Assembly: GCF_000327505.1 (NCBI RefSeq)
Contig: NC_019942.1
Location: forward strand, 124,001 to 188,000
Length of the DNA: 64,000 nucleotides
Source: Aciduliprofundum sp. MAR08-339
Lineage (GTDB): Archaea; Thermoplasmatota; Thermoplasmata; Thermoplasmatales; Aciduliprofundaceae
Reading direction: 5' to 3'
The number at the start of each line of letters is the position of its first letter. Positions within the stretch are counted from its first letter, which is position 1. The notes beneath the pieces are model-generated. The model did not search any database and was not told where the DNA came from. It saw only the letters and a list, made by a program, of their open reading frames with translations. Shown piece by piece: positions 1 to 64,000 of the stretch. The position numbers and the translations under genes are program-made.

Positions 1-1057
1 CAAGATTCGCCTTGAGTATGTCCACCGTTCTCCCGCCCCAGCCATAGGAGCCCATTATTCCAATGAACTTGGCCTTGGGTTTTAGAGCATTTATCAAGTA
101 GGCAGCGTAAACAGCATTTGGGTGCGGTCCGGATAGCATCGTTGGTGTTGCCAGAACTATTGTGGTGACATCCACCATATCCATGGCAAACTCTCCCATA
201 TCCACAGTTATCAAATTCCTTATCTTTACCTCAACCCCCAATTTGTTGAGCTGATGGGCCAGATAATTTACCATTAATTTTGTGCTGCCATGCATTGATA
301 CATAGCCTATGAGAACCTCGTTCTTTGTTTCAGGGGAGATCCATTCCTTGTAGGCATCAATTATGAACTTTGGATCGCTGTATGCGGGTCCGTGGCTCGG
401 TGCAATTATCTTCGGGTCCAAATCCTCAATTTTCTTTATGTTCCTCGCTATTATGTGGCGGAATGGCATCATTATCTCCGCGTAGTATCTCTTCGCCTCA
501 TGATAGATGCGGTCGTACTGCTCCGCAAAGGTGTGTGTCGTCGCCGCGTGAGAGCCGAAGAAATCACAGGTAAAGGCAATGCGCTCCTCAACGAGGAATG
601 TGGTCATAGTTTCCGGCCAGTGAACCCATGGCGTCATGTAGAACTTAAGTGTTCTGTCCCCAAGGGAGAGTTCATCACCCTCATTTATTACGAGGAAAAC
701 ATCATCTTTTAGATGAAGGAGATCCTCCTCAAAGCCCTTGCACTTTGCGTTGGTTACAACCTTCGCATCGGGATACCTTTCAAGAAGCATGGGTATTGAG
801 CCGGAATGATCCTGCTCGGCATGATTGGACACTATGTAGTCAATCCTTTCAACACCCAGATCCCTCAAATTCAAAAGCAATTCATCAACTCTTTCGGGTT
901 CCACTGTGTCAATAAGTACCGTTTTTTCACTGCCCTTAACAAGGTACGAGTTGTAACTCGTACCCTGCGGTGTGGGAACTATCTCATCAAATAGAGTACG
1001 TTCCCAGTCAATCGCTCCAACATTGTAAACCCTGTCACTTATCTTTCTCACTGGCAT
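1..1057 (-). CDS. fprA: Flavodiiron protein (FprA type), 3' end outside window
   Basis: Reduces O2 (or NO) to water with electrons from rubredoxin, in the cytoplasm. The translation from ATG 1057 shows a metallo-beta-lactamase domain with the diiron motif HAEQDHSG (H-x-E-x-D-H) near residue 80. Close to the window edge it shows the start of the flavodoxin domain (GSYGWGG). About 352 residues are visible of a family length near 400, so the C-terminus lies beyond position 1. It is last in a leftward operon: rubredoxin ends 2 bp upstream, and an AAGGTGG Shine-Dalgarno precedes the ATG. O2 versus NO preference cannot be told from sequence. Confidence 0.93.
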   Translation of the reverse strand, partial: MPVRKISDRVYNVGAIDWERTLFDEIVPTPQGTSYNSYLVKGSEKTVLIDTVEPERVDELLLNLRDLGVERIDYIVSNHAEQDHSGSIPMLLERYPDAKVVTNAKCKGFEEDLLHLKDDVFLVINEGDELSLGDRTLKFYMTPWVHWPETMTTFLVEERIAFTCDFFGSHAATTHTFAEQYDRIYHEAKRYYAEIMMPFRHIIARNIKKIEDLDPKIIAPSHGPAYSDPKFIIDAYKEWISPETKNEVLIGYVSMHGSTKLMVNYLAHQLNKLGVEVKIRNLITVDMGEFAMDMVDVTTIVLATPTMLSGPHPNAVYAAYLINALKPKAKFIGIMGSYGWGGRTVDILKANL

Positions 1058-1059
1058 AT

Positions 1060-1218
1060 TCAATCCACCTTCTCAAACATGTCCTTACTTGCTCCACAAA
1101 CGGGACAGACCCAGTCCTCTGGCAAATCCTCAAAGGGTGTTCCAGCTGGAACATCACTATCGGGATCTCCCACTGCCGGATCATATATGTATCCACACAC
1201 CATACATCTCCATCTCAT
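1060..1218 (-). CDS. Rubredoxin
   Basis: Small iron-sulfur electron carrier of 52 residues. Two Cys-x2-Cys pairs bind one Fe: CMVC near residue 5 and CPVC near residue 38, with the usual family spacing and the typical GYIYDP and DWVCPVCG segments. It sits between a flavin reductase and a flavodiiron protein and is the expected electron shuttle between them. Its ATG overlaps the stop of the 46-residue ORF (ATGA), so translation is probably coupled. GGAGGTGAAAAA precedes the start. Confidence 0.95.
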
Positions 1219-1355
1219 TTTTTCACCTCCTTTTCAAATATCTCTCCCATCCATCCCTCATCCAAAGGTACGGGGTGGTAGTCTCGGGCCGGAAAACCGG
1301 CCCTCACCGACTGCCCCAAAATATGAGAGATGGGTGTGTCAGCGTGACCCTTCAT
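1215..1355 (-). CDS. Small hypothetical protein, 46 aa, in the rubredoxin operon
   Basis: Unrecognised. The ORF begins at ATG 1355, just after the flavin reductase stop, with GGAGGCAAG in front of it, and ends in an ATGA overlap with rubredoxin. Both junctions argue for a translated gene. The peptide is polar, begins [12 protein letters not shown] and ends in a charged helix-like tail. It has no Cys and no membrane segment. The gene contains a perfect 7-bp GC hairpin (1286-1303), so an RNA role for this stretch is possible too. Confidence 0.55.
1286..1303. other. Perfect GC hairpin inside the rubredoxin operon
   Basis: Seven-base-pair inverted repeat GGGCCGG/CCGGCCC with an AAAA loop (UUUU in the transcript). 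It lies within the 46-residue ORF, between the flavin reductase and rubredoxin cistrons. No U-tract follows in the transcribed direction, so it does not look like a simple terminator. It could stabilise or process the mRNA. Confidence 0.4.
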
Positions 1356-1357
1356 TC

Positions 1358-1867
1358 TCACTTGCCTCCTATGTAGGTGGCCGCCTTTTCAGGTGTTTTA
1401 CCCTTCACCACATTGTGGTAATAATCGTAGGTCATGGGACGCCCCTCCCCCAGTTTCTCCGCGTCCACAACTTCTCCCACAAATAGGGTGTGAGTTCCAA
1501 CATCAATTGAGTCAACAACCCTGGCCTCTATGTATCCAAGGGAATGATCAAGCACGATTGGAGCACCTGTAACTCCTATCTTGTACCTTGTGTTGTCAAA
1601 CTTACTTACATCCCTTCCACTTCTGAATCCAAACAGACCTATGAATTTGAATGGAGCCTCTGTGGAGAGTATTGAGACTGAGAACACACCACTGGACTCA
1701 ATAAACTCATGCGTGAGATTTTCTTTATTTATGCTTATTGCGATTCTTGCAGGTTTTGATGTTATCTGAAAGGCAGTGTTGGCTATCTGCCCGTTCAATT
1801 TTCCATCTTTAACTGAGGAAATCACATACATTCCATAGCTCAATTCATGGAGCACCTTCCTATCCAT
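1358..1867 (-). CDS. Flavin reductase-domain protein (NAD(P)H:rubredoxin oxidoreductase type)
   Basis: 169 residues of the FMN-binding flavin reductase fold. Visible family features are the N-terminal YGMYVISS, the TAFQITSKPARIAISI strand region and the C-terminal segment around MTYDYYHNVVKGKTP. In Moorella-type high-molecular-weight rubredoxin the same domain is fused to rubredoxin and feeds a flavodiiron protein. Here the parts are separate genes of one operon: flavin reductase, 46-aa ORF, rubredoxin, FprA. It probably takes electrons from NAD(P)H. The ATG at 1867 lies about 26 bp from a TATA box, so the mRNA is probably leaderless. Confidence 0.85.
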   Translation of the reverse strand: MDRKVLHELSYGMYVISSVKDGKLNGQIANTAFQITSKPARIAISINKENLTHEFIESSGVFSVSILSTEAPFKFIGLFGFRSGRDVSKFDNTRYKIGVTGAPIVLDHSLGYIEARVVDSIDVGTHTLFVGEVVDAEKLGEGRPMTYDYYHNVVKGKTPEKAATYIGGK

Positions 1868-1887
1868 ATGGTAGGTAATAGGTTCGA

Positions 1888-1898
1888 ATTATATAAGA
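1888..1898 (-). promoter_or_regulatory. TATA box of the flavin reductase-rubredoxin-fprA operon
   Basis: On the minus strand the sequence reads CTTATATAATT, centred about 26 bp upstream of the ATG at 1867. This spacing predicts transcription starting at or next to the start codon. Confidence 0.55.
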
Positions 1899-1935
1899 GT
1901 TTCGTTTGAATTTCAAATCAATTACTTTGAGAAAA

Positions 1936-1944
1936 CTTTAATAA
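1936..1944 (+). promoter_or_regulatory. Candidate TATA box of the Lrp gene
   Basis: CTTTAATAA centred about 29 bp before ATG 1969. It is back to back with the leftward promoter at 1888-1898, so the 101-bp gap could be a shared target of the Lrp regulator itself. Confidence 0.4.
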
Positions 1945-1968
1945 GGAGTTTCCATTTATGTACAAATA

Positions 1969-2391
1969 ATGGATAAAAAAGATTTAAAAATCATAGAATT
2001 ACTTCAAGAAAATTCAAGAATTTCGTACACAGAGATGGCTAGAATACTTGGAGTTACAGAGACAACAATACGCAAGAGAATTGCAGATATGGAGAAAAAA
2101 GGCATAATAAAAAAATATACCATCGAAGTGAACCCTGAGAAATTGGGATACAAGAACGTCACTATTTTGGGTATGGATGTTGAGCCAAAGTACCTTCTCG
2201 AGGCGGCTAAAAAACTGGCCGAGATTGAGGAGGCAAAATGGGTTGCCACATCCACAGGGGACCATATGATAATGGCTGAGATATGGACAAAGAACGGAGA
2301 AGAACTATTCAATCTCATAACAAAGAAGATCTCAAAAATCAGAGGCGTGAAGGATCTATGCCCTGCGATAATAATGGAAAGGATAAAGTAA
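1969..2391 (+). CDS. Lrp/AsnC family transcription regulator
   Basis: 140 residues. The N-terminal winged helix-turn-helix (about 1-60) has the Lrp/AsnC hallmark DLKIIELLQENSRISYTEMA and a recognition helix around GVTETTIRKRI. The C-terminal RAM domain (about 65-140) is the ligand-binding and oligomerising part and shows a VATSTGDHMIMAEIW core. The ligand is unknown. It is divergent from the oxygen-detoxification operon and overlaps the start of sfsA by 34 bp. Confidence 0.9.
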   Translation: MDKKDLKIIELLQENSRISYTEMARILGVTETTIRKRIADMEKKGIIKKYTIEVNPEKLGYKNVTILGMDVEPKYLLEAAKKLAEIEEAKWVATSTGDHMIMAEIWTKNGEELFNLITKKISKIRGVKDLCPAIIMERIK

Positions 2392-3128
2392 TTCTAGAAA
2401 TTGAAGGCGATAATGAGGGCATATTCGTTGAAAGGCCCAATAGGTTCATTTCAATAGTTGAGATAAACGGGCAGAAGGAATATGCGCATGTTCACGATCC
2501 CGGCAGACTCAGGGAACTCCTCTACCCAGGCAATGAAGTTCTTCTGAAAAAATATGAAGGGGGTATAAGGAAAACAAAGTGGGAGATACTGGCAGCAAAG
2601 AAAGATTCCAAATGGATTTTCGTGAACTCAAAATTTCATCGTCAGATATCAGAGATAATACTGAAAAATGAAAGATTATCTCCCATCGGTGTGATAGAAG
2701 ACCTGCATCCCGAGGTCAAGGTTGGAAAAAGCAGAATAGATTTTCTTGCCATAAGAGATGGAAAAAAAGTATGGATAGAGATCAAGGGATGCACCCTTGA
2801 GAGGAATGGTGTAGCTTTGTTTCCTGATGCCCCAACCGAGCGTGGAAAAAGGCATGTGGAAGAACTGCTCAATATGAAAAAAATGGGAGATGATGCGGTA
2901 ATTATCTTCTTGATTTTTGTAAATGCCTCCTGTTTCAGACCAAACTACGAGACGGATGAAAAATTCTCCCGTGCACTATACAAAGCTATGGAGCACGGTG
3001 TATCTGTTTATCCGCTCCTCCTGAATTACGATGGGAGGGCCATAAAATTTGAAAAACCACTTCAACTATGCAGAGAGCAGGAGATAGAAACTGAAAATGA
3101 GGGGGATCACTCCAAGAACTATAACTAG
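2358..3128 (+). CDS. sfsA: SfsA-family protein (PD-(D/E)XK fold)
   Basis: About 256 residues if translation starts at ATG 2358, which overlaps the 3' end of the Lrp gene; the start is uncertain. Family features are the N-terminal OB-like part with HDPGRLRELLYPGN and the nuclease-fold core with SRIDFLA, WIEIKGCTL and the invariant FPDAPTERGKRHVEEL. SfsA was named for sugar-fermentation stimulation in E. coli, but its biochemical role is unsettled. The last 63 bp overlap the convergent membrane-protein gene. Confidence 0.9.
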   Translation: MPCDNNGKDKVILEIEGDNEGIFVERPNRFISIVEINGQKEYAHVHDPGRLRELLYPGNEVLLKKYEGGIRKTKWEILAAKKDSKWIFVNSKFHRQISEIILKNERLSPIGVIEDLHPEVKVGKSRIDFLAIRDGKKVWIEIKGCTLERNGVALFPDAPTERGKRHVEELLNMKKMGDDAVIIFLIFVNASCFRPNYETDEKFSRALYKAMEHGVSVYPLLLNYDGRAIKFEKPLQLCREQEIETENEGDHSKNYN

Positions 3129-3401
3129 CCAGTTCACCTTCACATATCTATCCACCATTTTTCTGCTTTCAAACTCCATTTTGTAGGTGGAGTACTCTAT
3201 CTCATTGGGTTGAGGACTCATAATCATACCGTTGTATGGATTGCCCCTTCCTGCATGGGATACCCCAGAGATAAGATAGGATATTCCAAAGAAGAACAGT
3301 GAAAATATGAACGCCAGGGCAGGGTCATGTAGGGCCAGTAAAATGAGAGCAAGGGTAAGAATTAACCATATCGCATCCACAACAATCAATACCCGAGGCA
3401 T
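3066..3401 (-). CDS. Small membrane protein, 111 aa
   Basis: Unrecognised. Three hydrophobic segments are visible: about residues 5-25, 29-48 and, after a polar loop, 92-110. Only the C-terminal 21 codons overlap the convergent sfsA gene. The ORF is hydrophobic in the manner of a real membrane protein and fills the gap between sfsA and the Nudix gene. Confidence 0.6.
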   Translation of the reverse strand: MPRVLIVVDAIWLILTLALILLALHDPALAFIFSLFFFGISYLISGVSHAGRGNPYNGMIMSPQPNEIEYSTYKMEFESRKMVDRYVKVNWLVIVLGVIPLIFSFYLLLSA

Positions 3402-3427
3402 ACGTATACTATCGTTAAGAAATTATT

Positions 3428-3877
3428 TTAATTTTTCCAGGCATTCAAACTGAATTTCTGCATAATCTCGCCATCAAACCAGAACTCAGCTTCAAATTTA
3501 AGACCGTTCAAAACCACTGGAAGCCAGTATTTATCATCCTCCCACATTTCTTCGTAGGGAATTGAATTTAAAGGGAACCACTTGGGTATGGATTCATCGC
3601 TCTCCTGCGGCTCACCCTCTATTGATGCCCTGAAAACGTAAACGAGCCAGTCCTCTCCATTCACATCGTAAAATTTTATTATACCTGCCCTCTCCACCTG
3701 AGTTATGGATGCTCCCATTTCCTCCCTGGCTTCTCTCACTGCGCACTCCTCAGGACTTTCATTTCTCTCCAATTTACCGCCCAGACCATTCCATTTTCCC
3801 TTCCCGTGACCTCTTTTTTTGTAGTGCAATAGAATCCTTCCATCCCGGATAATGTGGACTATAACCGCTTTGATCAT
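3428..3877 (-). CDS. Nudix hydrolase (MutT-like)
   Basis: 149 residues with a complete Nudix box G-x5-E-x7-R-E-x2-E-E-x-G starting at GGKLERNESPEE (about residue 33). Such enzymes hydrolyse nucleoside diphosphate-X compounds, often oxidised nucleotides; the substrate here is unknown. The N-terminal KAVIVHIIRDGRILLHYKKR strand resembles 8-oxo-dGTPase-type members. Its ATG overlaps the stop of a truncated SDR-like ORF upstream (ATGA). Confidence 0.88.
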   Translation of the reverse strand: MIKAVIVHIIRDGRILLHYKKRGHGKGKWNGLGGKLERNESPEECAVREAREEMGASITQVERAGIIKFYDVNGEDWLVYVFRASIEGEPQESDESIPKWFPLNSIPYEEMWEDDKYWLPVVLNGLKFEAEFWFDGEIMQKFSLNAWKN

Positions 3878-4014
3878 CCCAATACCCTCCTATGCAGACA
3901 GGAATCTTCAATCTCAGCATACCTATAGGCAATGGACCTGCCTATTTTAGAGGCTGCACCTGTGATAAGGACCCTCTTTCCCTTGAGAGACAGGATCTCC
4001 TCTATTTTCTTCAC
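3874..4014 (-). pseudogene. Truncated short-chain dehydrogenase N-terminus
   Basis: A 46-codon frame starting at GTG 4014 encodes KGKRVLITGAASKIGRSIA, the first beta-strand and glycine-rich NAD(P) loop (TG-x3-x-IG) of the Rossmann short-chain dehydrogenase family. It then drifts into unrelated sequence and stops in an ATGA overlap with the Nudix gene. An intact SDR is about 250 residues, so this is a fragment. It may still be translated and could help translation of the Nudix gene. Confidence 0.55.
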
Positions 4015-4073
4015 ATGAGAATATAATCTGGAATCTTACTTAAAATTTGCCAGAAACCCAAATTGCGAAGGGC

Positions 4074-4086
4074 AAAATTTATATTA
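4074..4086 (+). promoter_or_regulatory. TATA box of the ftsZ-ribosomal protein operon
   Basis: AAAATTTATATTA lies about 49 bp before the ftsZ ATG, predicting a start near 4107 and a leader of about 20 nt that carries AAAAGGTGAT. Confidence 0.5.
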
Positions 4087-4128
4087 GCCCTTGCTTTAAT
4101 CCTCACAGGGATTTAAAAAGGTGATTTT

Positions 4129-5223
4129 ATGAAGTCGCTGGTTAAGGAGGTACTCTCAAAGGTCGATGAGAGGGTTGCAGTGCGTGAAGAGCCAACAATA
4201 ACCAGTCCCGATGATGAGGAACTTCTGAATTTGTTACAAAAATTGAAAACAAATATAAAGGTCGTTGGTTGTGGAGGAGCCGGAAGCAATACCATAAACC
4301 GCATTATGGAAGAGGGAATTGTTGATGTTGAACTCATAGCTGCAAATACGGACGCTCAACATTTGCTTATAACGCATGCGAATCGCAAAATTCTTCTGGG
4401 CAGGCGCATAACCAGGGGTCTGGGAGCAGGTGCGTTGCCTCAGGTTGGTGAGGAGGCTGCAAGGGAAGTGGAGGATAGAATCCGTGAGATTCTTCAGGGC
4501 GCAGACATCGTTTTCATAACCTGCGGCTTGGGTGGAGGAACGGGTACTGGAAGCGCCCCAGTTGTGGCTCAAATTGCCAAAGAAATAGGCGCACTCACAA
4601 TTGCAATATGCACCCTACCATTCACCGCCGAGGGAAGAATGAGATTTGAAAATGCTATGTGGGGGCTTGAAAAATTAAAACAGTACGTGGATACCGTTAT
4701 AACCATTCCAAACGACAAGTTGCTTCAACTGGTGCCCAGATTACCCCTGAACCTTGCCTTTAAGGTTGCCGATGAAATATTGATGCGTTCAATCAAGGGT
4801 CTGGCTGAGATGATAACCAAGCCAGGCCTGGTGAATCTGGACTTCAACGATCTCAAGACCATAATGAAGGGTGGCGGTGTTGCAATGATCGGGCTCGGAG
4901 AGAGCGACTCCGAGAACAGGGCAGAGGATGCAATAAAGGAGGCACTGAACTCCCCACTCATTGAGGCTGATATAAGCGAAGCAACGGGAGCACTAATAAA
5001 TGTGGTGGGCGGAGAGAACATGACCGTGAAGGAGGCGGAAAGCGTGGCCGAATACGTGCAGTCCCACATAAGCAAGGGTGCAAGGATCATCTGGGGTGCC
5101 TCCATAGATCCTGCGTTGGGTAACACATTGCGTGTTATGGTGGTAATAACGGGAGTGAAATCACCATACATACAGGGCCTTGAGGCCATAGAAAAAAATA
5201 AAGAGGTTGACGTTATAAGGTGA
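4129..5223 (+). CDS. ftsZ: Cell division GTPase FtsZ
   Basis: 364 residues. Polymerising tubulin-like GTPase that builds the division ring. The N-terminal GTPase domain begins with [14 protein letters not shown] (about 45-58). The tubulin signature GLGGGTGTG is at about 133-141, followed by [12 protein letters not shown]. The synergy (T7) loop [11 protein letters not shown] lies near 243-253. The first 40 residues are a charged extension and the tail is short. It is the first gene of an operon with secE, spt5 and four ribosomal protein genes, a common archaeal order. A GGTGAT Shine-Dalgarno precedes the ATG. Confidence 0.97.
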
Positions 5224-5228
5224 AACCC

Positions 5229-5450
5229 ATGGGCATCATTGAAAAAAGTGAAGAGGTTCAGAAGAGCATAGAACACTGGCTGTCTGGGTTCGGCAAGGGC
5301 AAGTACTCCAGAATTCTCAAGATGTCCAGAAAGCCCACAAGGGACGAGTACGGAAAGGTTCTGGCCATAACGGGACTGGGCATACTCTTCATTGGAGGAG
5401 TCGGATTTGCCCTTTATTACATTTTCCAGATCTGGCTTCACATACCCTGA
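5229..5450 (+). CDS. secE: Protein translocase subunit SecE (Sec61 gamma)
   Basis: 73 residues from ATG 5229; a GTG at 5220 overlapping the ftsZ stop would add three. The amphipathic helix with RKPTRDEYGKVLAITGLGI is the family hallmark, and it is followed by one transmembrane helix (GIFLF-type hydrophobic stretch, about 48-70). It clamps the SecY channel at the cytoplasmic membrane. It lies directly before spt5, as in most archaea. Confidence 0.93.
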   Translation: MGIIEKSEEVQKSIEHWLSGFGKGKYSRILKMSRKPTRDEYGKVLAITGLGILFIGGVGFALYYIFQIWLHIP

Positions 5451-5459
5451 GGGATTGAA

Positions 5460-6293
5460 ATGATTGAGGTTAGCATAAATACTGAGCTTTTCAGGATCCC
5501 TGCAGGAAGGATTGCTGAGATAGTCCTCGTGATCTCCAACAAGGGGGAGAAGAAGGAGAAGGTGACACTTAAAGTAGTATCGGATCTGCATATGCAAGAT
5601 CCCTCGCTAGAATGGGGCTTGCACATAACGGGCGTGGGAAAAGAGGAAGTAAAACTCCTGATCACCAAGGAGGAAAACAAGGAACTTGAGTACGAAATTG
5701 CCATACCCGGGAACAAAAGAAAGGAAATTTACGCAAACATCATAGTGCCCAGAGCCGCTGAGATAGGGGATTCTGGCACCTTCAAATTCCAAGTGCTCTC
5801 CCAGGATGGCTCGTGGAGTAGGGAGGTTAAGATAAACGTTGAATCCGCAATTGTTGCCGTTAAGACAACCATAGGCCAGGAGATTAAGGTTGCAAGGGAT
5901 ATTGGATTGAAGGCCCGAATTCATAAATGGGATGATATCTTTGCGGTCCTTGCCCCGTACAACCTTAAGGGCTATGTGTTTGTGGAAACTTCACGTCCGG
6001 ATAAGGTCCTATCCCTCATAAGGGGAATCAAGGATGCAAAGGGTGTTGTTAGGGGAGAGATGCATCTTGAAGAAATCAAGCACTATCTAACACCCACACC
6101 CACGATTCGTCACATATCTGTGGGAGATATCGTTGAACTTGTGGAAGGCCCATTCAAGGGCGAACATGCCAAGGTGATACAGATTGACGAGGCAAAGAAT
6201 GAAATAACAGTTGAGCTTTTCGAGGCCATGGTGCCAATACCAATAACCGTGAAAGCTGAGGCTGTGCGCCTATTGGAAAAGGAAGGTGAGTAA
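5460..6293 (+). CDS. spt5: Transcription elongation factor Spt5 (NusG) with an extra N-terminal domain
   Basis: 277 residues, against about 150 for ordinary archaeal Spt5. Residues about 129-210 form the NGN domain that binds the RNA polymerase clamp ([19 protein letters not shown]). Residues about 219-250 form the KOW domain ([19 protein letters not shown]). The first roughly 127 residues are an additional beta-rich segment that looks like an Ig/CARDB-type sandwich ([20 protein letters not shown]). The frame is continuous and starts at the only suitable ATG after secE, so the extension appears real. It lies 2 bp before L11. Confidence 0.93.
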
Positions 6294-6295
6294 AA

Positions 6296-6772
6296 ATGGG
6301 ACAGGTAATTGAAGTTCTGGTTGAAGGCGGTAAGGCGTCTCCCGGACCCCCGCTGGGCCCTGCGCTGGGACCCATGGGTGTTAACATAGCTCAGGTTATA
6401 AAGGCAATAAACGAGAAAACAAAGGACTATGCAGGAATGCAGGTTCCTGTGAAAATTGAGGTGGACCCAAAGACCAAGGAATTTACAATAACCATAGGAA
6501 CACCACCCACATCCGCCCTAATAAAAAAGGAGCTGGGCATAGAAAAAGGTTCGGGAAATGCGAGAACCGAGAAGGTTGGTGATTTGAGTTTGGAGCAGGT
6601 AGTTAAAATAGCGAGGATGAAGAAAGATAATTCGCTCTCCTATGATATTAAGGGTGTGGTACTTGAAGTTCTCGGCACATGTGTTTCCATGGGTGTAACC
6701 GTGGAAGGCAAGGACCCCAGAGATGTGCAAAAGCTTATAAAGAATAACGAAATCACCCTACCTAACTTGTAG
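6296..6772 (+). CDS. rpl11: Ribosomal protein L11 (uL11)
   Basis: 158 residues of the GTPase-associated centre of the large subunit. The proline-rich N-terminal motif ([19 protein letters not shown]) and the C-terminal RNA-binding domain ending in [11 protein letters not shown] are clear. It sits between spt5 and L1 in the standard archaeal order. Confidence 0.97.
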
Positions 6773-6774
6773 GA

Positions 6775-6787
6775 GAGCCGTGGGCTC
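6775..6787 (+). promoter_or_regulatory. Small hairpin in the L11-L1 intergenic leader
   Basis: GAGCC-GTG-GGCTC forms a 5-bp stem in the 38-nt gap before rpl1. L1 autoregulates by binding mRNA in other archaea, so this is a conceivable target. The stem is short and lacks a confirmed L1-binding loop, so this is only a suggestion. Confidence 0.25.
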
Positions 6788-6810
6788 GCTTACTACAAGG
6801 AGGTGTTCAT

Positions 6811-7452
6811 TTGCGTGAAAACATAGTTGGCGCTGTAAAAGAGGCCATTGAGAAGTCGAAGGAAAGGAAATTTGTTGAGAGTGTAGACTTGGCGATAAAT
6901 TTAAAGGATGTTGATCTGAGCATTCCCAAGAACAGGATAAACGAGGAGGTAATTCTCCCACATGGGAGGGGGAAGGAGATCAAAATAGGGGTTTTTGCAT
7001 CTGGAGAAACCGCACTTAAAGCCAAAGGCTGTGCAGATCTTGTAATCCCTCCAGAGGAGATTGATAAACTTGCAGAAGATAAGAGAAAGGCGAGGAAAAT
7101 TGCAAATCAGTATGATTTCTTCCTTGCAGAAGCCCCTCTGATGGGAAAGATCGGTAAGAGTTTGGGTATAATTCTAGGTCCCCGTGGCAAGATGCCAAAA
7201 CCCATTCCTCCTGGAGGAGATCCGTGTCCAATGGTTGAAAGGCTAAAGCACACCGTTAGAATGCGTTCAAAGGATAAGAGAACATTCCATGTGCCGGTTG
7301 GGACAAAGAATATGGATGTTGAGAAGATTGCAGACAACATTGAAGAGGTCATAAAGAGGCTTGAAATGAAACTTGAAAGGGGATTGCAGAACATCGACTC
7401 CGTGTACGTGAAGACCACCATGGGTCCGGCCGTGAAAATCAAGTTGAGGTGA
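6811..7452 (+). CDS. rpl1: Ribosomal protein L1 (uL1)
   Basis: 213 residues from a TTG start; AAGGAGGTG lies 5 nt upstream and decides it. The L1 core motif GKSLGIILGPRGKMPKPIPP (about 112-131) and the C-terminal VYVKTTMGPAVKIKLR are typical. It binds 23S rRNA at the L1 stalk and is often a repressor of its own operon in archaea. Confidence 0.97.
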   Translation: MRENIVGAVKEAIEKSKERKFVESVDLAINLKDVDLSIPKNRINEEVILPHGRGKEIKIGVFASGETALKAKGCADLVIPPEEIDKLAEDKRKARKIANQYDFFLAEAPLMGKIGKSLGIILGPRGKMPKPIPPGGDPCPMVERLKHTVRMRSKDKRTFHVPVGTKNMDVEKIADNIEEVIKRLEMKLERGLQNIDSVYVKTTMGPAVKIKLR

Positions 7453-7457
7453 TTTAG

Positions 7458-8456
7458 ATGGCTCACGTTGCACCTTGGAAATATAAGTTCGTGGACCAGT
7501 TGGTTCAACTGATGGACAAGTACCCTGTCGTGGGGATAGTCAACATAAACAACATCCCAGCTGCACAGATGCAGAAAATGAGAAGAGATCTGAAGGACAA
7601 GGCCGTTTTTATAGTGGGCAAGAACAGGCTCATAAAACTTGCCCTGGAGAAATCTGGAAAGAAGAACATAAAAGAACTGGCCAATTACATAGAGGGGCAA
7701 ACCGGTATAATATTCACGGATATGAACGCTTTCAAACTGGCAAAATTGCTTGAAAAGACCGAGACAAAGGCTCCCGCCAAGGGCGGAGAGATTGCACCCG
7801 AAGATATCATCGTTCACGAGGGTGAAACTCCATTCAAGCCAGGTCCGATGATAAGCGAGTTCCAGAAGGTTGGATTACCCGCAGCGGTTCAGAAGGGAAA
7901 GATAGTTATACGCAAGGACACAGTACTGGTGAAGAAGGGAGAAGTTATAAGCAGGGACGTGGCTCAGGTACTTACAAAATTGGAAATCTTCCCCATGACT
8001 GTGGGCCTGGACTTGAAGGCTGCATACGAGGATGAAATGGTATTCTCCAAGGAAGTGCTTCACGTTGACACAACGAAGGTCTACGGAGATATTGTCAACG
8101 CCATACAGTACGCCACAAATCTGTCTGTAAACGCAGCGTATCCAACAAAACTAACAATGCCAATGATCATAGGAAAGGCTGCAAGAGATGCTTTGAATCT
8201 GGCGATAAATGGAGGTATAGTGAACAAATTCACGGCAGAGCACATACTGAGAAAAGCGTATATGGAAATGCTTTCACTTGCATCTGTGCTTGGCGATGGT
8301 CTGGATGATGAATTGAAAAACTTAATATCCAATAGGCCTTCTCCCCCTCCAGATAAGGAGGAAAAAGAGAAGAAGAAAGAGGAAGAAAAGAAGGAAGAGG
8401 AAGAAGAAAATAAAGAGGAAGAGGCAATAGCGGGCCTTGGAGCCCTGTTCGGATAA
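7458..8456 (+). CDS. rpl10: Ribosomal protein L10 / acidic P0 (uL10)
   Basis: 332 residues, the long archaeal-eukaryal form. The N-terminal rRNA-binding domain contains VGIVNINNIPAAQMQKMRRD. Spine helices in the last third bind L12 dimers. The tail is a Lys/Glu-rich hinge ending in [12 protein letters not shown], the same terminus as L12, which recruits elongation factors. Confidence 0.96.
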   Translation: MAHVAPWKYKFVDQLVQLMDKYPVVGIVNINNIPAAQMQKMRRDLKDKAVFIVGKNRLIKLALEKSGKKNIKELANYIEGQTGIIFTDMNAFKLAKLLEKTETKAPAKGGEIAPEDIIVHEGETPFKPGPMISEFQKVGLPAAVQKGKIVIRKDTVLVKKGEVISRDVAQVLTKLEIFPMTVGLDLKAAYEDEMVFSKEVLHVDTTKVYGDIVNAIQYATNLSVNAAYPTKLTMPMIIGKAARDALNLAINGGIVNKFTAEHILRKAYMEMLSLASVLGDGLDDELKNLISNRPSPPPDKEEKEKKKEEEKKEEEEENKEEEAIAGLGALFG

Positions 8457-8475
8457 GTAGAAAGGAGGTATGAAA

Positions 8476-8793
8476 ATGGAATATGTGTATAGTGCCTTGA
8501 TCCTGCATTCGCTGGGAAAGGAGATAAATGAAGAAGCAATAGCCAACATAATAAAGGCAGCCGGTGTAGAGCCAGACATGGCAAGGATTAAAGCCCTTGT
8601 CTCAGCGCTTAGCGATATAGATATAGACGAGGCGATAAAGAACGCGGCATTTGTACCAGTGGCAGCAGCACCTGCAGCTGCAGCACCCAGTGAGGAAAAA
8701 GATGAGAAGAAAGAGGAAGAAAAGAAGGAAGAGGAAGAAGAGGAAAAGAAGGAAGAAGAGGCTATCGCAGGACTCGGCGCACTCTTCGGATAA
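8476..8793 (+). CDS. rpl12: Ribosomal protein L12 / P1
   Basis: 105 residues from ATG 8476, chosen because AAAGGAGG is 7 nt upstream; an ATG at 8470 is too close. The N-terminal dimerisation domain ([17 protein letters not shown]) is followed by an Ala/Pro linker, a Lys/Glu-rich hinge and the LGALFG tail shared with L10. Several dimers form the stalk that activates translational GTPases. Confidence 0.96.
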
Positions 8794-8804
8794 ACGGTGA
8801 GTGA

Positions 8805-8957
8805 ATGCAGAAGATCCTCACCTACACCCTTCTTTACTTTATACCAGCGGCTCTGATAGCCTACGGTATATGGCAGAACCTACTGGCACTGATAATAGGG
8901 TTAGGATGGATAGGCTCATCCTTCGTGATATTTGAGATATCCAAGGACAAGGACTAA
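8805..8957 (+). CDS. Small two-helix membrane protein, 50 aa
   Basis: Unrecognised. ATG 8805 follows L12 by 11 bp with GGTGAGTG in front. Two hydrophobic stretches (about 5-20 and 25-45) are followed by a charged end, ISKDKD. It is probably the last gene of the ribosomal operon. Its last 4 bp overlap the convergent PUA gene. Confidence 0.6.
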   Translation: MQKILTYTLLYFIPAALIAYGIWQNLLALIIGLGWIGSSFVIFEISKDKD

Positions 8958-9409
8958 TCCATTATTTTGAATATTTTATCACCGTAATAATGAATGTTCT
9001 TCACGGCAATTCCGCTTTTTTCTCTGACCATGGAATCTCCGTTGATTAGAGCAATACCAACCGCAATGGGTTTTTTGTATTTTTCATCACGAATGTAAAC
9101 TGCATCACCCTCCTTGATCCCGAGATCCGCGTCCACTATACCCGCTGCAAAAATATTGGCCCCATTCAGGACATGTCTCACCGCGCCCATGTCCACTGTC
9201 ACATAATTCTCAGAAGGTGTATTTTCCAATAGAAGAAGTACTGTTGGAAAATACTTATTTTCATACAGAAAATACGCTGGCATACCATTCACCAGGATAA
9301 TCTCATAATCTCCCTCAACAACCTCATATGTTCCATCCACCCATACGTTCATGGCAAGATTATTTTTTATTTCCCTTACCTTCTTCTTTCTTAGATGATA
9401 CCTTTTCAT
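8954..9409 (-). CDS. PUA-domain RNA-binding protein
   Basis: 151 residues. The N-terminal part starts with a basic stretch (KRYHLRKKKVREIKNN). The C-terminal half is a PUA domain, with MGAVRHVLNGANIFAAGIVD and the loop IKEGDAVYI. Related archaeal and eukaryal proteins (MCT-1/Tma20 type) bind RNA or the ribosome. The gene's 5' end overlaps the stop of the TPR gene by 50 bp, so the two are probably cotranscribed. Confidence 0.85.
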   Translation of the reverse strand: MKRYHLRKKKVREIKNNLAMNVWVDGTYEVVEGDYEIILVNGMPAYFLYENKYFPTVLLLLENTPSENYVTVDMGAVRHVLNGANIFAAGIVDADLGIKEGDAVYIRDEKYKKPIAVGIALINGDSMVREKSGIAVKNIHYYGDKIFKIMD

Positions 9410-11150
9410 TCGTGCTCACCTCCTCAAGCCTTTCAAGGGCCATCTCCGATCCCATACCCGCCGATATCTCAAAACACCTCTTGGCTTCCCTCATCTTCCC
9501 AAGTGCAAGATACGCCTCCCCCATAAAGTAATAGGCCTCACGACTTCTTATTCCCTTGAAGATATCTATGGCTTTATCGTATTTTTCCGTATCTAACAGC
9601 AAGGCCCCAATTCTCAATTGGAAATCAACATCATTTGGATCCATTTCAAAATGTTCATCTTCCAGTACGTATTTTATGAATTTTCTCTCCCTTTCAAAAA
9701 CGGACCCATTTATGTTCTTTATAACCTCATAGGCATCCTTAAATTTGCCCATACTCTCCAGAGAGAGACATTTGTAATACGCTACCTCTGCCCTTCCCTT
9801 CATATTCAAAATTTCATCGTACCTGCCAAGTTTGAACAGAATTCTCGCCTTAATGCTTTCATCCCCATACCGTAGCGCCTCTTCATACCTGCCCATCTTT
9901 ATGTAGATTCTTGCTCTATCCTCAGCATTGCCCCTGTTCAAAGCGATTTCGTAGTACTTAACAGACTCTGTAGGGTATCCAAGGAAATCGTATATGTCCC
10001 CGATAAGTTCCGGGGCTTTCACAAGGGTTGTATCCCTCTCCATGGCAATTTTCAGAGATTCTATTGCCTCCTCGTACCTTTCAAGTTTGTAAAGTGCAAG
10101 TCCCCTCCAGTACCATGTCTCTCCGTAATCCGGATCCAGATCTATGGCATTTTCAAGGCACTCCAAGGCCTCCTCATATTTGCCAAGTTCACAGAGGGCA
10201 TGGCCCTTGGCATGCCAGGCGTAATCAAATTTTGGATTTATGCTGAGAGCCTTCTCATGGAATGGTATGGAATACTTATGCATATGCATTCTGTCCAGCG
10301 CGTTGCCTATGTTATTCCAAGCAATTTCGTAATTTGGATTCACGCTCACGGATTTCATAAAATATGGAATAGATTCCATGTAATGTTTAAGGTTGTAGAG
10401 GGCATTGCCCATGTTGTTCCAAGCAATCTCATCCCTTGAATCTATCCTCAGAGCGTGCCAGTAATCCGCCACCGCAGCACTGAGCTGTCCCATGGCGTGG
10501 TGTGTGTATCCCCTGTTGTACCATGCCTCCTTATAAGAGGGTTCAATCTCCAATGCACGATCGTAGCATTTTAGAGCCTCTTCGTATAGGCCCAGGGTAA
10601 ACAGGAGAAATCCCTTGTTGTTCCAGGCCTCAACATTTTCGGGATTCTCTTCCAGGGCTCTATCGTAGAATTCAAGAGCCTTCTCCTTTTCTCCCCTGCC
10701 GAAGTAAATGTTGCCAAGAACAACAAAATGTAAGTCCTTCGCTCCTTTTTTCATCAACTCTCTCAAAACCTTTTCGGCAAGGTTATAGTCCTCGGCGTTC
10801 ACAAGGGCAACGGCAGATAGGTATTGAAAATTCTCATTTTTGAATTTCTTCAACCCTGCTCTAATAACCCTCCTAGCCCTTTTTAAATTACCCATGCGCA
10901 CATAGAGATTGGCCAGAGAGAGATAAACCTCAGGAAAGGATGGGTTCAAAGATAGAACCTTGAGATAAGAACTTCTTGCCCTTTTATACTCCCCGACGGC
11001 ATAGTAGGCATTACCCAGATAAAACCATATTTCATAGTTATCTGGATTTTTCTTCAGAGCAATTTCAAGATGAGATATGGCCTCCCTGTAATAGCCCTCC
11101 ATCATCAACTCCAATGCCCTGTCAATTTCTACATCCTCTCCACTTTTCAC
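9360..11150 (-). CDS. Tetratricopeptide repeat protein
   Basis: 596 residues made mostly of about 14 TPR units of 34 residues, recognisable by repeated W-x2-GN/KG-x2-L/A-x3-G-x2-EEA and A-x8-P patterns from residue about 10 to 570. No catalytic domain, signal peptide or membrane segment is visible. It is a protein-interaction scaffold; the partner is unknown. The final 20 residues are Lys/Glu-rich. Confidence 0.9.
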   Translation of the reverse strand: MKSGEDVEIDRALELMMEGYYREAISHLEIALKKNPDNYEIWFYLGNAYYAVGEYKRARSSYLKVLSLNPSFPEVYLSLANLYVRMGNLKRARRVIRAGLKKFKNENFQYLSAVALVNAEDYNLAEKVLRELMKKGAKDLHFVVLGNIYFGRGEKEKALEFYDRALEENPENVEAWNNKGFLLFTLGLYEEALKCYDRALEIEPSYKEAWYNRGYTHHAMGQLSAAVADYWHALRIDSRDEIAWNNMGNALYNLKHYMESIPYFMKSVSVNPNYEIAWNNIGNALDRMHMHKYSIPFHEKALSINPKFDYAWHAKGHALCELGKYEEALECLENAIDLDPDYGETWYWRGLALYKLERYEEAIESLKIAMERDTTLVKAPELIGDIYDFLGYPTESVKYYEIALNRGNAEDRARIYIKMGRYEEALRYGDESIKARILFKLGRYDEILNMKGRAEVAYYKCLSLESMGKFKDAYEVIKNINGSVFERERKFIKYVLEDEHFEMDPNDVDFQLRIGALLLDTEKYDKAIDIFKGIRSREAYYFMGEAYLALGKMREAKRCFEISAGMGSEMALERLEEVSTNEKVSSKKEEGKGNKK

Positions 11151-11240
11151 AAATCCACCAATGCTTTTCTTCTAATAATATTTTCCATAAACAAAAACAT
11201 AAAGAGCGGTGAAGACTCAAATATACAAAAAATTGGAAAA

Positions 11241-11918
11241 TTACTTCTGTGCGTGTCTCATTCCCCAAACCTGGCCCTTACGCATGATTTGTATTCCTAT
11301 TATGAACAGCATATACAGGGAAGAGAGAAGCAAACTCAGATACAGTCCCGGTCCCATAAGATACCTTTCAAACAGTCCGAGGGGAGATTCCTTTACAGCA
11401 GATATTGAAAGGGTCGCATTTTCAACGTGGATGGTCACGTTGTATATACCCCGGGGAAGTGATAGGTTGAATTTGTACAGAGTTGAATTTCCTCTCACAG
11501 TTCCCTTGACACTGCCTCTCTGGAAGACCGTGCCCGAATCTATGTTCTTAACCACGTAACTTAGATTTTCCTGAGTTTTACCGTTGTATGTGGCTTTGAC
11601 TTTGAATACAGCGCTCATGTTTGAGGTGGAATAGGGCTCAATAACTGCCTTTAAAGACTCATTTTCAAAATTGCCCTGAGGTACGGCTCCAACATGGTAG
11701 GAAAAGGCAAGAAAGAACAAAAGCACACCCAAAATGATGGCAGGTACCCCGTATATCGCACGTTCCTTGGTTCTCCACACCTTCAAAACCTTGAAAATGA
11801 GGAAAACTAAAATGGGAGATAATATGGTCAAAATCCAAACGTTCATAGAACCAAATACAACTGCCGTGGAGATTATGAATCCCGCTATGAGTCTGCCATA
11901 TTTTACCGAGAAATCCAT
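11241..11918 (-). CDS. Membrane protein with an extracytoplasmic beta domain
   Basis: Unrecognised; about 225 residues from the second Met (ATG 11918). Two to three transmembrane helices lie within residues 10-80. They are followed by an outside domain of about 100 residues rich in Asn-x-Ser/Thr sites (NLSYV, NVTIHVENATL) that resembles an Ig-like sandwich. A final transmembrane helix (YLSLLLSSLYMLFIIGI) and a short basic tail follow. It lies between rad50 and the TPR gene in the same direction. Confidence 0.6.
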   Translation of the reverse strand: MDFSVKYGRLIAGFIISTAVVFGSMNVWILTILSPILVFLIFKVLKVWRTKERAIYGVPAIILGVLLFFLAFSYHVGAVPQGNFENESLKAVIEPYSTSNMSAVFKVKATYNGKTQENLSYVVKNIDSGTVFQRGSVKGTVRGNSTLYKFNLSLPRGIYNVTIHVENATLSISAVKESPLGLFERYLMGPGLYLSLLLSSLYMLFIIGIQIMRKGQVWGMRHAQK

Positions 11919-11953
11919 GATGCAGATTAAGTCCAAATGGTATTTAAACTATC

Positions 11954-14353
11954 CTAAACCCTTCTTATACGCGAGATCCCGTTAACCTTCTCAACATGAA
12001 AAACTACATCTGCAAGGTTCATGAGTTCCTTCTCATGGCTCACAATTATCACCTGATCCGTTTCCATTTTATCAAACACATCCTTCAACTTGTAAAGCTG
12101 GTCCTTACTGAATCCATCGGTGGGCTCATCCAGTATGAGAAGGTTGGATCTCAGACCCAGAGTCTTCTTCACCATGGTGTTAAGGGCAAGACGATATGCA
12201 AGGGCTATGGATGTCCTCTCTCCACCACTTAGAGTGCTTAGAGGCATATCAAACCTCTGGTACCTTATAACTGGTCTAAATTTCTCATCTATCCATGGCT
12301 CATAATCGCTCTCCCCTAAAAGTTCGTAAAACCACTCTTCAAAGAGGGATCTAAATTCCTCATTTATGGCAAGAAGCCGCAAGTTCTCAATATCCTTGAG
12401 TGCCTCAACAAAATCGCGCCTGAGCCACTCTCCAAATTCTCCCCTAATTCTAAGAAGTTCAAAATCCCTTTCCAGCTCCTCAACAGTCCTTTCCCTTCTC
12501 TTGATATCTTCTTTCAACTCCACAACAAACCTCTCCTTTTCCGAGATCTTGGATTTTAGAGAACTTACCCTCTCCCCCGCAGATCTGTAACTCTCCCCTA
12601 TGCTTCTGTACAGATTTTCATCATAACCCAGAGATTCAATCTCCTCCTGCATCTTCTGAATTTCCCTCTCCAAGGAGGTTATCTTTTCCTCATGCTCACT
12701 CATCCTCTTCCTAAGAATTTCCTCGCGCTCAATGCCCTTCTTCAGAGCAGTGTATTCGTTCCAGAGAGCACGAAGGGATTCAACATTCTTTGAAACTCCC
12801 TTCAGTTCTATAGAAACTCTTTCCAACTCCTCCCTGCTAAATTGAGGTATGGAACCGCGCATCTTTTCGATTTCTTCCCTGGCCCTTTCTGCCTCCACCA
12901 GCTCCATTTTAACGTTCCTGATCCTCTCTCCAAGAGCCGCCAGTTCTCTCTGCAAACTCCTAAGTTCCTCCATTCTCTTTCTTATATCCCTCTGCTCCTT
13001 CTTCAACAGGGCCTCTTTTCTCGCCAGGGATGATAGAGTTCTTTTCAGATCTTCAATTTTATCCATGGTCTCTTTTATCAGTTTATTCTTGTGCTCCTCA
13101 GTAAGGGGTCTTTTGCATTTCGGGCATACCCCTCCAAGGGATTTTATACTCTCAAGTTCCTCTTCAAGTTCTCCAATCTTTGAAGTTATTGATTGTATCC
13201 TGCCCCTAACTGTTGTTCGCTCATCCTCTATTTCCTTATACCTTTCCTCAAGTTCATCAATCTCTGAAATCATCTCCCTCAATCGGCTCTCCCTTTTGGA
13301 GAGTTCTGAGATCTCATTTTTCAGGTCTTCAATTTTAGATACCTTCTCCTTCAACGATCTGATACGCTCCATCACCGCCGTGTACTTCACCTCAAGATCC
13401 TTGAGTCTCTTGAATTTCTCCTCCAGATCTGCTTTTTTGCTCTCGTATTCTTCATACTCCAGGGCCTTGTTCTCAATTTCCCTTAAACGGGATTTCATTC
13501 TTTCAATATCCTCAAGTTCACCTCTCTCGCTTTTCAGAGTATCCCTCAGAGCGTTCAGATTTGCCTCCAAGGATCCAATTCTAACACGCAGAGACTCGTA
13601 TTTCTTGCGTAGATTCTGAACATTCTCCCACTCCCTTTTCTTCTCCTCCAGTATCTTAATTGCCTCACCATATTCTTCCTTCAATTTCAAAATTTCATCT
13701 TCAATGGCCTTAATATCCTCCATCTTTTTCTCAATATCCTCCCTTATACGAGATATTTCCTCAAGTTTGGCCTTTGAGGTGCGTCCATCCATCTGAAGTG
13801 TTCTTCCAACCTCCTCCGCGTTATCAACCGCAACTTTGTATTCGTCAAGTTTGAATATCTTGCGTATAACTTCCAGGCGGTCCTCATCACCACCCTCAAG
13901 AATCTCCTTCATTGTTTCCTGAGGGGTGTAAATGGCATATTTCACCACCGGCAGGGATTTTCTCCGGGTGCTCTCCACATCCACACCCATAAGACGTAGA
14001 ACGTAGTTGCGCACCTGGGTGGAGGTCAGTTTGATTTTGCCTTCGGGGGTCAACACGTAGGATTCGGGGTTTACTATTTTGTCTCCCTTTTTCTCAAGGG
14101 CACGGTGAATCGTATACGTCTCTCCTTCATGCTCAAACACAACTTCCACGTAACCTCTGGGAGCACCCTTCCTTAGAAGCCGCTCGTAAAATTCCTTGGT
14201 TGAATTTCCAAAAAGTGCGAAATCTATAGACATGAGTAACGTGGTCTTACCACTACCTATATCCCCCTCAAATAGAGTTATGCCCTCACCGAGCTCAATG
14301 TCCTGATCAACGTAACTTCTTATGTTTGAAAGATGTACCTTTCTTATGATCAT
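11954..14353 (-). CDS. rad50: DNA double-strand break repair ATPase Rad50
   Basis: 799 residues. The N-terminal ATPase half has Walker A GDIGSGKTT at about 30-38. Two long coiled-coil arms flank the zinc hook CPKC at about 409-412. The C-terminal half has the ABC signature LSGGERTSIALAYRLAL near 704 and Walker B LLILDEPTDGF. With Mre11 it tethers and processes DNA ends. It overlaps mre11 by 4 bp (ATGA). No nurA or herA gene is adjacent, although many archaea have them in this operon. Confidence 0.97.
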   Translation of the reverse strand: MIIRKVHLSNIRSYVDQDIELGEGITLFEGDIGSGKTTLLMSIDFALFGNSTKEFYERLLRKGAPRGYVEVVFEHEGETYTIHRALEKKGDKIVNPESYVLTPEGKIKLTSTQVRNYVLRLMGVDVESTRRKSLPVVKYAIYTPQETMKEILEGGDEDRLEVIRKIFKLDEYKVAVDNAEEVGRTLQMDGRTSKAKLEEISRIREDIEKKMEDIKAIEDEILKLKEEYGEAIKILEEKKREWENVQNLRKKYESLRVRIGSLEANLNALRDTLKSERGELEDIERMKSRLREIENKALEYEEYESKKADLEEKFKRLKDLEVKYTAVMERIRSLKEKVSKIEDLKNEISELSKRESRLREMISEIDELEERYKEIEDERTTVRGRIQSITSKIGELEEELESIKSLGGVCPKCKRPLTEEHKNKLIKETMDKIEDLKRTLSSLARKEALLKKEQRDIRKRMEELRSLQRELAALGERIRNVKMELVEAERAREEIEKMRGSIPQFSREELERVSIELKGVSKNVESLRALWNEYTALKKGIEREEILRKRMSEHEEKITSLEREIQKMQEEIESLGYDENLYRSIGESYRSAGERVSSLKSKISEKERFVVELKEDIKRRERTVEELERDFELLRIRGEFGEWLRRDFVEALKDIENLRLLAINEEFRSLFEEWFYELLGESDYEPWIDEKFRPVIRYQRFDMPLSTLSGGERTSIALAYRLALNTMVKKTLGLRSNLLILDEPTDGFSKDQLYKLKDVFDKMETDQVIIVSHEKELMNLADVVFHVEKVNGISRIRRV

Positions 14354-15609
14354 GCACCCACCCCATAATCAAAAATCGTTTTACCTGATTTTCTCTTCTC
14401 CTCTTCCTCCCTCTCCTCCTCACCACGCTTCTGATTCAAATGGTCCACGACCTCGTAGATCTCAGTGACCAGCCTCTCATAGTAATCATTCTTGTGCATA
14501 CCCTCAGGCTGTCTCTCTCTGAGAATTTCAAATACCCGTCTCGTGGTTTGCAACCCGTACTTTGAAATCCTTTTGAATACCTCATTCTCAATCTCCTCGG
14601 CAGTTTCAGCCACAACATTTAATCTCCTTCTCTCAGCACTACTCAGAGCATAGGTGTTTATAAGAAGATCAAGGGCCCTTTCCTTTATGCGTTCCCTTAT
14701 GCTGTGAAAATCTATATCTCCAACGGCTCCACTTCTAAGCTTCCCCCTTATCTTCAGAATAATCACCTGCCCATCAAAATCCCCATTGGCAAACTCTTTC
14801 AGTTTTTCTTCCAGTTCCCCGGCGCTGAGGCCATCTGCGTTGATTACCTTCTTGTATATCTTACAAACCTCAATAGGTACAAATCTGGGCTTGAAATCTT
14901 CAACTATGAAAAAACCACGCTCTTTGAGCATATCAAGATCGTTGTAGGTGGCTCCGAAAAGGGCTCCTGGATAAATAAGAGGACTGCCCTCAATATCACT
15001 TTTTATTATTTCGTGAAGATGCCCCGCGGCATAGTAGTCGAAACCGGAGGGTAGCATGGATTTGGGAAGGGCGTATTTATCTGGAATGTAAGAGGGTTTC
15101 ACCTCGCTTATTGTTGTGTGAAATACAAATATTTTAGGACTTGAAAGGTTTTCAAGATATTCCCTATCAATGTGCTCAAAGTACTCAATTTCCTGGGCAG
15201 AACTCAGACCGGACATGCCCACAATGCTGACGCCTGTTTCATCCCTCACAGGATTAAGTCTCAGTTTCCCATTCACAACCTCATAATTCACCACCTTCCT
15301 GAACAGTCCAGTTGAAGCAAGGACATCCATAAGAGAGGTGCTCCCGGCAGAAAAGTCATGAGAGCCGTACACCGTGTAAATCCTTATTCCACTCTCAACA
15401 GCCTTTTTCATTATTTCAACTGCACGCTGAACTATGCCCATATCCGGAATCGGGTTGTGAAAAAGGTCTCCGGCAATTATTATAAAATCAACCTGCTCCT
15501 CAATGCTTTTCATTATGGCCTTCTCAAAGGCACGCACATTCAAATCTCTAAGCACAGGATTCTTACTGAATGCTCCGAGATGGGCATCCGCCATGTGAGC
15601 AAACTTCAT
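14350..15609 (-). CDS. mre11: DNA double-strand break repair nuclease Mre11
   Basis: 419 residues. Calcineurin-like phosphoesterase motifs are D8-x-H10 in ADAHLG, GDLFHN with D48, and a later GHLHE. The usual GNHD motif reads YGSHDFS (residues 81-87), with Ser where the metal-binding Asn is normally found. The C-terminal region, with a Glu-rich end, should hold the Rad50-binding part. It is the first gene of the mre11-rad50 operon. The ATG lies close to a divergent purH promoter region. Confidence 0.95.
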   Translation of the reverse strand: MKFAHMADAHLGAFSKNPVLRDLNVRAFEKAIMKSIEEQVDFIIIAGDLFHNPIPDMGIVQRAVEIMKKAVESGIRIYTVYGSHDFSAGSTSLMDVLASTGLFRKVVNYEVVNGKLRLNPVRDETGVSIVGMSGLSSAQEIEYFEHIDREYLENLSSPKIFVFHTTISEVKPSYIPDKYALPKSMLPSGFDYYAAGHLHEIIKSDIEGSPLIYPGALFGATYNDLDMLKERGFFIVEDFKPRFVPIEVCKIYKKVINADGLSAGELEEKLKEFANGDFDGQVIILKIRGKLRSGAVGDIDFHSIRERIKERALDLLINTYALSSAERRRLNVVAETAEEIENEVFKRISKYGLQTTRRVFEILRERQPEGMHKNDYYERLVTEIYEVVDHLNQKRGEEEREEEEKRKSGKTIFDYGVGA

Positions 15610-15733
15610 AGTTCATAAGATATGGCAAGCATATTTAAGGTTATTCACGGAGTAATGTTTTTATTTGCCGAGCAAAAAATTAAAACACCAGGAGCATCGC
15701 AAAGGTTATTACCAAATTTCTCATGCTTTAAGC

Positions 15734-17206
15734 ATGCGAGCACTCATAAGCGTATCGGATAAAACTGGGCTTGAGGATTTTGCCATAAAACTCGTGTCTT
15801 TGGGTTATGAGATTATATCTACAGGAGGCACCTATGAATTCCTGAGGGAGCATGGCATCCCTGCAATCAAAGTGGAAGAAATAACGGGATTTGGAGAGAT
15901 GCTCGGAGGACGTGTAAAAACATTGCATCCTGCCATCCATGCTGCAATTCTGGCCAAGAAGAAAGAGGATCTTGAAAAATACGGAATCAAGGGAATTGAT
16001 ATGGTGGTGGTGAACCTCTATCCATTTGAAAAATACAGGAATGCGGAAGAGGAGGATATGATTGAGAACATTGATATAGGAGGTGTGGCTCTCCTCCGCG
16101 CTGGTGCGAAAAATTATGAGCGTGTTATTGTGGTTTCATCTCCAAATCAATACGACGAGGTGATAGATCTTCTAAAAGAGGAAAAATTCACACTGGAGAG
16201 GAGAAGAGAGTATGCGCTGGAGGCTTTTGCAAGAACTGCAAGTTACGATGCTATGATATACAATGCTCTCTGGAACAAATTCAAGGATGGGCTACCGGAG
16301 CATTTCATTTACGCTGCAAAAAAGGATATGGTGCTCAGATACGGGGAAAATCCGCATCAGATGGGCGCGTTTTACATGGATGGCTCCGTTGAATGGAAAC
16401 AGCTGCACGGCAAGAAATTATCCTTCAACAACATAAGGGATATGAACGCTGCGTGGAACATGGTTATGCAGTTTGAAAAACCTGCTGTGGCGATAATAAA
16501 ACACGCCAATCCCTGCGGTGCTGCTCTTGGAAAGAATATTAAAGAGGCGTATCTAAAGGCACTGGCAGGCGATCCCATATCGGCATATGGAAGCATAGTT
16601 GCATCCAACAGAACGGTGGATGTGGATGCGGCAGAGGAGATGAGAAAACTATTCATTGAAGTGCTCATAGCCCCTGAGTTCGAGCCAGATGCCCTGAAAA
16701 TTTTAGAAAGAAAGAAAAACATAAGAATAATAAAAATGAGAAAATGGATGAAGGATGGGTACGACATAAAGAGGGTTGATGGAGGGGTGCTCGTGCAAGA
16801 ATGGGATACGAAGAGATTGGAAAGGGCTGAATGCGTGTCCAACCGGATGCCAACGGAGGAGGAGATGAGGGGTCTGCTTTTTGCCTGGACAATGGTTCGC
16901 TTTGTTAAGAGCAACGCCATAGTTTTCGCCAAAGATGAAATGCTCGTGGGAGTTGGGGCAGGGCAGATGAGCAGGGTGGATGCCGTGAAGATAGCGGCTA
17001 TGAAAGCGGGTGAGAGAGCAAGAGGAGCAGTTATGGCCTCAGATGCGTTTTTCCCGTTCAGGGATGCCATTGATGTTGCCTACGAAGCAGGCGTGACGGC
17101 CATAATCCAACCGGGAGGTTCAAAGAGAGACAAAGAGGTTATAGAGGCGGTTAATGAGCACAATATGGCAATGCTCTTCACGGGATTCAGGGTGTTCCTT
17201 CACTGA
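15734..17206 (+). CDS. purH: Bifunctional AICAR formyltransferase / IMP cyclohydrolase PurH
   Basis: 490 residues from ATG 15734, whose MRALISVSDKTG matches the family N-terminus; the upstream in-frame codons look like leader. Residues about 1-190 form the MGS-like IMP cyclohydrolase domain (ISTGGTYEFL, GGRVKTLHPAIHAAIL). The rest is the AICAR transformylase, with LRYGENPHQMGAFY and KHANPCGAAL. It catalyses the last two steps of IMP synthesis. Two purine phosphoribosyltransferase genes lie 13 kb away. Confidence 0.95.
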   Translation: MRALISVSDKTGLEDFAIKLVSLGYEIISTGGTYEFLREHGIPAIKVEEITGFGEMLGGRVKTLHPAIHAAILAKKKEDLEKYGIKGIDMVVVNLYPFEKYRNAEEEDMIENIDIGGVALLRAGAKNYERVIVVSSPNQYDEVIDLLKEEKFTLERRREYALEAFARTASYDAMIYNALWNKFKDGLPEHFIYAAKKDMVLRYGENPHQMGAFYMDGSVEWKQLHGKKLSFNNIRDMNAAWNMVMQFEKPAVAIIKHANPCGAALGKNIKEAYLKALAGDPISAYGSIVASNRTVDVDAAEEMRKLFIEVLIAPEFEPDALKILERKKNIRIIKMRKWMKDGYDIKRVDGGVLVQEWDTKRLERAECVSNRMPTEEEMRGLLFAWTMVRFVKSNAIVFAKDEMLVGVGAGQMSRVDAVKIAAMKAGERARGAVMASDAFFPFRDAIDVAYEAGVTAIIQPGGSKRDKEVIEAVNEHNMAMLFTGFRVFLH

Positions 17207-17215
17207 GGTGGGTAT

Positions 17216-18376
17216 ATGTATCTTACAAAATATGAGGAGAAAATCCTAGATGGAGAACTGGGAGAAGGTTACGCAAAGATGATGAAAATTCTCGTTAAAA
17301 TAGGAGAGATCTACGGTGCAGACGGGCTGATTCCCATAAAATCCGCTCAAATCTCAGGTGTGTCCTACAACACCATAGGTGAACACGGGCTTTACTTTCT
17401 TAAGTCCCTAGAGGGGGTGAAGGTGAGAGTCCCAGCAACCCTCAATCCTCTGGCCTTTGATGAAAGATATATTGATCTCCTAAAGGTCGATTCTCACATT
17501 TACAAAAGGCAGATGGAGATAATAAAGGCCTATGTTGATATGGGCATAAAGCCCACTGCAACTTGCACCCCCTATTACTATGACAACGTTCCAAAATTAG
17601 GAGAGCATATAGCCTGGGCCGAGAGTTCCGCTGTGATATACGCCAACTCCATAATAGGCGCAAGAACAAACAGAGAAGGGGCAGTTACAGCATTGGCGGC
17701 AGCAATCATCGGGAAAACCCCAAACTATGGATTGCATTTGGACGAGAACAGAAGGGCAACCCATATTGTTGATGTGAAATTCAAGCCCGAGGGTGAGGAC
17801 TATCCCCTGATAGGGCTGTTCATCGGAGAGAGCGTAAACGGCATTCCCTACCTCAGATTTGCAGGCACAAACGATGATTTCAAACTTATGGGAGCGGCCA
17901 TGGCAGCATCTGGAAGCATATCAATGTATCACATTGAAAATTTCACTCCAGAATTCAAAAATGCCCTGAGCGATGAGGTCGAGCGAATAGAGGTGGAAAG
18001 AGAGGATCTTGATAGAATGAAAAGGGAAGTGGATGTGGAACTTGTGGCCATCGGATGCCCCCATGTATCCCCTTCAGAACTGCGCAGAATTGCAGAATTT
18101 GTAAAGGGCAAAAAAAAGAAGAAGAACGTTCAACTCTGGATATTTGTGGCAAGAAGTGTGTGGAATAGACACGAGGATTTAGTTAAATTTATCGAGGAAT
18201 TTGGGGGCAAGGTAATGGTTGATACCTGCGTGGTTGTGAGCAACGCTGGAAAGATCTACAAAAAAATAGGTACAACATCAGGCAAGGCCGCATTTTATCT
18301 GAGCAAGGAAAAATTCGGAGGTGCAAGGGTTATGGTTGCAGACCTATACACACTGCTCAGGAGCGTGGTAGAATGA
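17216..18376 (+). CDS. Aconitase X catalytic subunit (phosphomevalonate dehydratase large subunit)
   Basis: 386 residues of the AcnX catalytic family. Visible parts are the N-terminal LTKYEEKILDGELGEGYAKMM, the Cys-containing TATCTPYY, a WAESSAVIYANSIIGARTNREG segment and the late CVVVSNAGKIYKKIGT. In archaea the two-subunit AcnX makes trans-anhydromevalonate 5-phosphate in the modified mevalonate pathway to isoprenoid lipids. The iron-sulfur ligands should be Cys residues, though I cannot assign all three. The swivel subunit overlaps by 4 bp, and purH is 9 bp upstream. Confidence 0.9.
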   Translation: MYLTKYEEKILDGELGEGYAKMMKILVKIGEIYGADGLIPIKSAQISGVSYNTIGEHGLYFLKSLEGVKVRVPATLNPLAFDERYIDLLKVDSHIYKRQMEIIKAYVDMGIKPTATCTPYYYDNVPKLGEHIAWAESSAVIYANSIIGARTNREGAVTALAAAIIGKTPNYGLHLDENRRATHIVDVKFKPEGEDYPLIGLFIGESVNGIPYLRFAGTNDDFKLMGAAMAASGSISMYHIENFTPEFKNALSDEVERIEVEREDLDRMKREVDVELVAIGCPHVSPSELRRIAEFVKGKKKKKNVQLWIFVARSVWNRHEDLVKFIEEFGGKVMVDTCVVVSNAGKIYKKIGTTSGKAAFYLSKEKFGGARVMVADLYTLLRSVVE

Positions 18377-18735
18377 TTCTCAGAGGACGTACAATTCTGG
18401 AGGGGAATGTTGAAGGTACTGTGGTAAAATTTGATAAGCCTATCGTGATTTTAGGAGACGTAAACGAGAAAGAAGGTACGATCTTGGGCAAGGAAATCAA
18501 GGGAAAGATAGTTGTGTTTCCCAGAGGTGCGGGAAGCACGGTGGGTTCTTACACCATATACGGATTGAAATACTATGGCAACGAGCCCCTTTCATTCATA
18601 CTCCAAGAAGCAGAGACAATTGTGGCTGCAGGGGCCATTATGGCGAATATACCCACTTTGGACAGGATAGACACTTCAAAAATAAAAGATGGAGATAGGG
18701 TCAGAGTTTCTGGAAACATAGTGGAAATCCTGTGA
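18373..18735 (+). CDS. Aconitase X swivel subunit (phosphomevalonate dehydratase small subunit)
   Basis: 120 residues of the DUF126/AcnX swivel domain, with ILRGRTILEGNVEGTVV, the phosphate-loop-like FPRGAGSTVGSYTIY and the GAIMANIPTLDRID end. It closes over the active site of the partner encoded just upstream. The ATGA overlap suggests stoichiometric coupled translation. Confidence 0.92.
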   Translation: MILRGRTILEGNVEGTVVKFDKPIVILGDVNEKEGTILGKEIKGKIVVFPRGAGSTVGSYTIYGLKYYGNEPLSFILQEAETIVAAGAIMANIPTLDRIDTSKIKDGDRVRVSGNIVEIL

Positions 18736-21700
18736 CTATCTTATCTCTCCGTCCACATATTTCATTATCTTCTCAAGTTCAAAGCTTTCAATTTCTTCTA
18801 TGTTGAAAAACATATACGCATTTTTCTCCTTCAACTTCTCCTTTATCCTACGGAGAACTTCCATAAGAGAATCCAGAGGGTTTATGGCCAGAAGCAAATC
18901 AAAGCAATCTGCCAGAATTAATTTCCCGCCCTTCTCTATAAATCTAATGATCTCACTTTCAAGTTTATCAATCTCCTTTGGCTTTATACTTTTTCCAAAG
19001 GGAACGTAAGAGATCCACAGAGTTTGCACGTTTTTCAGGTCGTACTCCTTTTTGACCTCCTCAGGATTGTCCTTCGTAATGAGCAATTTCTTCTCGCTCA
19101 AAATCTCTTCTGGAACACTGTCTATCATTTTTCGCAGATCCCCTATTACCAGATAGAGGTTGCCTCTCTTCATCCTTTTCTCTTTCATCTTCACACGTAT
19201 GGGTGCACCACAAAGAGGGCAGAACTCATCTTCTTGGGATAATTCCGCACCACAGAATGGGCAGTATTCCCTACCCTTTACCTTCTTTGATTTGAAAGCC
19301 GTGGAATAGACATAGTCAATTATCTTTCTGGCCATATTAAGCGGTATTCCGGATATTTCTGCCAACTCTTCGGGTTTGGTCTCCATAAGTTCGTATATGC
19401 TCCCGAATCCCAACTTAAACAACAGTTCTGCACGGGACTCATCAATTCCAGGTATGCTCTTAAAAGCCTTGATGACCCATTTCTTGAACAGAGGGTTTAT
19501 CCCGATGATTATACGATATCCCATAATGGGCCATTCAACAACGTATCCATACTCAGGAATGTAGTACTCGACATTTCTGGCTAGGCACTGTTGCTTGATT
19601 TCGTCTTCGTACCCCTTTACCATCTTTATTACATCAGAGTTACCATAAATGTTCACATCAACCAAATCATCAAAATCCATCTCTATATCCTTCCGCATGC
19701 TGTTTATCCGCCGCACAATCTCTTTAACCAGCCGGATTCTCCTAGTTGATGCATCTCTCTCGGTGTAAACATACAGTTCCCCATATTTTGATTTTAACTC
19801 CTCGTAACCCTCAGGCACCTTTTTCAGGTATCTCACCATCTTTGGGGTGATCTTTATCAGAAAACCCTCCACCCCAAGAGTGTAACCCCCTTTTTCCATG
19901 GCATCCATAACTTCCTTCACGTTCTTTCTCCGGAGCAGAAACGATATCTTAGGAGCCCAAGCACGGTATGCTGCACTTATCTCCTCAATATTGGGCTCTA
20001 TCTCAATTTCCATCTCTTCCCATTCCCTTACAGCGGTCAGGGCAATAATATTCTCAACCCTGAAAATATAGGGTCTAAGATCGTTTATATCGCCTGCATA
20101 CTCAGACACGAAAACAACTTTCTTAAGGGGCTCTCTCAGGGGTATGTTATTTCTCTCTCTGTATTCCCTGAGAAGGGTTATCACATCCCTCAAAACCTCA
20201 ACACTCTCAATTTCAGGGTAATCCTCAAAGGATAGAATGATTTGATCAATGCCCAATTTCTCCATCAAAGATGCTGCAAATTTAGGAAGATATGGATAGA
20301 GCAGCGTCAGGATATCCTTAATCAATTTCCTGGCCAGTGGATCCTTTCTTTTGAGAGGCACATAAAAATGTGAGATGTCGTGGAGCACATAATTGTAGAA
20401 TCTGTCAAAGGACTCTTCGATTTTGCCCTTCTCGACCAGTTGTACAATGCTTCTCTTAACCTCTTCGTTCTTCCACAGGGCCCAGTAATCAACATCGGTG
20501 TACTCATCACTCTGGCCGTAAATTTCAACGTATCTCACAATATTTTCAACCACCGATTTCAATTTTCTGACCTTCCTCAAATCTTCCTCGTTTATCTTTC
20601 CACGCCTCTTCATCAAAAGCACACATTCCTCATCCTCATCTGGTTCATTCATTAAATCATGTGAGAGCAATATGCTGCGGTTAAAGAAATAGCCCCGAGA
20701 GAGCCTCAACATACCTTCAATGGCCTTTTGCACCCCCACTCTGCGAATATGCACAAAACTCAGGTCCACAGGATGATGTAATTCATGTACGTATGCACCG
20801 ACCGCAACAAGTTCAGGTCTGAGCATGAATTTTCTCTCCATTATGCCTCCACACACAGGACAGTCCATGATCTTCTCACCGTACTCAATGTGGCCACAAT
20901 TTGAGCAGTGTAGCACAGGCAATTTATAAGAACCGCTTGGGGAGGATAACTGAATCTTCACCTCCTCATCCTCTGCAAATAAAACTGGAATTTTCCCCTC
21001 CACAAGCACGCTTCCACATTTGGGACACACATGGATGGGCTCAACTCTTTTAAAGGAATAAATAAGCGAATAGGATGGAATTTTGGATTTGAGATGAAGT
21101 TCCTCCACATCACCCTTACGTATTATTCTGGAGTTTCCATCACCAAGAATGACATGGGATTTGAAATTGATTTTTTCCAATGTACCCTTTTCTACCTTTT
21201 TTATCTTATCCTCTGGAACTTCAAGTTTCTCAATCAAAATATCTCTGAGATGGCCAGGTGCAAGCCATTTCTCATCGGGAAAGGACACAAGAATTAAATC
21301 TTCTCCCCCAATAAAAACTCCAACCGCTTCCTCTCCGGATTCAATTTCCCCGATAAAATAGGTCCTCTTGGCAATTCTGATTTTCACGAGATTTATCTTG
21401 ATTTCCCTTTCAATTATCTTTACCTCATGCGCTTTATAGTACTCATCACACTTCTCACAGTAATAGTTATTCAAATAATGAACCTTCAATTTTTCCATGG
21501 TGTAAAGTTCCTTTATTAGGAGGGAAATCTCATCAGTGTATCTGTCTGCATAAATTAACCTAGCATATGGAGCCTTTTCTCTCAACCTTTTAAGATAATT
21601 CTCACCTGAGTGAACCACAAAGATTATGGGTTTCTCTTTTCCAAGAATTTCGTAAAACCTGTGGATAAAATTGAAGTGGATAATTTCATCTAATACAGAA

Positions 21701-21753
21701 TAGGATAGTGTATCGTATATTGGATACGAATACAAGCCTCGATTTTTTTCCAC
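18736..21753 (-). CDS. Degenerate isoleucyl-tRNA synthetase-like chimera (HhH, zinc ribbon, DUF835-like)
   Basis: 1005 residues from GTG 21753. Residues about 240-400 align by eye with the part of IleRS between the editing insertion and KMSKS: HVCPKCG, HCSNCG, DCPVCGG. The HIGH motif is not visible, and KMSKS is replaced by something like MKRRGK (381-386). Residues about 420-720 resemble the IleRS anticodon-binding region (LREYRERNNIPLREPLKKV at 528-546, VKEIVRRINSMRKDI at 676-690). Then come a helix-hairpin-helix segment (about 764-815), a zinc ribbon (CPFCGAEL...CPLCGAPI, 831-852) and a C-terminal domain like DUF835 (about 865-1000). It is probably not a working synthetase but may still bind tRNA or nucleic acid. 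The frame is fully open, so it is not a pseudogene. Confidence 0.75.
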   Translation of the reverse strand: MEKNRGLYSYPIYDTLSYSVLDEIIHFNFIHRFYEILGKEKPIIFVVHSGENYLKRLREKAPYARLIYADRYTDEISLLIKELYTMEKLKVHYLNNYYCEKCDEYYKAHEVKIIEREIKINLVKIRIAKRTYFIGEIESGEEAVGVFIGGEDLILVSFPDEKWLAPGHLRDILIEKLEVPEDKIKKVEKGTLEKINFKSHVILGDGNSRIIRKGDVEELHLKSKIPSYSLIYSFKRVEPIHVCPKCGSVLVEGKIPVLFAEDEEVKIQLSSPSGSYKLPVLHCSNCGHIEYGEKIMDCPVCGGIMERKFMLRPELVAVGAYVHELHHPVDLSFVHIRRVGVQKAIEGMLRLSRGYFFNRSILLSHDLMNEPDEDEECVLLMKRRGKINEEDLRKVRKLKSVVENIVRYVEIYGQSDEYTDVDYWALWKNEEVKRSIVQLVEKGKIEESFDRFYNYVLHDISHFYVPLKRKDPLARKLIKDILTLLYPYLPKFAASLMEKLGIDQIILSFEDYPEIESVEVLRDVITLLREYRERNNIPLREPLKKVVFVSEYAGDINDLRPYIFRVENIIALTAVREWEEMEIEIEPNIEEISAAYRAWAPKISFLLRRKNVKEVMDAMEKGGYTLGVEGFLIKITPKMVRYLKKVPEGYEELKSKYGELYVYTERDASTRRIRLVKEIVRRINSMRKDIEMDFDDLVDVNIYGNSDVIKMVKGYEDEIKQQCLARNVEYYIPEYGYVVEWPIMGYRIIIGINPLFKKWVIKAFKSIPGIDESRAELLFKLGFGSIYELMETKPEELAEISGIPLNMARKIIDYVYSTAFKSKKVKGREYCPFCGAELSQEDEFCPLCGAPIRVKMKEKRMKRGNLYLVIGDLRKMIDSVPEEILSEKKLLITKDNPEEVKKEYDLKNVQTLWISYVPFGKSIKPKEIDKLESEIIRFIEKGGKLILADCFDLLLAINPLDSLMEVLRRIKEKLKEKNAYMFFNIEEIESFELEKIMKYVDGEIR

Positions 21754-21805
21754 GTGAGTATATTCCTATTCCACGATATATATTTATTGGCTCCAGAAAG
21801 ATAAG

Positions 21806-21818
21806 TTATAAATAAATA
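21806..21818 (+). promoter_or_regulatory. TATA box of asnS
   Basis: TTATAAATAAATA centred about 23 bp before ATG 21835. Spacing predicts a leaderless or nearly leaderless transcript. Confidence 0.55.
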
Positions 21819-21834
21819 ACCCTCATGCAAGTTT

Positions 21835-23127
21835 ATGTTTCACAAGGTGGAAGAGGTACTTTCAGATGATTTCATAGGAAAGGAGGTTAGCCTTCGGGGC
21901 TGGATTTACAGGAAGAGGCGCATGGGAAAGATCATTTTCGTGGTTCTCCGAGACTCTTCAGACATAATCCAGTGTGTTGTTGAGAAGAAAAAGATAGGTT
22001 CAGAAAAGTTCAAGGAACTTGATAAGGTTGGGGTGGAATCTTCCATAATACTCAGCGGTTCTGTAAGAAAGGAGGCCAGAGCTCCAACAGGATACGAAAT
22101 TGATGTGAACACCATTGATATCATTGGGCCTTCATACATGTTTCCCATAACCAAGGACAAGAGCGATGATTTCCTCCTTGACAACAGACATCTCTGGCTA
22201 AGGAGCAGGGAGATGAACGCCATCCTTAAAATTAGGCACACCGTTTTTGGAGCCATTCATGATTACTTCAGGGAAACAGGGTATTATGAGGTACAGGGCC
22301 CCATATTCGTCACTGGTGCTGTGGAAGGGGGATCCACCCTATTTGAGGTTCCTTATTTTGGCAGAAAGGCATACCTCACACAGAGCGCGCAATTCTACCT
22401 TGAAACTTTCATATTCTCCCTCGAAAAGGTATATACCATTGCTCCCAGTTTTCGTGCGGAGAAGAGCAGAACGAGGAGACACCTCACAGAGTACTGGCAT
22501 GCAGAGGCAGAGGCAGCATGGTACCACAACGATGATATGATGAAGGATGAAGAGGAACTCATAGTGCAAATAATTCAGAGAGTTTTGGACGAACGTAGAA
22601 GGGAACTTGAATTTCTAAACAGAGACATAAAAATCCTAGAAAACATAGAGAAACCTTTCATTCGTATGAAGTACGGGGAACTCATCGAATTTGCCCAGAA
22701 TGAAGGAATTGATATTGAGTATGGCGATGATCTTGGAGCGGATGAAGAAACTGCAATAACAGTGAAGTTTGACAAACCTATTTTTGTAACCCACTACCCA
22801 GCATCAATAAAACCATTCTATCACAGACCGGATCCTGAAAATCCAGAGGTTGTTCTGTGCCATGACATGCTCGCTCCAGAGGGATACGGAGAGATCATAG
22901 GTGGAGGTGAGAGAATCTACAAACTGGATGTGCTTATTCAAAGGATGGAAGAAGAGGGGCTCAATCCTGAGAACTACTACTGGTACGTGGATCTTAGAAA
23001 ATACGGAAGCGTACCCCATGCGGGATTCGGTCTGGGTGTGGATAGGCTTGTGTGGTGGCTTGCAGGATTATCACACATAAAATACGCCATACCGTATCCC
23101 AGAACAATAAGAAGGACAAAACCATAA
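21835..23127 (+). CDS. asnS: Asparaginyl-tRNA synthetase
   Basis: 430 residues. The N-terminal OB-fold anticodon-binding domain (about 1-110) begins with the SLRGWIYRKRRMGKIIFVVLRD pattern. The class II catalytic domain has motif 2 (PSFRAEKSRTRRHLTEYWHAE) and motif 3 (GFGLGVDRLVWWLAG). The TEYWHAEAE segment and WWLAG end favour Asn over Asp specificity. It charges tRNA-Asn directly, so this organism need not depend only on transamidation for Asn-tRNA. Confidence 0.9.
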   Translation: MFHKVEEVLSDDFIGKEVSLRGWIYRKRRMGKIIFVVLRDSSDIIQCVVEKKKIGSEKFKELDKVGVESSIILSGSVRKEARAPTGYEIDVNTIDIIGPSYMFPITKDKSDDFLLDNRHLWLRSREMNAILKIRHTVFGAIHDYFRETGYYEVQGPIFVTGAVEGGSTLFEVPYFGRKAYLTQSAQFYLETFIFSLEKVYTIAPSFRAEKSRTRRHLTEYWHAEAEAAWYHNDDMMKDEEELIVQIIQRVLDERRRELEFLNRDIKILENIEKPFIRMKYGELIEFAQNEGIDIEYGDDLGADEETAITVKFDKPIFVTHYPASIKPFYHRPDPENPEVVLCHDMLAPEGYGEIIGGGERIYKLDVLIQRMEEEGLNPENYYWYVDLRKYGSVPHAGFGLGVDRLVWWLAGLSHIKYAIPYPRTIRRTKP

Positions 23128-23156
23128 AAGAAAAAATGATTGGCGTGTAACGCCAT

Positions 23157-24233
23157 TTACTCTGTTTCTTCTTCTATCTTCCCAATTTCATTTGTTTTTT
23201 CCAGTTCTGTATCAAATCCCTCGGAGGCAAGTTTCTCTGCAAAATGGCAAGCTACAAAGTGTCCTGGCTCAATCTCCACAAGAGGAGGTTCCTTCACATC
23301 GCACAGGCCTTTCTGCGCGTATGGGCAGCGAGGCCAGAATCTGCACCCCGGAGGCAGGTTTATGGGACTTGGAATCTCTCCCTTGATTTCCACACGGCCA
23401 TGCTTGTGATCTGGATCTGGCACAGGAACAGCAGAAATCAGTGCCTTTGTATATGGATGCATGGGGTTGAAGACCACATCGTCCGAGTTGGCCATTTCAA
23501 CTATCTTGCCGAGGTACATCACAGCCATCTTATCTGACATGTACCTGGAGACTGCAATATCGTGTGTTATGAACAAGAATGGTATACCGTACCTCTCTCT
23601 CAGATCGAGCATAAGGTTCATCACGCCTGCACGGATAGAAACATCGAGCATGGACACGGGCTCATCAGCCACTATGAACTTTGGTCTGAGTACCAGGGCC
23701 CTGGCAATGGCAACGCGCTGTCTCTGACCTCCGCTCAACTCGTGAGGAAACCTGTCAAGGTATTCCTCCGCAGGTCTCAATTCTGCATCTTCCAGAGCCT
23801 TAATCACCATTTCCACCCTATCATCGTAGGTATCTCCAATACCATGTATAAGCAAGGGTTCCATAACAGTCTTCTGCACAGTAAAGCGAGGATTCAGAGA
23901 TTCGTAGGGGTCCTGGAATATCATCTGCACGTTTCTCCTGTAATTTTTCAGCTGCTTACCTTTCAGTTTTGCAATATCCTCTCCCTCGAAGAGGATGTTT
24001 CCCTCAGTTGGATCCTCAAGTCTTGTGAGAAGTCTGCCCGTGGTGGTCTTACCGCATCCGGATTCTCCCACAAGACCCAGAATTTCTCCACGATGAATAT
24101 CAAAGTTTATTCCATCAACGGCCTTAACGTATATGGGCTCACCCCAGAACTTGAACATTCCTGCATGCAGTTCAAAGTACTTCTTGAGGTTCCTCACACG
24201 GATAATCACTTCACCGTTATTCTCTTCACTCAT
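23157..24233 (-). CDS. Oligopeptide-type ABC transporter ATP-binding protein (OppF-like)
   Basis: 358 residues from ATG 24233, which overlaps the oppD-like stop. Walker [10 protein letters not shown], signature [15 protein letters not shown] and Walker [14 protein letters not shown] are complete. The C-terminal oligopeptide/dipeptide extension carries the iron-sulfur-type Cys cluster seen in this family ([16 protein letters not shown]). Last gene of a four-gene leftward operon. The substrate is unknown; peptides or oligosaccharides are the usual choices. Confidence 0.9.
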
Positions 24234-25275
24234 TTCTCTCACCCCCGCCCAATTCACCATAAAGCTCCTCTGCAAAGTGACACTTGGAATAGTGTCCGGG
24301 AGCAACTTCAATCACTGGTGGTTCCTTCTCAAGGCATATATCCTTAGCATAGGGACAGCGAGGTGCAAACCTGCAGCCCTTGGGTGGATTCGCAAGATCA
24401 GGTGGAGAACCGGGTATGGCCTTGAGCCTCTTCTTCTCACCCCTTATATTGGGGAACGCATTGAGCAATGCCTCCATGTACGGGTGTGCGGTTTCCTTGA
24501 ATACCTGCCTTGTAGAACCCGTCTCAACGAGGTGCCCGGCATACATAACAGCCATTTTGTGGGCCATTTCTGCAACCACACTGACATCGTGGGTTATCAG
24601 TATCATGGCCACATTTTCCTCCTTCTGCAGCCGGGCCATCTCACCCAGAATCTTATCCTGAGTAACCACATCCAGAGCCGTGGTAGGCTCATCCGCTATT
24701 ATCAAATCAGGATTCAGAGCAAGGGCCATGGCAATCATAGCCCTCTGTTTCATACCTCCGCTGTACTCATGGGGATAGTTGTCAATTCTATCAACGGGTA
24801 TACCAACCAATTTGTATAGTTCCTCAACCCTCTTTCTCGCTTCCTGTTCACTCACATTCTTATGGGTGAGAATCGCCTCAATTATCTGATCTCCAACCTT
24901 GAAAACAGGGTTAAAGGCATTCATGGCTCCCTGGAATATCATCGAGATTCTGTTCCATCTGTACTTTCTCATCTCAGGATGATACTCAACAATTTTTCTA
25001 TATCCGGAGAATTTCTTGCTTGGCACTGTACCCACTTGAACCAGATCCTTCCTGTCAAATATTACCTTACTGCCCTCTTTTATGTATGCATTGCTGGCAA
25101 GAAGCTGGGTTATTCCGTAGCCAGTCGTGGTCTTACCACATCCGGATTCTCCCACAAGACCCATGGTTTCTCCCTTTTCAAGTTTGAAACTGACACCATC
25201 CACAGCGTAGACCCAGCCAGCCTGAATCTTGTAGTGTATCGAAAGGTTCCTAACATCCAACAGTGTTCTCGCCAT
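24226..25275 (-). CDS. Oligopeptide-type ABC transporter ATP-binding protein (OppD-like)
   Basis: 349 residues from ATG 25275 (GAGGTGAT just upstream; a GTG at 25284 is less well placed). Walker [10 protein letters not shown], signature EYSGGMKQRAMIAMALAL, Walker B DLIIADEPTTALD, and the C-terminal Cys cluster GCRFAPRCPYAKDIC. It pairs with the OppF-like protein to energise the two permeases encoded upstream. Confidence 0.9.
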   Translation of the reverse strand: MARTLLDVRNLSIHYKIQAGWVYAVDGVSFKLEKGETMGLVGESGCGKTTTGYGITQLLASNAYIKEGSKVIFDRKDLVQVGTVPSKKFSGYRKIVEYHPEMRKYRWNRISMIFQGAMNAFNPVFKVGDQIIEAILTHKNVSEQEARKRVEELYKLVGIPVDRIDNYPHEYSGGMKQRAMIAMALALNPDLIIADEPTTALDVVTQDKILGEMARLQKEENVAMILITHDVSVVAEMAHKMAVMYAGHLVETGSTRQVFKETAHPYMEALLNAFPNIRGEKKRLKAIPGSPPDLANPPKGCRFAPRCPYAKDICLEKEPPVIEVAPGHYSKCHFAEELYGELGGGERNE

Positions 25276-25280
25276 TTTTA

Positions 25281-27734
25281 TCACCTCTTCCTCAAGCGCG
25301 GGTTAAGGATCTCGTCAAACGCCCTGCCAACCAAGTAGAAGCCCAGAGATATGAGTGTTATGGCCAGACCTGGAGGCAAGAGCCACCACCATGCGTACAT
25401 AACTGCACCCGCCGTTTGGATACTGTAAAGCATCTGTCCCCAAGAAATAGCCTTTGGATCTCCTAGACCAAGGAAGCTCAGTGATGCCTCAGATATAATC
25501 GCTCCTGCCACACCGAGGGTCATATAGAGGAACGAGAAAGGAAGTACATTGGGGAATATATGGGAGAGCATGATCCTCGTGTTGCTCGCTCCAGCCACCT
25601 TGGCGGCATCCACAAAGGGTCTTGCTTTGAGGGACAGGGTCTGAGCACGTATAACCCTAGCAACTCCGGACCAGCCGAGGGCGGAGATCACCAGGATTAT
25701 GTTCCATATACTGGGCCCCAGAATGGATGTGAGTATGAGCAATATGGGCAGCACAGGCAATGTAAGCATTATGTCCACAAATCTCATCAGCAGAGTATCT
25801 ATCAACCCGCCCTTGTAGCCAGAATAGACGCCGTAGAGCGTACCTATCATCACCGAAAAGAATGCGGATAAGATACCAACTATGAATGCAACTCTAGCAC
25901 CATAGACAAGCCAGGTCCATATATCGTGACCCTTATCATCTGTACCCAGGATGTACCAGTTTCCGCTGGGATAATGGCCAGGGGGCAGAGGCAGAACGCT
26001 CTCGCCCTTCAGAATAACCAGTCCCACAGTCTTGGTATCATTGCAATAATAAACCCCATATATATCAAGGGCTGCGGCAGAGGATGAGTACTTGGATCCA
26101 GATAGGGTACCCAAATAGGTATAGTAGGTCAACTTGCTTCCAGGTGGATAGGGGAACACTGAAATCTTTCCTGTCTGATTGTTGTAGTACGTAAACTTAC
26201 CAACACTTAGATATCCCGCCCTTTCGTACTGATTTAGATCAAGAAGGTATAGATCATTATTGCTCGTCAGAAGGAACAGTTCAGAGTTCTCGGGAACATA
26301 GTCTATTCTCACTATGGCAGAATCGAGTGGTATGACCCCATTCTTTGTATGGTTGAACGGATACATGTAGAAGGAGTTATCCGAAACACCCTTCTTGAAC
26401 CTGTAAAGGTAACCCGTGTGCTCGCTCTTCACATAGGTGGATGCGTACACCGTATAATTACCACCAGCATAACTCACAAAGGGAGCAGCCGTGGCAACAC
26501 CCTTTCCAAGATCCATTGTCCAGGCGTTTTCAATCGTGACATGCCCGGCAGAATCACCCAGAGTATTCATAACATAGATCTTTGGAACACCATTTTCCTG
26601 AACAGGGAGGAATATGTAATTCCTACCAAGATCAGGACTGCCCGCATAGAATGATGGTGGCGCCGTTAGGGCAAAATTGAACTCCGTGACCACGATCTTT
26701 GGCATGGGCATGATGGGTAGCGTACCAGGAGTCAGGAATGGCATGGGGAAGGTGTGAAGATCAAAACCCTTGTAAACCAGAGTCTTCGTCTGAAGAGGTA
26801 CAACAAAAACGTTCTGATCCTTCCCCAGATTGGCATTGTAAAGCTGATCATTGAAGAACAGGAAAGGCTTAAAGATTATGCTATCCGTATAGGTGGCGTT
26901 GAACACCTTCCTGAAAGATTGCTGGGCTGATGGCATGTAAGAGTCATTGGAGTAAGTATAGTAGTACCAGTAAAGATCAACATTGTGAGCATTTCCGACC
27001 GCTATAAATCTGGATGGTACAACCACAGGGGACTTGGAGTACTCAACAGGCACAGTTGTATCTCCTGATGAGGTAACATCCACCGTGAGCCAGGTGGGCT
27101 CATAATTGAGAGTTTTAACCAGCATTCTGTGATAGTTGGGATCCTTAAAATTGTACAAATCATAGACGACTAAATGGTGCTGGGTGATGAAAACCAACTC
27201 TCCATCCCAGTTTGGATCCTGACCAGTACCGCTGTAATGGTACTGCAGATCAGACGTAGATGGCGAGAGAAATGCCATATCCTGCACAGTCTCAGTGGCA
27301 GAAATTCCCGGTATACTCCTCAGAGACAGTGTGAATTTCAAAGGAGTTGTCTCCCATGGTGTTTTTTCAGGCTCTCCAACCCTCTTCGGATTCTGAACAA
27401 ACACACCCTGAATTGTCCGTCCGTGATTTATTATTATCCAATCCCCTGCTTCCGGAGAAGCGGTATTTAACTGAGTATAACCAACCACCAGTCCGTTTAT
27501 CTGATCGGTTGTATTGAATGCATAGAGATAGGTTCTTAGAGCATCTTCAGTTGGTGCCTCAAATTGAGGGGTGTATGGAGTAAGTACGGGAGCGAATATG
27601 GCCATAATGGCAAATATGAGGATTAAGGATAATCCCACTATACCGTATTTGCTCTGGCTGTATAGTTTCCATCCCTGCTTCAAACTTCTTTTCATGTGCC
27701 TTCGCATTTCATCCCATTTTGAAACTTCTACCAT
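25281..27734 (-). CDS. ABC transporter permease (OppC-like) with a very large extracytoplasmic insertion
   Basis: 817 residues, against about 300 for ordinary OppC. One transmembrane helix (about 28-50) is followed by roughly 530 residues outside the membrane with propeller-like, Tyr/Asn/Gly-rich strands. The normal permease core follows: GTDDKGHDIWTWLVYGARVAF, then five helices with the EAA loop AAKVAGASNTRIMLSHIFPN. The inserted domain sits exactly in the loop that is a short periplasmic turn in other OppC proteins. No substrate-binding protein gene is present in the operon, so the insertion may help with substrate capture. Confidence 0.88.
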   Translation of the reverse strand: MVEVSKWDEMRRHMKRSLKQGWKLYSQSKYGIVGLSLILIFAIMAIFAPVLTPYTPQFEAPTEDALRTYLYAFNTTDQINGLVVGYTQLNTASPEAGDWIIINHGRTIQGVFVQNPKRVGEPEKTPWETTPLKFTLSLRSIPGISATETVQDMAFLSPSTSDLQYHYSGTGQDPNWDGELVFITQHHLVVYDLYNFKDPNYHRMLVKTLNYEPTWLTVDVTSSGDTTVPVEYSKSPVVVPSRFIAVGNAHNVDLYWYYYTYSNDSYMPSAQQSFRKVFNATYTDSIIFKPFLFFNDQLYNANLGKDQNVFVVPLQTKTLVYKGFDLHTFPMPFLTPGTLPIMPMPKIVVTEFNFALTAPPSFYAGSPDLGRNYIFLPVQENGVPKIYVMNTLGDSAGHVTIENAWTMDLGKGVATAAPFVSYAGGNYTVYASTYVKSEHTGYLYRFKKGVSDNSFYMYPFNHTKNGVIPLDSAIVRIDYVPENSELFLLTSNNDLYLLDLNQYERAGYLSVGKFTYYNNQTGKISVFPYPPGSKLTYYTYLGTLSGSKYSSSAAALDIYGVYYCNDTKTVGLVILKGESVLPLPPGHYPSGNWYILGTDDKGHDIWTWLVYGARVAFIVGILSAFFSVMIGTLYGVYSGYKGGLIDTLLMRFVDIMLTLPVLPILLILTSILGPSIWNIILVISALGWSGVARVIRAQTLSLKARPFVDAAKVAGASNTRIMLSHIFPNVLPFSFLYMTLGVAGAIISEASLSFLGLGDPKAISWGQMLYSIQTAGAVMYAWWWLLPPGLAITLISLGFYLVGRAFDEILNPRLRKR

Positions 27735-27747
27735 CCATCACACCTCC

Positions 27748-29169
27748 TTATTGAAGCCTCACCCTTGGATCAAGTATACCGTAGAGTATATCGGCGAGAA
27801 TGTTCCCCAATATGACCAGCAGAGATATTATAAACAACGTTGCACCTGCAAGGAAGAAGTCCTGTCTCATCAGAGCCTGAAGATAGGTGTAACCCACACC
27901 GTAATAGGAGAATATCTGCTCCAGTATAACAGCACCACCTATTGCATAGGCAAGAGAGAGAACGAAGGATGTCACTATGGGCAACTCCGCGTTCCTCCTA
28001 GCATGCTTATTTCTGACAACCTTCTCAGGCAGACCCTTCGCCTTGGCTGTAAGGATGTAATCCTCCCCCATTGTTTCAAGCATCGAAGTTCTCTGCAGAA
28101 GAATCACTCCAGCAATACCCAGAAGCACTATAACCGTTAGAGGTAGGATAAGATGCCATCCATAATCAACAACCACATAAAACGGGTTTCCAGGGCAAAT
28201 TCCAAGTACGGCGCAGGTAGAACCCGGGCCGGTATCCCCCTGACTTGCAAACTTACCTATTGGCGTCCAGCCCAGGGTGTAGGAGAATATCCACAGGAAT
28301 ATTAAACCCAACCAGAAGGAAGGCATGTTGTAGAAGAATAAACTGGCACCAACAACCGCTCCTTCGGCTGCACCACCTCTTCTCCAAGCAATATACGTTC
28401 CCAGAGGCACACCTATGCCGTAGGTTATCAGCGTTCCAAGACCAAACCATAGAAGTGTTCTGGGCACCCTCTGTGCGAGGATCGTGGAGACGTTTTCATT
28501 GTAAATTATGGATTTTCCAAAGTTAAAGGTGAACATATCCTTGAGGAAAAACACGTACCTTTCATAGAGAGGTTTGTCCACAACATACAGGTTGAAAACC
28601 TTTAAATTCTGTGGAAGCTGCGCATTTTTACCTGGCACCTCAAACAGCACATACACATATTTTTTTGGCAGCACACCAACGGTCTGTATCGATCTACCCA
28701 GATTGCTTTGATAAGAGTGCCAGTAGTACTTATACTCTGCAGGAACCCTTTCAGTAGAGGATGTTTTCAGATAAACCTGATTCAAATGTATCTCCGTTGG
28801 AGAGCTAACAACGTAAATTCCCGTATTCTTTAAATCCATATTGAGGGTAAAAGACACAGCCCTCGGATGCCGGTTGTAGACCAGCATTGTGTAATAATAG
28901 GTGTTGTTTGGATCAGAATTCGGAATCTCTGAGTTCGGAACCAACTTAAAATTTTGAGCTGTAAGAGTGTCAATGTACTTATCCGCAAGTCCAAAAGATA
29001 CAGCCATATTGGCAACATCCGACGCTTTCAGATTAGGATTTGCATAGAACGGATCAGTCGGGTCGCCAGGCATGGCCTCAAAGAGAGCCCATATAAGACT
29101 GGTCACCACGAATACTGTAATCGCTGCTTGAATCAATCTTTTCACCAAGTAAGGACCTAAACCTGCCAT
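27748..29169 (-). CDS. ABC transporter permease (OppB-like) with an extracytoplasmic insertion
   Basis: 473 residues, against about 310-330 in the family. The first helix ends at LFEAMPGDPTDPFY. About 150-170 extra residues with several beta strands follow. The core then resumes at ILAQRVPRTLLWFGLGTLIT and has the EAA loop ILTAKAKGLPEKVVRNKHA. First gene of the operon; 13 bp separate it from the OppC-like gene. Confidence 0.88.
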   Translation of the reverse strand: MAGLGPYLVKRLIQAAITVFVVTSLIWALFEAMPGDPTDPFYANPNLKASDVANMAVSFGLADKYIDTLTAQNFKLVPNSEIPNSDPNNTYYYTMLVYNRHPRAVSFTLNMDLKNTGIYVVSSPTEIHLNQVYLKTSSTERVPAEYKYYWHSYQSNLGRSIQTVGVLPKKYVYVLFEVPGKNAQLPQNLKVFNLYVVDKPLYERYVFFLKDMFTFNFGKSIIYNENVSTILAQRVPRTLLWFGLGTLITYGIGVPLGTYIAWRRGGAAEGAVVGASLFFYNMPSFWLGLIFLWIFSYTLGWTPIGKFASQGDTGPGSTCAVLGICPGNPFYVVVDYGWHLILPLTVIVLLGIAGVILLQRTSMLETMGEDYILTAKAKGLPEKVVRNKHARRNAELPIVTSFVLSLAYAIGGAVILEQIFSYYGVGYTYLQALMRQDFFLAGATLFIISLLVILGNILADILYGILDPRVRLQ

Positions 29170-29243
29170 TATCGACCACCTACCAGTGGCGGTACAATGT
29201 TAATCTTACATTTAAACTTTACTCACTTATTTGAGGGAAATTT

Positions 29244-29252
29244 TTTATATTA
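29244..29252 (+). promoter_or_regulatory. Candidate TATA box for the 29278-29795 gene pair
   Basis: TTTATATTA about 30 bp before ATG 29278, divergent from the ABC transporter operon. Confidence 0.45.
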
Positions 29253-29277
29253 CCTCGCGATAGCGGGCTTAGGTGAT

Positions 29278-29448
29278 ATGATGGAGGAAATCCTCTGCAA
29301 CATAGAATTTTTGGAGGAAAACGGCGTTTTTATAGCAAAACTACAGAGTCCTCTGGGAGGGCTGAGGGAGTACAGGGGAGTATCCTTTGAAGAGGTACTG
29401 GATCAGGTGATGATAGAACTTCAGCAGGAATTTGAAGGTGTCCTCTGA
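29278..29448 (+). CDS. Small hypothetical protein (HicB-like fold possible), 56 aa
   Basis: Start at ATG 29278 (or 29281) behind AGGTGAT; the longer upstream frame runs through the promoter and is rejected. The peptide has a beta-hairpin look (NGVFIAKLQSPLGGLREYRG) and then a helix (SFEEVLDQVMIELQQEFEG), which resembles a partial HicB-type fold. It overlaps the next gene by 1 bp (TGATG). Confidence 0.5.
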   Translation: MMEEILCNIEFLEENGVFIAKLQSPLGGLREYRGVSFEEVLDQVMIELQQEFEGVL

Positions 29449-29795
29449 TGTTTTCCCAAGAAGACAGGGAGAAGTTCATAAAATCCGTGGACGAGTACGA
29501 TTCAGAGTGGATATGGATAGACGTTGTTACCACAATGGGCCCCACAAAATTTGAAAGATACTTCAAGGAGATATTCAAGGGAGATTTTCTTCACCACTGG
29601 TCACCCACATACCCGGAGGGATATCTGGAAATAAGGAGCGAGAGAAATATAGTGGTGCACTGGATACTTGGAGAGAAAAATGAGATCATAGCAATATCTC
29701 CCCTAGATGATGTGGACTTTGATAAGATAGACGATACCCTCTCAGCCACGATAATACAAAATAGCGTGATAAGAATTTTTTCGGAAAAGTATTGA
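29448..29795 (+). CDS. Hypothetical protein, 115 aa
   Basis: Unrecognised soluble protein, acidic, with aromatic-rich segments (SEWIWIDVV, FLHHWSPTYPEGYLEI). Coupled to the preceding gene by TGATG. No Cys, membrane helix or known catalytic motif is seen. Confidence 0.6.
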   Translation: MFSQEDREKFIKSVDEYDSEWIWIDVVTTMGPTKFERYFKEIFKGDFLHHWSPTYPEGYLEIRSERNIVVHWILGEKNEIIAISPLDDVDFDKIDDTLSATIIQNSVIRIFSEKY

Positions 29796-29801
29796 AAAGA
29801 T

Positions 29802-30317
29802 TTAGAATTTCAATGTGTATTCTACCCTGTTTTCCTCAAGGGCTTTCTTTACCTCTCTTATCCCTCCATGCTTCTCAAAAAGTGCCTTCACCATTCCATC
29901 TATGAATGGATAGTAGCTCTTCTTGATCTTCGATATCAGAAGCCAGTAGGACTTGGAAGTTATGGTTTTGAAGCCAACGTGGAATATGGGCAAATACTTC
30001 CTTATGGCAAGAACCATGGTTTGCATGGTCTTCTTTGGAGGATACCTGCCAATTAGGCCCTTGAAACTGACATTCATGTGCTCCCCAAAGTACTTTCCCA
30101 TATCCTCAACTTCATTCTCTTCGAGAATCTCAACCGCCGCATCTAAAATTCTTGCAAAATAGAATCCGGGATAGTTCTCTCCTGCCTTGATGTCAGATTC
30201 TTTCATAAAAATTACTCTATCTTTATTGACCCTATCCCTCAAAGCGTTTAGACCTTCAATACCCTTCTTTTTGGAAATATAATCCAGCACCATTTTTATG
30301 GACGTTCCCTGCACCAT
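29802..30317 (-). CDS. DUF2378/heme-NO-binding-like small protein
   Basis: 171 residues. The spacing of conserved-looking elements (ENYPGFYFARILDAAVEIL, YFGEHMNVSFKGLIGRYP, YYPFIDGMVKALFEKHGG, final VEYTLKF) resembles DUF2378 and related HNOB-like proteins. The assignment is by pattern only, and the ligand is unknown. The start could also be the second Met (30293). Confidence 0.5.
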   Translation of the reverse strand: MVQGTSIKMVLDYISKKKGIEGLNALRDRVNKDRVIFMKESDIKAGENYPGFYFARILDAAVEILEENEVEDMGKYFGEHMNVSFKGLIGRYPPKKTMQTMVLAIRKYLPIFHVGFKTITSKSYWLLISKIKKSYYPFIDGMVKALFEKHGGIREVKKALEENRVEYTLKF

Positions 30318-30419
30318 TTAAACCACCAAATATATTTTTGGATTAATGAACTTAGAAGTATTTAAATTTTACTTCCCCATGCAGAAATCTACTTATCAAA
30401 TGATTTCATATATGAAATT

Positions 30420-30761
30420 ATGGTGAAAAATGTTGAGGAGATTTTGAAGGAGAGCGAGAAGATCATGCCATCAGAGGACATGGTTATAGAGGTTATGAGG
30501 GACATCATGAAGGATCAGGTCAAGGAATACATAAAGGAGAGAATAGACAAGAATCCTAAGGTAAAAGATGAAATTCATGAGGCAATGATGATGTACCTAA
30601 ATGCAAAAATAAAGGAACTGGAGGCAACCGCACTTTTGACAAAGGCACTCGGAGAACTTGGAGTGGTATCATTACCCCCAGAAATGAAAAAGGAGTTTGT
30701 GGCCAACCTGTACAAGATGTTTCAAAAAGAGATAGATGAAATTTTGGAAAAAACGCTCTAA
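30420..30761 (+). CDS. Helical hypothetical protein, 113 aa
   Basis: Unrecognised, highly charged and almost entirely helical by appearance (EEILKESEKIMP, KEYIKERIDKNPKVKDEI). It could form coiled coils. It ends in a 4-bp overlap with the convergent phosphoribosyltransferase gene. No signal or catalytic motif is visible. Confidence 0.6.
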   Translation: MVKNVEEILKESEKIMPSEDMVIEVMRDIMKDQVKEYIKERIDKNPKVKDEIHEAMMMYLNAKIKELEATALLTKALGELGVVSLPPEMKKEFVANLYKMFQKEIDEILEKTL

Positions 30762-31315
30762 TCCAAAACCTTCACCCTTCCATCCACTATTTCTATGTTC
30801 ACTATGGTTTTTATTTTATACCCTATTTTCCTCTCCAGGGCTCCTAGGTCCTTGTTCTTGTTCACCACGACCACTATATCACTTATCTCTGCACCTATTC
30901 TCCTTATCCCGTTAACAACAGCAGTTATTGTACCCCCCGTGCTGAGGACATCATCCACAAGGAGCACTCTATCCTCAGAGGTTATGGAATTTATGTAAAG
31001 TTTACCCCTGGAATAGCCGGTATGCTGCTCTACTTCAACCTCTCCCGGCAAGCCGTATGGACGTTTTCTTATCACCGTCATAGGTTTTGTGAGTTCCATG
31101 CTAAGAGCCACACCGATAGGTAAACCCATGGCCTCCACTGCAACAATCTTATCAAAATTATCAATGTCTATAACCTTTATTATCTCATTCACAGCATCCT
31201 TGAGAACTGCAGGGTCTATCTCTGGAATCCCATCTGTCAGGGGATGAATGAAATAGGGATAATTGCCCTTCATTATGACAGGAGCATTTCTCAAAGATTC
31301 CTTTAGAAGTTTCAT
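30758..31315 (-). CDS. hpt: Hypoxanthine/adenine phosphoribosyltransferase (archaeal Hpt type)
   Basis: 185 residues with the PRPP motif VLLVDDVLSTGGT near residue 116, the upstream VAVEAMGLPIGVALS loop and the RKRPYGLPGEVEVEQHTGYSRGKLYI flexible-loop region characteristic of archaeal HPRT/APRT. It salvages purine bases onto PRPP. It follows another phosphoribosyltransferase with an ATGA overlap. Confidence 0.88.
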   Translation of the reverse strand: MKLLKESLRNAPVIMKGNYPYFIHPLTDGIPEIDPAVLKDAVNEIIKVIDIDNFDKIVAVEAMGLPIGVALSMELTKPMTVIRKRPYGLPGEVEVEQHTGYSRGKLYINSITSEDRVLLVDDVLSTGGTITAVVNGIRRIGAEISDIVVVVNKNKDLGALERKIGYKIKTIVNIEIVDGRVKVLD

Positions 31316-31968
31316 TTTATCAACTCCCAGTATCCATCGTTTTTCTCCACAACTCCCCTATTTTTCAGATCTCTGAGCACTTCCCGAATCACGCTCTTCT
31401 TCACATTGATTTGAAACTGCTCTTTCAGGGCTTCTTTCACCTCATCAACACTCTTTGGCTCATACAGGGTCTTAGGAATAAGGTTTCTCATATCCTCATA
31501 AACGTTCCAGGGAAAGATGAACCAAGTCCACCTGTCCTCGGGTACCTCCTCAGAGTAGTAATCCGGCACGTACTTTGAATGGGTTATATGCAAGAGCGTT
31601 GCACTTCTTATTTCTTCCGGATTGTGGGTTGCAATGTGATCCACTGCTAGTCTCAAACTCTGCCCGGTATCCGTTATATCGTCCACCACAAGCACTTTTT
31701 TGCCCTCAATGCTTATCTGCAATCCCTGGGCAAGTCGAGCCTTGCCATCAGGAGTGGCGGTCAATCCCCAGTGCTCGGTTTTAACAGCGTAGAGTTCCTT
31801 TATATTGAGATAATCTGCCATTAACCTTGCGGGCACAAGACCACCGCGGGCAAGACCTATTACAATTTCAGGGGTATAACCGCTCTTTAGAACCCTTTTA
31901 ACTATGTCCTTTGACCATCTCTCAATGTCCTTCCAAGAAACCAGCTGACATCTGAATTTCTCAACCAT
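31312..31968 (-). CDS. Phosphoribosyltransferase with C-terminal winged helix
   Basis: 218 residues from ATG 31968; in-frame codons upstream cross the promoter and are rejected. The type I PRTase domain (about 1-150) has LARGGLVPARLMADYL and the PRPP motif VLVVDDITDTGQS, as in xanthine/guanine PRTases of COG2236. Residues about 150-218 look like a winged helix (EALKEQFQINVKKSVIREVL, then GVVEKNDGYWELIK). It could be an enzyme, a PRPP-sensing regulator, or both. It is first in the operon with hpt. Confidence 0.8.
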   Translation of the reverse strand: MVEKFRCQLVSWKDIERWSKDIVKRVLKSGYTPEIVIGLARGGLVPARLMADYLNIKELYAVKTEHWGLTATPDGKARLAQGLQISIEGKKVLVVDDITDTGQSLRLAVDHIATHNPEEIRSATLLHITHSKYVPDYYSEEVPEDRWTWFIFPWNVYEDMRNLIPKTLYEPKSVDEVKEALKEQFQINVKKSVIREVLRDLKNRGVVEKNDGYWELIK

Positions 31969-32031
31969 CAGTTTCACCTGCCTTGTAATCTCCTTGAATA
32001 TTATAAAAATTACGCTTCGCTCAAAAATTAA

Positions 32032-32042
32032 AAATTTAAATA
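32032..32042 (+). promoter_or_regulatory. TATA box of the rubrerythrin-VIT1 gene
   Basis: AAATTTAAATA, about 29 bp upstream of ATG 32066. The spacing favours that start over ATG 32054. On the other strand a TTTATAAT near 32000-32007 serves the divergent phosphoribosyltransferase operon. Confidence 0.45.
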
Positions 32043-32065
32043 GGCTCAGATATATGCCTGAGAGG

Positions 32066-33142
32066 ATGAAAAGCATAGATCTCGCAAAGAGGTTCTACGC
32101 AAGCGAAATGAAAGATTCCCAGATATACGAATATCTCAGCAGAATAGAAAAGAGAGAGGATATAAAAAAGAAGCTTCACGGACTATCCAACATAGAAAAG
32201 AGGCATGCGGAGTTCTGGAAAAGATTTGTAGAGAGCAGGGGAGGAAATGTGCCAAGGATCAAAATAGGTGCCTGGAAAAGGTTTACAATGAAGGTAGCAA
32301 GGTACTTGCTCGGTTCTGTATACCTCGTATCCCTCTTTGAAGCAACCGAATCTGCAACCATTGCCACCTATTACGATTTTTACAAAAATGAAAAATTGAG
32401 TGAGAATGAGCGTAGAGAACTTGGAAAAATCATTCTTGACGAAATAGAACACGAAAAAATATTTGAAAATGAGAAAAAAGTTCTGCATGCAGAGAACATA
32501 AGGGACCTCGTTCTGGGAATGAACGACGGACTGGTGGAACTTCTTGGAGCTGTAACAGGATTATCCGCCGTTTATGTAAACAACCCCTTTCTCGTTGGAT
32601 TGAGTGGCCTGATCGTCGGAGTGGCCGGTGCTCTATCCATGGCAATTGGTACCTACGTATCGGTGCGTTCACAGAGACAGGTGAACGAGGGTATAAGAAA
32701 GCGTCTGAGTATAGTTTTTGCACTATCTAAGGACCGTGCAAGGGAGGAGATAAAGGAGAGACTTGAAGACATGGGACTCTCTGGAAGCGTATCTGATGAG
32801 GCGGCAGATTATATCGTAGAGAACGGAGAACCTGAGAACATCATACCTGAGGAGGATTCCAACGAGAGAAGGGCAGCCATTTACACTGGATTTGCCTACA
32901 TAACTGGGGTGTTCTTTCCTGTCGTGCCATATTTCATAGCCCCAAACTCCCTCATAGCACTTCCTTTCTCCATACTATTTGCAGCGATTGCATTGAGCCT
33001 TGTCTCCATGATCATCTCCGTAATGTCAGGCATATCCGTGAAAAAGAAGGTTACCGAAATGGTGGTGCTTGGTCTCGGAGCAGCCGCCCTGTCCTACATA
33101 TTCGGGTACATAATCAACATATTCTTCGGAGCCTCCATATAG
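32066..33142 (+). CDS. Rubrerythrin/ferritin-like domain fused to VIT1-type iron transporter
   Basis: About 358 residues. The N-terminal diiron domain (about 1-140) shows two helix pairs with E-x-H motifs: FYASEMKDSQIYEY, IEKRHAEFWK, FEATESATIATYY and DEIEHEKIFE. The C-terminal half is a VIT1/CCC1 transporter: NDGLVELLGAVTGLSA, then GVAGALSMAIGTYVSVRSQ, and three more helices. Such fusions export Fe or Mn from the cytoplasm, with the ferritin domain sensing or oxidising the metal. The start at 32066 is chosen by TATA spacing; ATG 32054 adds four residues. Confidence 0.88.
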   Translation: MKSIDLAKRFYASEMKDSQIYEYLSRIEKREDIKKKLHGLSNIEKRHAEFWKRFVESRGGNVPRIKIGAWKRFTMKVARYLLGSVYLVSLFEATESATIATYYDFYKNEKLSENERRELGKIILDEIEHEKIFENEKKVLHAENIRDLVLGMNDGLVELLGAVTGLSAVYVNNPFLVGLSGLIVGVAGALSMAIGTYVSVRSQRQVNEGIRKRLSIVFALSKDRAREEIKERLEDMGLSGSVSDEAADYIVENGEPENIIPEEDSNERRAAIYTGFAYITGVFFPVVPYFIAPNSLIALPFSILFAAIALSLVSMIISVMSGISVKKKVTEMVVLGLGAAALSYIFGYIINIFFGASI

Positions 33143-33151
33143 GCAAAAAAG

Positions 33152-33160
33152 TTTTAAATA
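33152..33160 (+). promoter_or_regulatory. TATA box of the tRNA-Ile gene
   Basis: TTTTAAATA centred about 29 bp before the first base of the tRNA. Confidence 0.55.
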
Positions 33161-33223
33161 GAGAAAAATAATACACACCCGCACGGGGCCGTAGCTTAGC
33201 ATGGTTGGAGCACCCGGCTGATA

Positions 33224-33267
33224 GAGCCCCTTTGGAAAAGGTGCTTTACCCCCAAAGGGCTGCAGAG
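33224..33267 (+). other. tRNA intron at canonical position 37/38
   Basis: 44 nt between the base 3' of the anticodon and position 38. The intron folds on itself (AGCCCCTTTGG with CCAAAGGGCT, one bulge), giving the bulge-helix-bulge context cut by archaeal splicing endonuclease. The exact cut depends on that fold. Confidence 0.8.
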
Positions 33268-33284
33268 ACCGGGAGGTCGCCGGT

Positions 33285-33344
33285 TCAAATCCGGTCGGCC
33301 CCATTTCTTATTTTACCGGTCCCATCCAAATTTGAACTTTTCAC
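33285..33344 (-). pseudogene. attL-truncated 5' end of the attP-spanning gene
   Basis: The Shine-Dalgarno (GGAGGTGAT) and GTG start of the 69-codon gene seen whole at 50656-50865 are present here. The frame crosses the attachment core and hits TGA in the antisense of the tRNA T-loop after 19 codons. At this chromosomal junction the gene is therefore cut. It lies directly downstream of the copy-1 integrase. Confidence 0.7.
33288..33302. repeat. Attachment site core at attL (15 bp shared)
   Basis: AATCCGGTCGGCCCC is the tRNA 3' end and recurs at 50809-50823. The base to the left differs (A 33287 versus C 50808), which fixes the left edge of the unit. The right edge of the core cannot be set, because the outer right junction is outside the window. 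Confidence 0.85.
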
Positions 33345-33358
33345 ATATATCACCTCCT

Positions 33359-34216
33359 CTATTTTTCCTTTATTTCGTGGGTTTCTACATCATATCCTCC
33401 AAATAGGTTATCCTTCTCGTAAATCTGAGATAGAGTTATTGAGCTCAGTAATGACTTGAGATAAATCTGAGTGGTGGATAGCTTTGCATGGCCCAAATAC
33501 TGCCTTATTGCCTCAAGATCCACACCCTTTAAATAAAGATCCACGGCCCTCCAATGTCGGCAACTGTGAGGATGCAATGGCTTACCCAAGGCCTTCGCTA
33601 TGGTCCAGAAAATAGTCCCTATGGTCTTTATGTGGATCCTCCCTTGGGATGTGGTGAAAAGTGCATATTTGTCAGATGGAATCCTGTAATATTTGATATA
33701 ATCATAGGTTAATTTCCATACCTCCTTTGGCATTGGAATTTTCCTAGATACATTCATCTTACTGTCTCTTATGCTGATCCACCTTTCATTAACATCTCCT
33801 ACATTTAAATTAGCAATCTCGGATCTCCTCAAGGCTAAAAACGCATACCTTACAATTAACTGGTTTCTCCTGGTAATCCCTGGATTAGGCCATTTGAAGT
33901 TTAATATGAATTCCATATCTTCCTCCGATGGAATATATATCTCCCTTACGCTACGGGTGGCCCAGGTTTTAAGCTTTATATCCTTACCCAGAAATCTCAT
34001 ATATGCGTTTATCGCCTTTATGTCATGGTTTAATGCAACTTTACCCCTTTGCATCTCCTGATCCATTAGCCATAATGTGAGATCAGTTTTTGAGATGTTG
34101 TTAAGATCTATCTGCTGAAAAATCCTCCTCAGTCTACGATCATAATCGTCTATCGTTGCTCGCCGATATCTCTCGTTATACATCCACATCAGAAATTCAT
34201 CACGGTTATAACTCAC
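33359..34216 (-). CDS. int: Tyrosine recombinase (integrase), copy 1
   Basis: 285 residues from a GTG that overlaps the upstream stop (GTGA). The N-terminal SAM-like core-binding domain (about 1-90) is followed by the catalytic domain with R130 (FLALRRSEIANL), H217-x2-R220 (HPHSCRHWRAVDL), H243 (LGHAKLSTTQ) and nucleophile Y252. It recombines the 3' end of tRNA-Ile with attP. The gene is whole and is not itself split by attachment, unlike SSV-type integrases. Its stop TAG is followed at once by the Shine-Dalgarno of the attP-spanning gene, which shows the two belong to one operon in the circle. Confidence 0.93.
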   Translation of the reverse strand: MSYNRDEFLMWMYNERYRRATIDDYDRRLRRIFQQIDLNNISKTDLTLWLMDQEMQRGKVALNHDIKAINAYMRFLGKDIKLKTWATRSVREIYIPSEEDMEFILNFKWPNPGITRRNQLIVRYAFLALRRSEIANLNVGDVNERWISIRDSKMNVSRKIPMPKEVWKLTYDYIKYYRIPSDKYALFTTSQGRIHIKTIGTIFWTIAKALGKPLHPHSCRHWRAVDLYLKGVDLEAIRQYLGHAKLSTTQIYLKSLLSSITLSQIYEKDNLFGGYDVETHEIKEK

Positions 34217-34623
34217 TCCCTCACCCCAACATCAGGGCCCGGGGAGTACTTCAGCTCCCCAAGGCCAGACATCCCATCCTCTTCCAGCATCTCAAAAAGA
34301 TAAGATCTTCCTTCATCGGTTATTCGGTACACCCAGATTACACGCCCGTGATTGCTTGGAACCCCTGACTTCACCACACCAACCTCTTTGAGATAACCTT
34401 TCCTTTTCAGTGCCCCGATCACGGCACCCAGCACCTTCTTGTTCACTCCAGGAGGGCAGTACTCTCGTAGGTCATCAGCCGTGATTGTTTCCTTTTCAGA
34501 TGCGAGTTTCAAGGCAATGATTTTCAGCTGCTCATAAACTGGACGGCCCTCAAAATAGCGTGGCAAAACAAAAGATGCAAACGGATCCTTGTAATCGTCC
34601 AGCCGCAGCTGCCCACGCATCAT
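34213..34623 (-). CDS. Winged-helix protein, 136 aa, copy 1
   Basis: Residues about 30-115 look like a winged helix: ITADDLREYCPPGVNKKVLG, GALKRKGYLKEVGVV, then a basic wing SNHGRVIWVYRITDEG. Similar small proteins occur in phages, where their role is unclear. It could regulate the integrase or assist replication. Overlaps both neighbours by a few bases. Confidence 0.65.
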   Translation of the reverse strand: MMRGQLRLDDYKDPFASFVLPRYFEGRPVYEQLKIIALKLASEKETITADDLREYCPPGVNKKVLGAVIGALKRKGYLKEVGVVKSGVPSNHGRVIWVYRITDEGRSYLFEMLEEDGMSGLGELKYSPGPDVGVRE

Positions 34624-34721
34624 TACTCGTCACCATTAATCTTTTTGCGCATCTCAAAGCACTCTTCAAGCGTTCTGCCGCGGCAGTACTCATCCAAAAA
34701 CTCCTTCTCTCTCAGCTTCAT
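34623..34721 (-). CDS. Small charged protein, 32 aa, copy 1
   Basis: Begins at ATG 34721 in an ATGA overlap with the upstream gene and ends in a TAATG overlap with the winged-helix gene. The peptide (MKLREKEFLDEYCRGRTLEE...) is helical and charged. Coupled junctions at both ends, and identity in copy 2, are the support; no function is known. Confidence 0.5.
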   Translation of the reverse strand: MKLREKEFLDEYCRGRTLEECFEMRKKINGDE

Positions 34722-34903
34722 TCCCCGCTCACCCCTACATCTATCCACTCGCCTGTGAGTGGGTGTAGCATCTTCACATTGCGAAAACGGAGATGCCCGA
34801 ATCTTCGCCTGAACTCTGTGAGAAAATCCTCGCCAACAACATCAACCTCAGTCCAATAGCCATCTTTTCCGTAACTATTCCAGATTTCACATTTGTATAT
34901 CAT
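34718..34903 (-). CDS. Hypothetical protein, 61 aa, copy 1
   Basis: Small soluble protein with beta-strand character (MIYKCEIWNSYGKDGYWTEV; later LRFRNVKMLHPLTGEWIDVG). ATGA overlaps on both sides. Residue 56 is Val here and Ala in copy 2 (base 34737 versus 52258). Confidence 0.6.
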   Translation of the reverse strand: MIYKCEIWNSYGKDGYWTEVDVVGEDFLTEFRRRFGHLRFRNVKMLHPLTGEWIDVGVSGE

Positions 34904-35076
34904 TCCCCGCTCACCTCCGCAAACTCACTCAAAAATTTCTGACCAGATCCAGTTAGATGATCCGTGTAATCAAATGCGATTACTCCCCCACATCTTTTAC
35001 ATCTGTATTCCTTAAATCCCCCGTGAAAACCAATATATTCCCAGTCATTTGCTCCGCAATAGGGGCACTCTCTCAT
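34900..35076 (-). CDS. Zinc-ribbon protein, 58 aa, copy 1 (ATG start)
   Basis: Two CxxC knuckles 21 residues apart (CPYC at 4-7 and CKRC at 26-29) give a typical zinc ribbon. It probably binds nucleic acid or protein. Its ATG at 35076 overlaps the preceding stop; the same codon is GTG in copy 2. Confidence 0.7.
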   Translation of the reverse strand: MRECPYCGANDWEYIGFHGGFKEYRCKRCGGVIAFDYTDHLTGSGQKFLSEFAEVSGE

Positions 35077-35279
35077 TCACTCACCTCCGCAAACTCGTTC
35101 AGCTTCGCCCTGTCGAACACGCCAAGCCGTTCAAGCCTCAGAATCGTGAGCCTCACTATTGTGTGCACGGTCTCATATTCCACATACATCAGATCCGGGC
35201 GATGATCCACCTCGTTCACGAAAATGTCATCTATGATCCGCTGCACTATTCCCTCAGGTACGGTAACATCAGGGAGCAT
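35073..35279 (-). CDS. Helical hypothetical protein, 68 aa, copy 1
   Basis: Unrecognised, acidic, helical (PEGIVQRIIDDIFVNEVDH, TILRLERLGVFDRAKLNEF). Starts inside the end of the AbrB-like gene and ends in an ATGA overlap with the zinc-ribbon gene. Confidence 0.6.
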   Translation of the reverse strand: MLPDVTVPEGIVQRIIDDIFVNEVDHRPDLMYVEYETVHTIVRLTILRLERLGVFDRAKLNEFAEVSE

Positions 35280-35421
35280 CCGCCGCCACCTCCTGCGCTG
35301 TGTGGATCACATCTTTGATCTCTATCTTCACAATGTCTCCTGGCTCAATGTTCAAAATCTCTCTCACGTGCTTTGGTATTGCTATCCTCCCTAACTCCTG
35401 CACCTTTAACACCAACTCCAT
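35269..35421 (-). CDS. AbrB/SpoVT-family DNA-binding protein, 50 aa, copy 1
   Basis: Swapped-hairpin AbrB domain: VQELGRIAIPKHVREILNIE followed by PGDIVKIEIKDV, an almost complete match to the family pattern G-R-x-x-I-P-x-x-x-R-x-x-L-x-I-x-x-G-D. As a dimer it should bind DNA and may repress its own promoter. First gene of the leftward integrase operon, facing the 184-aa regulator across an AT-rich divergent control region. Confidence 0.82.
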   Translation of the reverse strand: MELVLKVQELGRIAIPKHVREILNIEPGDIVKIEIKDVIHTAQEVAADAP

Positions 35422-35441
35422 TCCTATCACCTTATATTTTA

Positions 35442-35497
35442 CAATTATAAGTAATACTTTTAAAGTATTTAAAAGTTTTTATTTTGCAATTATAAGT
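35442..35497. promoter_or_regulatory. Divergent control region with repeats, copy 1
   Basis: CAATTATAAGT occurs twice (35442-35452 and 35487-35497). Between them lies the inverted repeat AATACTT-TTA-AAGTATT (35453-35469), which adjoins a leftward TATA-like TTTAAATA. The region separates the AbrB gene from the rightward 184-aa regulator gene and is the natural operator of one or both. Confidence 0.55.
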
Positions 35498-35541
35498 TAT
35501 AAAATTAAATCCTAAATATTATAGTTACATAATTATCAGTT

Positions 35542-36096
35542 GTGAGTAGTAAGTCATCTTTAAATGAAAAGCATGCGGCAACAATCTTAAAAGAACTATT
35601 AAATTCAGATAAGCCAATTTATATCTCATCTCTTCAATCTTTAATTAAAAATTATTATGCTCTACAAAATACCGTTAATAAACTTGCAAACGAAGGTTAT
35701 ATTGAAATGATAGAAACACAATACAAGGGTAGATCTGCAAAAATGGTAAAGCTCACAAAGAAGGGCCGTATTATAGCGGAGAAACTGAAAGAGATTGATG
35801 AGATGGCTTCCATGCCTGAAGACGAGCTTGAAGCACAAAGAAAGAGGTTGCACTGGATTGTGGATATCAACACCTACACGGACCACATAACCGCATACGA
35901 CATTCACGGTGGAAAGAAGGAAATCTTCAACATCTGGCTCAAGCCAAATGGCAAATATCTTACTTTGTATTGCGATTTGTGCCATTCTGATTCCTGCTTT
36001 CACATTGATTGGGCCCTCCAGGACCCGGTGATAGGTCCCGAGATAAGAGAGATTGCCAAAAAGAAGGGCCTCAAGATAAAGAATGATGGAGAATAG
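35542..36096 (+). CDS. Winged-helix regulator with SWIM-like zinc motif, copy 1
   Basis: 184 residues from GTG 35542, probably leaderless. Residues about 8-85 form a winged helix (HAATILKELLNSDKPIYISS, then GRSAKMVKLTKKGRIIAEKL). The C-terminal part ends with YCDLCHSDSCFHIDWAL (about 143-159), resembling the SWIM C-x-C...C-x-H zinc fold. It is probably a DNA-binding repressor or activator of the rightward genes and may act across the divergent region. Confidence 0.7.
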   Translation: MSSKSSLNEKHAATILKELLNSDKPIYISSLQSLIKNYYALQNTVNKLANEGYIEMIETQYKGRSAKMVKLTKKGRIIAEKLKEIDEMASMPEDELEAQRKRLHWIVDINTYTDHITAYDIHGGKKEIFNIWLKPNGKYLTLYCDLCHSDSCFHIDWALQDPVIGPEIREIAKKKGLKIKNDGE

Positions 36097-36111
36097 TATG
36101 AGGTGGCTTGA

Positions 36112-37047
36112 ATGGGACTATTTAAAAAAATCGGGAAAAGTATGGGCCGGGCCATAGTCAAGACTGGCAAGGCCACGGCTGCAGCCATAAAGAAGAAAAA
36201 TCTTCAGAAGCAGGTAAAGCGGATGATTTTAGAGAGATATACCACCAGAGATCTTAAAAAGATGATAAAGGATTATGATCTTGAAGGACCAGAAATGCCC
36301 GAAAGAGGATATTACAAAAAGGAAGATTATGTGAACTATGTATACAAACTTTTCAAGTTGAAAGAGGTTATTGAAGATGCAAAAGATAGAAAAATACCAA
36401 TCAAAGACATTATGGACTATTACATTGAAGAAATGGAGAAAATAGAGGAAGAGGCCCAGATCTCACCGCAGGAGAGTAAAGTTTCAGAGGAGGAAGAAGG
36501 AGTTGAGGAAATTGAGTATGAGCCTGAGCAATATGTAGCTCCTGAAAGGGGACAGTACAGGCCTCCACCCACAAGTGAAAAAGTTGAATGGAAATTTGAA
36601 GATCCTGATGAAACATTCTTTTATGGACTGTTAAGGGATATTGAGGAGGATTATGCTCCTACTGCTGCAGATACTTCTTTTGTAGATGAAATGGCATTTA
36701 AGGAGCATCTAAAAGCATATCTCATATGGAAATACAAAGGACATAGGATTACTTTCCAGCCAAAATCTGTGGATCTAATTATTGATGATAAGTTTGGATT
36801 GGAACTGAAATTTGCATATAATCGTTCAACTTTATCAAAGGGATATGAAGAAGTAAAAAGATATAAAAGAAAAGTCAAATATCTGGCAATTGTAATCTTG
36901 GATCCTGGGAAATTACCAAGGGATTACTTTAATGAAGTCATTGAAGATTACAAAGATATGGGCGCAGAGGTTATTGTAATAAGAGGAGGTAAAAAAAGAG
37001 ATTTTAGAAAAAAGAAAGAGATCTGGGCTGCTCAGAGAATAAAATGA
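36112..37047 (+). CDS. PD-(D/E)XK nuclease-like protein, 311 aa, copy 1
   Basis: N-terminal about 60 residues are strongly basic (RAIVKTGKATAAAIKKKN). A Glu/Pro-rich linker spans about 110-165. The C-terminal domain has the order expected of a restriction-like nuclease: SVDLIIDDKFGLELKFAY (D about 225, E-x-K about 234-236), then YLAIVILDPG and AEVIVIRGG. It may cut or bind DNA ends, as a host-takeover, recombination or defence factor. Start is 15 bp after the regulator gene; ATGA coupling to the next gene. Confidence 0.65.
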   Translation: MGLFKKIGKSMGRAIVKTGKATAAAIKKKNLQKQVKRMILERYTTRDLKKMIKDYDLEGPEMPERGYYKKEDYVNYVYKLFKLKEVIEDAKDRKIPIKDIMDYYIEEMEKIEEEAQISPQESKVSEEEEGVEEIEYEPEQYVAPERGQYRPPPTSEKVEWKFEDPDETFFYGLLRDIEEDYAPTAADTSFVDEMAFKEHLKAYLIWKYKGHRITFQPKSVDLIIDDKFGLELKFAYNRSTLSKGYEEVKRYKRKVKYLAIVILDPGKLPRDYFNEVIEDYKDMGAEVIVIRGGKKRDFRKKKEIWAAQRIK

Positions 37048-37232
37048 CCCCCAAGGAACTTTTAGGCTGGATCCTTTTCTCTCTCCTCTTCTGGGGCTTT
37101 GGCATATTTGGGGTCTGGCTCTATCTGCACGGAATAGCTGCAGCGCTTGCTCTGGCCATTGCCGCCTTTGCTGGGTGGGCCGTTTACATTTTCATCTTCT
37201 TGGTTTTGCCTTTCCTTCAACTTCAAAGTTGA
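37044..37232 (+). CDS. Small two-helix membrane protein, 62 aa, copy 1
   Basis: Almost entirely hydrophobic: helices about 7-28 and 31-58. Overlaps the nuclease-like gene by 4 bp. A holin-like or virion-membrane role is conceivable but there is no direct support. Confidence 0.6.
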   Translation: MTPKELLGWILFSLLFWGFGIFGVWLYLHGIAAALALAIAAFAGWAVYIFIFLVLPFLQLQS

Positions 37233-37406
37233 ATATCTATATATACATATTACATGGTAAGAGAAAAATCTTCCCCACCACACACCCCACAGCGATAATA
37301 TAAGAATTTGAAAAGTTGTGTAAAATACGGGATTTGTGAGATAAAAACAGTCATGAACCGTCCGTTTGCTGACAAAAACCCCGGAAAAAGGGCGGAAATT
37401 TTTTTC

Positions 37407-37997
37407 TTATGATTTCCGGTAATACAGGATAGATCTTATTGCACTATCTGGGATTCCTAACTTCTCAGAAATCTCTCTCCTGGAGAATCCTCTTTGTGCC
37501 AATCTTCTCACCTTCTCTGCAATCTCATCTGGATACTTGGCCCTTCTCCCTATGTGTTTACCTTCTTTCTTTGCCCTCTCTAGTCCAAGCTTCGTTCTCT
37601 CTCCTATACTCTCCCTCTCGTATTGTGCAAACGCAATAAGGATATTTGCAACGAATCTCCCTGCCGAGGTACTCATATCCAAACCTTCTACCACGGAGGA
37701 GATCTTGGGACCTACCCGCTCAAGTATTTTCTGAAAATCTATGATTGAACGGGTCAATCTGTCCAGGCGCCATACTAAAAGAATGTCCGCTCCGCCCTCC
37801 TCTAAAAAAGTTAAAGCACGCTGGAGCTGCTCTCTGTTCTCTGCACTCTTGCCGCTCTTTGCCTCTTTGAATTCCAAAACCACATCCCAGCCCTTCGCCT
37901 TCGCATACGCTCTGCATGCCTCTATCTGTGCCTCTATGCTGTAGCCCTTCCGCTTCTGCTCCTCCGTGCTCACCCTGGCGTAGATGATCGCTTTCAT
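37407..37997 (-). CDS. Serine recombinase (resolvase/invertase family), copy 1
   Basis: 196 residues. Catalytic Ser10 in YARVSTEEQ, then the resolvase core with LLVWRLDRLTRSIIDFQ, and a C-terminal helix-turn-helix (GFSRREISEKLGIPDSAIRS). This is the small resolvase/invertase architecture. In an element that already has a tyrosine integrase it could resolve multimers or invert DNA. Last gene of the long leftward operon. The 174 bp between it and the rightward genes hold no ORF. Confidence 0.9.
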   Translation of the reverse strand: MKAIIYARVSTEEQKRKGYSIEAQIEACRAYAKAKGWDVVLEFKEAKSGKSAENREQLQRALTFLEEGGADILLVWRLDRLTRSIIDFQKILERVGPKISSVVEGLDMSTSAGRFVANILIAFAQYERESIGERTKLGLERAKKEGKHIGRRAKYPDEIAEKVRRLAQRGFSRREISEKLGIPDSAIRSILYYRKS

Positions 37998-38006
37998 TGG
38001 TTCTCA

Positions 38007-38105
38007 CTACGGGTGCGATAGCATCCATGTATACGCAGCCATTCCAAAGAAAAATGCAATGCCAATAAGATGAATTATAATCAGCATTTTCTCTCCTTTT
38101 TTCAT
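38007..38105 (-). CDS. Tiny membrane protein, 32 aa, copy 1
   Basis: One transmembrane helix (about 8-29) after a short Lys-rich start. ATG 38105 overlaps the stop of the 78-aa gene (ATGA). A longer frame through this region is a shadow of the 78-aa gene. Confidence 0.5.
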   Translation of the reverse strand: MKKGEKMLIIIHLIGIAFFFGMAAYTWMLSHP

Positions 38106-38338
38106 GAGGCTACCCTCCTTTTTATTTTTTCCTTTCTCTTGTAGATGGCATAATTTACTATCATCAGAAATGTCAAAATCACTCCACCAGTCATCCACCA
38201 TATCCACATTTTCTCTGTGGATGATGCCGTCAGGGCCGACGCTATATACTGCCCCAAACCAACCGCCTCTATTACTATTATAGCCCCAAATATCCCGAAT
38301 ATAGTACTTATTTTCCATTTCAAATTTTTCCATCCCAT
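38102..38338 (-). CDS. Small membrane protein, 78 aa, copy 1
   Basis: Two helices (about 9-33 and 44-66) with a basic C-terminal tail KRKEKIKRR. It lies between the ATPase and the 32-aa gene, 18 bp after the ATPase stop. Confidence 0.6.
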   Translation of the reverse strand: MGWKNLKWKISTIFGIFGAIIVIEAVGLGQYIASALTASSTEKMWIWWMTGGVILTFLMIVNYAIYKRKEKIKRRVAS

Positions 38339-38356
38339 ATATTCATCACCTCCATT

Positions 38357-39451
38357 CTATTTATTTTTTTCTACTTCTTCATCCAAGAGCCCAACCAACT
38401 TCTTCCAATTCTTGTGTTTTGCCCGTATGCTCCTCTCGCTTAGATTTATGCCCTCTCTCTCCAGGATCAGCTTTATCTCTTTCGTACCCAAACCTTTTTC
38501 ATATAACCGCCCTATGCGCTCAAGAATGTACCTCTCCTTCTCGCTCTTCACCATCATTAATAATGTATCTTCCTTGGCTCTCTTCGCAGCTTCTAAAAGC
38601 CACTGTGGTGGATTGGTCTCATGTATGAATATTTTTGTTCCTTTGCCTGGGACCGGGGCAAATACAAGCCCTTCGTTGATGTTCAGACTTGTACAGATTT
38701 TCAAAATCTCCTGCCACCCTTTCGGTAAGTACTGCATTGTATTTGCAAGAAGTTCTGCCGTGGTCCATCGGAACATCTTTATGTCTGCTGTATCTCTCAG
38801 CGTGCTCTCAAGTGAACCAGTACGTATCACATTATAGATCACCCATGTGCTCAAGTGCCTGGAGCGCAGGGCTTGAAGGTTCATCTCCACATTCGCATTG
38901 CTAAGTGCTTTTTTAGACATGAGCGCCGGGGCTAACTCATTGTAAAGCACGATTTTCTTTCTTCCATCCAGTGGTGGCAAACTGTAATATTTCTTTATGA
39001 TTATCCTCTCCCCAAGCTCTGGCTTCATCTTTATAATTTGCTCACCAAGTCCATCAACATCTCCATACACGTACATCATTGCATCAGGCATCTTCTCAAG
39101 CGCCTGAAGGGATAGGGTCCAGGCGGTAATTGTTTTGCCAGAATGACGGTTCCCGATAATGGCTAAAAGCTGCGGATACTTCAAAAATGCACGCATCAAC
39201 TCCCCTGGAGATTTTGGAATTATGACAAGGTGTCTATCAGATACTACCCGGTACTTGAACCCATATTTCTCCCTGAATACAACACCAAACAGAACTGCTT
39301 TTCTACGATCCAAATCCCCTCGGCGGTAGCCCTCTTCAGATAATAGTATTGCCTTCTTCAGAAAAGGGGAAATATCCTCAGGTAGAAGACGACTCTCACG
39401 AAGCCAAAAATCGTATTCTCTCATTTTTTGTGCTACATATGTATAGCTCAT
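38357..39451 (-). CDS. P-loop ATPase of packaging/DNA-pump type, copy 1
   Basis: 364 residues. Walker A GNRHSGKT at 100-107 and a Walker B-like KIVLYNEL at 166-173 (terminal Asn-Glu). A following arginine-rich segment ALRSRHLSTWVIYNVIR recalls FtsK/HerA, A32 and Zot-type ATPases of viruses. The C-terminus (about 310-364) looks like a DNA-binding helix-turn-helix. In a virus it would power packaging or extrusion; in a plasmid, transfer. Overlaps the 120-aa gene by 4 bp. Confidence 0.72.
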   Translation of the reverse strand: MSYTYVAQKMREYDFWLRESRLLPEDISPFLKKAILLSEEGYRRGDLDRRKAVLFGVVFREKYGFKYRVVSDRHLVIIPKSPGELMRAFLKYPQLLAIIGNRHSGKTITAWTLSLQALEKMPDAMMYVYGDVDGLGEQIIKMKPELGERIIIKKYYSLPPLDGRKKIVLYNELAPALMSKKALSNANVEMNLQALRSRHLSTWVIYNVIRTGSLESTLRDTADIKMFRWTTAELLANTMQYLPKGWQEILKICTSLNINEGLVFAPVPGKGTKIFIHETNPPQWLLEAAKRAKEDTLLMMVKSEKERYILERIGRLYEKGLGTKEIKLILEREGINLSERSIRAKHKNWKKLVGLLDEEVEKNK

Positions 39452-39810
39452 ACCTTCTCCCCCTCCATGGCTCGTACATCATTCTCTTTTAGCGTGTTGA
39501 TAACCTGAGCATATGGATCCGTCGGGCGGAGGTCTTCCAGTACCGTCTTCTTGGCCTTGTTCTTTATGATACCCAGGTATTTCTTGAAAGTTCTGAGATC
39601 CTTTAGATTCGCATCCTCTGGGATCTCTACTTCAAAGAATTTTGCAACTTCGAGGAGATCGTCTATGTCTCCAGACGGTATGCAGAATTCACTTGTCGGC
39701 AGAGAATTCAACTTCTTTATCTCTGTCTGAAACACTATGATGTAATTCTCCAGTAACGCCTCATGCCATTGCTGGTATACGCTCCCTTTACTCCTCTCCA
39801 CTTCCGCCAT
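39448..39810 (-). CDS. Hypothetical protein, 120 aa, copy 1
   Basis: Soluble, acidic, helical (HEALLENYIIVFQTEIKKL; FKKYLGIIKNKAKKTVLEDL). Start chosen at ATG 39810 behind GAGGTGG; a TTG two codons earlier is also open. Directly upstream of and coupled to the ATPase, so it may be an ATPase partner. Confidence 0.6.
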   Translation of the reverse strand: MAEVERSKGSVYQQWHEALLENYIIVFQTEIKKLNSLPTSEFCIPSGDIDDLLEVAKFFEVEIPEDANLKDLRTFKKYLGIIKNKAKKTVLEDLRPTDPYAQVINTLKENDVRAMEGEKV

Positions 39811-40618
39811 CTCCAAGCCACCTCTTTGCTACTGTTAGCATCACCAAAATAAAAATTAGCACACCTACATACCATGGCCAGCTTCGCCCAGCCAAGGGAT
39901 ACCTGTGTATTTGCTCATAATCATATTCTGCAGGATAGCCCTGAAATTGAAAGTGTGCAAGATCTACACTCATTCCATTACGCCATCCGTATTGATCAAC
40001 AACATCAACGATGAGTATTCCAGTCTTCCAAGATGCAGGTACATTAATTGTTAAATTTGTTACGTTTGTAAATACATCAACAAGGTTCTCCTGTATGCCA
40101 TCCCACACATAGATTTCAAGCCGGAATGTGGTATTTGGATCTATCTGTCCTGTTTGATTTAAAACCTTGCTCTTGAATATAATCTTTGAGCCATCATTTG
40201 AAAAGGTTAATTCGTATGGCAAAGGTGCAGGAACTACTGCAAAATCTTCTTTTATAATCATTGATTTTATGCCATTGTAATCTGTATAAAGTGTGATGTT
40301 ATAATGCCCTTCAGCCATCGCTGGAAGGTATATTGTATTTTGTCTGCCTGGAGGAATCTGTATTGTTGTCTTATAGGTGTAGTTCACATTGATTCCATTT
40401 ATCATTATGTATAGCTGTAGATTTCCATAAATCGGTTTGTTGTCATGGAATGGGATGGCAATCACATGAATTGGAGCGCTGACATTCATAATGTACATTG
40501 GAGAAACATTGGCACGAAACACCACATAGGACCCGCTGGAGGCATGAATTTGAGGCGAAAAACCTAGGGTTACAGCTAAAAAAATGAGAAGTATTAGGGT
40601 GGTTCTCTTACTCATTCT
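39788..40618 (-). CDS. Secreted, membrane-anchored beta protein, 276 aa, copy 1
   Basis: Signal peptide MSKRTTLILLIFLAVTLGFS from ATG 40618 (the longer frame lacks a sensible start). The outside domain is beta-rich with repeated aromatic strands and Asn-x-Thr sites. A C-terminal transmembrane helix (about 245-265) follows Trp-Pro-Trp. It is a candidate virion spike or host surface protein. Confidence 0.65.
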   Translation of the reverse strand, partial: RMSKRTTLILLIFLAVTLGFSPQIHASSGSYVVFRANVSPMYIMNVSAPIHVIAIPFHDNKPIYGNLQLYIMINGINVNYTYKTTIQIPPGRQNTIYLPAMAEGHYNITLYTDYNGIKSMIIKEDFAVVPAPLPYELTFSNDGSKIIFKSKVLNQTGQIDPNTTFRLEIYVWDGIQENLVDVFTNVTNLTINVPASWKTGILIVDVVDQYGWRNGMSVDLAHFQFQGYPAEYDYEQIHRYPLAGRSWPWYVGVLIFILVMLTVAKRWLGDGGSGEE

Positions 40619-40982
40619 CAATTTTCTCCACCTCGCTGATTTTTGTGACCTCAAGGATGTATATCTTTCCACCAATTTTTATGAGTAAGTTGTTCTGAGG
40701 AATGTATGTGAACGTGTACTCTTTTTCCTGCATTCCTTGAAATGCCTCAGCCATCAATGCAAGAAAACTCTTTCTCTGTAAATTCTCATATTTTATTTGC
40801 ATTGCAAGAATGTACATCAGCCACAGGAAAATCACAGCTCCTATGTAGTTTGGTAAAGAGCCTTGCAAATCTCCAGATATGAGCACGTTCACCACTTCGG
40901 CTATTGATACAAATGCAATTGCCATAAGTAATAATGTTGTCCACTTCGATTTCATCAAATACTCCAGAAACTTCTCATTCAC
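40608..40982 (-). CDS. Membrane protein, 124 aa, copy 1
   Basis: Two helices near the N-terminus (about 14-33 and 43-62), then a soluble domain with amphipathic strands (NNLLIKIGGKIYILEVTKI). Overlaps the next gene by 11 bp. Confidence 0.6.
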   Translation of the reverse strand: MNEKFLEYLMKSKWTTLLLMAIAFVSIAEVVNVLISGDLQGSLPNYIGAVIFLWLMYILAMQIKYENLQRKSFLALMAEAFQGMQEKEYTFTYIPQNNLLIKIGGKIYILEVTKISEVEKIENE

Positions 40983-41614
40983 TCTTCACCACCTCTACCA
41001 TGTCTTGCTTTTTCAAGATCTATTAACTCATCTAATGTGAGTGTCGTTTCTTTACGCTCTTTCTCGGCCCTGTACTTCTTTAGTTCTTCGATAAGACTCT
41101 CTGCTACACGTTGCCACATTATTTCCTGATTTACCTCTAGATTCTTTGTCTGATACACAACATAAGATCCTTGTGGCGTTCTAGATACCTCTGCTATTAC
41201 AGTCCACCTTAATCCCCTATTAACTACTTTCTTTTTACTCATTAGATATGTTAATCCATTCACAAGCTTGAAATAGCGTAATCCTCCCTCTTCCCAAGTT
41301 CTTACATACAATTTCCGTTCCTTTGTGCTTGGTATCTCAATCACTGGTACTGTGAGCCATCCAACCCAAGCATCGATAAATACGAAGATCAAAAACCACC
41401 ACATCTGAAAATTAATAGGAGTATGAAGAAATTGGAGTATGAGTAACCATAACTCAAAGTATAAAGCTGAAATTTGCTCTGGCCATAGTAAAACTAGCCA
41501 AGATGTTGTTATTAGCAGAGCTATTAAGAAAATGTAGTACCACCAAGAGGTCTTGATTAGCTTTTTCGGTTTTTCTTTGGGTTTTGGCTTGAAAAACCGT
41601 GAAATTCTGCCCAT
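40979..41614 (-). CDS. Membrane protein, 211 aa, copy 1
   Basis: Basic N-terminus (SRFFKPKPKEKPKKL), two to three Trp-rich transmembrane helices (about 24-90), then a cytoplasmic beta-plus-helix domain ending in a charged segment. 4-bp overlap with the next gene. Confidence 0.6.
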   Translation of the reverse strand: MGRISRFFKPKPKEKPKKLIKTSWWYYIFLIALLITTSWLVLLWPEQISALYFELWLLILQFLHTPINFQMWWFLIFVFIDAWVGWLTVPVIEIPSTKERKLYVRTWEEGGLRYFKLVNGLTYLMSKKKVVNRGLRWTVIAEVSRTPQGSYVVYQTKNLEVNQEIMWQRVAESLIEELKKYRAEKERKETTLTLDELIDLEKARHGRGGEE

Positions 41615-41617
41615 TGC

Positions 41618-41965
41618 TCACCACCCCATGAAAAGCTTTGATATTGCCGCACCAATAATCGCCACTATTAGAATCATTATAATTGCTATCTTGCGTTTTT
41701 TGTTCTCTCCAAAGAATGATGTCTTCACTTCTGTTGATTTTGCGGGTATATATCCGACCTTTTTGGCAAATTCATCAAGCTTCTCTGACATTTCCCTTAA
41801 CTCTTCAGTACTGATTCCTTTTGTCTTCGCCCCTGGAAAATATTTCCAGATCTTCTTAATATACTTCGCCCTCTTCCTCTCATCTTCTTCCTTTCTCTTC
41901 TCTTTCTCCTCTATTGCCCGCAGAACTGCATTAACTATCTTCTCAATCTCTACATCTTCAGCCAT
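41618..41965 (-). CDS. Coiled-coil protein with C-terminal membrane helix, 115 aa, copy 1
   Basis: Lys/Glu-rich helical N-terminus (NAVLRAIEEKEKRKEEDERK), a middle helical segment with a conserved-looking ELREMSEKLDEFAKKVGYIP, and a single helix near the C-terminus (about 93-109). Probably tail-anchored. Confidence 0.6.
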   Translation of the reverse strand: MAEDVEIEKIVNAVLRAIEEKEKRKEEDERKRAKYIKKIWKYFPGAKTKGISTEELREMSEKLDEFAKKVGYIPAKSTEVKTSFFGENKKRKIAIIMILIVAIIGAAISKLFMGW

Positions 41966-41971
41966 GACTTA

Positions 41972-42133
41972 TCACCTCCTTAATATCTCCTCTAAAATCG
42001 TACCGATCTCTACCTTCAAATCTTCAAAAAATTGTGAAAACTTTATTCTTGAGGGTAAATAGTGCCTTACTGAAAACTTCCTAACTTCCTTGCCACTCTG
42101 AACCTTCACCAGTATCTTGATCTCATCTCCCAC
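41972..42133 (-). CDS. Small hypothetical protein, 53 aa, copy 1
   Basis: GTG start 2 bp after the preceding stop. Peptide IKILVKVQSGKEVRKFSVRH then a helical end. Strong Shine-Dalgarno sites lie on both sides (AAGGAGGTGAT precedes the next gene). No known family. Confidence 0.55.
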   Translation of the reverse strand: MGDEIKILVKVQSGKEVRKFSVRHYLPSRIKFSQFFEDLKVEIGTILEEILRR

Positions 42134-42135
42134 GA

Positions 42136-42273
42136 CTAATCACCTTCTCCATGCTCACTATGTATCTTCCTTATCTCTTCCAGCAAGGCATCTATTGCCT
42201 CCTCTAACGTCGCCCTGCGTAAAACCTTGCCATCCCTGATGTAATACTCTCCGTTTATCTCTAAAACTTTCAT
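42136..42273 (-). CDS. Small hypothetical protein, 45 aa, copy 1
   Basis: ATG 42273 overlaps the basic-protein stop (ATGA). Short beta hairpin then an amphipathic helix (LEINGEYYIRDGKVLRRAT, LEEAIDALLEEIRKI). Unknown function. Confidence 0.55.
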   Translation of the reverse strand: MKVLEINGEYYIRDGKVLRRATLEEAIDALLEEIRKIHSEHGEGD

Positions 42274-42557
42274 AGCTCCATCTCCTTGTACGCCTGCGTG
42301 TAAATATCTGCCTCTTCCCGAAGCTGTTTCCTTTCTCTCCTGCTTAGATCCTTCCGCTTTGATGCTGCTCTCGCTCTGTTTGCCGCCAGCACCGTTGCCT
42401 GCTTGATCGTCCTCTTCTCTTTTCTCGTCTTTGCCCTCCTGAACATTCTTCTTAAAATGCTCACTGATCTCCTTGCTTTGCTTGGGCTCTCAAGACTTAT
42501 TATTTCTGCAAGCTTCTTGTGCTTCGCAGGCTTGTAAAATAAACCCTTTCTACTCAT
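42270..42557 (-). CDS. Small highly basic protein, 95 aa, copy 1
   Basis: Start at ATG 42557 behind GGAGGT. Dense in Arg and Lys (KARRSVSILRRMFRRAKTRK; RARAASKRKDLSRRERKQL), helical, and probably DNA-binding. A candidate for a virion nucleoprotein, since archaeal spindle-shaped viruses package a small basic protein. Its gene lies among the surface-protein genes. Confidence 0.65.
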   Translation of the reverse strand: MSRKGLFYKPAKHKKLAEIISLESPSKARRSVSILRRMFRRAKTRKEKRTIKQATVLAANRARAASKRKDLSRRERKQLREEADIYTQAYKEMEL

Positions 42558-43857
42558 GTCTACCACCTCCTGATATTACCATCAAAAATACCAAAACACC
42601 CGCGGCTATGATATAGTATTTATAATGCTCCCAGGTGTTTGAAATCGTTTCAAATCCTGCACCACCAAAATTGTACGGTACCCAATTTGCAGGCCTGTCA
42701 GTGCTGATGAAGTATGCATATATTACATTATCACTCTCATAATAGCCTCCCCACATCACTATCGTGTTTCCATTTGCACTCTGGAATGCAACAATTTTCA
42801 TGGGCACTGGTGTAGATCTTATTGATTTATACTGGGAATCATAGAGATCGTATGCATGACTCATATCATTTCTGTAGTTTCCAACAAGTTTGTTTTCCTC
42901 ATCGAAAATATATACCTCGTTATTGTTTCCAACAACATACGTATAGTTTCCAAAGTGTTTTACAGCATTGAACTGCTCTGTGTCGTTGTACTGCAGGTAA
43001 AATATATCTGCACTCAAATCAGACGTTAAAATCTCCAGGAAAGCTTTTATAATGCCATTCGTGCCTATACTGTGCCCAACCAGATATGCCTTTCCAGCAC
43101 TGAAATCCATCCCAATAAAATGCATTCCATATGTCGTACCTGTGAAACTTTTTATTTTACTGAAATTTTCATCGTACATATCGATGCTCTTTCCTGCGAG
43201 ATTGATGTAATATGTTGAGTTGTAAAATGCAATGCCGTTTATTCTCTCTGTGAAATTCAATTTTTGTATGAATGCACCAGTCTGCATGTTTACTTCGTAC
43301 ACATAACTCTCAACCTGTGACTCTAAATCTTCATTATAACCCGAGATTGCAACCACGAGATTGTTTCCAAATACAACATGCATTGCATCAATTGCCGTTT
43401 GATAGCCACCTCCATACAGCTCTTTTGAAAGTGTTACAGTTTTTATGATGCCAAAATTCCTGTTTGTCTGCCAGATTGTGAAATTGTATATGTCAAAATT
43501 CCCATCTGCTGGTAGCGGGCAGGTTATTACCGGATTATTTCCACCTCCCGAGTTAATGTGTGTTTTCACCTGATATCCCGCTATGTAAAAGCTACCATTT
43601 TTATAAGTGAAATCAACACCTATGTAGTTTAGCCCTATGTCAAATTTGCGCTTGAACTCATGTGTTGTTGTATTGTACTCGTATATCGATGTGTCAAAAA
43701 GAATGTAGATGCTGTTTCCAACTGTTACAACTTCTGAAAATCTGCCCTCATCTGTGTGCACAATCGCATAGGTATCTGTGTTTGCACCGTATGCTGGTGC
43801 ACCAGCGGGTATTGCTATAATCATCAGAATAAACAATGTAAATGCTGCTCTCTTCAT
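42550..43857 (-). CDS. Large secreted protein with C-terminal anchor, 435 aa, copy 1
   Basis: Signal peptide (about 1-25), then many short beta strands spaced like propeller blades (FSEVVTVGNSIYILFDTSIY; YTYVVGNNNEVYIFDEENK), then a membrane helix (about 411-428) and Gly-Gly-Gly-Arg-His-Glu end. Several Asn-x-Ser/Thr sites. Probably a virion adhesin or other surface protein. Overlaps both neighbours by 4-8 bp. Confidence 0.65.
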   Translation of the reverse strand: MKRAAFTLFILMIIAIPAGAPAYGANTDTYAIVHTDEGRFSEVVTVGNSIYILFDTSIYEYNTTTHEFKRKFDIGLNYIGVDFTYKNGSFYIAGYQVKTHINSGGGNNPVITCPLPADGNFDIYNFTIWQTNRNFGIIKTVTLSKELYGGGYQTAIDAMHVVFGNNLVVAISGYNEDLESQVESYVYEVNMQTGAFIQKLNFTERINGIAFYNSTYYINLAGKSIDMYDENFSKIKSFTGTTYGMHFIGMDFSAGKAYLVGHSIGTNGIIKAFLEILTSDLSADIFYLQYNDTEQFNAVKHFGNYTYVVGNNNEVYIFDEENKLVGNYRNDMSHAYDLYDSQYKSIRSTPVPMKIVAFQSANGNTIVMWGGYYESDNVIYAYFISTDRPANWVPYNFGGAGFETISNTWEHYKYYIIAAGVLVFLMVISGGGRHE

Positions 43858-45374
43858 AGTATCCCCCCAGGAGGTTTGAAGGTGAAATAATTACTCAACT
43901 GTGCCTGGAGCCAGTCAAATCGTACAAATGATATCGCAACCAACACAAGCCCTATTATTCTGAATAGTGGACTGCGTGACGATAGTAAGAAGAGAAGTCC
44001 TATGAGTAAGAGTATTAGATGTGTCGTGTCTTCCCATGGCCACATGAACCACGGGGCGTAGATGGTATATCCTCCACCAGAGGCTTTATCAACGAAATAC
44101 TGAACTCTCGTTATGTTCCAGTTGCCATCCTTATCCTCTGATATTATGTTCAAATTTATGTTTCCATAATAATTGAGCTGTACTCCCCAGTCTGCAGATC
44201 CTCCATTCTTGATTACGAATGGCTTGAAATACGCAACTATAAGATTGGTTGCAGGATCTGGCATCTGATACATATTGTTTCCAAACCATGCTATTACCCA
44301 GACCTTGATCTGCGAAGAGTTGTCATCAAACGCCTTTATGTAAAAATGCACCTCAGCACCCTGTTTGAACAATCCGGTACGTGTTACGGTAACTCTTGGT
44401 GGATGTACATCGGGCTTGTTGTTATAAACTGTCCATGAGTATGAGCTTAACAATGAGTCTCCATATAATGATGTTATGATCCACACGTAAATTCCTGAAG
44501 AGTCATTTTGTGTGAAATTGTACCTGAATGTCTTTGTTACTCCGCTCCATTCTCCAAAATCCTTTATGAGTTTTCCTTCACTGTTTGTAACTTTGCCTTT
44601 TTCTACCTCAATTGGAGGAGTTGTGCCTCCATACCACAATGAAACATCCCATTTGCCCTCACTAAGAGATATTTCTATTGAAGTGTAAGGTTGCTCTCCC
44701 TCTTTCCATACAGCTGCATCATGCACATTCTTTACACTTGCAACTCCTGATGTGAAGTAACCGTATATCGTTGCAACTTTTTTGTATCCACTAGATGTAA
44801 CATAGACATAAACATCAATTCCAAATATGCCTGGATAAAACTCAGATGACGATGTTAAAAAACTTGTATTGGAATAATAACCCTGTGCATTCTCAGCAGA
44901 TCCAGCAGGGGCTGGGGATAGCTGTGACCATCCTGCCGTGATGTTGTAATAATGCACTGTTTTGTTTTCATCTTTCCATAGATCACCAACCCAACTTTTT
45001 TCTTGATAGAATATAAATCTTGCATTATGACCGATATCCACCTGATTAGCATACACGTGACCATAATTGAGAAAGAAACTTACACCTACACGCTGATTGT
45101 TGTATCCCGCCCAGATTGAGGCAAGGAAATGATACGGCTCATTGACAACCCCACTTTCATATGCATCATTATCTATGAATGTGATGAAGTCCTCTATGTA
45201 ATCCGTGCCAGCAATATATTTGTAACACGGCTTATAGATGTTATATGTTCCTGGAGTTGGACCCGTGGTTCCGCCGCCATCGATCATTGCATCTGCATTG
45301 AAAGAAAAAAGAGGAAGTAGGGAGGTAAGTGTGAGCAGCGAGATTATTGCCAGAATTTTCAGAGCCTTTGCCAT
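43854..45374 (-). CDS. Large secreted protein with C-terminal membrane helices, 506 aa, copy 1
   Basis: Signal peptide (about 1-28), about 400 residues of Tyr/Ser/Asn-rich beta sequence including an Ig-like segment (PPRVTVTRTGLFKQGAEVHF), then two helices (about 450-490). No catalytic motif noted. Its start overlaps the end of the 98-aa gene by 16 bp. Confidence 0.65.
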   Translation of the reverse strand: MAKALKILAIISLLTLTSLLPLFSFNADAMIDGGGTTGPTPGTYNIYKPCYKYIAGTDYIEDFITFIDNDAYESGVVNEPYHFLASIWAGYNNQRVGVSFFLNYGHVYANQVDIGHNARFIFYQEKSWVGDLWKDENKTVHYYNITAGWSQLSPAPAGSAENAQGYYSNTSFLTSSSEFYPGIFGIDVYVYVTSSGYKKVATIYGYFTSGVASVKNVHDAAVWKEGEQPYTSIEISLSEGKWDVSLWYGGTTPPIEVEKGKVTNSEGKLIKDFGEWSGVTKTFRYNFTQNDSSGIYVWIITSLYGDSLLSSYSWTVYNNKPDVHPPRVTVTRTGLFKQGAEVHFYIKAFDDNSSQIKVWVIAWFGNNMYQMPDPATNLIVAYFKPFVIKNGGSADWGVQLNYYGNINLNIISEDKDGNWNITRVQYFVDKASGGGYTIYAPWFMWPWEDTTHLILLLIGLLFLLSSRSPLFRIIGLVLVAISFVRFDWLQAQLSNYFTFKPPGGIL

Positions 45375-45655
45375 TTTTCGTTCCCTCCTTTTCGGTTCGT
45401 TTTCTTTCTTGTCTTCTTTTTCCGTTCCACAAGCTTGGGCTCTTTTCCTTCTTTCCAGAGTAATGCAAACCCAACTGCTATTATGAATAACGCAAAGAGA
45501 TTCGCCGCTATCGCACCTTTAACCCAGTCGCCATTGAACACGTTTACAACCCAGAAATGCAGATAAATGTCCGTTCCAAATGGAAGAATGTAAACTCCAA
45601 ATCCGAAGAGTATGAATCCAGCAAACGTTAAAATTGCACCTGCTGCCTTGCCCAT
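45359..45655 (-). CDS. Small two-helix membrane protein with basic tail, 98 aa, copy 1
   Basis: Helices about 5-25 and 48-68, then a strongly basic tail (ERKKKTRKKTNRKGG). Follows the 83-aa gene with no gap (TAAATG). Two-helix proteins of this size are the main virion proteins of archaeal spindle-shaped viruses; the match is by architecture only. Confidence 0.65.
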   Translation of the reverse strand: MGKAAGAILTFAGFILFGFGVYILPFGTDIYLHFWVVNVFNGDWVKGAIAANLFALFIIAVGFALLWKEGKEPKLVERKKKTRKKTNRKGGNEKWQRL

Positions 45656-45907
45656 TTATCCACCTCCTTCAAGATAACGTGCCATTCCTTTCAGCACCTG
45701 GGCAAATCCAGATTTAACGTCCACGCCAAAACCTTGCAGGGCAAAAATTGCAAGTAACACTATTATTATCCAGCCCCAAAACGGTATCGCTGCGAGAAAC
45801 GGCACAAATCTCACAACGAGAAGCTTCATTATCACTGAAACCACGAAGGCTATGAAAAATGCGATCGCAATAAAAATGGTAAAGGCTATGAAGTCCAAAG
45901 TAACCAC
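45656..45907 (-). CDS. Small two-helix membrane protein, 83 aa, copy 1
   Basis: GTG start. Two long hydrophobic helices (about 8-30 and 36-60) with a short turn, then a polar end. Architecture like the major coat protein of spindle-shaped archaeal viruses. Preceded by a 27-codon membrane peptide that overlaps its start. Confidence 0.65.
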   Translation of the reverse strand: MVTLDFIAFTIFIAIAFFIAFVVSVIMKLLVVRFVPFLAAIPFWGWIIIVLLAIFALQGFGVDVKSGFAQVLKGMARYLEGGG

Positions 45908-45969
45908 CCCGATATGCCACCCAGAACGGCGGTCGTTAGAAGCAAGAAAGAATAAAGAACGGAAAGCAT
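45886..45969 (-). CDS. Tiny membrane peptide, 27 aa, copy 1
   Basis: MLSVLYSFLLLTTAVLGG and one further hydrophobic stretch: a single membrane helix. It begins 1 bp after the stop of the LamG protein, with GGAGGCGGTGA in front, and overlaps the 83-aa start. Could be a real peptide or a translation-coupling device. Confidence 0.4.
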   Translation of the reverse strand: MLSVLYSFLLLTTAVLGGISGWLLWTS

Positions 45970-45970
45970 T

Positions 45971-47845
45971 TCACCGCCTCCGCCCGACAAGCAGTAGTAC
46001 GACTACAGCGGCAGCCAGGAGCATCCAGACACGCACAGCATAGCCACCGATTGTTATCTTCGTGTTCAGAATGTTCCAGATTGCGCTTGCATTTCCAGTT
46101 GGCATGCCTGCTCCACCTGTGCCGTTCGTTGTACCGTTATTTCCACCCGTACCGTTGTCTCCTCCGCCACCACTGTTATTGCTACTGCTGTTGGATATCA
46201 CGTTGCTCGTATCTGGTGCGGTAAACGCTGTCGAAGTGTATGCAATATGCCATGTTCCGTCGCTGTTCATGTATGAATATATTATGTTCACCGTGTTGTC
46301 ATATATCCAGAATGTTGATTTATAAATGCCTGCTGTAGATAATGTGTTGGAATTTGTCTGAACGGGAGTAGAATAGCCAGTCCAGTTCAGGCCGTCATCG
46401 CTTTCGAGCCAGAAATTTGCGCGTGGAGTGCCGCCACTGGTGCCAACCTGGCAGAACGTGGCAAGCATGTAATATTTGTTCCCTGCCTTCCTGACTTCCA
46501 GATGCCAGAACTGATATGTCGTGTTGTCGTAAGTCACTGTTACAGGTGCACTGGTGCCCACTTTTGTCCAGTGAATTCCATCTGTGGAGGTGTAATATGC
46601 AATTACCCGTTGGCCGTTTACATCTGATTGTCCCCACATTCTAAAAACGCCGTTATCGTATATTATCGATTGAGACAGGAGTGAATCAGTTGTCAGAACT
46701 AGTTGAGGCTGACTCCAGTGATGAGCGTCTTCACTTGTAATGAGGTAGATGTAAGTTCCATTGGAAGAAGAACCTCTAAAATACAGGTAAAACTGGCCGT
46801 TGGCGTATAGTAAATTAGGGTCTGAAAGATAGTTCATGTTCAATTCCGATGGTGTCACGAGCGGATTAGACACGCCGTCCTCTGTCCAGTGTACTAAGTC
46901 GTTTGAAAATGCTATGCTCGGATTCTCATACTGATTTTCTGTGTTGGGATATGGTGTGATTGCCATCACGTAGTGGTAACCGGCTGGGCTGTTGTCTGGG
47001 AAATACACCACGGAAGGATGTACGAACTGCGTTTGACCGGCAATCGTGGCTGATATTTCTGTTCCGGCACCGATAGTGAAGGGAGAACCAGATATCCAAG
47101 ATACTGATAATGCATTAGTAGTTTCTCCGCCGTTTCCTCCGCCGCTGGATTGCCCGCCTATTTGGTTCTGCACATCTGTAATTTCATCGCTGGTCAGTAC
47201 ACGATTATACGCCGCTATAAAAGAATAATCCACATCTGATTGGTCGTATGTTCCCGGTGAACAGCCGATATAGAAGGAATAGAGCCCGCTTGTCGCAATA
47301 GCGCTGAGATTATTTCTCTCATTGCCGTTCACGGATACGGAGAAGTAGGTGGAAGTTTGTTTTAGAACAATAAAGTATTCTGTATTCACGTTCACTGTTA
47401 TGTTTGTGTTGTAGCCGGTTGAACCATATCTTACATATAGATTGTTGTCAGTGTAAAAATAGACGGATATTATTATTCCAGATGAGTTTTTGATTTGGAG
47501 TGCTGAAATGGTGCTGCCAAGGGATGATGGAAGAGTCGGTATGGAAACATCAAGTATTATTGTGTAATCGGTGGAAAGCGTAGCATTTGTTACCACACGT
47601 TGACCAGTATCGAAATGAATGCTATTATTGTTCCATGTGGGCGTTCCCTCAATTTGCCCGTTGTTTCCGTTTCCACTTGCATCGATTATCTCGGTTCCAT
47701 TCTGCTGCGAACTGCCCTTGTAGAAGTCGTACTCGAAAAGTATATCGCTCTGCGTGATTGCTGCGTGTGCTCCGCCTGCACCGAAGATTGCAAACGCCGA
47801 GAACACAAAAAATGAGATGATGAGTAATGCTCCAATCTTGTTCAT
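45971..47845 (-). CDS. LamG plus propeller surface protein with C-terminal anchor, 624 aa, copy 1
   Basis: Signal peptide from ATG 47845 (MNKIGALLIISFFVFS). A LamG/concanavalin-like domain (about 25-225) is marked by DASGNGNNGQIEGTPTW. A five-blade GH43/sialidase-like propeller follows (about 245-545), with NDLVHWTEDG, LSDPNLLYANGQFYLYF and DGIHWTKVG. A Ser/Asn/Gly linker leads to a C-terminal membrane helix (VWMLLAAAVVVLLL) and Arg-Arg-Arg. LamG proteins occur in PAV1-like viruses. Likely glycan binding or cleaving at the host surface. Copy 2 is frameshifted near the end. Confidence 0.8.
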   Translation of the reverse strand: MNKIGALLIISFFVFSAFAIFGAGGAHAAITQSDILFEYDFYKGSSQQNGTEIIDASGNGNNGQIEGTPTWNNNSIHFDTGQRVVTNATLSTDYTIILDVSIPTLPSSLGSTISALQIKNSSGIIISVYFYTDNNLYVRYGSTGYNTNITVNVNTEYFIVLKQTSTYFSVSVNGNERNNLSAIATSGLYSFYIGCSPGTYDQSDVDYSFIAAYNRVLTSDEITDVQNQIGGQSSGGGNGGETTNALSVSWISGSPFTIGAGTEISATIAGQTQFVHPSVVYFPDNSPAGYHYVMAITPYPNTENQYENPSIAFSNDLVHWTEDGVSNPLVTPSELNMNYLSDPNLLYANGQFYLYFRGSSSNGTYIYLITSEDAHHWSQPQLVLTTDSLLSQSIIYDNGVFRMWGQSDVNGQRVIAYYTSTDGIHWTKVGTSAPVTVTYDNTTYQFWHLEVRKAGNKYYMLATFCQVGTSGGTPRANFWLESDDGLNWTGYSTPVQTNSNTLSTAGIYKSTFWIYDNTVNIIYSYMNSDGTWHIAYTSTAFTAPDTSNVISNSSSNNSGGGGDNGTGGNNGTTNGTGGAGMPTGNASAIWNILNTKITIGGYAVRVWMLLAAAVVVLLLVGRRR

Positions 47846-47855
47846 TGCCACCACC

Positions 47856-48593
47856 TCAGAGCCAGTGCTGCACAATGTACGCAAAGATCAGAAGCAAGAT
47901 TCCAAACGCTGCTGAGAATTTCGCAACATCCTCATGTGTCTTCTCCTTCGCAATGTAGATAACTGCACCAACTATCAGCATGAATATCCCAACACCCACA
48001 AGCAGCGTGTTCAGAGTCGCATTGTAGAGCGTGATGTTGTTCACATCCATGTTGAAATATGCATAACCCCAGGAGATCACAAAAAGCACGAATCCAAGCA
48101 AAACTGCGTACTTTGCCACATCATGGTGCTTTTTGGCACCGAAGAAATAGAGTGGAATACCTACAGCAAGCAAGAATAACGACGTGTACAGCAGATATGA
48201 GTTGAACTGCAAATACTGCTTTATGTCTACCGTTCCGCCTCCGCCTGATGTGCTCTCAATTGTGATGTATACCTCTTCACTCTTGTTCGTCTCGTTACCG
48301 TTTACAACCGCCGTGACATAATAGTAATATGTGTGCCCTACCGTAACATTCGTGTCTATGTATGTCGTGTTTGTTGTGTTCGCATAATAACTCTCATTCC
48401 CTGACGAGTTGCCCCTATATATCTTGTATAATGTTGCATTCGTTACCGGGTTCCATGATAGCGTTACGTTCCCGTTGCTGTATGTTGCTGTTAAGCCTTC
48501 TGGAGCCAAGGCATGCACTGCTGGAGAAAACATAAATGCTGCAATCACTAACGCAAGAGCAATAAAAATAAAGCTGAGTATGCTCTTACGCAT
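47856..48593 (-). CDS. Fibronectin type III membrane protein, 245 aa, copy 1
   Basis: Signal/anchor segment (MRKSILSFIFIALALVIAAF) from ATG 48593, an FN3 domain (about 30-118: APEGLTATYSNGNVTLSWNP, YKIYRGNSSG, GHTYYYYVTAV), then four to five membrane helices. Many Asn-x-Thr sites. First gene of the main structural-type operon, with its own TATA box. A longer frame from 48620 is also open. Confidence 0.72.
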   Translation of the reverse strand: MRKSILSFIFIALALVIAAFMFSPAVHALAPEGLTATYSNGNVTLSWNPVTNATLYKIYRGNSSGNESYYANTTNTTYIDTNVTVGHTYYYYVTAVVNGNETNKSEEVYITIESTSGGGGTVDIKQYLQFNSYLLYTSLFLLAVGIPLYFFGAKKHHDVAKYAVLLGFVLFVISWGYAYFNMDVNNITLYNATLNTLLVGVGIFMLIVGAVIYIAKEKTHEDVAKFSAAFGILLLIFAYIVQHWL

Positions 48594-48644
48594 CCCATCC
48601 CTTCTGACATGTGTTCGCATACAGCATGATTATTATGTTTCTCC

Positions 48645-48655
48645 TTTAAATAAAC
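48645..48655 (-). promoter_or_regulatory. TATA box of the structural-type operon, copy 1
   Basis: On the minus strand GTTTATTTAAA, predicting a start near 48620 for transcription of the FN3, LamG and downstream genes. Confidence 0.5.
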
Positions 48656-48684
48656 TTGAAAGTTGAAGGAAACAAGCAGAGCCT

Positions 48685-48939
48685 TTAAAATACTATGAGA
48701 ATTTGCAATCTCGATTTTTGACCCCCTCCTCTGCTCTTGTTGGCCCTTGGATAGTCATAGCTCACTATGCCTGAGATGATTAACTTCTCTCTCCTCGTCA
48801 GCGGCTCTCCTTTTAGAGCTTCTGCAATTTTGTAAATATCATCTAAACTTATCGTCTCCCGAAGGGTTATCGTTGCAGATAACCTCATCGCTTCCTCAAT
48901 GATTTTGCGTATCTGTCCGCGCTTGAGCTCTCTCACCAT
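48685..48939 (-). CDS. Small helical protein, 84 aa
   Basis: Basic and helical (MVRELKRGQIRKIIEEAMRL), possibly DNA-binding. Overlaps the 76-aa gene by 7 bp. Only copy 1 is in the window. Confidence 0.6.
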   Translation of the reverse strand: MVRELKRGQIRKIIEEAMRLSATITLRETISLDDIYKIAEALKGEPLTRREKLIISGIVSYDYPRANKSRGGGQKSRLQILIVF

Positions 48940-49163
48940 TCTGTGTACACCTCATACATTTTATCTTTCATAGCTCGAATGAATGCCTCAATATCTCCAT
49001 CCGCTTCCAGCCAGATAAAACGCTTGCCTAACTCTCTTAATGTGCCATACTGTAGAAATTTGACTCTTGTCTTCGTATCATATGCAATGTTTACAATGTC
49101 CTCAACCTTTAATTTGTATGACGCAACCGATACCTTCCCATTCCAGAATAAAAGAATCTTCAT
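48933..49163 (-). CDS. Hypothetical protein, 76 aa
   Basis: Alpha/beta small protein (MKILLFWNGKVSVASYKLKV; WLEADGDIEAFIRAMKDKM). 4-bp overlap with the regulator upstream. Confidence 0.6.
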   Translation of the reverse strand: MKILLFWNGKVSVASYKLKVEDIVNIAYDTKTRVKFLQYGTLRELGKRFIWLEADGDIEAFIRAMKDKMYEVYTEW

Positions 49164-50086
49164 GCGTATCCCTCCACCTCCTCTAAAATTTCTTCGCTCC
49201 TGGATTCCAGGTCCTGCGAAGATTTCTTAACATACTTCTCAGGGTGCAAAATCGCATCTACCACGCTCTTGCTTACCTCCATCGCTACTGTTTCAGCCAC
49301 TGCCTTTGAAATCTCTACCGCCAGCCCTGGAAATTGTTTTACCTCCTGCTCTATCTCCCTGATCTTCCTCGGCATCTCAAGGTATGTTATCACATCTTCC
49401 ACATCGTAAAAATGCAACGTGCCCGGCTCTGGCGTGCTGTCTATCGCTCCATGCTCTGTCACCACTACCTGCTTCTTTGATACTTCTTCAGCTACAGGAT
49501 CTCCCAGGATCTCCCATTTTGGTTTGCCTATCTGTACAGGATCCCCTAACTCATATCCTGCTGCTTCTTCCAGGAGACGCTTTACATTCAGCACCGTCTC
49601 AAGCGCCTTGTATGCCGCTCGCCATGGGTCCGGGTCCTCTACTCCAAATCTTATGATTATGTGCTTCGTCGTCTTCTCAACATTCACATTTCCAATCCAG
49701 GTGTATTTCCTCACCCATCCCTTTAACGCAACCTCATGATCATACCAGAAATCTGCATCCTTCTTTATCGCCATCTTGAACTGAACATTATGCACCCCTC
49801 GCACCCTCGGCATCTTCGCACCTGCCTCACCCCCTGTGATGCTTTTGTAAACTTCCTCCTTCCCCTTCTCTGTGAGCCTGTAATACTTAACATGCTTGAG
49901 CGTGAGAGATTGTTGAAATGCCGTTTTCTCTATGTCTAATTCTATTAATCCCATCTCTATCAATTTTTTTATCCTTTGCGAAATTGCACCTTTAGATAAT
50001 CCTACCTTAAATGCTATTTCTCCAGCATTCATACCTTGCTGGATCATTTTTAAAATCTCATAATTGGAAATTTTTTTACTGGGCAT
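49160..50086 (-). CDS. Winged-helix transcription regulator, 308 aa
   Basis: MarR-like winged helix at the N-terminus (NYEILKMIQQGMNAGEIAFKVGLSKGAISQRIKKL, in pieces), then a roughly 150-residue domain with HNVQFKMAIKKDADFWYDHE and a long helical C-terminus. Start at ATG 50086. Three copies of TCTAAACTT lie just upstream, so it probably controls itself and the virion-type genes. Confidence 0.75.
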   Translation of the reverse strand: MPSKKISNYEILKMIQQGMNAGEIAFKVGLSKGAISQRIKKLIEMGLIELDIEKTAFQQSLTLKHVKYYRLTEKGKEEVYKSITGGEAGAKMPRVRGVHNVQFKMAIKKDADFWYDHEVALKGWVRKYTWIGNVNVEKTTKHIIIRFGVEDPDPWRAAYKALETVLNVKRLLEEAAGYELGDPVQIGKPKWEILGDPVAEEVSKKQVVVTEHGAIDSTPEPGTLHFYDVEDVITYLEMPRKIREIEQEVKQFPGLAVEISKAVAETVAMEVSKSVVDAILHPEKYVKKSSQDLESRSEEILEEVEGYA

Positions 50087-50120
50087 CTTATGCAACACCC
50101 CCCATCAATGCCCATGCCCC

Positions 50121-50153
50121 AAGTTTAGAATAATCTAAACTTCTTCTAAACTT
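50121..50153. promoter_or_regulatory. Operator with three half-sites before the winged-helix regulator
   Basis: Perfect inverted repeat AAGTTTAGA-ATAA-TCTAAACTT (50121-50142) followed by a direct third half-site TCTAAACTT (50145-50153), 11 bp from the second. The half-sites face the same helix side. A TATA-like TTAAAAAAAG (about 50157-50168) adjoins, so binding would cover the transcription start. Confidence 0.7.
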
Positions 50154-50173
50154 CGAGTTAAAAAAAGAGAAAA

Positions 50174-50482
50174 TCAAGCCTTCACCCCCAGCATCTCAAG
50201 CAAGAATGCAATCCTCTGCGGTGTGATCTGATACAATCTCAGATCTATGATATCTTCCCTTGTTAAAATGAAATAAAGCCCTCTCAGATCATCCATTCGT
50301 TCTGTGTTAAAAATAGCCCCTGTTATTGTTTTCTCTGTGATTAGTTCTTCTGCGGTCTTGAAATCATCTGTTCTGGAAACTCTCCATACAGCTACGATAT
50401 ACCTGGGTAGATCTGGGAATCCAACAGGGTTCTGGAAAAACGCACGGATCTTCTCCAGTATAACCCTGTTGTCCAGGATCAT
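50174..50482 (-). CDS. Hypothetical protein, 102 aa
   Basis: Unrecognised alpha/beta protein (RYIVAVWRVSRTDDFKTAEE; REDIIDLRLYQITPQRIAFL). ATGA-coupled to the 42-aa gene. Last gene of the leftward operon that contains the integrase. Confidence 0.6.
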   Translation of the reverse strand: MILDNRVILEKIRAFFQNPVGFPDLPRYIVAVWRVSRTDDFKTAEELITEKTITGAIFNTERMDDLRGLYFILTREDIIDLRLYQITPQRIAFLLEMLGVKA

Positions 50483-50607
50483 ATTATCCTCGCCTCACCC
50501 TCTCCAAATAGTTTAAGAAACTCTACCGCTTCTTGTGGCCCACCATAGAACTTAATGATCTTGTCCCTTACCTCTATGTAAATTACCAATTCTTTCAACC
50601 TCCTCAC
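50479..50607 (-). CDS. Small protein, 42 aa, in the integrase operon
   Basis: Start at GTG 50607 (or the TTG 9 bases on, behind GAGGAGG). Peptide with strand and helix character (ELVIYIEVRDKIIKFYGGP). Overlaps the 35-aa gene in another frame and ends in an ATGA overlap with the 102-aa gene. Confidence 0.5.
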   Translation of the reverse strand: MRRLKELVIYIEVRDKIIKFYGGPQEAVEFLKLFGEGEARII

Positions 50608-50659
50608 CTTCCAGCATCTTCAAAATAACTACCCAGGGTTTTCTGTTCACCATTATCAT
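50552..50659 (-). CDS. Small protein, 35 aa, in the integrase operon
   Basis: ATG 50659 overlaps the stop of the attP-spanning gene (ATGA). Basic and short (VNRKPWVVILKMLEGEEVER). It overlaps the following 42-aa gene by 56 bp; one of the two may be untranslated. Confidence 0.4.
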   Translation of the reverse strand: MIMVNRKPWVVILKMLEGEEVERIGNLHRGKGQDH

Positions 50660-50865
50660 ATCTCTCCCTCCAAAAGAGCCAATAATTCTCCTTCTGTAGG
50701 GATTTTTGCATAACCTTTCTCTGCCCATTCCTCTAAGAGTTTCCTAAGATCTTCATCTCTAAAAATTGTATTTGGGTAAATCCGTTTGTAGTGCCTTAAA
50801 ATTCTCTCAATCCGGTCGGCCCCATTTCTTATTTTACCGGTCCCATCCAAATTTGAACTTTTCAC
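50656..50865 (-). CDS. attP-spanning small protein, 69 aa (intact at tandem junction)
   Basis: Start at GTG 50865, 5 nt after GGAGGTGAT, directly after the integrase stop of copy 2. The attachment core 50809-50823 encodes part of RNGADRI (about residues 13-19). The rest is helical and acidic (FRDEDLRKLLEEWAEKGY). The gene is whole only where two units meet or in the circle; at the chromosomal junction it is truncated. Confidence 0.65.
   Translation of the reverse strand: MKSSNLDGTGKIRNGADRIERILRHYKRIYPNTIFRDEDLRKLLEEWAEKGYAKIPTEGELLALLEGEI
50809..50823. repeat. Attachment core at the junction of the two copies
   Basis: Same 15 bp as 33288-33302. To its left is element sequence, not tRNA, so this is an attP-like junction, and no second tRNA is formed. 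Confidence 0.85.
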
Positions 50866-50879
50866 ATATATCACCTCCT

Positions 50880-51737
50880 CTATTTTTCCTTTATTTCGTG
50901 GGTTTCTACATCATATCCTCCAAATAGGTTATCCTTCTCGTAAATCTGAGATAGAGTTATTGAGCTCAGTAATGACTTGAGATAAATCTGAGTGGTGGAT
51001 AGCTTTGCATGGCCCAAATACTGCCTTATTGCCTCAAGATCCACACCCTTTAAATAAAGATCCACGGCCCTCCAATGTCGGCAACTGTGAGGATGCAATG
51101 GCTTACCCAAGGCCTTCGCTATGGTCCAGAAAATAGTCCCTATGGTCTTTATGTGGATCCTCCCTTGGGATGTGGTGAAAAGTGCATATTTGTCAGATGG
51201 AATCCTGTAATATTTGATATAATCATAGGTTAATTTCCATACCTCCTTTGGCATTGGAATTTTCCTAGATACATTCATCTTACTGTCTCTTATGCTGATC
51301 CACCTTTCATTAACATCTCCTACATTTAAATTAGCAATCTCGGATCTCCTCAAGGCTAAAAACGCATACCTTACAATTAACTGGTTTCTCCTGGTAATCC
51401 CTGGATTAGGCCATTTGAAGTTTAATATGAATTCCATATCTTCCTCCGATGGAATATATATCTCCCTTACGCTACGGGTGGCCCAGGTTTTAAGCTTTAT
51501 ATCCTTACCCAGAAATCTCATATATGCGTTTATCGCCTTTATGTCATGGTTTAATGCAACTTTACCCCTTTGCATCTCCTGATCCATTAGCCATAATGTG
51601 AGATCAGTTTTTGAGATGTTGTTAAGATCTATCTGCTGAAAAATCCTCCTCAGTCTACGATCATAATCGTCTATCGTTGCTCGCCGATATCTCTCGTTAT
51701 ACATCCACATCAGAAATTCATCACGGTTATAACTCAC
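50880..51737 (-). CDS. int: Tyrosine recombinase (integrase), copy 2
   Basis: Identical protein to the copy-1 integrase, with the same R-H-R-H-Y residues. Here the downstream attP-spanning gene is complete, so this copy sits in the undisturbed operon. Confidence 0.93.
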   Translation of the reverse strand: MSYNRDEFLMWMYNERYRRATIDDYDRRLRRIFQQIDLNNISKTDLTLWLMDQEMQRGKVALNHDIKAINAYMRFLGKDIKLKTWATRSVREIYIPSEEDMEFILNFKWPNPGITRRNQLIVRYAFLALRRSEIANLNVGDVNERWISIRDSKMNVSRKIPMPKEVWKLTYDYIKYYRIPSDKYALFTTSQGRIHIKTIGTIFWTIAKALGKPLHPHSCRHWRAVDLYLKGVDLEAIRQYLGHAKLSTTQIYLKSLLSSITLSQIYEKDNLFGGYDVETHEIKEK

Positions 51738-52144
51738 TCCCTCACCCCAACATCAGGGCCCGGGGAGTACTTCAGCTCCCCAAGGCCAGACATCCCATCC
51801 TCTTCCAGCATCTCAAAAAGATAAGATCTTCCTTCATCGGTTATTCGGTACACCCAGATTACACGCCCGTGATTGCTTGGAACCCCTGACTTCACCACAC
51901 CAACCTCTTTGAGATAACCTTTCCTTTTCAGTGCCCCGATCACGGCACCCAGCACCTTCTTGTTCACTCCAGGAGGGCAGTACTCTCGTAGGTCATCAGC
52001 CGTGATTGTTTCCTTTTCAGATGCGAGTTTCAAGGCAATGATTTTCAGCTGCTCATAAACTGGACGGCCCTCAAAATAGCGTGGCAAAACAAAAGATGCA
52101 AACGGATCCTTGTAATCGTCCAGCCGCAGCTGCCCACGCATCAT
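51734..52144 (-). CDS. Winged-helix protein, 136 aa, copy 2
   Basis: Identical in translation to 34213-34623. GTGA overlap with the integrase. Confidence 0.65.
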   Translation of the reverse strand: MMRGQLRLDDYKDPFASFVLPRYFEGRPVYEQLKIIALKLASEKETITADDLREYCPPGVNKKVLGAVIGALKRKGYLKEVGVVKSGVPSNHGRVIWVYRITDEGRSYLFEMLEEDGMSGLGELKYSPGPDVGVRE

Positions 52145-52242
52145 TACTCGTCACCATTAATCTTTTTGCGCATCTCAAAGCACTCTTCAAGCGTTCTGCC
52201 GCGGCAGTACTCATCCAAAAACTCCTTCTCTCTCAGCTTCAT
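52144..52242 (-). CDS. Small charged protein, 32 aa, copy 2
   Basis: Same peptide and same coupled junctions as at 34623-34721. Confidence 0.5.
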   Translation of the reverse strand: MKLREKEFLDEYCRGRTLEECFEMRKKINGDE

Positions 52243-52424
52243 TCCCCGCTCACCCCTGCATCTATCCACTCGCCTGTGAGTGGGTGTAGCATCTTCACAT
52301 TGCGAAAACGGAGATGCCCGAATCTTCGCCTGAACTCTGTGAGAAAATCCTCGCCAACAACATCAACCTCAGTCCAATAGCCATCTTTTCCGTAACTATT
52401 CCAGATTTCACATTTGTATATCAT
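52239..52424 (-). CDS. Hypothetical protein, 61 aa, copy 2 (Ala56)
   Basis: Same as the copy-1 protein except Ala for Val at residue 56 (codon GCA for GTA). Confidence 0.6.
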   Translation of the reverse strand: MIYKCEIWNSYGKDGYWTEVDVVGEDFLTEFRRRFGHLRFRNVKMLHPLTGEWIDAGVSGE

Positions 52425-52597
52425 TCCCCGCTCACCTCCGCAAACTCACTCAAAAATTTCTGACCAGATCCAGTTAGATGATCCGTGTAATCAAATGCGA
52501 TTACTCCCCCACATCTTTTACATCTGTATTCCTTAAATCCCCCGTGAAAACCAATATATTCCCAGTCATTTGCTCCGCAATAGGGGCACTCTCTCAC
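52421..52597 (-). CDS. Zinc-ribbon protein, 58 aa, copy 2 (GTG start)
   Basis: Same protein with two CxxC knuckles. The start codon is GTG where copy 1 has ATG; the change is silent in the overlapping upstream gene (GAG for GAA). Confidence 0.68.
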   Translation of the reverse strand: MRECPYCGANDWEYIGFHGGFKEYRCKRCGGVIAFDYTDHLTGSGQKFLSEFAEVSGE

Positions 52598-52800
52598 TCA
52601 CTCACCTCCGCAAACTCGTTCAGCTTCGCCCTGTCGAACACGCCAAGCCGTTCAAGCCTCAGAATCGTGAGCCTCACTATTGTGTGCACGGTCTCATATT
52701 CCACATACATCAGATCCGGGCGATGATCCACCTCGTTCACGAAAATGTCATCTATGATCCGCTGCACTATTCCCTCAGGTACGGTAACATCAGGGAGCAT
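52594..52800 (-). CDS. Helical hypothetical protein, 68 aa, copy 2
   Basis: Same protein as 35073-35279. The last sense codon differs silently. Confidence 0.6.
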   Translation of the reverse strand: MLPDVTVPEGIVQRIIDDIFVNEVDHRPDLMYVEYETVHTIVRLTILRLERLGVFDRAKLNEFAEVSE

Positions 52801-52942
52801 CCGCCGCCACCTCCTGCGCTGTGTGGATCACATCTTTGATCTCTATCTTCACAATGTCTCCTGGCTCAATGTTCAAAATCTCTCTCACGTGCTTTGGTAT
52901 TGCTATCCTCCCTAACTCCTGCACCTTTAACACCAACTCCAT
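52790..52942 (-). CDS. AbrB/SpoVT-family DNA-binding protein, copy 2
   Basis: Same 50 residues as at 35269-35421. First gene of the complete operon that runs through the integrase and across attP to 50174. Confidence 0.82.
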   Translation of the reverse strand: MELVLKVQELGRIAIPKHVREILNIEPGDIVKIEIKDVIHTAQEVAADAP

Positions 52943-52962
52943 TCCTATCACCTTATATTTTA

Positions 52963-53018
52963 CAATTATAAGTAATACTTTTAAAGTATTTAAAAGTTTT
53001 TATTTTGCAATTATAAGT
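52963..53018. promoter_or_regulatory. Divergent control region with repeats, copy 2
   Basis: Same CAATTATAAGT pair and AATACTT-TTA-AAGTATT inverted repeat as in copy 1. Confidence 0.55.
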
Positions 53019-53062
53019 TATAAAATTAAATCCTAAATATTATAGTTACATAATTATCAGTT

Positions 53063-53617
53063 GTGAGTAGTAAGTCATCTTTAAATGAAAAGCATGCGGC
53101 AACAATCTTAAAAGAACTATTAAATTCAGATAAGCCAATTTATATCTCATCTCTTCAATCTTTAATTAAAAATTATTATGCTCTACAAAATACCGTTAAT
53201 AAACTTGCAAACGAAGGTTATATTGAAATGATAGAAACACAATACAAGGGTAGATCTGCAAAAATGGTAAAGCTCACAAAGAAGGGCCGTATTATAGCGG
53301 AGAAACTGAAAGAGATTGATGAGATGGCTTCCATGCCTGAAGACGAGCTTGAAGCACAAAGAAAGAGGTTGCACTGGATTGTGGATATCAACACCTACAC
53401 GGACCACATAACCGCATACGACATTCACGGTGGAAAGAAGGAAATCTTCAACATCTGGCTCAAGCCAAATGGCAAATATCTTACTTTGTATTGCGATTTG
53501 TGCCATTCTGATTCCTGCTTTCACATTGATTGGGCCCTCCAGGACCCGGTGATAGGTCCCGAGATAAGAGAGATTGCCAAAAAGAAGGGCCTCAAGATAA
53601 AGAATGATGGAGAATAG
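53063..53617 (+). CDS. Winged-helix regulator with SWIM-like zinc motif, copy 2
   Basis: Identical in translation to 35542-36096, GTG start. Confidence 0.7.
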   Translation: MSSKSSLNEKHAATILKELLNSDKPIYISSLQSLIKNYYALQNTVNKLANEGYIEMIETQYKGRSAKMVKLTKKGRIIAEKLKEIDEMASMPEDELEAQRKRLHWIVDINTYTDHITAYDIHGGKKEIFNIWLKPNGKYLTLYCDLCHSDSCFHIDWALQDPVIGPEIREIAKKKGLKIKNDGE

Positions 53618-53632
53618 TATGAGGTGGCTTGA

Positions 53633-54568
53633 ATGGGACTATTTAAAAAAATCGGGAAAAGTATGGGCCGGGCCATAGTCAAGACTGGCAAGGCCACGGC
53701 TGCAGCCATAAAGAAGAAAAATCTTCAGAAGCAGGTAAAGCGGATGATTTTAGAGAGATATACCACCAGAGATCTTAAAAAGATGATAAAGGATTATGAT
53801 CTTGAAGGACCAGAAATGCCCGAAAGAGGATATTACAAAAAGGAAGATTATGTGAACTATGTATACAAACTTTTCAAGTTGAAAGAGGTTATTGAAGATG
53901 CAAAAGATAGAAAAATACCAATCAAAGACATTATGGACTATTACATTGAAGAAATGGAGAAAATAGAGGAAGAGGCCCAGATCTCACCGCAGGAGAGTAA
54001 AGTTTCAGAGGAGGAAGAAGGAGTTGAGGAAATTGAGTATGAGCCTGAGCAATATGTAGCTCCTGAAAGGGGACAGTACAGGCCTCCACCCACAAGTGAA
54101 AAAGTTGAATGGAAATTTGAAGATCCTGATGAAACATTCTTTTATGGACTGTTAAGGGATATTGAGGAGGATTATGCTCCTACTGCTGCAGATACTTCTT
54201 TTGTAGATGAAATGGCATTTAAGGAGCATCTAAAAGCATATCTCATATGGAAATACAAAGGACATAGGATTACTTTCCAGCCAAAATCTGTGGATCTAAT
54301 TATTGATGATAAGTTTGGATTGGAACTGAAATTTGCATATAATCGTTCAACTTTATCAAAGGGATATGAAGAAGTAAAAAGATATAAAAGAAAAGTCAAA
54401 TATCTGGCAATTGTAATCTTGGATCCTGGGAAATTACCAAGGGATTACTTTAATGAAGTCATTGAAGATTACAAAGATATGGGCGCAGAGGTTATTGTAA
54501 TAAGAGGAGGTAAAAAAAGAGATTTTAGAAAAAAGAAAGAGATCTGGGCTGCTCAGAGAATAAAATGA
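53633..54568 (+). CDS. PD-(D/E)XK nuclease-like protein, copy 2
   Basis: Identical in translation to 36112-37047, with the D...E-x-K core kept. Confidence 0.65.
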   Translation: MGLFKKIGKSMGRAIVKTGKATAAAIKKKNLQKQVKRMILERYTTRDLKKMIKDYDLEGPEMPERGYYKKEDYVNYVYKLFKLKEVIEDAKDRKIPIKDIMDYYIEEMEKIEEEAQISPQESKVSEEEEGVEEIEYEPEQYVAPERGQYRPPPTSEKVEWKFEDPDETFFYGLLRDIEEDYAPTAADTSFVDEMAFKEHLKAYLIWKYKGHRITFQPKSVDLIIDDKFGLELKFAYNRSTLSKGYEEVKRYKRKVKYLAIVILDPGKLPRDYFNEVIEDYKDMGAEVIVIRGGKKRDFRKKKEIWAAQRIK

Positions 54569-54753
54569 CCCCCAAGGAACTTTTAGGCTGGATCCTTTTC
54601 TCTCTCCTCTTCTGGGGCTTTGGCATATTTGGGGTCTGGCTCTATCTGCACGGAATAGCTGCAGCGCTTGCTCTGGCCATTGCCGCCTTTGCTGGGTGGG
54701 CCGTTTACATTTTCATCTTCTTGGTTTTGCCTTTCCTTCAACTTCAAAGTTGA
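54565..54753 (+). CDS. Small two-helix membrane protein, 62 aa, copy 2
   Basis: Identical to 37044-37232; ATGA overlap with the nuclease-like gene. Confidence 0.6.
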   Translation: MTPKELLGWILFSLLFWGFGIFGVWLYLHGIAAALALAIAAFAGWAVYIFIFLVLPFLQLQS

Positions 54754-54927
54754 ATATCTATATATACATATTACATGGTAAGAGAAAAATCTTCCCCACC
54801 ACACACCCCACAGCGATAATATAAGAATTTGAAAAGTTGTGTAAAATACGGGATTTGTGAGATAAAAACAGTCATGAACCGTCCGTTTGCTGACAAAAAC
54901 CCCGGAAAAAGGGCGGAAATTTTTTTC

Positions 54928-55518
54928 TTATGATTTCCGGTAATACAGGATAGATCTTATTGCACTATCTGGGATTCCTAACTTCTCAGAAATCTCTCTC
55001 CTGGAGAATCCTCTTTGTGCCAATCTTCTCACCTTCTCTGCAATCTCATCTGGATACTTGGCCCTTCTCCCTATGTGTTTACCTTCTTTCTTTGCCCTCT
55101 CTAGTCCAAGCTTCGTTCTCTCTCCTATACTCTCCCTCTCGTATTGTGCAAACGCAATAAGGATATTTGCAACGAATCTCCCTGCCGAGGTACTCATATC
55201 CAAACCTTCTACCACGGAGGAGATCTTGGGACCTACCCGCTCAAGTATTTTCTGAAAATCTATGATTGAACGGGTCAATCTGTCCAGGCGCCATACTAAA
55301 AGAATGTCCGCTCCGCCCTCCTCTAAAAAAGTTAAAGCACGCTGGAGCTGCTCTCTGTTCTCTGCACTCTTGCCGCTCTTTGCCTCTTTGAATTCCAAAA
55401 CCACATCCCAGCCCTTCGCCTTCGCATACGCTCTGCATGCCTCTATCTGTGCCTCTATGCTGTAGCCCTTCCGCTTCTGCTCCTCCGTGCTCACCCTGGC
55501 GTAGATGATCGCTTTCAT
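54928..55518 (-). CDS. Serine recombinase, copy 2
   Basis: Identical to 37407-37997, catalytic Ser10 present. Confidence 0.9.
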   Translation of the reverse strand: MKAIIYARVSTEEQKRKGYSIEAQIEACRAYAKAKGWDVVLEFKEAKSGKSAENREQLQRALTFLEEGGADILLVWRLDRLTRSIIDFQKILERVGPKISSVVEGLDMSTSAGRFVANILIAFAQYERESIGERTKLGLERAKKEGKHIGRRAKYPDEIAEKVRRLAQRGFSRREISEKLGIPDSAIRSILYYRKS

Positions 55519-55527
55519 TGGTTCTCA

Positions 55528-55626
55528 CTACGGGTGCGATAGCATCCATGTATACGCAGCCATTCCAAAGAAAAATGCAATGCCAATAAGATGAATTATA
55601 ATCAGCATTTTCTCTCCTTTTTTCAT
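55528..55626 (-). CDS. Tiny membrane protein, 32 aa, copy 2
   Basis: Same one-helix peptide as 38007-38105. Confidence 0.5.
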   Translation of the reverse strand: MKKGEKMLIIIHLIGIAFFFGMAAYTWMLSHP

Positions 55627-55859
55627 GAGGCTACCCTCCTTTTTATTTTTTCCTTTCTCTTGTAGATGGCATAATTTACTATCATCAGAAATGTCAAAAT
55701 CACTCCACCAGTCATCCACCATATCCACATTTTCTCTGTGGATGATGCCGTCAGGGCCGACGCTATATACTGCCCCAAACCAACCGCCTCTATTACTATT
55801 ATAGCCCCAAATATCCCGAATATAGTACTTATTTTCCATTTCAAATTTTTCCATCCCAT
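55623..55859 (-). CDS. Small membrane protein, 78 aa, copy 2
   Basis: Identical to 38102-38338. Confidence 0.6.
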   Translation of the reverse strand: MGWKNLKWKISTIFGIFGAIIVIEAVGLGQYIASALTASSTEKMWIWWMTGGVILTFLMIVNYAIYKRKEKIKRRVAS

Positions 55860-55877
55860 ATATTCATCACCTCCATT

Positions 55878-56972
55878 CTATTTATTTTTTTCTACTTCTT
55901 CATCCAAGAGCCCAACCAACTTCTTCCAATTCTTGTGTTTTGCCCGTATGCTCCTCTCGCTTAGATTTATGCCCTCTCTCTCCAGGATCAGCTTTATCTC
56001 TTTCGTACCCAAACCTTTTTCATATAACCGCCCTATGCGCTCAAGAATGTACCTCTCCTTCTCGCTCTTCACCATCATTAATAATGTATCTTCCTTGGCT
56101 CTCTTCGCAGCTTCTAAAAGCCACTGTGGTGGATTGGTCTCATGTATGAATATTTTTGTTCCTTTGCCTGGGACCGGGGCAAATACAAGCCCTTCGTTGA
56201 TGTTCAGACTTGTACAGATTTTCAAAATCTCCTGCCACCCTTTCGGTAAGTACTGCATTGTATTTGCAAGAAGTTCTGCCGTGGTCCATCGGAACATCTT
56301 TATGTCTGCTGTATCTCTCAGCGTGCTCTCAAGTGAACCAGTACGTATCACATTATAGATCACCCATGTGCTCAAGTGCCTGGAGCGCAGGGCTTGAAGG
56401 TTCATCTCCACATTCGCATTGCTAAGTGCTTTTTTAGACATGAGCGCCGGGGCTAACTCATTGTAAAGCACGATTTTCTTTCTTCCATCCAGTGGTGGCA
56501 AACTGTAATATTTCTTTATGATTATCCTCTCCCCAAGCTCTGGCTTCATCTTTATAATTTGCTCACCAAGTCCATCAACATCTCCATACACGTACATCAT
56601 TGCATCAGGCATCTTCTCAAGCGCCTGAAGGGATAGGGTCCAGGCGGTAATTGTTTTGCCAGAATGACGGTTCCCGATAATGGCTAAAAGCTGCGGATAC
56701 TTCAAAAATGCACGCATCAACTCCCCTGGAGATTTTGGAATTATGACAAGGTGTCTATCAGATACTACCCGGTACTTGAACCCATATTTCTCCCTGAATA
56801 CAACACCAAACAGAACTGCTTTTCTACGATCCAAATCCCCTCGGCGGTAGCCCTCTTCAGATAATAGTATTGCCTTCTTCAGAAAAGGGGAAATATCCTC
56901 AGGTAGAAGACGACTCTCACGAAGCCAAAAATCGTATTCTCTCATTTTTTGTGCTACATATGTATAGCTCAT
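55878..56972 (-). CDS. P-loop ATPase of packaging/DNA-pump type, copy 2
   Basis: Identical to 38357-39451; Walker A GNRHSGKT intact. Confidence 0.72.
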   Translation of the reverse strand: MSYTYVAQKMREYDFWLRESRLLPEDISPFLKKAILLSEEGYRRGDLDRRKAVLFGVVFREKYGFKYRVVSDRHLVIIPKSPGELMRAFLKYPQLLAIIGNRHSGKTITAWTLSLQALEKMPDAMMYVYGDVDGLGEQIIKMKPELGERIIIKKYYSLPPLDGRKKIVLYNELAPALMSKKALSNANVEMNLQALRSRHLSTWVIYNVIRTGSLESTLRDTADIKMFRWTTAELLANTMQYLPKGWQEILKICTSLNINEGLVFAPVPGKGTKIFIHETNPPQWLLEAAKRAKEDTLLMMVKSEKERYILERIGRLYEKGLGTKEIKLILEREGINLSERSIRAKHKNWKKLVGLLDEEVEKNK

Positions 56973-57331
56973 ACCTTCTCCCCCTCCATGGCTCGTACAT
57001 CATTCTCTTTTAGCGTGTTGATAACCTGAGCATATGGATCCGTCGGGCGGAGGTCTTCCAGTACCGTCTTCTTGGCCTTGTTCTTTATGATACCCAGGTA
57101 TTTCTTGAAAGTTCTGAGATCCTTTAGATTCGCATCCTCTGGGATCTCTACTTCAAAGAATTTTGCAACTTCGAGGAGATCGTCTATGTCTCCAGACGGT
57201 ATGCAGAATTCACTTGTCGGCAGAGAATTCAACTTCTTTATCTCTGTCTGAAACACTATGATGTAATTCTCCAGTAACGCCTCATGCCATTGCTGGTATA
57301 CGCTCCCTTTACTCCTCTCCACTTCCGCCAT
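56969..57331 (-). CDS. Hypothetical protein, 120 aa, copy 2
   Basis: Identical to 39448-39810, coupled to the ATPase. Confidence 0.6.
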   Translation of the reverse strand: MAEVERSKGSVYQQWHEALLENYIIVFQTEIKKLNSLPTSEFCIPSGDIDDLLEVAKFFEVEIPEDANLKDLRTFKKYLGIIKNKAKKTVLEDLRPTDPYAQVINTLKENDVRAMEGEKV

Positions 57332-58139
57332 CTCCAAGCCACCTCTTTGCTACTGTTAGCATCACCAAAATAAAAATTAGCACACCTACATACCATGGCC
57401 AGCTTCGCCCAGCCAAGGGATACCTGTGTATTTGCTCATAATCATATTCTGCAGGATAGCCCTGAAATTGAAAGTGTGCAAGATCTACACTCATTCCATT
57501 ACGCCATCCGTATTGATCAACAACATCAACGATGAGTATTCCAGTCTTCCAAGATGCAGGTACATTAATTGTTAAATTTGTTACGTTTGTAAATACATCA
57601 ACAAGGTTCTCCTGTATGCCATCCCACACATAGATTTCAAGCCGGAATGTGGTATTTGGATCTATCTGTCCTGTTTGATTTAAAACCTTGCTCTTGAATA
57701 TAATCTTTGAGCCATCATTTGAAAAGGTTAATTCGTATGGCAAAGGTGCAGGAACTACTGCAAAATCTTCTTTTATAATCATTGATTTTATGCCATTGTA
57801 ATCTGTATAAAGTGTGATGTTATAATGCCCTTCAGCCATCGCTGGAAGGTATATTGTATTTTGTCTGCCTGGAGGAATCTGTATTGTTGTCTTATAGGTG
57901 TAGTTCACATTGATTCCATTTATCATTATGTATAGCTGTAGATTTCCATAAATCGGTTTGTTGTCATGGAATGGGATGGCAATCACATGAATTGGAGCGC
58001 TGACATTCATAATGTACATTGGAGAAACATTGGCACGAAACACCACATAGGACCCGCTGGAGGCATGAATTTGAGGCGAAAAACCTAGGGTTACAGCTAA
58101 AAAAATGAGAAGTATTAGGGTGGTTCTCTTACTCATTCT
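57309..58139 (-). CDS. Secreted, membrane-anchored beta protein, 276 aa, copy 2
   Basis: Identical to 39788-40618, with signal peptide and C-terminal helix. Confidence 0.65.
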   Translation of the reverse strand, partial: RMSKRTTLILLIFLAVTLGFSPQIHASSGSYVVFRANVSPMYIMNVSAPIHVIAIPFHDNKPIYGNLQLYIMINGINVNYTYKTTIQIPPGRQNTIYLPAMAEGHYNITLYTDYNGIKSMIIKEDFAVVPAPLPYELTFSNDGSKIIFKSKVLNQTGQIDPNTTFRLEIYVWDGIQENLVDVFTNVTNLTINVPASWKTGILIVDVVDQYGWRNGMSVDLAHFQFQGYPAEYDYEQIHRYPLAGRSWPWYVGVLIFILVMLTVAKRWLGDGGSGEE

Positions 58140-58503
58140 CAATTTTCTCCACCTCGCTGATTTTTGTGACCTCAAGGATGTATATCTTTCCACCAATTTT
58201 TATGAGTAAGTTGTTCTGAGGAATGTATGTGAACGTGTACTCTTTTTCCTGCATTCCTTGAAATGCCTCAGCCATCAATGCAAGAAAACTCTTTCTCTGT
58301 AAATTCTCATATTTTATTTGCATTGCAAGAATGTACATCAGCCACAGGAAAATCACAGCTCCTATGTAGTTTGGTAAAGAGCCTTGCAAATCTCCAGATA
58401 TGAGCACGTTCACCACTTCGGCTATTGATACAAATGCAATTGCCATAAGTAATAATGTTGTCCACTTCGATTTCATCAAATACTCCAGAAACTTCTCATT
58501 CAC
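58129..58503 (-). CDS. Membrane protein, 124 aa, copy 2
   Basis: Identical to 40608-40982. Confidence 0.6.
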   Translation of the reverse strand: MNEKFLEYLMKSKWTTLLLMAIAFVSIAEVVNVLISGDLQGSLPNYIGAVIFLWLMYILAMQIKYENLQRKSFLALMAEAFQGMQEKEYTFTYIPQNNLLIKIGGKIYILEVTKISEVEKIENE

Positions 58504-59135
58504 TCTTCACCACCTCTACCATGTCTTGCTTTTTCAAGATCTATTAACTCATCTAATGTGAGTGTCGTTTCTTTACGCTCTTTCTCGGCCCTGTACTTCT
58601 TTAGTTCTTCGATAAGACTCTCTGCTACACGTTGCCACATTATTTCCTGATTTACCTCTAGATTCTTTGTCTGATACACAACATAAGATCCTTGTGGCGT
58701 TCTAGATACCTCTGCTATTACAGTCCACCTTAATCCCCTATTAACTACTTTCTTTTTACTCATTAGATATGTTAATCCATTCACAAGCTTGAAATAGCGT
58801 AATCCTCCCTCTTCCCAAGTTCTTACATACAATTTCCGTTCCTTTGTGCTTGGTATCTCAATCACTGGTACTGTGAGCCATCCAACCCAAGCATCGATAA
58901 ATACGAAGATCAAAAACCACCACATCTGAAAATTAATAGGAGTATGAAGAAATTGGAGTATGAGTAACCATAACTCAAAGTATAAAGCTGAAATTTGCTC
59001 TGGCCATAGTAAAACTAGCCAAGATGTTGTTATTAGCAGAGCTATTAAGAAAATGTAGTACCACCAAGAGGTCTTGATTAGCTTTTTCGGTTTTTCTTTG
59101 GGTTTTGGCTTGAAAAACCGTGAAATTCTGCCCAT
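58500..59135 (-). CDS. Membrane protein, 211 aa, copy 2
   Basis: Identical to 40979-41614. Confidence 0.6.
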   Translation of the reverse strand: MGRISRFFKPKPKEKPKKLIKTSWWYYIFLIALLITTSWLVLLWPEQISALYFELWLLILQFLHTPINFQMWWFLIFVFIDAWVGWLTVPVIEIPSTKERKLYVRTWEEGGLRYFKLVNGLTYLMSKKKVVNRGLRWTVIAEVSRTPQGSYVVYQTKNLEVNQEIMWQRVAESLIEELKKYRAEKERKETTLTLDELIDLEKARHGRGGEE

Positions 59136-59138
59136 TGC

Positions 59139-59486
59139 TCACCACCCCATGAAAAGCTTTGATATTGCCGCACCAATAATCGCCACTATTAGAATCATTA
59201 TAATTGCTATCTTGCGTTTTTTGTTCTCTCCAAAGAATGATGTCTTCACTTCTGTTGATTTTGCGGGTATATATCCGACCTTTTTGGCAAATTCATCAAG
59301 CTTCTCTGACATTTCCCTTAACTCTTCAGTACTGATTCCTTTTGTCTTCGCCCCTGGAAAATATTTCCAGATCTTCTTAATATACTTCGCCCTCTTCCTC
59401 TCATCTTCTTCCTTTCTCTTCTCTTTCTCCTCTATTGCCCGCAGAACTGCATTAACTATCTTCTCAATCTCTACATCTTCAGCCAT
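59139..59486 (-). CDS. Coiled-coil protein with C-terminal membrane helix, copy 2
   Basis: Identical to 41618-41965. Confidence 0.6.
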   Translation of the reverse strand: MAEDVEIEKIVNAVLRAIEEKEKRKEEDERKRAKYIKKIWKYFPGAKTKGISTEELREMSEKLDEFAKKVGYIPAKSTEVKTSFFGENKKRKIAIIMILIVAIIGAAISKLFMGW

Positions 59487-59492
59487 GACTTA

Positions 59493-59654
59493 TCACCTCC
59501 TTAATATCTCCTCTAAAATCGTACCGATCTCTACCTTCAAATCTTCAAAAAATTGTGAAAACTTTATTCTTGAGGGTAAATAGTGCCTTACTGAAAACTT
59601 CCTAACTTCCTTGCCACTCTGAACCTTCACCAGTATCTTGATCTCATCTCCCAC
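59493..59654 (-). CDS. Small hypothetical protein, 53 aa, copy 2
   Basis: Same frame and GTG start as 41972-42133. Confidence 0.55.
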   Translation of the reverse strand: MGDEIKILVKVQSGKEVRKFSVRHYLPSRIKFSQFFEDLKVEIGTILEEILRR

Positions 59655-59656
59655 GA

Positions 59657-59794
59657 CTAATCACCTTCTCCATGCTCACTATGTATCTTCCTTATCTCTT
59701 CCAGCAAGGCATCTATTGCCTCCTCTAACGTCGCCCTGCGTAAAACCTTGCCATCCCTGATGTAATACTCTCCGTTTATCTCTAAAACTTTCAT
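59657..59794 (-). CDS. Small hypothetical protein, 45 aa, copy 2
   Basis: Same frame as 42136-42273. Confidence 0.55.
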   Translation of the reverse strand: MKVLEINGEYYIRDGKVLRRATLEEAIDALLEEIRKIHSEHGEGD

Positions 59795-60078
59795 AGCTCC
59801 ATCTCCTTGTACGCCTGCGTGTAAATATCTGCCTCTTCCCGAAGCTGTTTCCTTTCTCTCCTGCTTAGATCCTTCCGCTTTGATGCTGCTCTCGCTCTGT
59901 TTGCCGCCAGCACCGTTGCCTGCTTGATCGTCCTCTTCTCTTTTCTCGTCTTTGCCCTCCTGAACATTCTTCTTAAAATGCTCACTGATCTCCTTGCTTT
60001 GCTTGGGCTCTCAAGACTTATTATTTCTGCAAGCTTCTTGTGCTTCGCAGGCTTGTAAAATAAACCCTTTCTACTCAT
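59791..60078 (-). CDS. Small highly basic protein, 95 aa, copy 2
   Basis: Identical to 42270-42557. Confidence 0.65.
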   Translation of the reverse strand: MSRKGLFYKPAKHKKLAEIISLESPSKARRSVSILRRMFRRAKTRKEKRTIKQATVLAANRARAASKRKDLSRRERKQLREEADIYTQAYKEMEL

Positions 60079-61378
60079 GTCTACCACCTCCTGATATTAC
60101 CATCAAAAATACCAAAACACCCGCGGCTATGATATAGTATTTATAATGCTCCCAGGTGTTTGAAATCGTTTCAAATCCTGCACCACCAAAATTGTACGGT
60201 ACCCAATTTGCAGGCCTGTCAGTGCTGATGAAGTATGCATATATTACATTATCACTCTCATAATAGCCTCCCCACATCACTATCGTGTTTCCATTTGCAC
60301 TCTGGAATGCAACAATTTTCATGGGCACTGGTGTAGATCTTATTGATTTATACTGGGAATCATAGAGATCGTATGCATGACTCATATCATTTCTGTAGTT
60401 TCCAACAAGTTTGTTTTCCTCATCGAAAATATATACCTCGTTATTGTTTCCAACAACATACGTATAGTTTCCAAAGTGTTTTACAGCATTGAACTGCTCT
60501 GTGTCGTTGTACTGCAGGTAAAATATATCTGCACTCAAATCAGACGTTAAAATCTCCAGGAAAGCTTTTATAATGCCATTCGTGCCTATACTGTGCCCAA
60601 CCAGATATGCCTTTCCAGCACTGAAATCCATCCCAATAAAATGCATTCCATATGTCGTACCTGTGAAACTTTTTATTTTACTGAAATTTTCATCGTACAT
60701 ATCGATGCTCTTTCCTGCGAGATTGATGTAATATGTTGAGTTGTAAAATGCAATGCCGTTTATTCTCTCTGTGAAATTCAATTTTTGTATGAATGCACCA
60801 GTCTGCATGTTTACTTCGTACACATAACTCTCAACCTGTGACTCTAAATCTTCATTATAACCCGAGATTGCAACCACGAGATTGTTTCCAAATACAACAT
60901 GCATTGCATCAATTGCCGTTTGATAGCCACCTCCATACAGCTCTTTTGAAAGTGTTACAGTTTTTATGATGCCAAAATTCCTGTTTGTCTGCCAGATTGT
61001 GAAATTGTATATGTCAAAATTCCCATCTGCTGGTAGCGGGCAGGTTATTACCGGATTATTTCCACCTCCCGAGTTAATGTGTGTTTTCACCTGATATCCC
61101 GCTATGTAAAAGCTACCATTTTTATAAGTGAAATCAACACCTATGTAGTTTAGCCCTATGTCAAATTTGCGCTTGAACTCATGTGTTGTTGTATTGTACT
61201 CGTATATCGATGTGTCAAAAAGAATGTAGATGCTGTTTCCAACTGTTACAACTTCTGAAAATCTGCCCTCATCTGTGTGCACAATCGCATAGGTATCTGT
61301 GTTTGCACCGTATGCTGGTGCACCAGCGGGTATTGCTATAATCATCAGAATAAACAATGTAAATGCTGCTCTCTTCAT
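60071..61378 (-). CDS. Large secreted protein with C-terminal anchor, 435 aa, copy 2
   Basis: Identical to 42550-43857. Confidence 0.65.
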   Translation of the reverse strand: MKRAAFTLFILMIIAIPAGAPAYGANTDTYAIVHTDEGRFSEVVTVGNSIYILFDTSIYEYNTTTHEFKRKFDIGLNYIGVDFTYKNGSFYIAGYQVKTHINSGGGNNPVITCPLPADGNFDIYNFTIWQTNRNFGIIKTVTLSKELYGGGYQTAIDAMHVVFGNNLVVAISGYNEDLESQVESYVYEVNMQTGAFIQKLNFTERINGIAFYNSTYYINLAGKSIDMYDENFSKIKSFTGTTYGMHFIGMDFSAGKAYLVGHSIGTNGIIKAFLEILTSDLSADIFYLQYNDTEQFNAVKHFGNYTYVVGNNNEVYIFDEENKLVGNYRNDMSHAYDLYDSQYKSIRSTPVPMKIVAFQSANGNTIVMWGGYYESDNVIYAYFISTDRPANWVPYNFGGAGFETISNTWEHYKYYIIAAGVLVFLMVISGGGRHE

Positions 61379-62895
61379 AGTATCCCCCCAGGAGGTTTGA
61401 AGGTGAAATAATTACTCAACTGTGCCTGGAGCCAGTCAAATCGTACAAATGATATCGCAACCAACACAAGCCCTATTATTCTGAATAGTGGACTGCGTGA
61501 CGATAGTAAGAAGAGAAGTCCTATGAGTAAGAGTATTAGATGTGTCGTGTCTTCCCATGGCCACATGAACCACGGGGCGTAGATGGTATATCCTCCACCA
61601 GAGGCTTTATCAACGAAATACTGAACTCTCGTTATGTTCCAGTTGCCATCCTTATCCTCTGATATTATGTTCAAATTTATGTTTCCATAATAATTGAGCT
61701 GTACTCCCCAGTCTGCAGATCCTCCATTCTTGATTACGAATGGCTTGAAATACGCAACTATAAGATTGGTTGCAGGATCTGGCATCTGATACATATTGTT
61801 TCCAAACCATGCTATTACCCAGACCTTGATCTGCGAAGAGTTGTCATCAAACGCCTTTATGTAAAAATGCACCTCAGCACCCTGTTTGAACAATCCGGTA
61901 CGTGTTACGGTAACTCTTGGTGGATGTACATCGGGCTTGTTGTTATAAACTGTCCATGAGTATGAGCTTAACAATGAGTCTCCATATAATGATGTTATGA
62001 TCCACACGTAAATTCCTGAAGAGTCATTTTGTGTGAAATTGTACCTGAATGTCTTTGTTACTCCGCTCCATTCTCCAAAATCCTTTATGAGTTTTCCTTC
62101 ACTGTTTGTAACTTTGCCTTTTTCTACCTCAATTGGAGGAGTTGTGCCTCCATACCACAATGAAACATCCCATTTGCCCTCACTAAGAGATATTTCTATT
62201 GAAGTGTAAGGTTGCTCTCCCTCTTTCCATACAGCTGCATCATGCACATTCTTTACACTTGCAACTCCTGATGTGAAGTAACCGTATATCGTTGCAACTT
62301 TTTTGTATCCACTAGATGTAACATAGACATAAACATCAATTCCAAATATGCCTGGATAAAACTCAGATGACGATGTTAAAAAACTTGTATTGGAATAATA
62401 ACCCTGTGCATTCTCAGCAGATCCAGCAGGGGCTGGGGATAGCTGTGACCATCCTGCCGTGATGTTGTAATAATGCACTGTTTTGTTTTCATCTTTCCAT
62501 AGATCACCAACCCAACTTTTTTCTTGATAGAATATAAATCTTGCATTATGACCGATATCCACCTGATTAGCATACACGTGACCATAATTGAGAAAGAAAC
62601 TTACACCTACACGCTGATTGTTGTATCCCGCCCAGATTGAGGCAAGGAAATGATACGGCTCATTGACAACCCCACTTTCATATGCATCATTATCTATGAA
62701 TGTGATGAAGTCCTCTATGTAATCCGTGCCAGCAATATATTTGTAACACGGCTTATAGATGTTATATGTTCCTGGAGTTGGACCCGTGGTTCCGCCGCCA
62801 TCGATCATTGCATCTGCATTGAAAGAAAAAAGAGGAAGTAGGGAGGTAAGTGTGAGCAGCGAGATTATTGCCAGAATTTTCAGAGCCTTTGCCAT
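61375..62895 (-). CDS. Large secreted protein, 506 aa, copy 2
   Basis: Identical to 43854-45374. Confidence 0.65.
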   Translation of the reverse strand: MAKALKILAIISLLTLTSLLPLFSFNADAMIDGGGTTGPTPGTYNIYKPCYKYIAGTDYIEDFITFIDNDAYESGVVNEPYHFLASIWAGYNNQRVGVSFFLNYGHVYANQVDIGHNARFIFYQEKSWVGDLWKDENKTVHYYNITAGWSQLSPAPAGSAENAQGYYSNTSFLTSSSEFYPGIFGIDVYVYVTSSGYKKVATIYGYFTSGVASVKNVHDAAVWKEGEQPYTSIEISLSEGKWDVSLWYGGTTPPIEVEKGKVTNSEGKLIKDFGEWSGVTKTFRYNFTQNDSSGIYVWIITSLYGDSLLSSYSWTVYNNKPDVHPPRVTVTRTGLFKQGAEVHFYIKAFDDNSSQIKVWVIAWFGNNMYQMPDPATNLIVAYFKPFVIKNGGSADWGVQLNYYGNINLNIISEDKDGNWNITRVQYFVDKASGGGYTIYAPWFMWPWEDTTHLILLLIGLLFLLSSRSPLFRIIGLVLVAISFVRFDWLQAQLSNYFTFKPPGGIL

Positions 62896-63176
62896 TTTTC
62901 GTTCCCTCCTTTTCGGTTCGTTTTCTTTCTTGTCTTCTTTTTCCGTTCCACAAGCTTGGGCTCTTTTCCTTCTTTCCAGAGTAATGCAAACCCAACTGCT
63001 ATTATGAATAACGCAAAGAGATTCGCCGCTATCGCACCTTTAACCCAGTCGCCATTGAACACGTTTACAACCCAGAAATGCAGATAAATGTCCGTTCCAA
63101 ATGGAAGAATGTAAACTCCAAATCCGAAGAGTATGAATCCAGCAAACGTTAAAATTGCACCTGCTGCCTTGCCCAT
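62880..63176 (-). CDS. Small two-helix membrane protein with basic tail, 98 aa, copy 2
   Basis: Identical to 45359-45655. Confidence 0.65.
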   Translation of the reverse strand: MGKAAGAILTFAGFILFGFGVYILPFGTDIYLHFWVVNVFNGDWVKGAIAANLFALFIIAVGFALLWKEGKEPKLVERKKKTRKKTNRKGGNEKWQRL

Positions 63177-63428
63177 TTATCCACCTCCTTCAAGATAACG
63201 TGCCATTCCTTTCAGCACCTGGGCAAATCCAGATTTAACGTCCACGCCAAAACCTTGCAGGGCAAAAATTGCAAGTAACACTATTATTATCCAGCCCCAA
63301 AACGGTATCGCTGCGAGAAACGGCACAAATCTCACAACGAGAAGCTTCATTATCACTGAAACCACGAAGGCTATGAAAAATGCGATCGCAATAAAAATGG
63401 TAAAGGCTATGAAGTCCAAAGTAACCAC
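63177..63428 (-). CDS. Small two-helix membrane protein, 83 aa, copy 2
   Basis: Identical to 45656-45907, GTG start. Confidence 0.65.
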   Translation of the reverse strand: MVTLDFIAFTIFIAIAFFIAFVVSVIMKLLVVRFVPFLAAIPFWGWIIIVLLAIFALQGFGVDVKSGFAQVLKGMARYLEGGG

Positions 63429-63490
63429 CCCGATATGCCACCCAGAACGGCGGTCGTTAGAAGCAAGAAAGAATAAAGAACGGAAAGCAT
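63407..63490 (-). CDS. Tiny membrane peptide, 27 aa, copy 2
   Basis: Same peptide as 45886-45969. Here the frameshifted LamG frame reads through its start and ends at 63457, so the coupling seen in copy 1 is altered. Confidence 0.4.
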   Translation of the reverse strand: MLSVLYSFLLLTTAVLGGISGWLLWTS

Positions 63491-64000
63491 TTCACCGCCT
63501 CCGCCCGACAAGCAGTAGTACGACTACAGCGGCAGCCAGGAGCATCCAGACACGCACAGCATAGCCACCGATTGTTATCTTCGTGTTCAGAATGTTCCAG
63601 ATTGCGCTTGCTATTTCCAGTTGGCATGCCTGCTCCACCTGTGCCGTTCGTTGTACCGTTATTTCCACCCGTACCGTTGTCTCCTCCGCCACCACTGTTA
63701 TTGCTACTGCTGTTGGATATCACGTTGCTCGTATCTGGTGCGGTAAACGCTGTCGAAGTGTATGCAATATGCCATGTTCCGTCGCTGTTCATGTATGAAT
63801 ATATTATGTTCACCGTGTTGTCATATATCCAGAATGTTGATTTATAAATGCCTGCTGTAGATAATGTGTTGGAATTTGTCTGAACGGGAGTAGAATAGCC
63901 AGTCCAGTTCAGGCCGTCATCGCTTTCGAGCCAGAAATTTGCGCGTGGAGTGCCGCCACTGGTGCCAACCTGGCAGAACGTGGCAAGCATGTAATATTTG
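63457..64000 (-). pseudogene. LamG/propeller surface protein, copy 2: 3' part, frameshifted
   Basis: 5' part lies beyond the window. An extra T at 63612 (A on the coding strand, AATAGC for AATGC) shifts the frame after GGAGMPTGN. The original end with the membrane helix and Arg-Arg-Arg lies in another frame (63492-63695). The shifted frame has a Lys/Arg/Cys-rich tail ending FPFFILSCF at 63457. The product could be secreted without its anchor. A sequencing or assembly error is possible. Confidence 0.7.

Follow-up and report, generated by a model that had tools for sequence, protein, structure and literature searches.

Aminoacyl-tRNA synthetase paralogues that are dead or have been repurposed are already known, with HisZ, PoxA, LeuRS-I and SbzA as examples, and for IleRS the review describing them lists only IleRS2 and SbzA (PMC9437257). 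The closest analogue of the protein described here is LeuRS-I from the Sulfolobaceae, a duplicated archaeal class I synthetase with a disrupted editing domain and a divergent C-terminus, which binds its own tRNA without charging it and is required for optimal growth (PMC9437257). Our protein is a duplicated archaeal synthetase as well, for which we infer tRNA binding, but LeuRS-I still forms the adenylate whereas the catalytic motifs of our protein are gone, and unlike LeuRS-I it has a separate type-2 enzyme as its counterpart and possesses a tail of helix-hairpin-helix (HhH), zinc ribbon (ZnR) and KaiC-like domains. Bacterial IleRS2 from Priestia megaterium (PDB 8C8V; PMC10485003) is the best structural match to residues 1–755 of our model, yet it is an active, mupirocin-resistant enzyme and has no HhH/ZnR/DUF835 tail. 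SbzA is an IleRS homologue that has been recruited to another task, as our protein appears to be, but it acts as a catalytic transferase in a biosynthetic pathway (PMC9437257) whereas our protein has no catalytic site. Finally, DUF835 has been described as an inactive form of KaiC that serves as output domain in archaeal response regulators (PMC5847659); this domain belongs to the same Pfam family and shows the same KaiC-like fold as the DUF835 found here, but sits on REC/PAS domains and not on an IleRS.

The protein is encoded in a stretch of 64,000 nucleotides from Aciduliprofundum sp. MAR08-339 (genome of 1.437 Mb, one contig), which is called the window in the following. Its gene (18736..21753, minus strand) starts with GTG and encodes 1005 aa. 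Full-length orthologues of ~1000 aa without internal stops were found in all family genomes with good coverage, with the reading frame being open in 13/13 complete family members, and a collection scan with closer sequences matched only Aciduliprofundum/DHVE2-type records, some of them labelled just Thermoplasmata or Euryarchaeota. The Pfam domains Anticodon_1, DUF5915, HHH_5, Zn_Ribbon_1 and DUF835 were identified in this order, while the class I catalytic domain PF00133 gave no Pfam match in the protein and the NCBIfam ileS model scored only 9 bits (cut-off 621).

Loss of the catalytic part can be followed region by region (all on the minus strand), using as a measure the share kept of those residues that are ≥90% conserved in intact long IleRSs. 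Residues 1–88 (21490..21753) are a remnant of the first Rossmann half in which the N-terminus of IleRS is missing and 8% of the conserved residues are kept, as seen from the alignments, the residue retention and the secondary structure of the model. They are followed by a reduced connective-peptide/zinc region (residues 89–310; 20824..21489) with 6–18% retention, from which the CP1 editing motifs (TTTPWT and GTG..H.AP..G..D) are gone, and by a remnant of the second Rossmann half with the KMSKS region (residues 311–385; 20599..20823; 11%). In the alignment with active IleRSs, the positions of HIGH and KMSKS are occupied by unrelated residues. What has been kept are the zinc knuckles Cys99-Cys102 (21448..21459), Cys243-Cys246 (21016..21027) and Cys283-Cys286/Cys298-Cys301 (20851..20907), whose eight cysteines do not vary across the alignment of 29 proteins, which reaches from active IleRSs to the window protein. 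The helical bundle of Anticodon_1 (PF08264; residues 422–546; 20116..20490; E 9e-12) still shows 33% of its conserved residues, and DUF5915 (PF19302; residues 576–755; 19489..20028; Pfam match 579–730, E 1e-10), for which the title of PDB 8C8V uses the name C-terminal tRNA-binding domain, is the best-kept IleRS part with 54% and a dN/dS of 0.02–0.05. The tail consists of the HhH (residues 756–822; 19288..19488; HHH_5 at 764–813, E 1.6e-6, with a likeness to the HhH of RadA), a zinc ribbon with the invariant cysteines C831, C834, C845 and C848 (residues 823–856; 19186..19287; Zn_Ribbon_1 at 830–852, E 2e-7) and DUF835 (residues 860–1005; 18739..19176; Pfam match 887–987, E 1.4e-15, score 57.7 with a gathering score of 33.1).

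The structure of the whole protein was modelled with AF2 (pLDDT 86, pTM 0.59) from a 29-sequence alignment and resembles IleRS best, with IleRS2 from P. megaterium as the top Foldseek match (E 1.7e-39). Since this alignment held intact IleRSs, which could pull the fold, the model is supportive but not independent. Superposition with VIA-align resulted in Z 22.6 over 739 residues and an rmsd of 10.9 for IleRS2 (8c8u) and in Z 25.0 over 325 residues and an rmsd of 3.3 for MetRS, which we take to mean that the core has shrunk to the size of MetRS. DUF835 modelled alone (pLDDT 94.7) is KaiC-like (Foldseek E 5e-7; Z 13.4 to both KaiC and FlaH) and the Walker A P-loop GxxxxGK[TS] could not be found in residues 860–1005, so that the protein combines a dead synthetase with a dead KaiC-like domain. 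Thus, the original prediction of an IleRS-like protein with cysteine knuckles and anticodon-binding segments, a missing HIGH, a decayed KMSKS and a C-terminal HhH, zinc ribbon and DUF835 could be confirmed, and the motifs, the Pfam result, the ileS score and the residue retention all agree with its idea that catalysis was lost and a non-catalytic role taken.

Despite this decay the gene is well maintained. Over the whole gene, dN/dS amounts to 0.034, 0.069 and 0.096 in the three closer pairs, and the values per domain in these pairs are 0.02–0.04 for DUF5915, 0–0.05 for the HhH, 0.01–0.05 for the zinc ribbon and ~0.04 for DUF835, whereas the catalytic remnants and the anticodon bundle are looser (0.03–0.18), so that the tightest constraint within the genus lies on DUF5915 and the tail. 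These low ratios and the invariant zinc cysteines show that strong purifying selection acts on the window gene and that it is functional.

To place its origin we searched 300 genomes of the class, which revealed long IleRSs of ~1240–1560 aa that resemble the window protein in their C-terminal half and type-2 IleRSs of ~1000–1060 aa without an HhH-ZnR-DUF835 tail. The long archaeal-type enzymes carry HIGT and MSKS and the type-2 enzymes HIGH and KMSKS. A normal ileS is indeed present elsewhere in the genome of the window, at 792926 (1044 aa, 968 bits, HIGH and KMSKS intact), and the closest solved relative of the working type-2 IleRS of this organism is bacterial IleRS2 (989 bits). Catalytically intact long IleRSs of 1330–1560 aa (L122–L130 and L144–L149) end in a DUF835 tail and mostly contain the HhH: PF00133, Anticodon_1, DUF5915 and DUF835 were found in 15/15 and the HhH in 12/15 of the intact long forms read, while the decayed ones possess DUF5915 in 16/16 and DUF835 in 14/16 cases. 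The native long IleRS of the Thermoplasmata (as in L122 and L123) matches the window protein in the order of its domains, beginning with the anticodon domain and ending with DUF835, and is its best sequence match (226 bits to the best long IleRS vs 75 bits to the best type-2 IleRS), and residues 756–1005 of the window protein are collinear (E 3e-28) with residues 1243–1492 of an intact long form. The tails cluster as well, as the DUF835 domains of the long IleRSs and the window family group apart from other DUF835 proteins (SH-aLRT 94); the few 'other' entries inside this group represent these same IleRS loci a second time, and the long form of G170 falls outside. The native enzyme differs from the window protein in having HIGT, MSKS and the editing motifs, and the latter is ~400 aa shorter.

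Judged from sequence, the native long IleRS, which is archaeal-type and tail-bearing, most probably has its decayed counterpart in the window gene, in a lineage that also has a type-2 IleRS. Because DUF835 is carried by all intact long IleRSs read, the tail is collinear and the DUF835 domains group together, the HhH-ZnR-DUF835 tail must be ancestral to the intact enzyme, and the C-terminal domains are not new as had been proposed. A recent fusion of new domains was therefore rejected, the tail being inherited from an active long IleRS. An origin as a copy of the organism's own type-2 IleRS was rejected from the scores, the tail and a tree built from the anticodon domain together with the C-terminal region, in which the type-2 IleRSs form one clade (100*) with the window family outside; in this tree, however, the window family has no firm place inside the long IleRSs, and holding it together with type-2 gave a p-AU of 0.42.

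Decay is graded among the relatives, as can be seen from the kept fractions for the HIGH half of the Rossmann fold and the C-terminal domain, respectively, which are 0.83 and 0.87 in family f17, 0.70 and 0.70 in f29, 0.46 and 0.80 in f9, 0.36 and 0.58 in f12, 0.25 and 0.54 in f31, 0.11–0.20 and 0.44–0.57 in f5 and f4, and 0.08 and 0.54 in the window protein. The pseudo-copies from f29 keep HMGH or HIGH and have lost KMSKS, those from f17 show HxGL or worse and no KMSKS, and in f9, f12 and f31 neither motif is left. DUF835 is missing from the f4 relatives and from one f9 genome. Most reduced are the f3 relatives with ~690 aa, which keep DUF5915 and the zinc sites, gave no Pfam match for the anticodon domain or DUF835, and are tied to the family by synteny with AsnRS and an aconitase-like neighbour. 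The class offers a series from the intact long IleRS via loss of KMSKS, loss of HIGH and a shrunken catalytic domain to proteins with little beyond the C-terminal tRNA-binding domain. The pseudo-long IleRSs of f17, f21 and f26 (L131 in G099, L159–L163) are stretched to ~1670–1825 aa; the frame of L131 spans 2929 aa, with several HhH/zinc-ribbon repeats in its tail. DUF5915 was also found at the end of giant proteins with frames of 1200–2700 aa (L132, L133, L134 and L135 from G100, G163, G121 and G158), with CARDB confirmed in L134 and L135, and as far as domain matches tell, it has moved from IleRS to non-synthetase proteins.

In 14/14 two-copy genomes for which both copies were read (G000, G003, G006, G020, G032, G063, G102, G088, G180, G144, G099, G062, G085 and G115) exactly one copy has both catalytic motifs. 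Which one it is can change: in f8 the situation is reversed, with an intact long enzyme and a ruined type-2 copy, in which KMSKS is replaced by KISRA, KMRNV, KIEAE and similar in 9/9 copies read (L137, L151–L158). These type-2 copies are full-length with weakened editing motifs and never had the tail. As the f8 long form falls among the intact long forms in the tree, more than one origin of the two-copy state is probable. Lineages with a single copy exist for both IleRS types, and therefore neither dead copy is universally needed.

The neighbourhood of the pseudo-synthetase gene is conserved as well. Upstream, head to head with it, lies a gene for an AsnRS-like class II synthetase (21835..23127, plus strand), a neighbour that is conserved in several families, and on the other side is a convergent gene (18373..18735, plus strand), conserved in the family, which we take to be DUF126-like. 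AsnRS adjoins the dead long copy in f1 (with the exception of one genus), f3, f4, f5 and f12 and the dead type-2 copy in 3/3 f8 genomes checked, and among the genomes that could be judged it never adjoins an intact long IleRS. In f3 the intact type-2 IleRS, AsnRS and the dead copy are all located within 10 kb. This adjacency may be a functional link or the relic of an ancestral cluster. In one f8 genome the AsnRS that immediately follows the dead type-2 IleRS (L216:3305-5059) has a frame of 584 aa with an N-terminus ~155 aa longer than in its relatives.

From these results we propose, with a probability of about 55%, that the window protein is a retained pseudo-synthetase from the displaced native long IleRS, which would bind tRNA-Ile without charging it. 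Judged from sequence, a separate type-2 IleRS now charges tRNA-Ile in this lineage, and the old protein, freed from catalysis, has lost HIGH, KMSKS, the sites for editing and a large part of the catalytic domain, with the zinc knuckles, the anticodon bundle, the C-terminal tRNA-binding domain and the HhH-ZnR-DUF835 tail being kept under purifying selection. It might grip tRNA-Ile chiefly at the anticodon arm via DUF5915, and the tail might dock partners to which tRNA-Ile or the charging machinery is brought, so that the protein could sense tRNA-Ile or act as its chaperone or adaptor. The originally predicted role in binding nucleic acids, for example in sensing tRNA-Ile, is plausible because selection keeps the tRNA-binding part. 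Against a grip on tRNA counts that the anticodon domain changes more quickly than the tail and has only 33% of its conserved residues left, and since DUF5915 also ends the giant CARDB-containing non-synthetases, its ligand may be another than tRNA-Ile; the net charge of the window protein, taken as an indicator of RNA binding, was uninformative. Two other roles were rejected: trans-editing as the general role, as the CP1 editing motifs decay together with the synthetic site, and a substitute for TiaS in tRNA-Ile2 modification, as TiaS was found in 30/30 genomes tested.

The gene could also be retained for its tail, with HhH-ZnR-DUF835 being a signalling or DNA-associated module, the synthetase part a mere carrier and tRNA binding irrelevant. 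We regard this as doubtful, though as the most serious alternative, as the tail is together with DUF5915 the most constrained part in the genus of the window, DUF835 proteins are numerous (5–14 matches in G000, G003, G062 and G072) with the known output domains of response regulators among the family, and in the Thermoplasmatales-like f6, where no pseudo-IleRS copy was found, DUF835 is absent in 2/2 genomes tested. The gene persists, however, in f4 and the one f9 genome without DUF835 and in f3 without most of the tail, and the retained dead copy of f8 never had one. DUF5915 is the common denominator of all dead copies including those of f3, f4 and f8, and for this reason binding of tRNA-Ile is favoured over a role of the tail only. 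A different possibility is that long and type-2 IleRSs formed a complex in two-copy lineages, in which one partner could lose catalysis while a structural or allosteric task would retain both. The single motif-intact copy in every two-copy genome read, whose identity varies by lineage, and AsnRS beside the dead copy of either type, suggesting a synthetase cluster, would fit such a heteromer, but the known IleRSs are monomers, a lone IleRS of one type or the other is present in many families, and in f3 the intact type-2 IleRS is also near AsnRS, so that the linkage may be inherited clustering. We thus consider the heteromer improbable, and rate lower still the more speculative model in which two IleRSs of different origin became an obligate pair with one dead member, at least twice and with opposite partners silenced, the dead partner being associated with AsnRS in a multi-synthetase assembly of archaea that would have a link to KaiC-like regulators.

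Some enzymatic activity might be left, either an unusual aminoacylation or a transfer chemistry as in SbzA, which transfers Ile from tRNA (PMC9437257); IleRS2 tolerates a swapped HIGH motif (GXHH) (PMC10485003) and the f29 pseudo-copies keep HIGH or HMGH, but for the window family, with HIGH, KMSKS and the editing motifs lost and ~10% of the conserved catalytic-domain residues left, this is very improbable. That the gene is simply a neutral pseudogene on its way out is hardly credible: it does evolve faster than the intact IleRS (56% vs 79% identity between G000 and G003), but the frame is open in all complete family members, dN/dS stays well under 1 for each domain measured in the closer pairs and the zinc cysteines are invariant.

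If the retained pseudo-synthetase is the correct reading, an essential enzyme has been caught losing its place to another and becoming a pseudoenzyme, with the intermediates preserved across an archaeal class, and the reversal in f8 would be a natural experiment on which synthetase functions beyond charging are worth keeping. A literature search on IleRS paralogues, DUF835 and HhH-IleRS in archaea gave no description of such a protein, in agreement with the expectation that no described protein has this make-up, and the literature searched contained neither a native IleRS that had been displaced and then retained as a KaiC-tailed pseudoenzyme, with intermediate stages of decay and a lineage in which the roles are swapped, nor an intact IleRS with a DUF835 tail, even though intact IleRSs of many Thermoplasmata carry this KaiC-like regulatory tail.

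Elsewhere in the window, ~33240–46090 and 50760–63610 are direct copies of ~12.8 kb with an offset of 17521 bases and essentially 100% identity. Seven other ORFs tested in the copy or at its edge gave no Pfam match; the repeat carries a tyrosine recombinase (33359–34216) and looks like a duplicated integrated element.

Follow-up and report, generated by a model that had tools for sequence, protein, structure and literature searches.

Several archaeal and bacterial elements offer points of comparison. In the haloarchaeal pleolipovirus SNJ2, circularisation creates orf26, a reading frame that spans attP, and ORF26 is translated; nonsense mutants of orf19-26 do not replicate, each gene being needed, and the replication operon is rebuilt only on excision (PMC13107129, NAR 2026). 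In the integration-dependent immunity of mycobacteriophages BPs and Brujita, as summarised in PMC4557955 (citing Broussard 2013), attP lies in the repressor gene and integration yields an active, truncated repressor. Transfer transcripts of Tn916 need joined ends (Celli and Trieu-Cuot 1998, as cited in PMC6540685). Finally, the "suicidal" archaeal integrases of the SSV1 type carry their att site within the integrase coding sequence, which is split on integration (PMC8371274).

Here we describe an element of Thermoplasmatota whose layout resembles that of SNJ2. Both encode an archaeal tyrosine integrase that targets tRNA genes, with a reading frame over attP directly 3′ of the integrase gene that is whole only when the ends are joined, and in both, circularisation brings genes from the opposite end of the provirus into line with the integrase operon. 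The likeness is one of layout. SNJ2 belongs to a different phylum (Halobacteria); its rejoined operon ends in a Rep-Arvir initiator, and a Pfam search at E ≤ 1 gave no Rep-domain match for the helix-turn-helix (HTH) proteins that follow here (312 aa in the element under study, 446 and 443 aa in its relatives in G007 and G020); and its operon starts inside the integrase gene, whereas the best promoter here precedes an AbrB gene. The present elements, moreover, use several tRNA targets, have cores read in three frames and include a resident dimer. As in BPs and Brujita, attP falls within a reading frame beside the integrase gene and integration changes the product, but in the opposite sense: here it leaves a stub and a mostly startless C-terminal part (the C-half), so that the intact form belongs to the circle. 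Truncation would, in the predicted structure, remove the whole folded part, and family searches found no DNA-binding family, unlike what a truncated, active repressor would present. Transcription through joined ends would reach a second gene block, as in Tn916, which differs in being a bacterial conjugative element. To our knowledge, no conserved gene spans the Tn916 joint. The SSV1-type systems likewise have an att site in coding sequence that integration splits, but there the integrase gene itself is cut, whereas here the integrase is complete both at attL and at the tandem junction. An attP-spanning, circle-dependent gene is already known in SNJ2; the Thermoplasmatota case, in another phylum, is new.

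The window, a stretch of 64,000 nucleotides (G000:C1:124001-188000), is part of a complete, single-contig genome of 1,437,090 bp of the DHVE2/Aciduliprofundum type (Table 1). The 3′ end of a tRNA-Ile(GAU) gene, missed by the default tRNA scan and found by ARAGORN with introns allowed, carries a 17.5-kb element as two copies in tandem. A 16-bp core, AATCCGGTCGGCCCCA, stands at 33288 (attL), 50809 (junction) and 68331 (attR). Beyond attR the chromosome continues with an NMNAT-type gene, and in a genome of the same genus (G006) this tRNA also lies near the NMNAT gene, with the element absent. Units A and B differ at just four places (34737/52258, 35076/52597, a one-base indel at 46091/63612, and 49854/67376). 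An assembly collapse or artefact appears unlikely as the source of the tandem: the genome is one contig, the units show these four differences, and the junction can be told apart from either end. The second difference changes the start of the zinc-ribbon gene from ATG in unit A to GTG in unit B, and the inserted base in unit B alters the C-terminus of a 637-aa surface-type protein, with loss of its hydrophobic tail. The element also encodes a serine resolvase-family protein (PF00239; 37407-37997) as its second site-specific recombinase.

Table 1. Features of the tandem element, its target and the operon at the junction (positions in the window).
Feature	Position	Strand	Basis
tRNA-Ile(GAU) with intron, integration target (attB side of attL)	33185..33303	+	ARAGORN, introns allowed
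attL core AATCCGGTCGGCCCCA	33288..33303	+	exact repeat of 50809 and 68331
Remnant of attP gene at attL, 19 codons, TGA in tRNA antisense	33285..33344	-	frame translation
Element unit A, 17,521 bp	33288..50808	.	repeat comparison
Element unit B, 17,522 bp	50809..64000 in window, true end 68330 outside window	.	read from G000:C1
attP-type core at tandem junction	50809..50824	.	exact repeat
BRE/TATA-like promoter AAAACTTTTAAATA, score 11.0	52987..53000	-	learned promoter model
AbrB/MazE-like regulator, first gene of operon	52790..52951	-	ORF list, domain search
68-aa ORF	52594..52800	-	ORF list
Zinc-ribbon protein, 58 aa, GTG start here	52421..52597	-	ORF list, unit comparison
61-aa ORF	52239..52424	-	ORF list
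32-aa ORF, ATG start inside a 41-aa frame	52144..52242	-	ORF list
Winged-helix-like protein, 136 aa	51734..52144	-	ORF list, family search
Tyrosine integrase, 285 aa	50880..51737	-	PF00589
attP-spanning gene, 69 aa, GTG start	50656..50865	-	ORF list, homologues
Parts of the 69-aa gene: N-half; core-encoded; C-half	50825-50865; 50809-50824; 50656-50808	-	ORF list
T-loop-like motif GTTCAAATT in N-half, 25 bp from core	50850..50858 (approximate)	-	motif comparison
35-aa ORF, 4-nt overlap with attP gene	50552..50659	-	ORF list
42-aa ORF	50479..50607	-	ORF list
102-aa ORF, last gene ahead of T-tract	50174..50482	-	ORF list
T-tract (probable terminator), half-site, palindrome AAGTTTAGATTATTCTAAACTT	50121..50173	-	same layout in G009:C47, G018:C184
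312-aa winged-helix protein after the cut operon	49160..50098	-	ORF list, domain search

At the tandem junction, genes for AbrB, a 68-aa protein, the zinc ribbon, 61- and 32-aa proteins, the winged helix, the integrase and proteins of 69, 35, 42 and 102 aa form one leftward run, as the original prediction had laid out, and all of its coordinates were confirmed. Neighbours mostly overlap by 1-11 nt, the exceptions being the 35- and 42-aa frames, which overlap by 56 nt, and a short gap of about 14 nt between integrase and 69-aa gene. Reading along the minus strand, GGAGGTGAT comes after the integrase stop (50880), and then the GTG at 50865. The integrase itself is a tyrosine recombinase (Phage_integrase, PF00589, E 6.4e-23, 81.8 bits vs a gathering score of 27.1). 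A promoter model trained on 60 divergent gene starts in 400 kb of the same genome, whose BRE/TATA sites cluster 30-36 nt upstream of start codons, found only the site at 52987-53000 (score 11.0, against a control 95th percentile of 6.7) and its one-base-shifted neighbour above the promoter threshold on the minus strand of 49000-53200. The next-best score there is 7.1 at 52168; this site could be an internal promoter and counts against our preferred explanation. No strong promoter-like site was found by the scan near the 69-aa gene (best 4.3), nor any score above 4.3 in the attR flank of the element. Overall, the scan supports a single operon starting at about 53,000.

The 69-codon frame runs across the core to 50656 and is whole at the junction. 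At attL the same frame reads VKSSNLDGTGKIRNGADRI and then stops (33344-33285), which bears out the earlier claim of a stop after 19 codons within the tRNA antisense; at attR no ATG, GTG or TTG stands ahead of the remainder. Judged by these frames, integration splits the attP-spanning gene. It had further been claimed that a single copy would part four genes from their promoter and 5′ end. For the element in the window this stands, the site at 53,000 being the only strong one, but it is not general. Here the attP gene is followed by the 35-, 42- and 102-aa frames, the T-tract, the palindrome and the gene for the 312-aa winged-helix protein. Four other loci have no genes like the 35-, 42- and 102-aa ones after the attP gene: directly 3′ of it come the T-tract and palindrome (G009:C47, G018:C184) or a palindrome and the HTH gene (G012, G022). 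In G007 and G020, small genes are followed by a 446- or 443-aa protein, with overlapping ends. Since the other downstream genes vary among members, the attP gene alone would be the unit that is always cut, with further genes cut in some members only. An integration-sensing switch, as originally predicted, is plausible and has an experimental precedent in SNJ2, but a switch of four genes is not the general rule.

Several observations concern the region beyond. The palindrome AAGTTTAGATTATTCTAAACTT (50121-50142) and a half-site precede the 312-aa HTH gene. This layout, though not its sequence, recurs in G018:C184 (GAGGTTTCC...GGAAACCTC), so a joint change of operator and regulator is possible. 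The structural model of the 312-aa protein is poor (pLDDT 55), and its viral structure matches are mostly winged helices. Homology between the 312- and 443-aa proteins, raised by their common end EVEGYA, was discarded when BLASTP found no other similarity; we infer that this end is the next gene's ribosome-binding site within coding sequence. A gene 88% like that for the 446-aa HTH protein lies beside tRNA-Arg(TCT) in G006 (L111), on a 14-kb stretch with no attP gene and no related integrase.

The attP gene is not an accident of one element, since the same small gene lies 3′ of the integrase at every readable integrase locus of the lineage, insertions in tRNA-Ile, Pro, Met, Lys and Asp included. 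Integrase relatives in the same archaeal family adjoin tRNA-Pro(GGG), tRNA-Met(CAU), tRNA-Lys(CTT), tRNA-Asp(GTC) and another intron-bearing tRNA (G009:C57); a relative at 81% lies on a 14.7-kb contig of a DHVE2 group archaeon. Some relatives sit on contigs with an intact junction: G009:C47, G018:C184, G011:C71 and, with one extra small ORF between integrase and attP gene, G017:C55. At nearly all loci, a small frame with a ribosome-binding site begins at or over the integrase stop and stays open through the tRNA antisense. When attL and attR were rejoined at their shared core of 14-21 bp, all eight clean pairs (Ile, Pro, Met, G009:C57/C116, two Lys-A, Lys-B and Asp) gave an open frame of 69-80 codons (69, 72, 72, 80, 80, 80, 80 and 70 residues) that continues into a homologous C-half. 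The cores differ and are translated in all three frames (GADRI, GAAEI, GAGRI, AGPPG, SGPGG, RARRE, RPGRD). With close relatives merged, about six of the eight pairs are independent, and the chance of such frame agreement is about (1/3)^6. The one out-of-frame exception, a mixed Lys pair in G007, consists of attL and C-half contigs that are not a clean pair (45-bp match, including the N-terminal part, or N-half).

The stub left at attL measures 19-43 codons in six of the eight cases, and 78 and 114 codons in two Lys-A cases. On the other side, at four of the eight clean attR sites neither the upstream sequence nor the first 15 codons of the C-half contain a start codon; at three (Pro, Lys-A of G012, Lys-B of G015) an in-frame start precedes the C-half. 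Some attR flanks carry promoter-like sites, and the attR copy of G020 has both an in-frame ATG and a promoter-like site, besides two other attR sites with an in-frame start; integrated copies thus need not always be silent. The DNA outside this G020 attR (L047 8761-8990) encodes MKKCLDLNGTQPWKNGAAEI in frame with the C-half. It resembles an N-half of the same gene and may be left over from an earlier insertion, in which case even a single copy would have the gene restored. Elsewhere in the order, in other families (L015, L016, L018, L020 and L023), the integrase frame itself enters the tRNA antisense and stops there, so that integration would alter no more than the final residues of the integrase. 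This is a parallel means of placing coding sequence over attP.

The C-halves share a motif close to TGHWWEPSxxxILxFLEGEL, and dN/dS in related pairs (0.32 over 49 codons, 0.09, 0.18, 0.29 and 0.44) indicates that the part of the protein beyond the core is under purifying selection. In an AlphaFold model, the N-half is disordered and three helices begin at residue 15, which the core encodes (pLDDT 84-88); on this prediction, the functional part is on the attR side and the N-half mainly provides the start. The protein has no convincing Pfam or PHROG family match, Foldseek found no solved structure that resembles the three-helix model, and a search of the phage collection returned no match to the 69-aa protein and, for the integrase, only distant integrases in phages and plasmids. 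Scans of IMG/VR for free or viral copies, run with the integrase, an alignment of integrases and the HTH protein, returned no informative match; the attP proteins diverge too far from one another for their alignment to serve in such a scan. Weak matches to frames of about 85 aa in other families of the order were dropped after they were lost in a profile search.

Our preferred reading, to which we give a probability of roughly 0.6, is that of a circle-dependent, attP-spanning gene in the distal part of the integrase operon, which integration cuts and whose operon the tandem restores as a by-product. The arrangement could instead result from compactness: in a dense operon, a core that copies the tRNA would fall in coding sequence, be tolerated as a linker and be cut without any regulatory role. 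We regard this as unlikely, although it would fit the variation of the core-encoded residues in sequence and frame, the predicted disorder of the N-half, the tiny, overlapping 35- and 42-aa neighbours and the start regained by some attR copies. Against it, the frame is held across the core in every clean pair despite different targets, and the same layout is functional in SNJ2; moreover, an indifferent position predicts attP in gaps in some lineages, but there were none among the readable loci of this lineage.

A constraint on DNA rather than protein appears less probable still. The N-half would then be an integrase arm region whose open frame is incidental, and only the C-half domain, which may start elsewhere, would matter. 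A T-loop-like motif of the GTTCRAATC type, in the opposite orientation to the T-loop of the tRNA, does occur within the coding sequence of 12 of 15 N-halves, 18-25 bp from the core; none of 2,000 joint shuffles reached its total match, for a consensus chosen after inspection. It is probably an integrase arm site, and we offer it as a lead. N-halves outside the Ile/Pro/Met group are also unlike one another. However, nearly all loci have a ribosome-binding site and a start codon where the integrase gene stops, and this start shares its frame with the C-half; SSNLxGTxK (CSNL in Pro) is conserved among the Ile/Pro/Met N-halves despite synonymous codon changes (TCA/TCG, TTG/CTG, ACC/ACG); and half of the clean attR sites lack any such alternative start. 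Control through the 3′ end of the integrase message has a precedent in lambda sib. Here the integrase transcript would end in element genes in the circle and in tRNA antisense at attL, which could alter its stability, but such control would leave the purifying selection on the C-half and the frame agreement unexplained, and we consider it very improbable as the reason for the cut.

The tandem junction restores one complete operon, and the dimer is most simply explained by a further integration event at this site or by replication across it. Junction-like remnants beside chromosomal genes (G011:C71, G007:C9, G008:C159, perhaps also G007:C52 and G020) suggest that tandem or hetero-tandem insertion is common. 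The original prediction that a dimer is kept to preserve a working set is not supported: the copy at this junction is intact, but the frame is open in the remnants of G011:C71 and G020 and broken in those of G007 (including C9) and G008 (C159). With about half of the junction remnants frame-broken, there is no sign among them of selection for the repaired gene.

In this lineage of integrative elements, a gene for a small protein closes the integrase operon or lies near its distal end, and attP falls within the first third of that gene. On integration, the attL side keeps the start, the ribosome-binding site and some 20-30 codons with the integrase, reading into tRNA antisense, and the attR side keeps the conserved part, predicted to form three helices, mostly without a start codon. 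With the start at attL and the folded part at attR, the whole protein, together with genes on the same transcript, could be made from the operon promoter only in the circle or a tandem. By analogy with the circle-dependent expression of SNJ2, the attP protein is most likely made, and acts, in the circle; it may help to replicate, maintain or control the free element, and interruption of its gene would keep the integrated copy quiet.

More tentatively, attP within a circle-only gene may be a recurrent, selected device, found with unrelated proteins in Halobacteria and Thermoplasmatota, that reads topology at the level of translation; resident dimers could then express the gene while integrated. 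What was a single published case in SNJ2 would then become an apparent wider rule for archaeal integrative elements, in which a recombination site in a reading frame ties expression to excision. The lineage offers material for testing this rule, namely a conserved family of proteins as yet without a name and several naturally occurring att pairs, and translation across the rebuilt attP provides a simple diagnostic for other proviruses.
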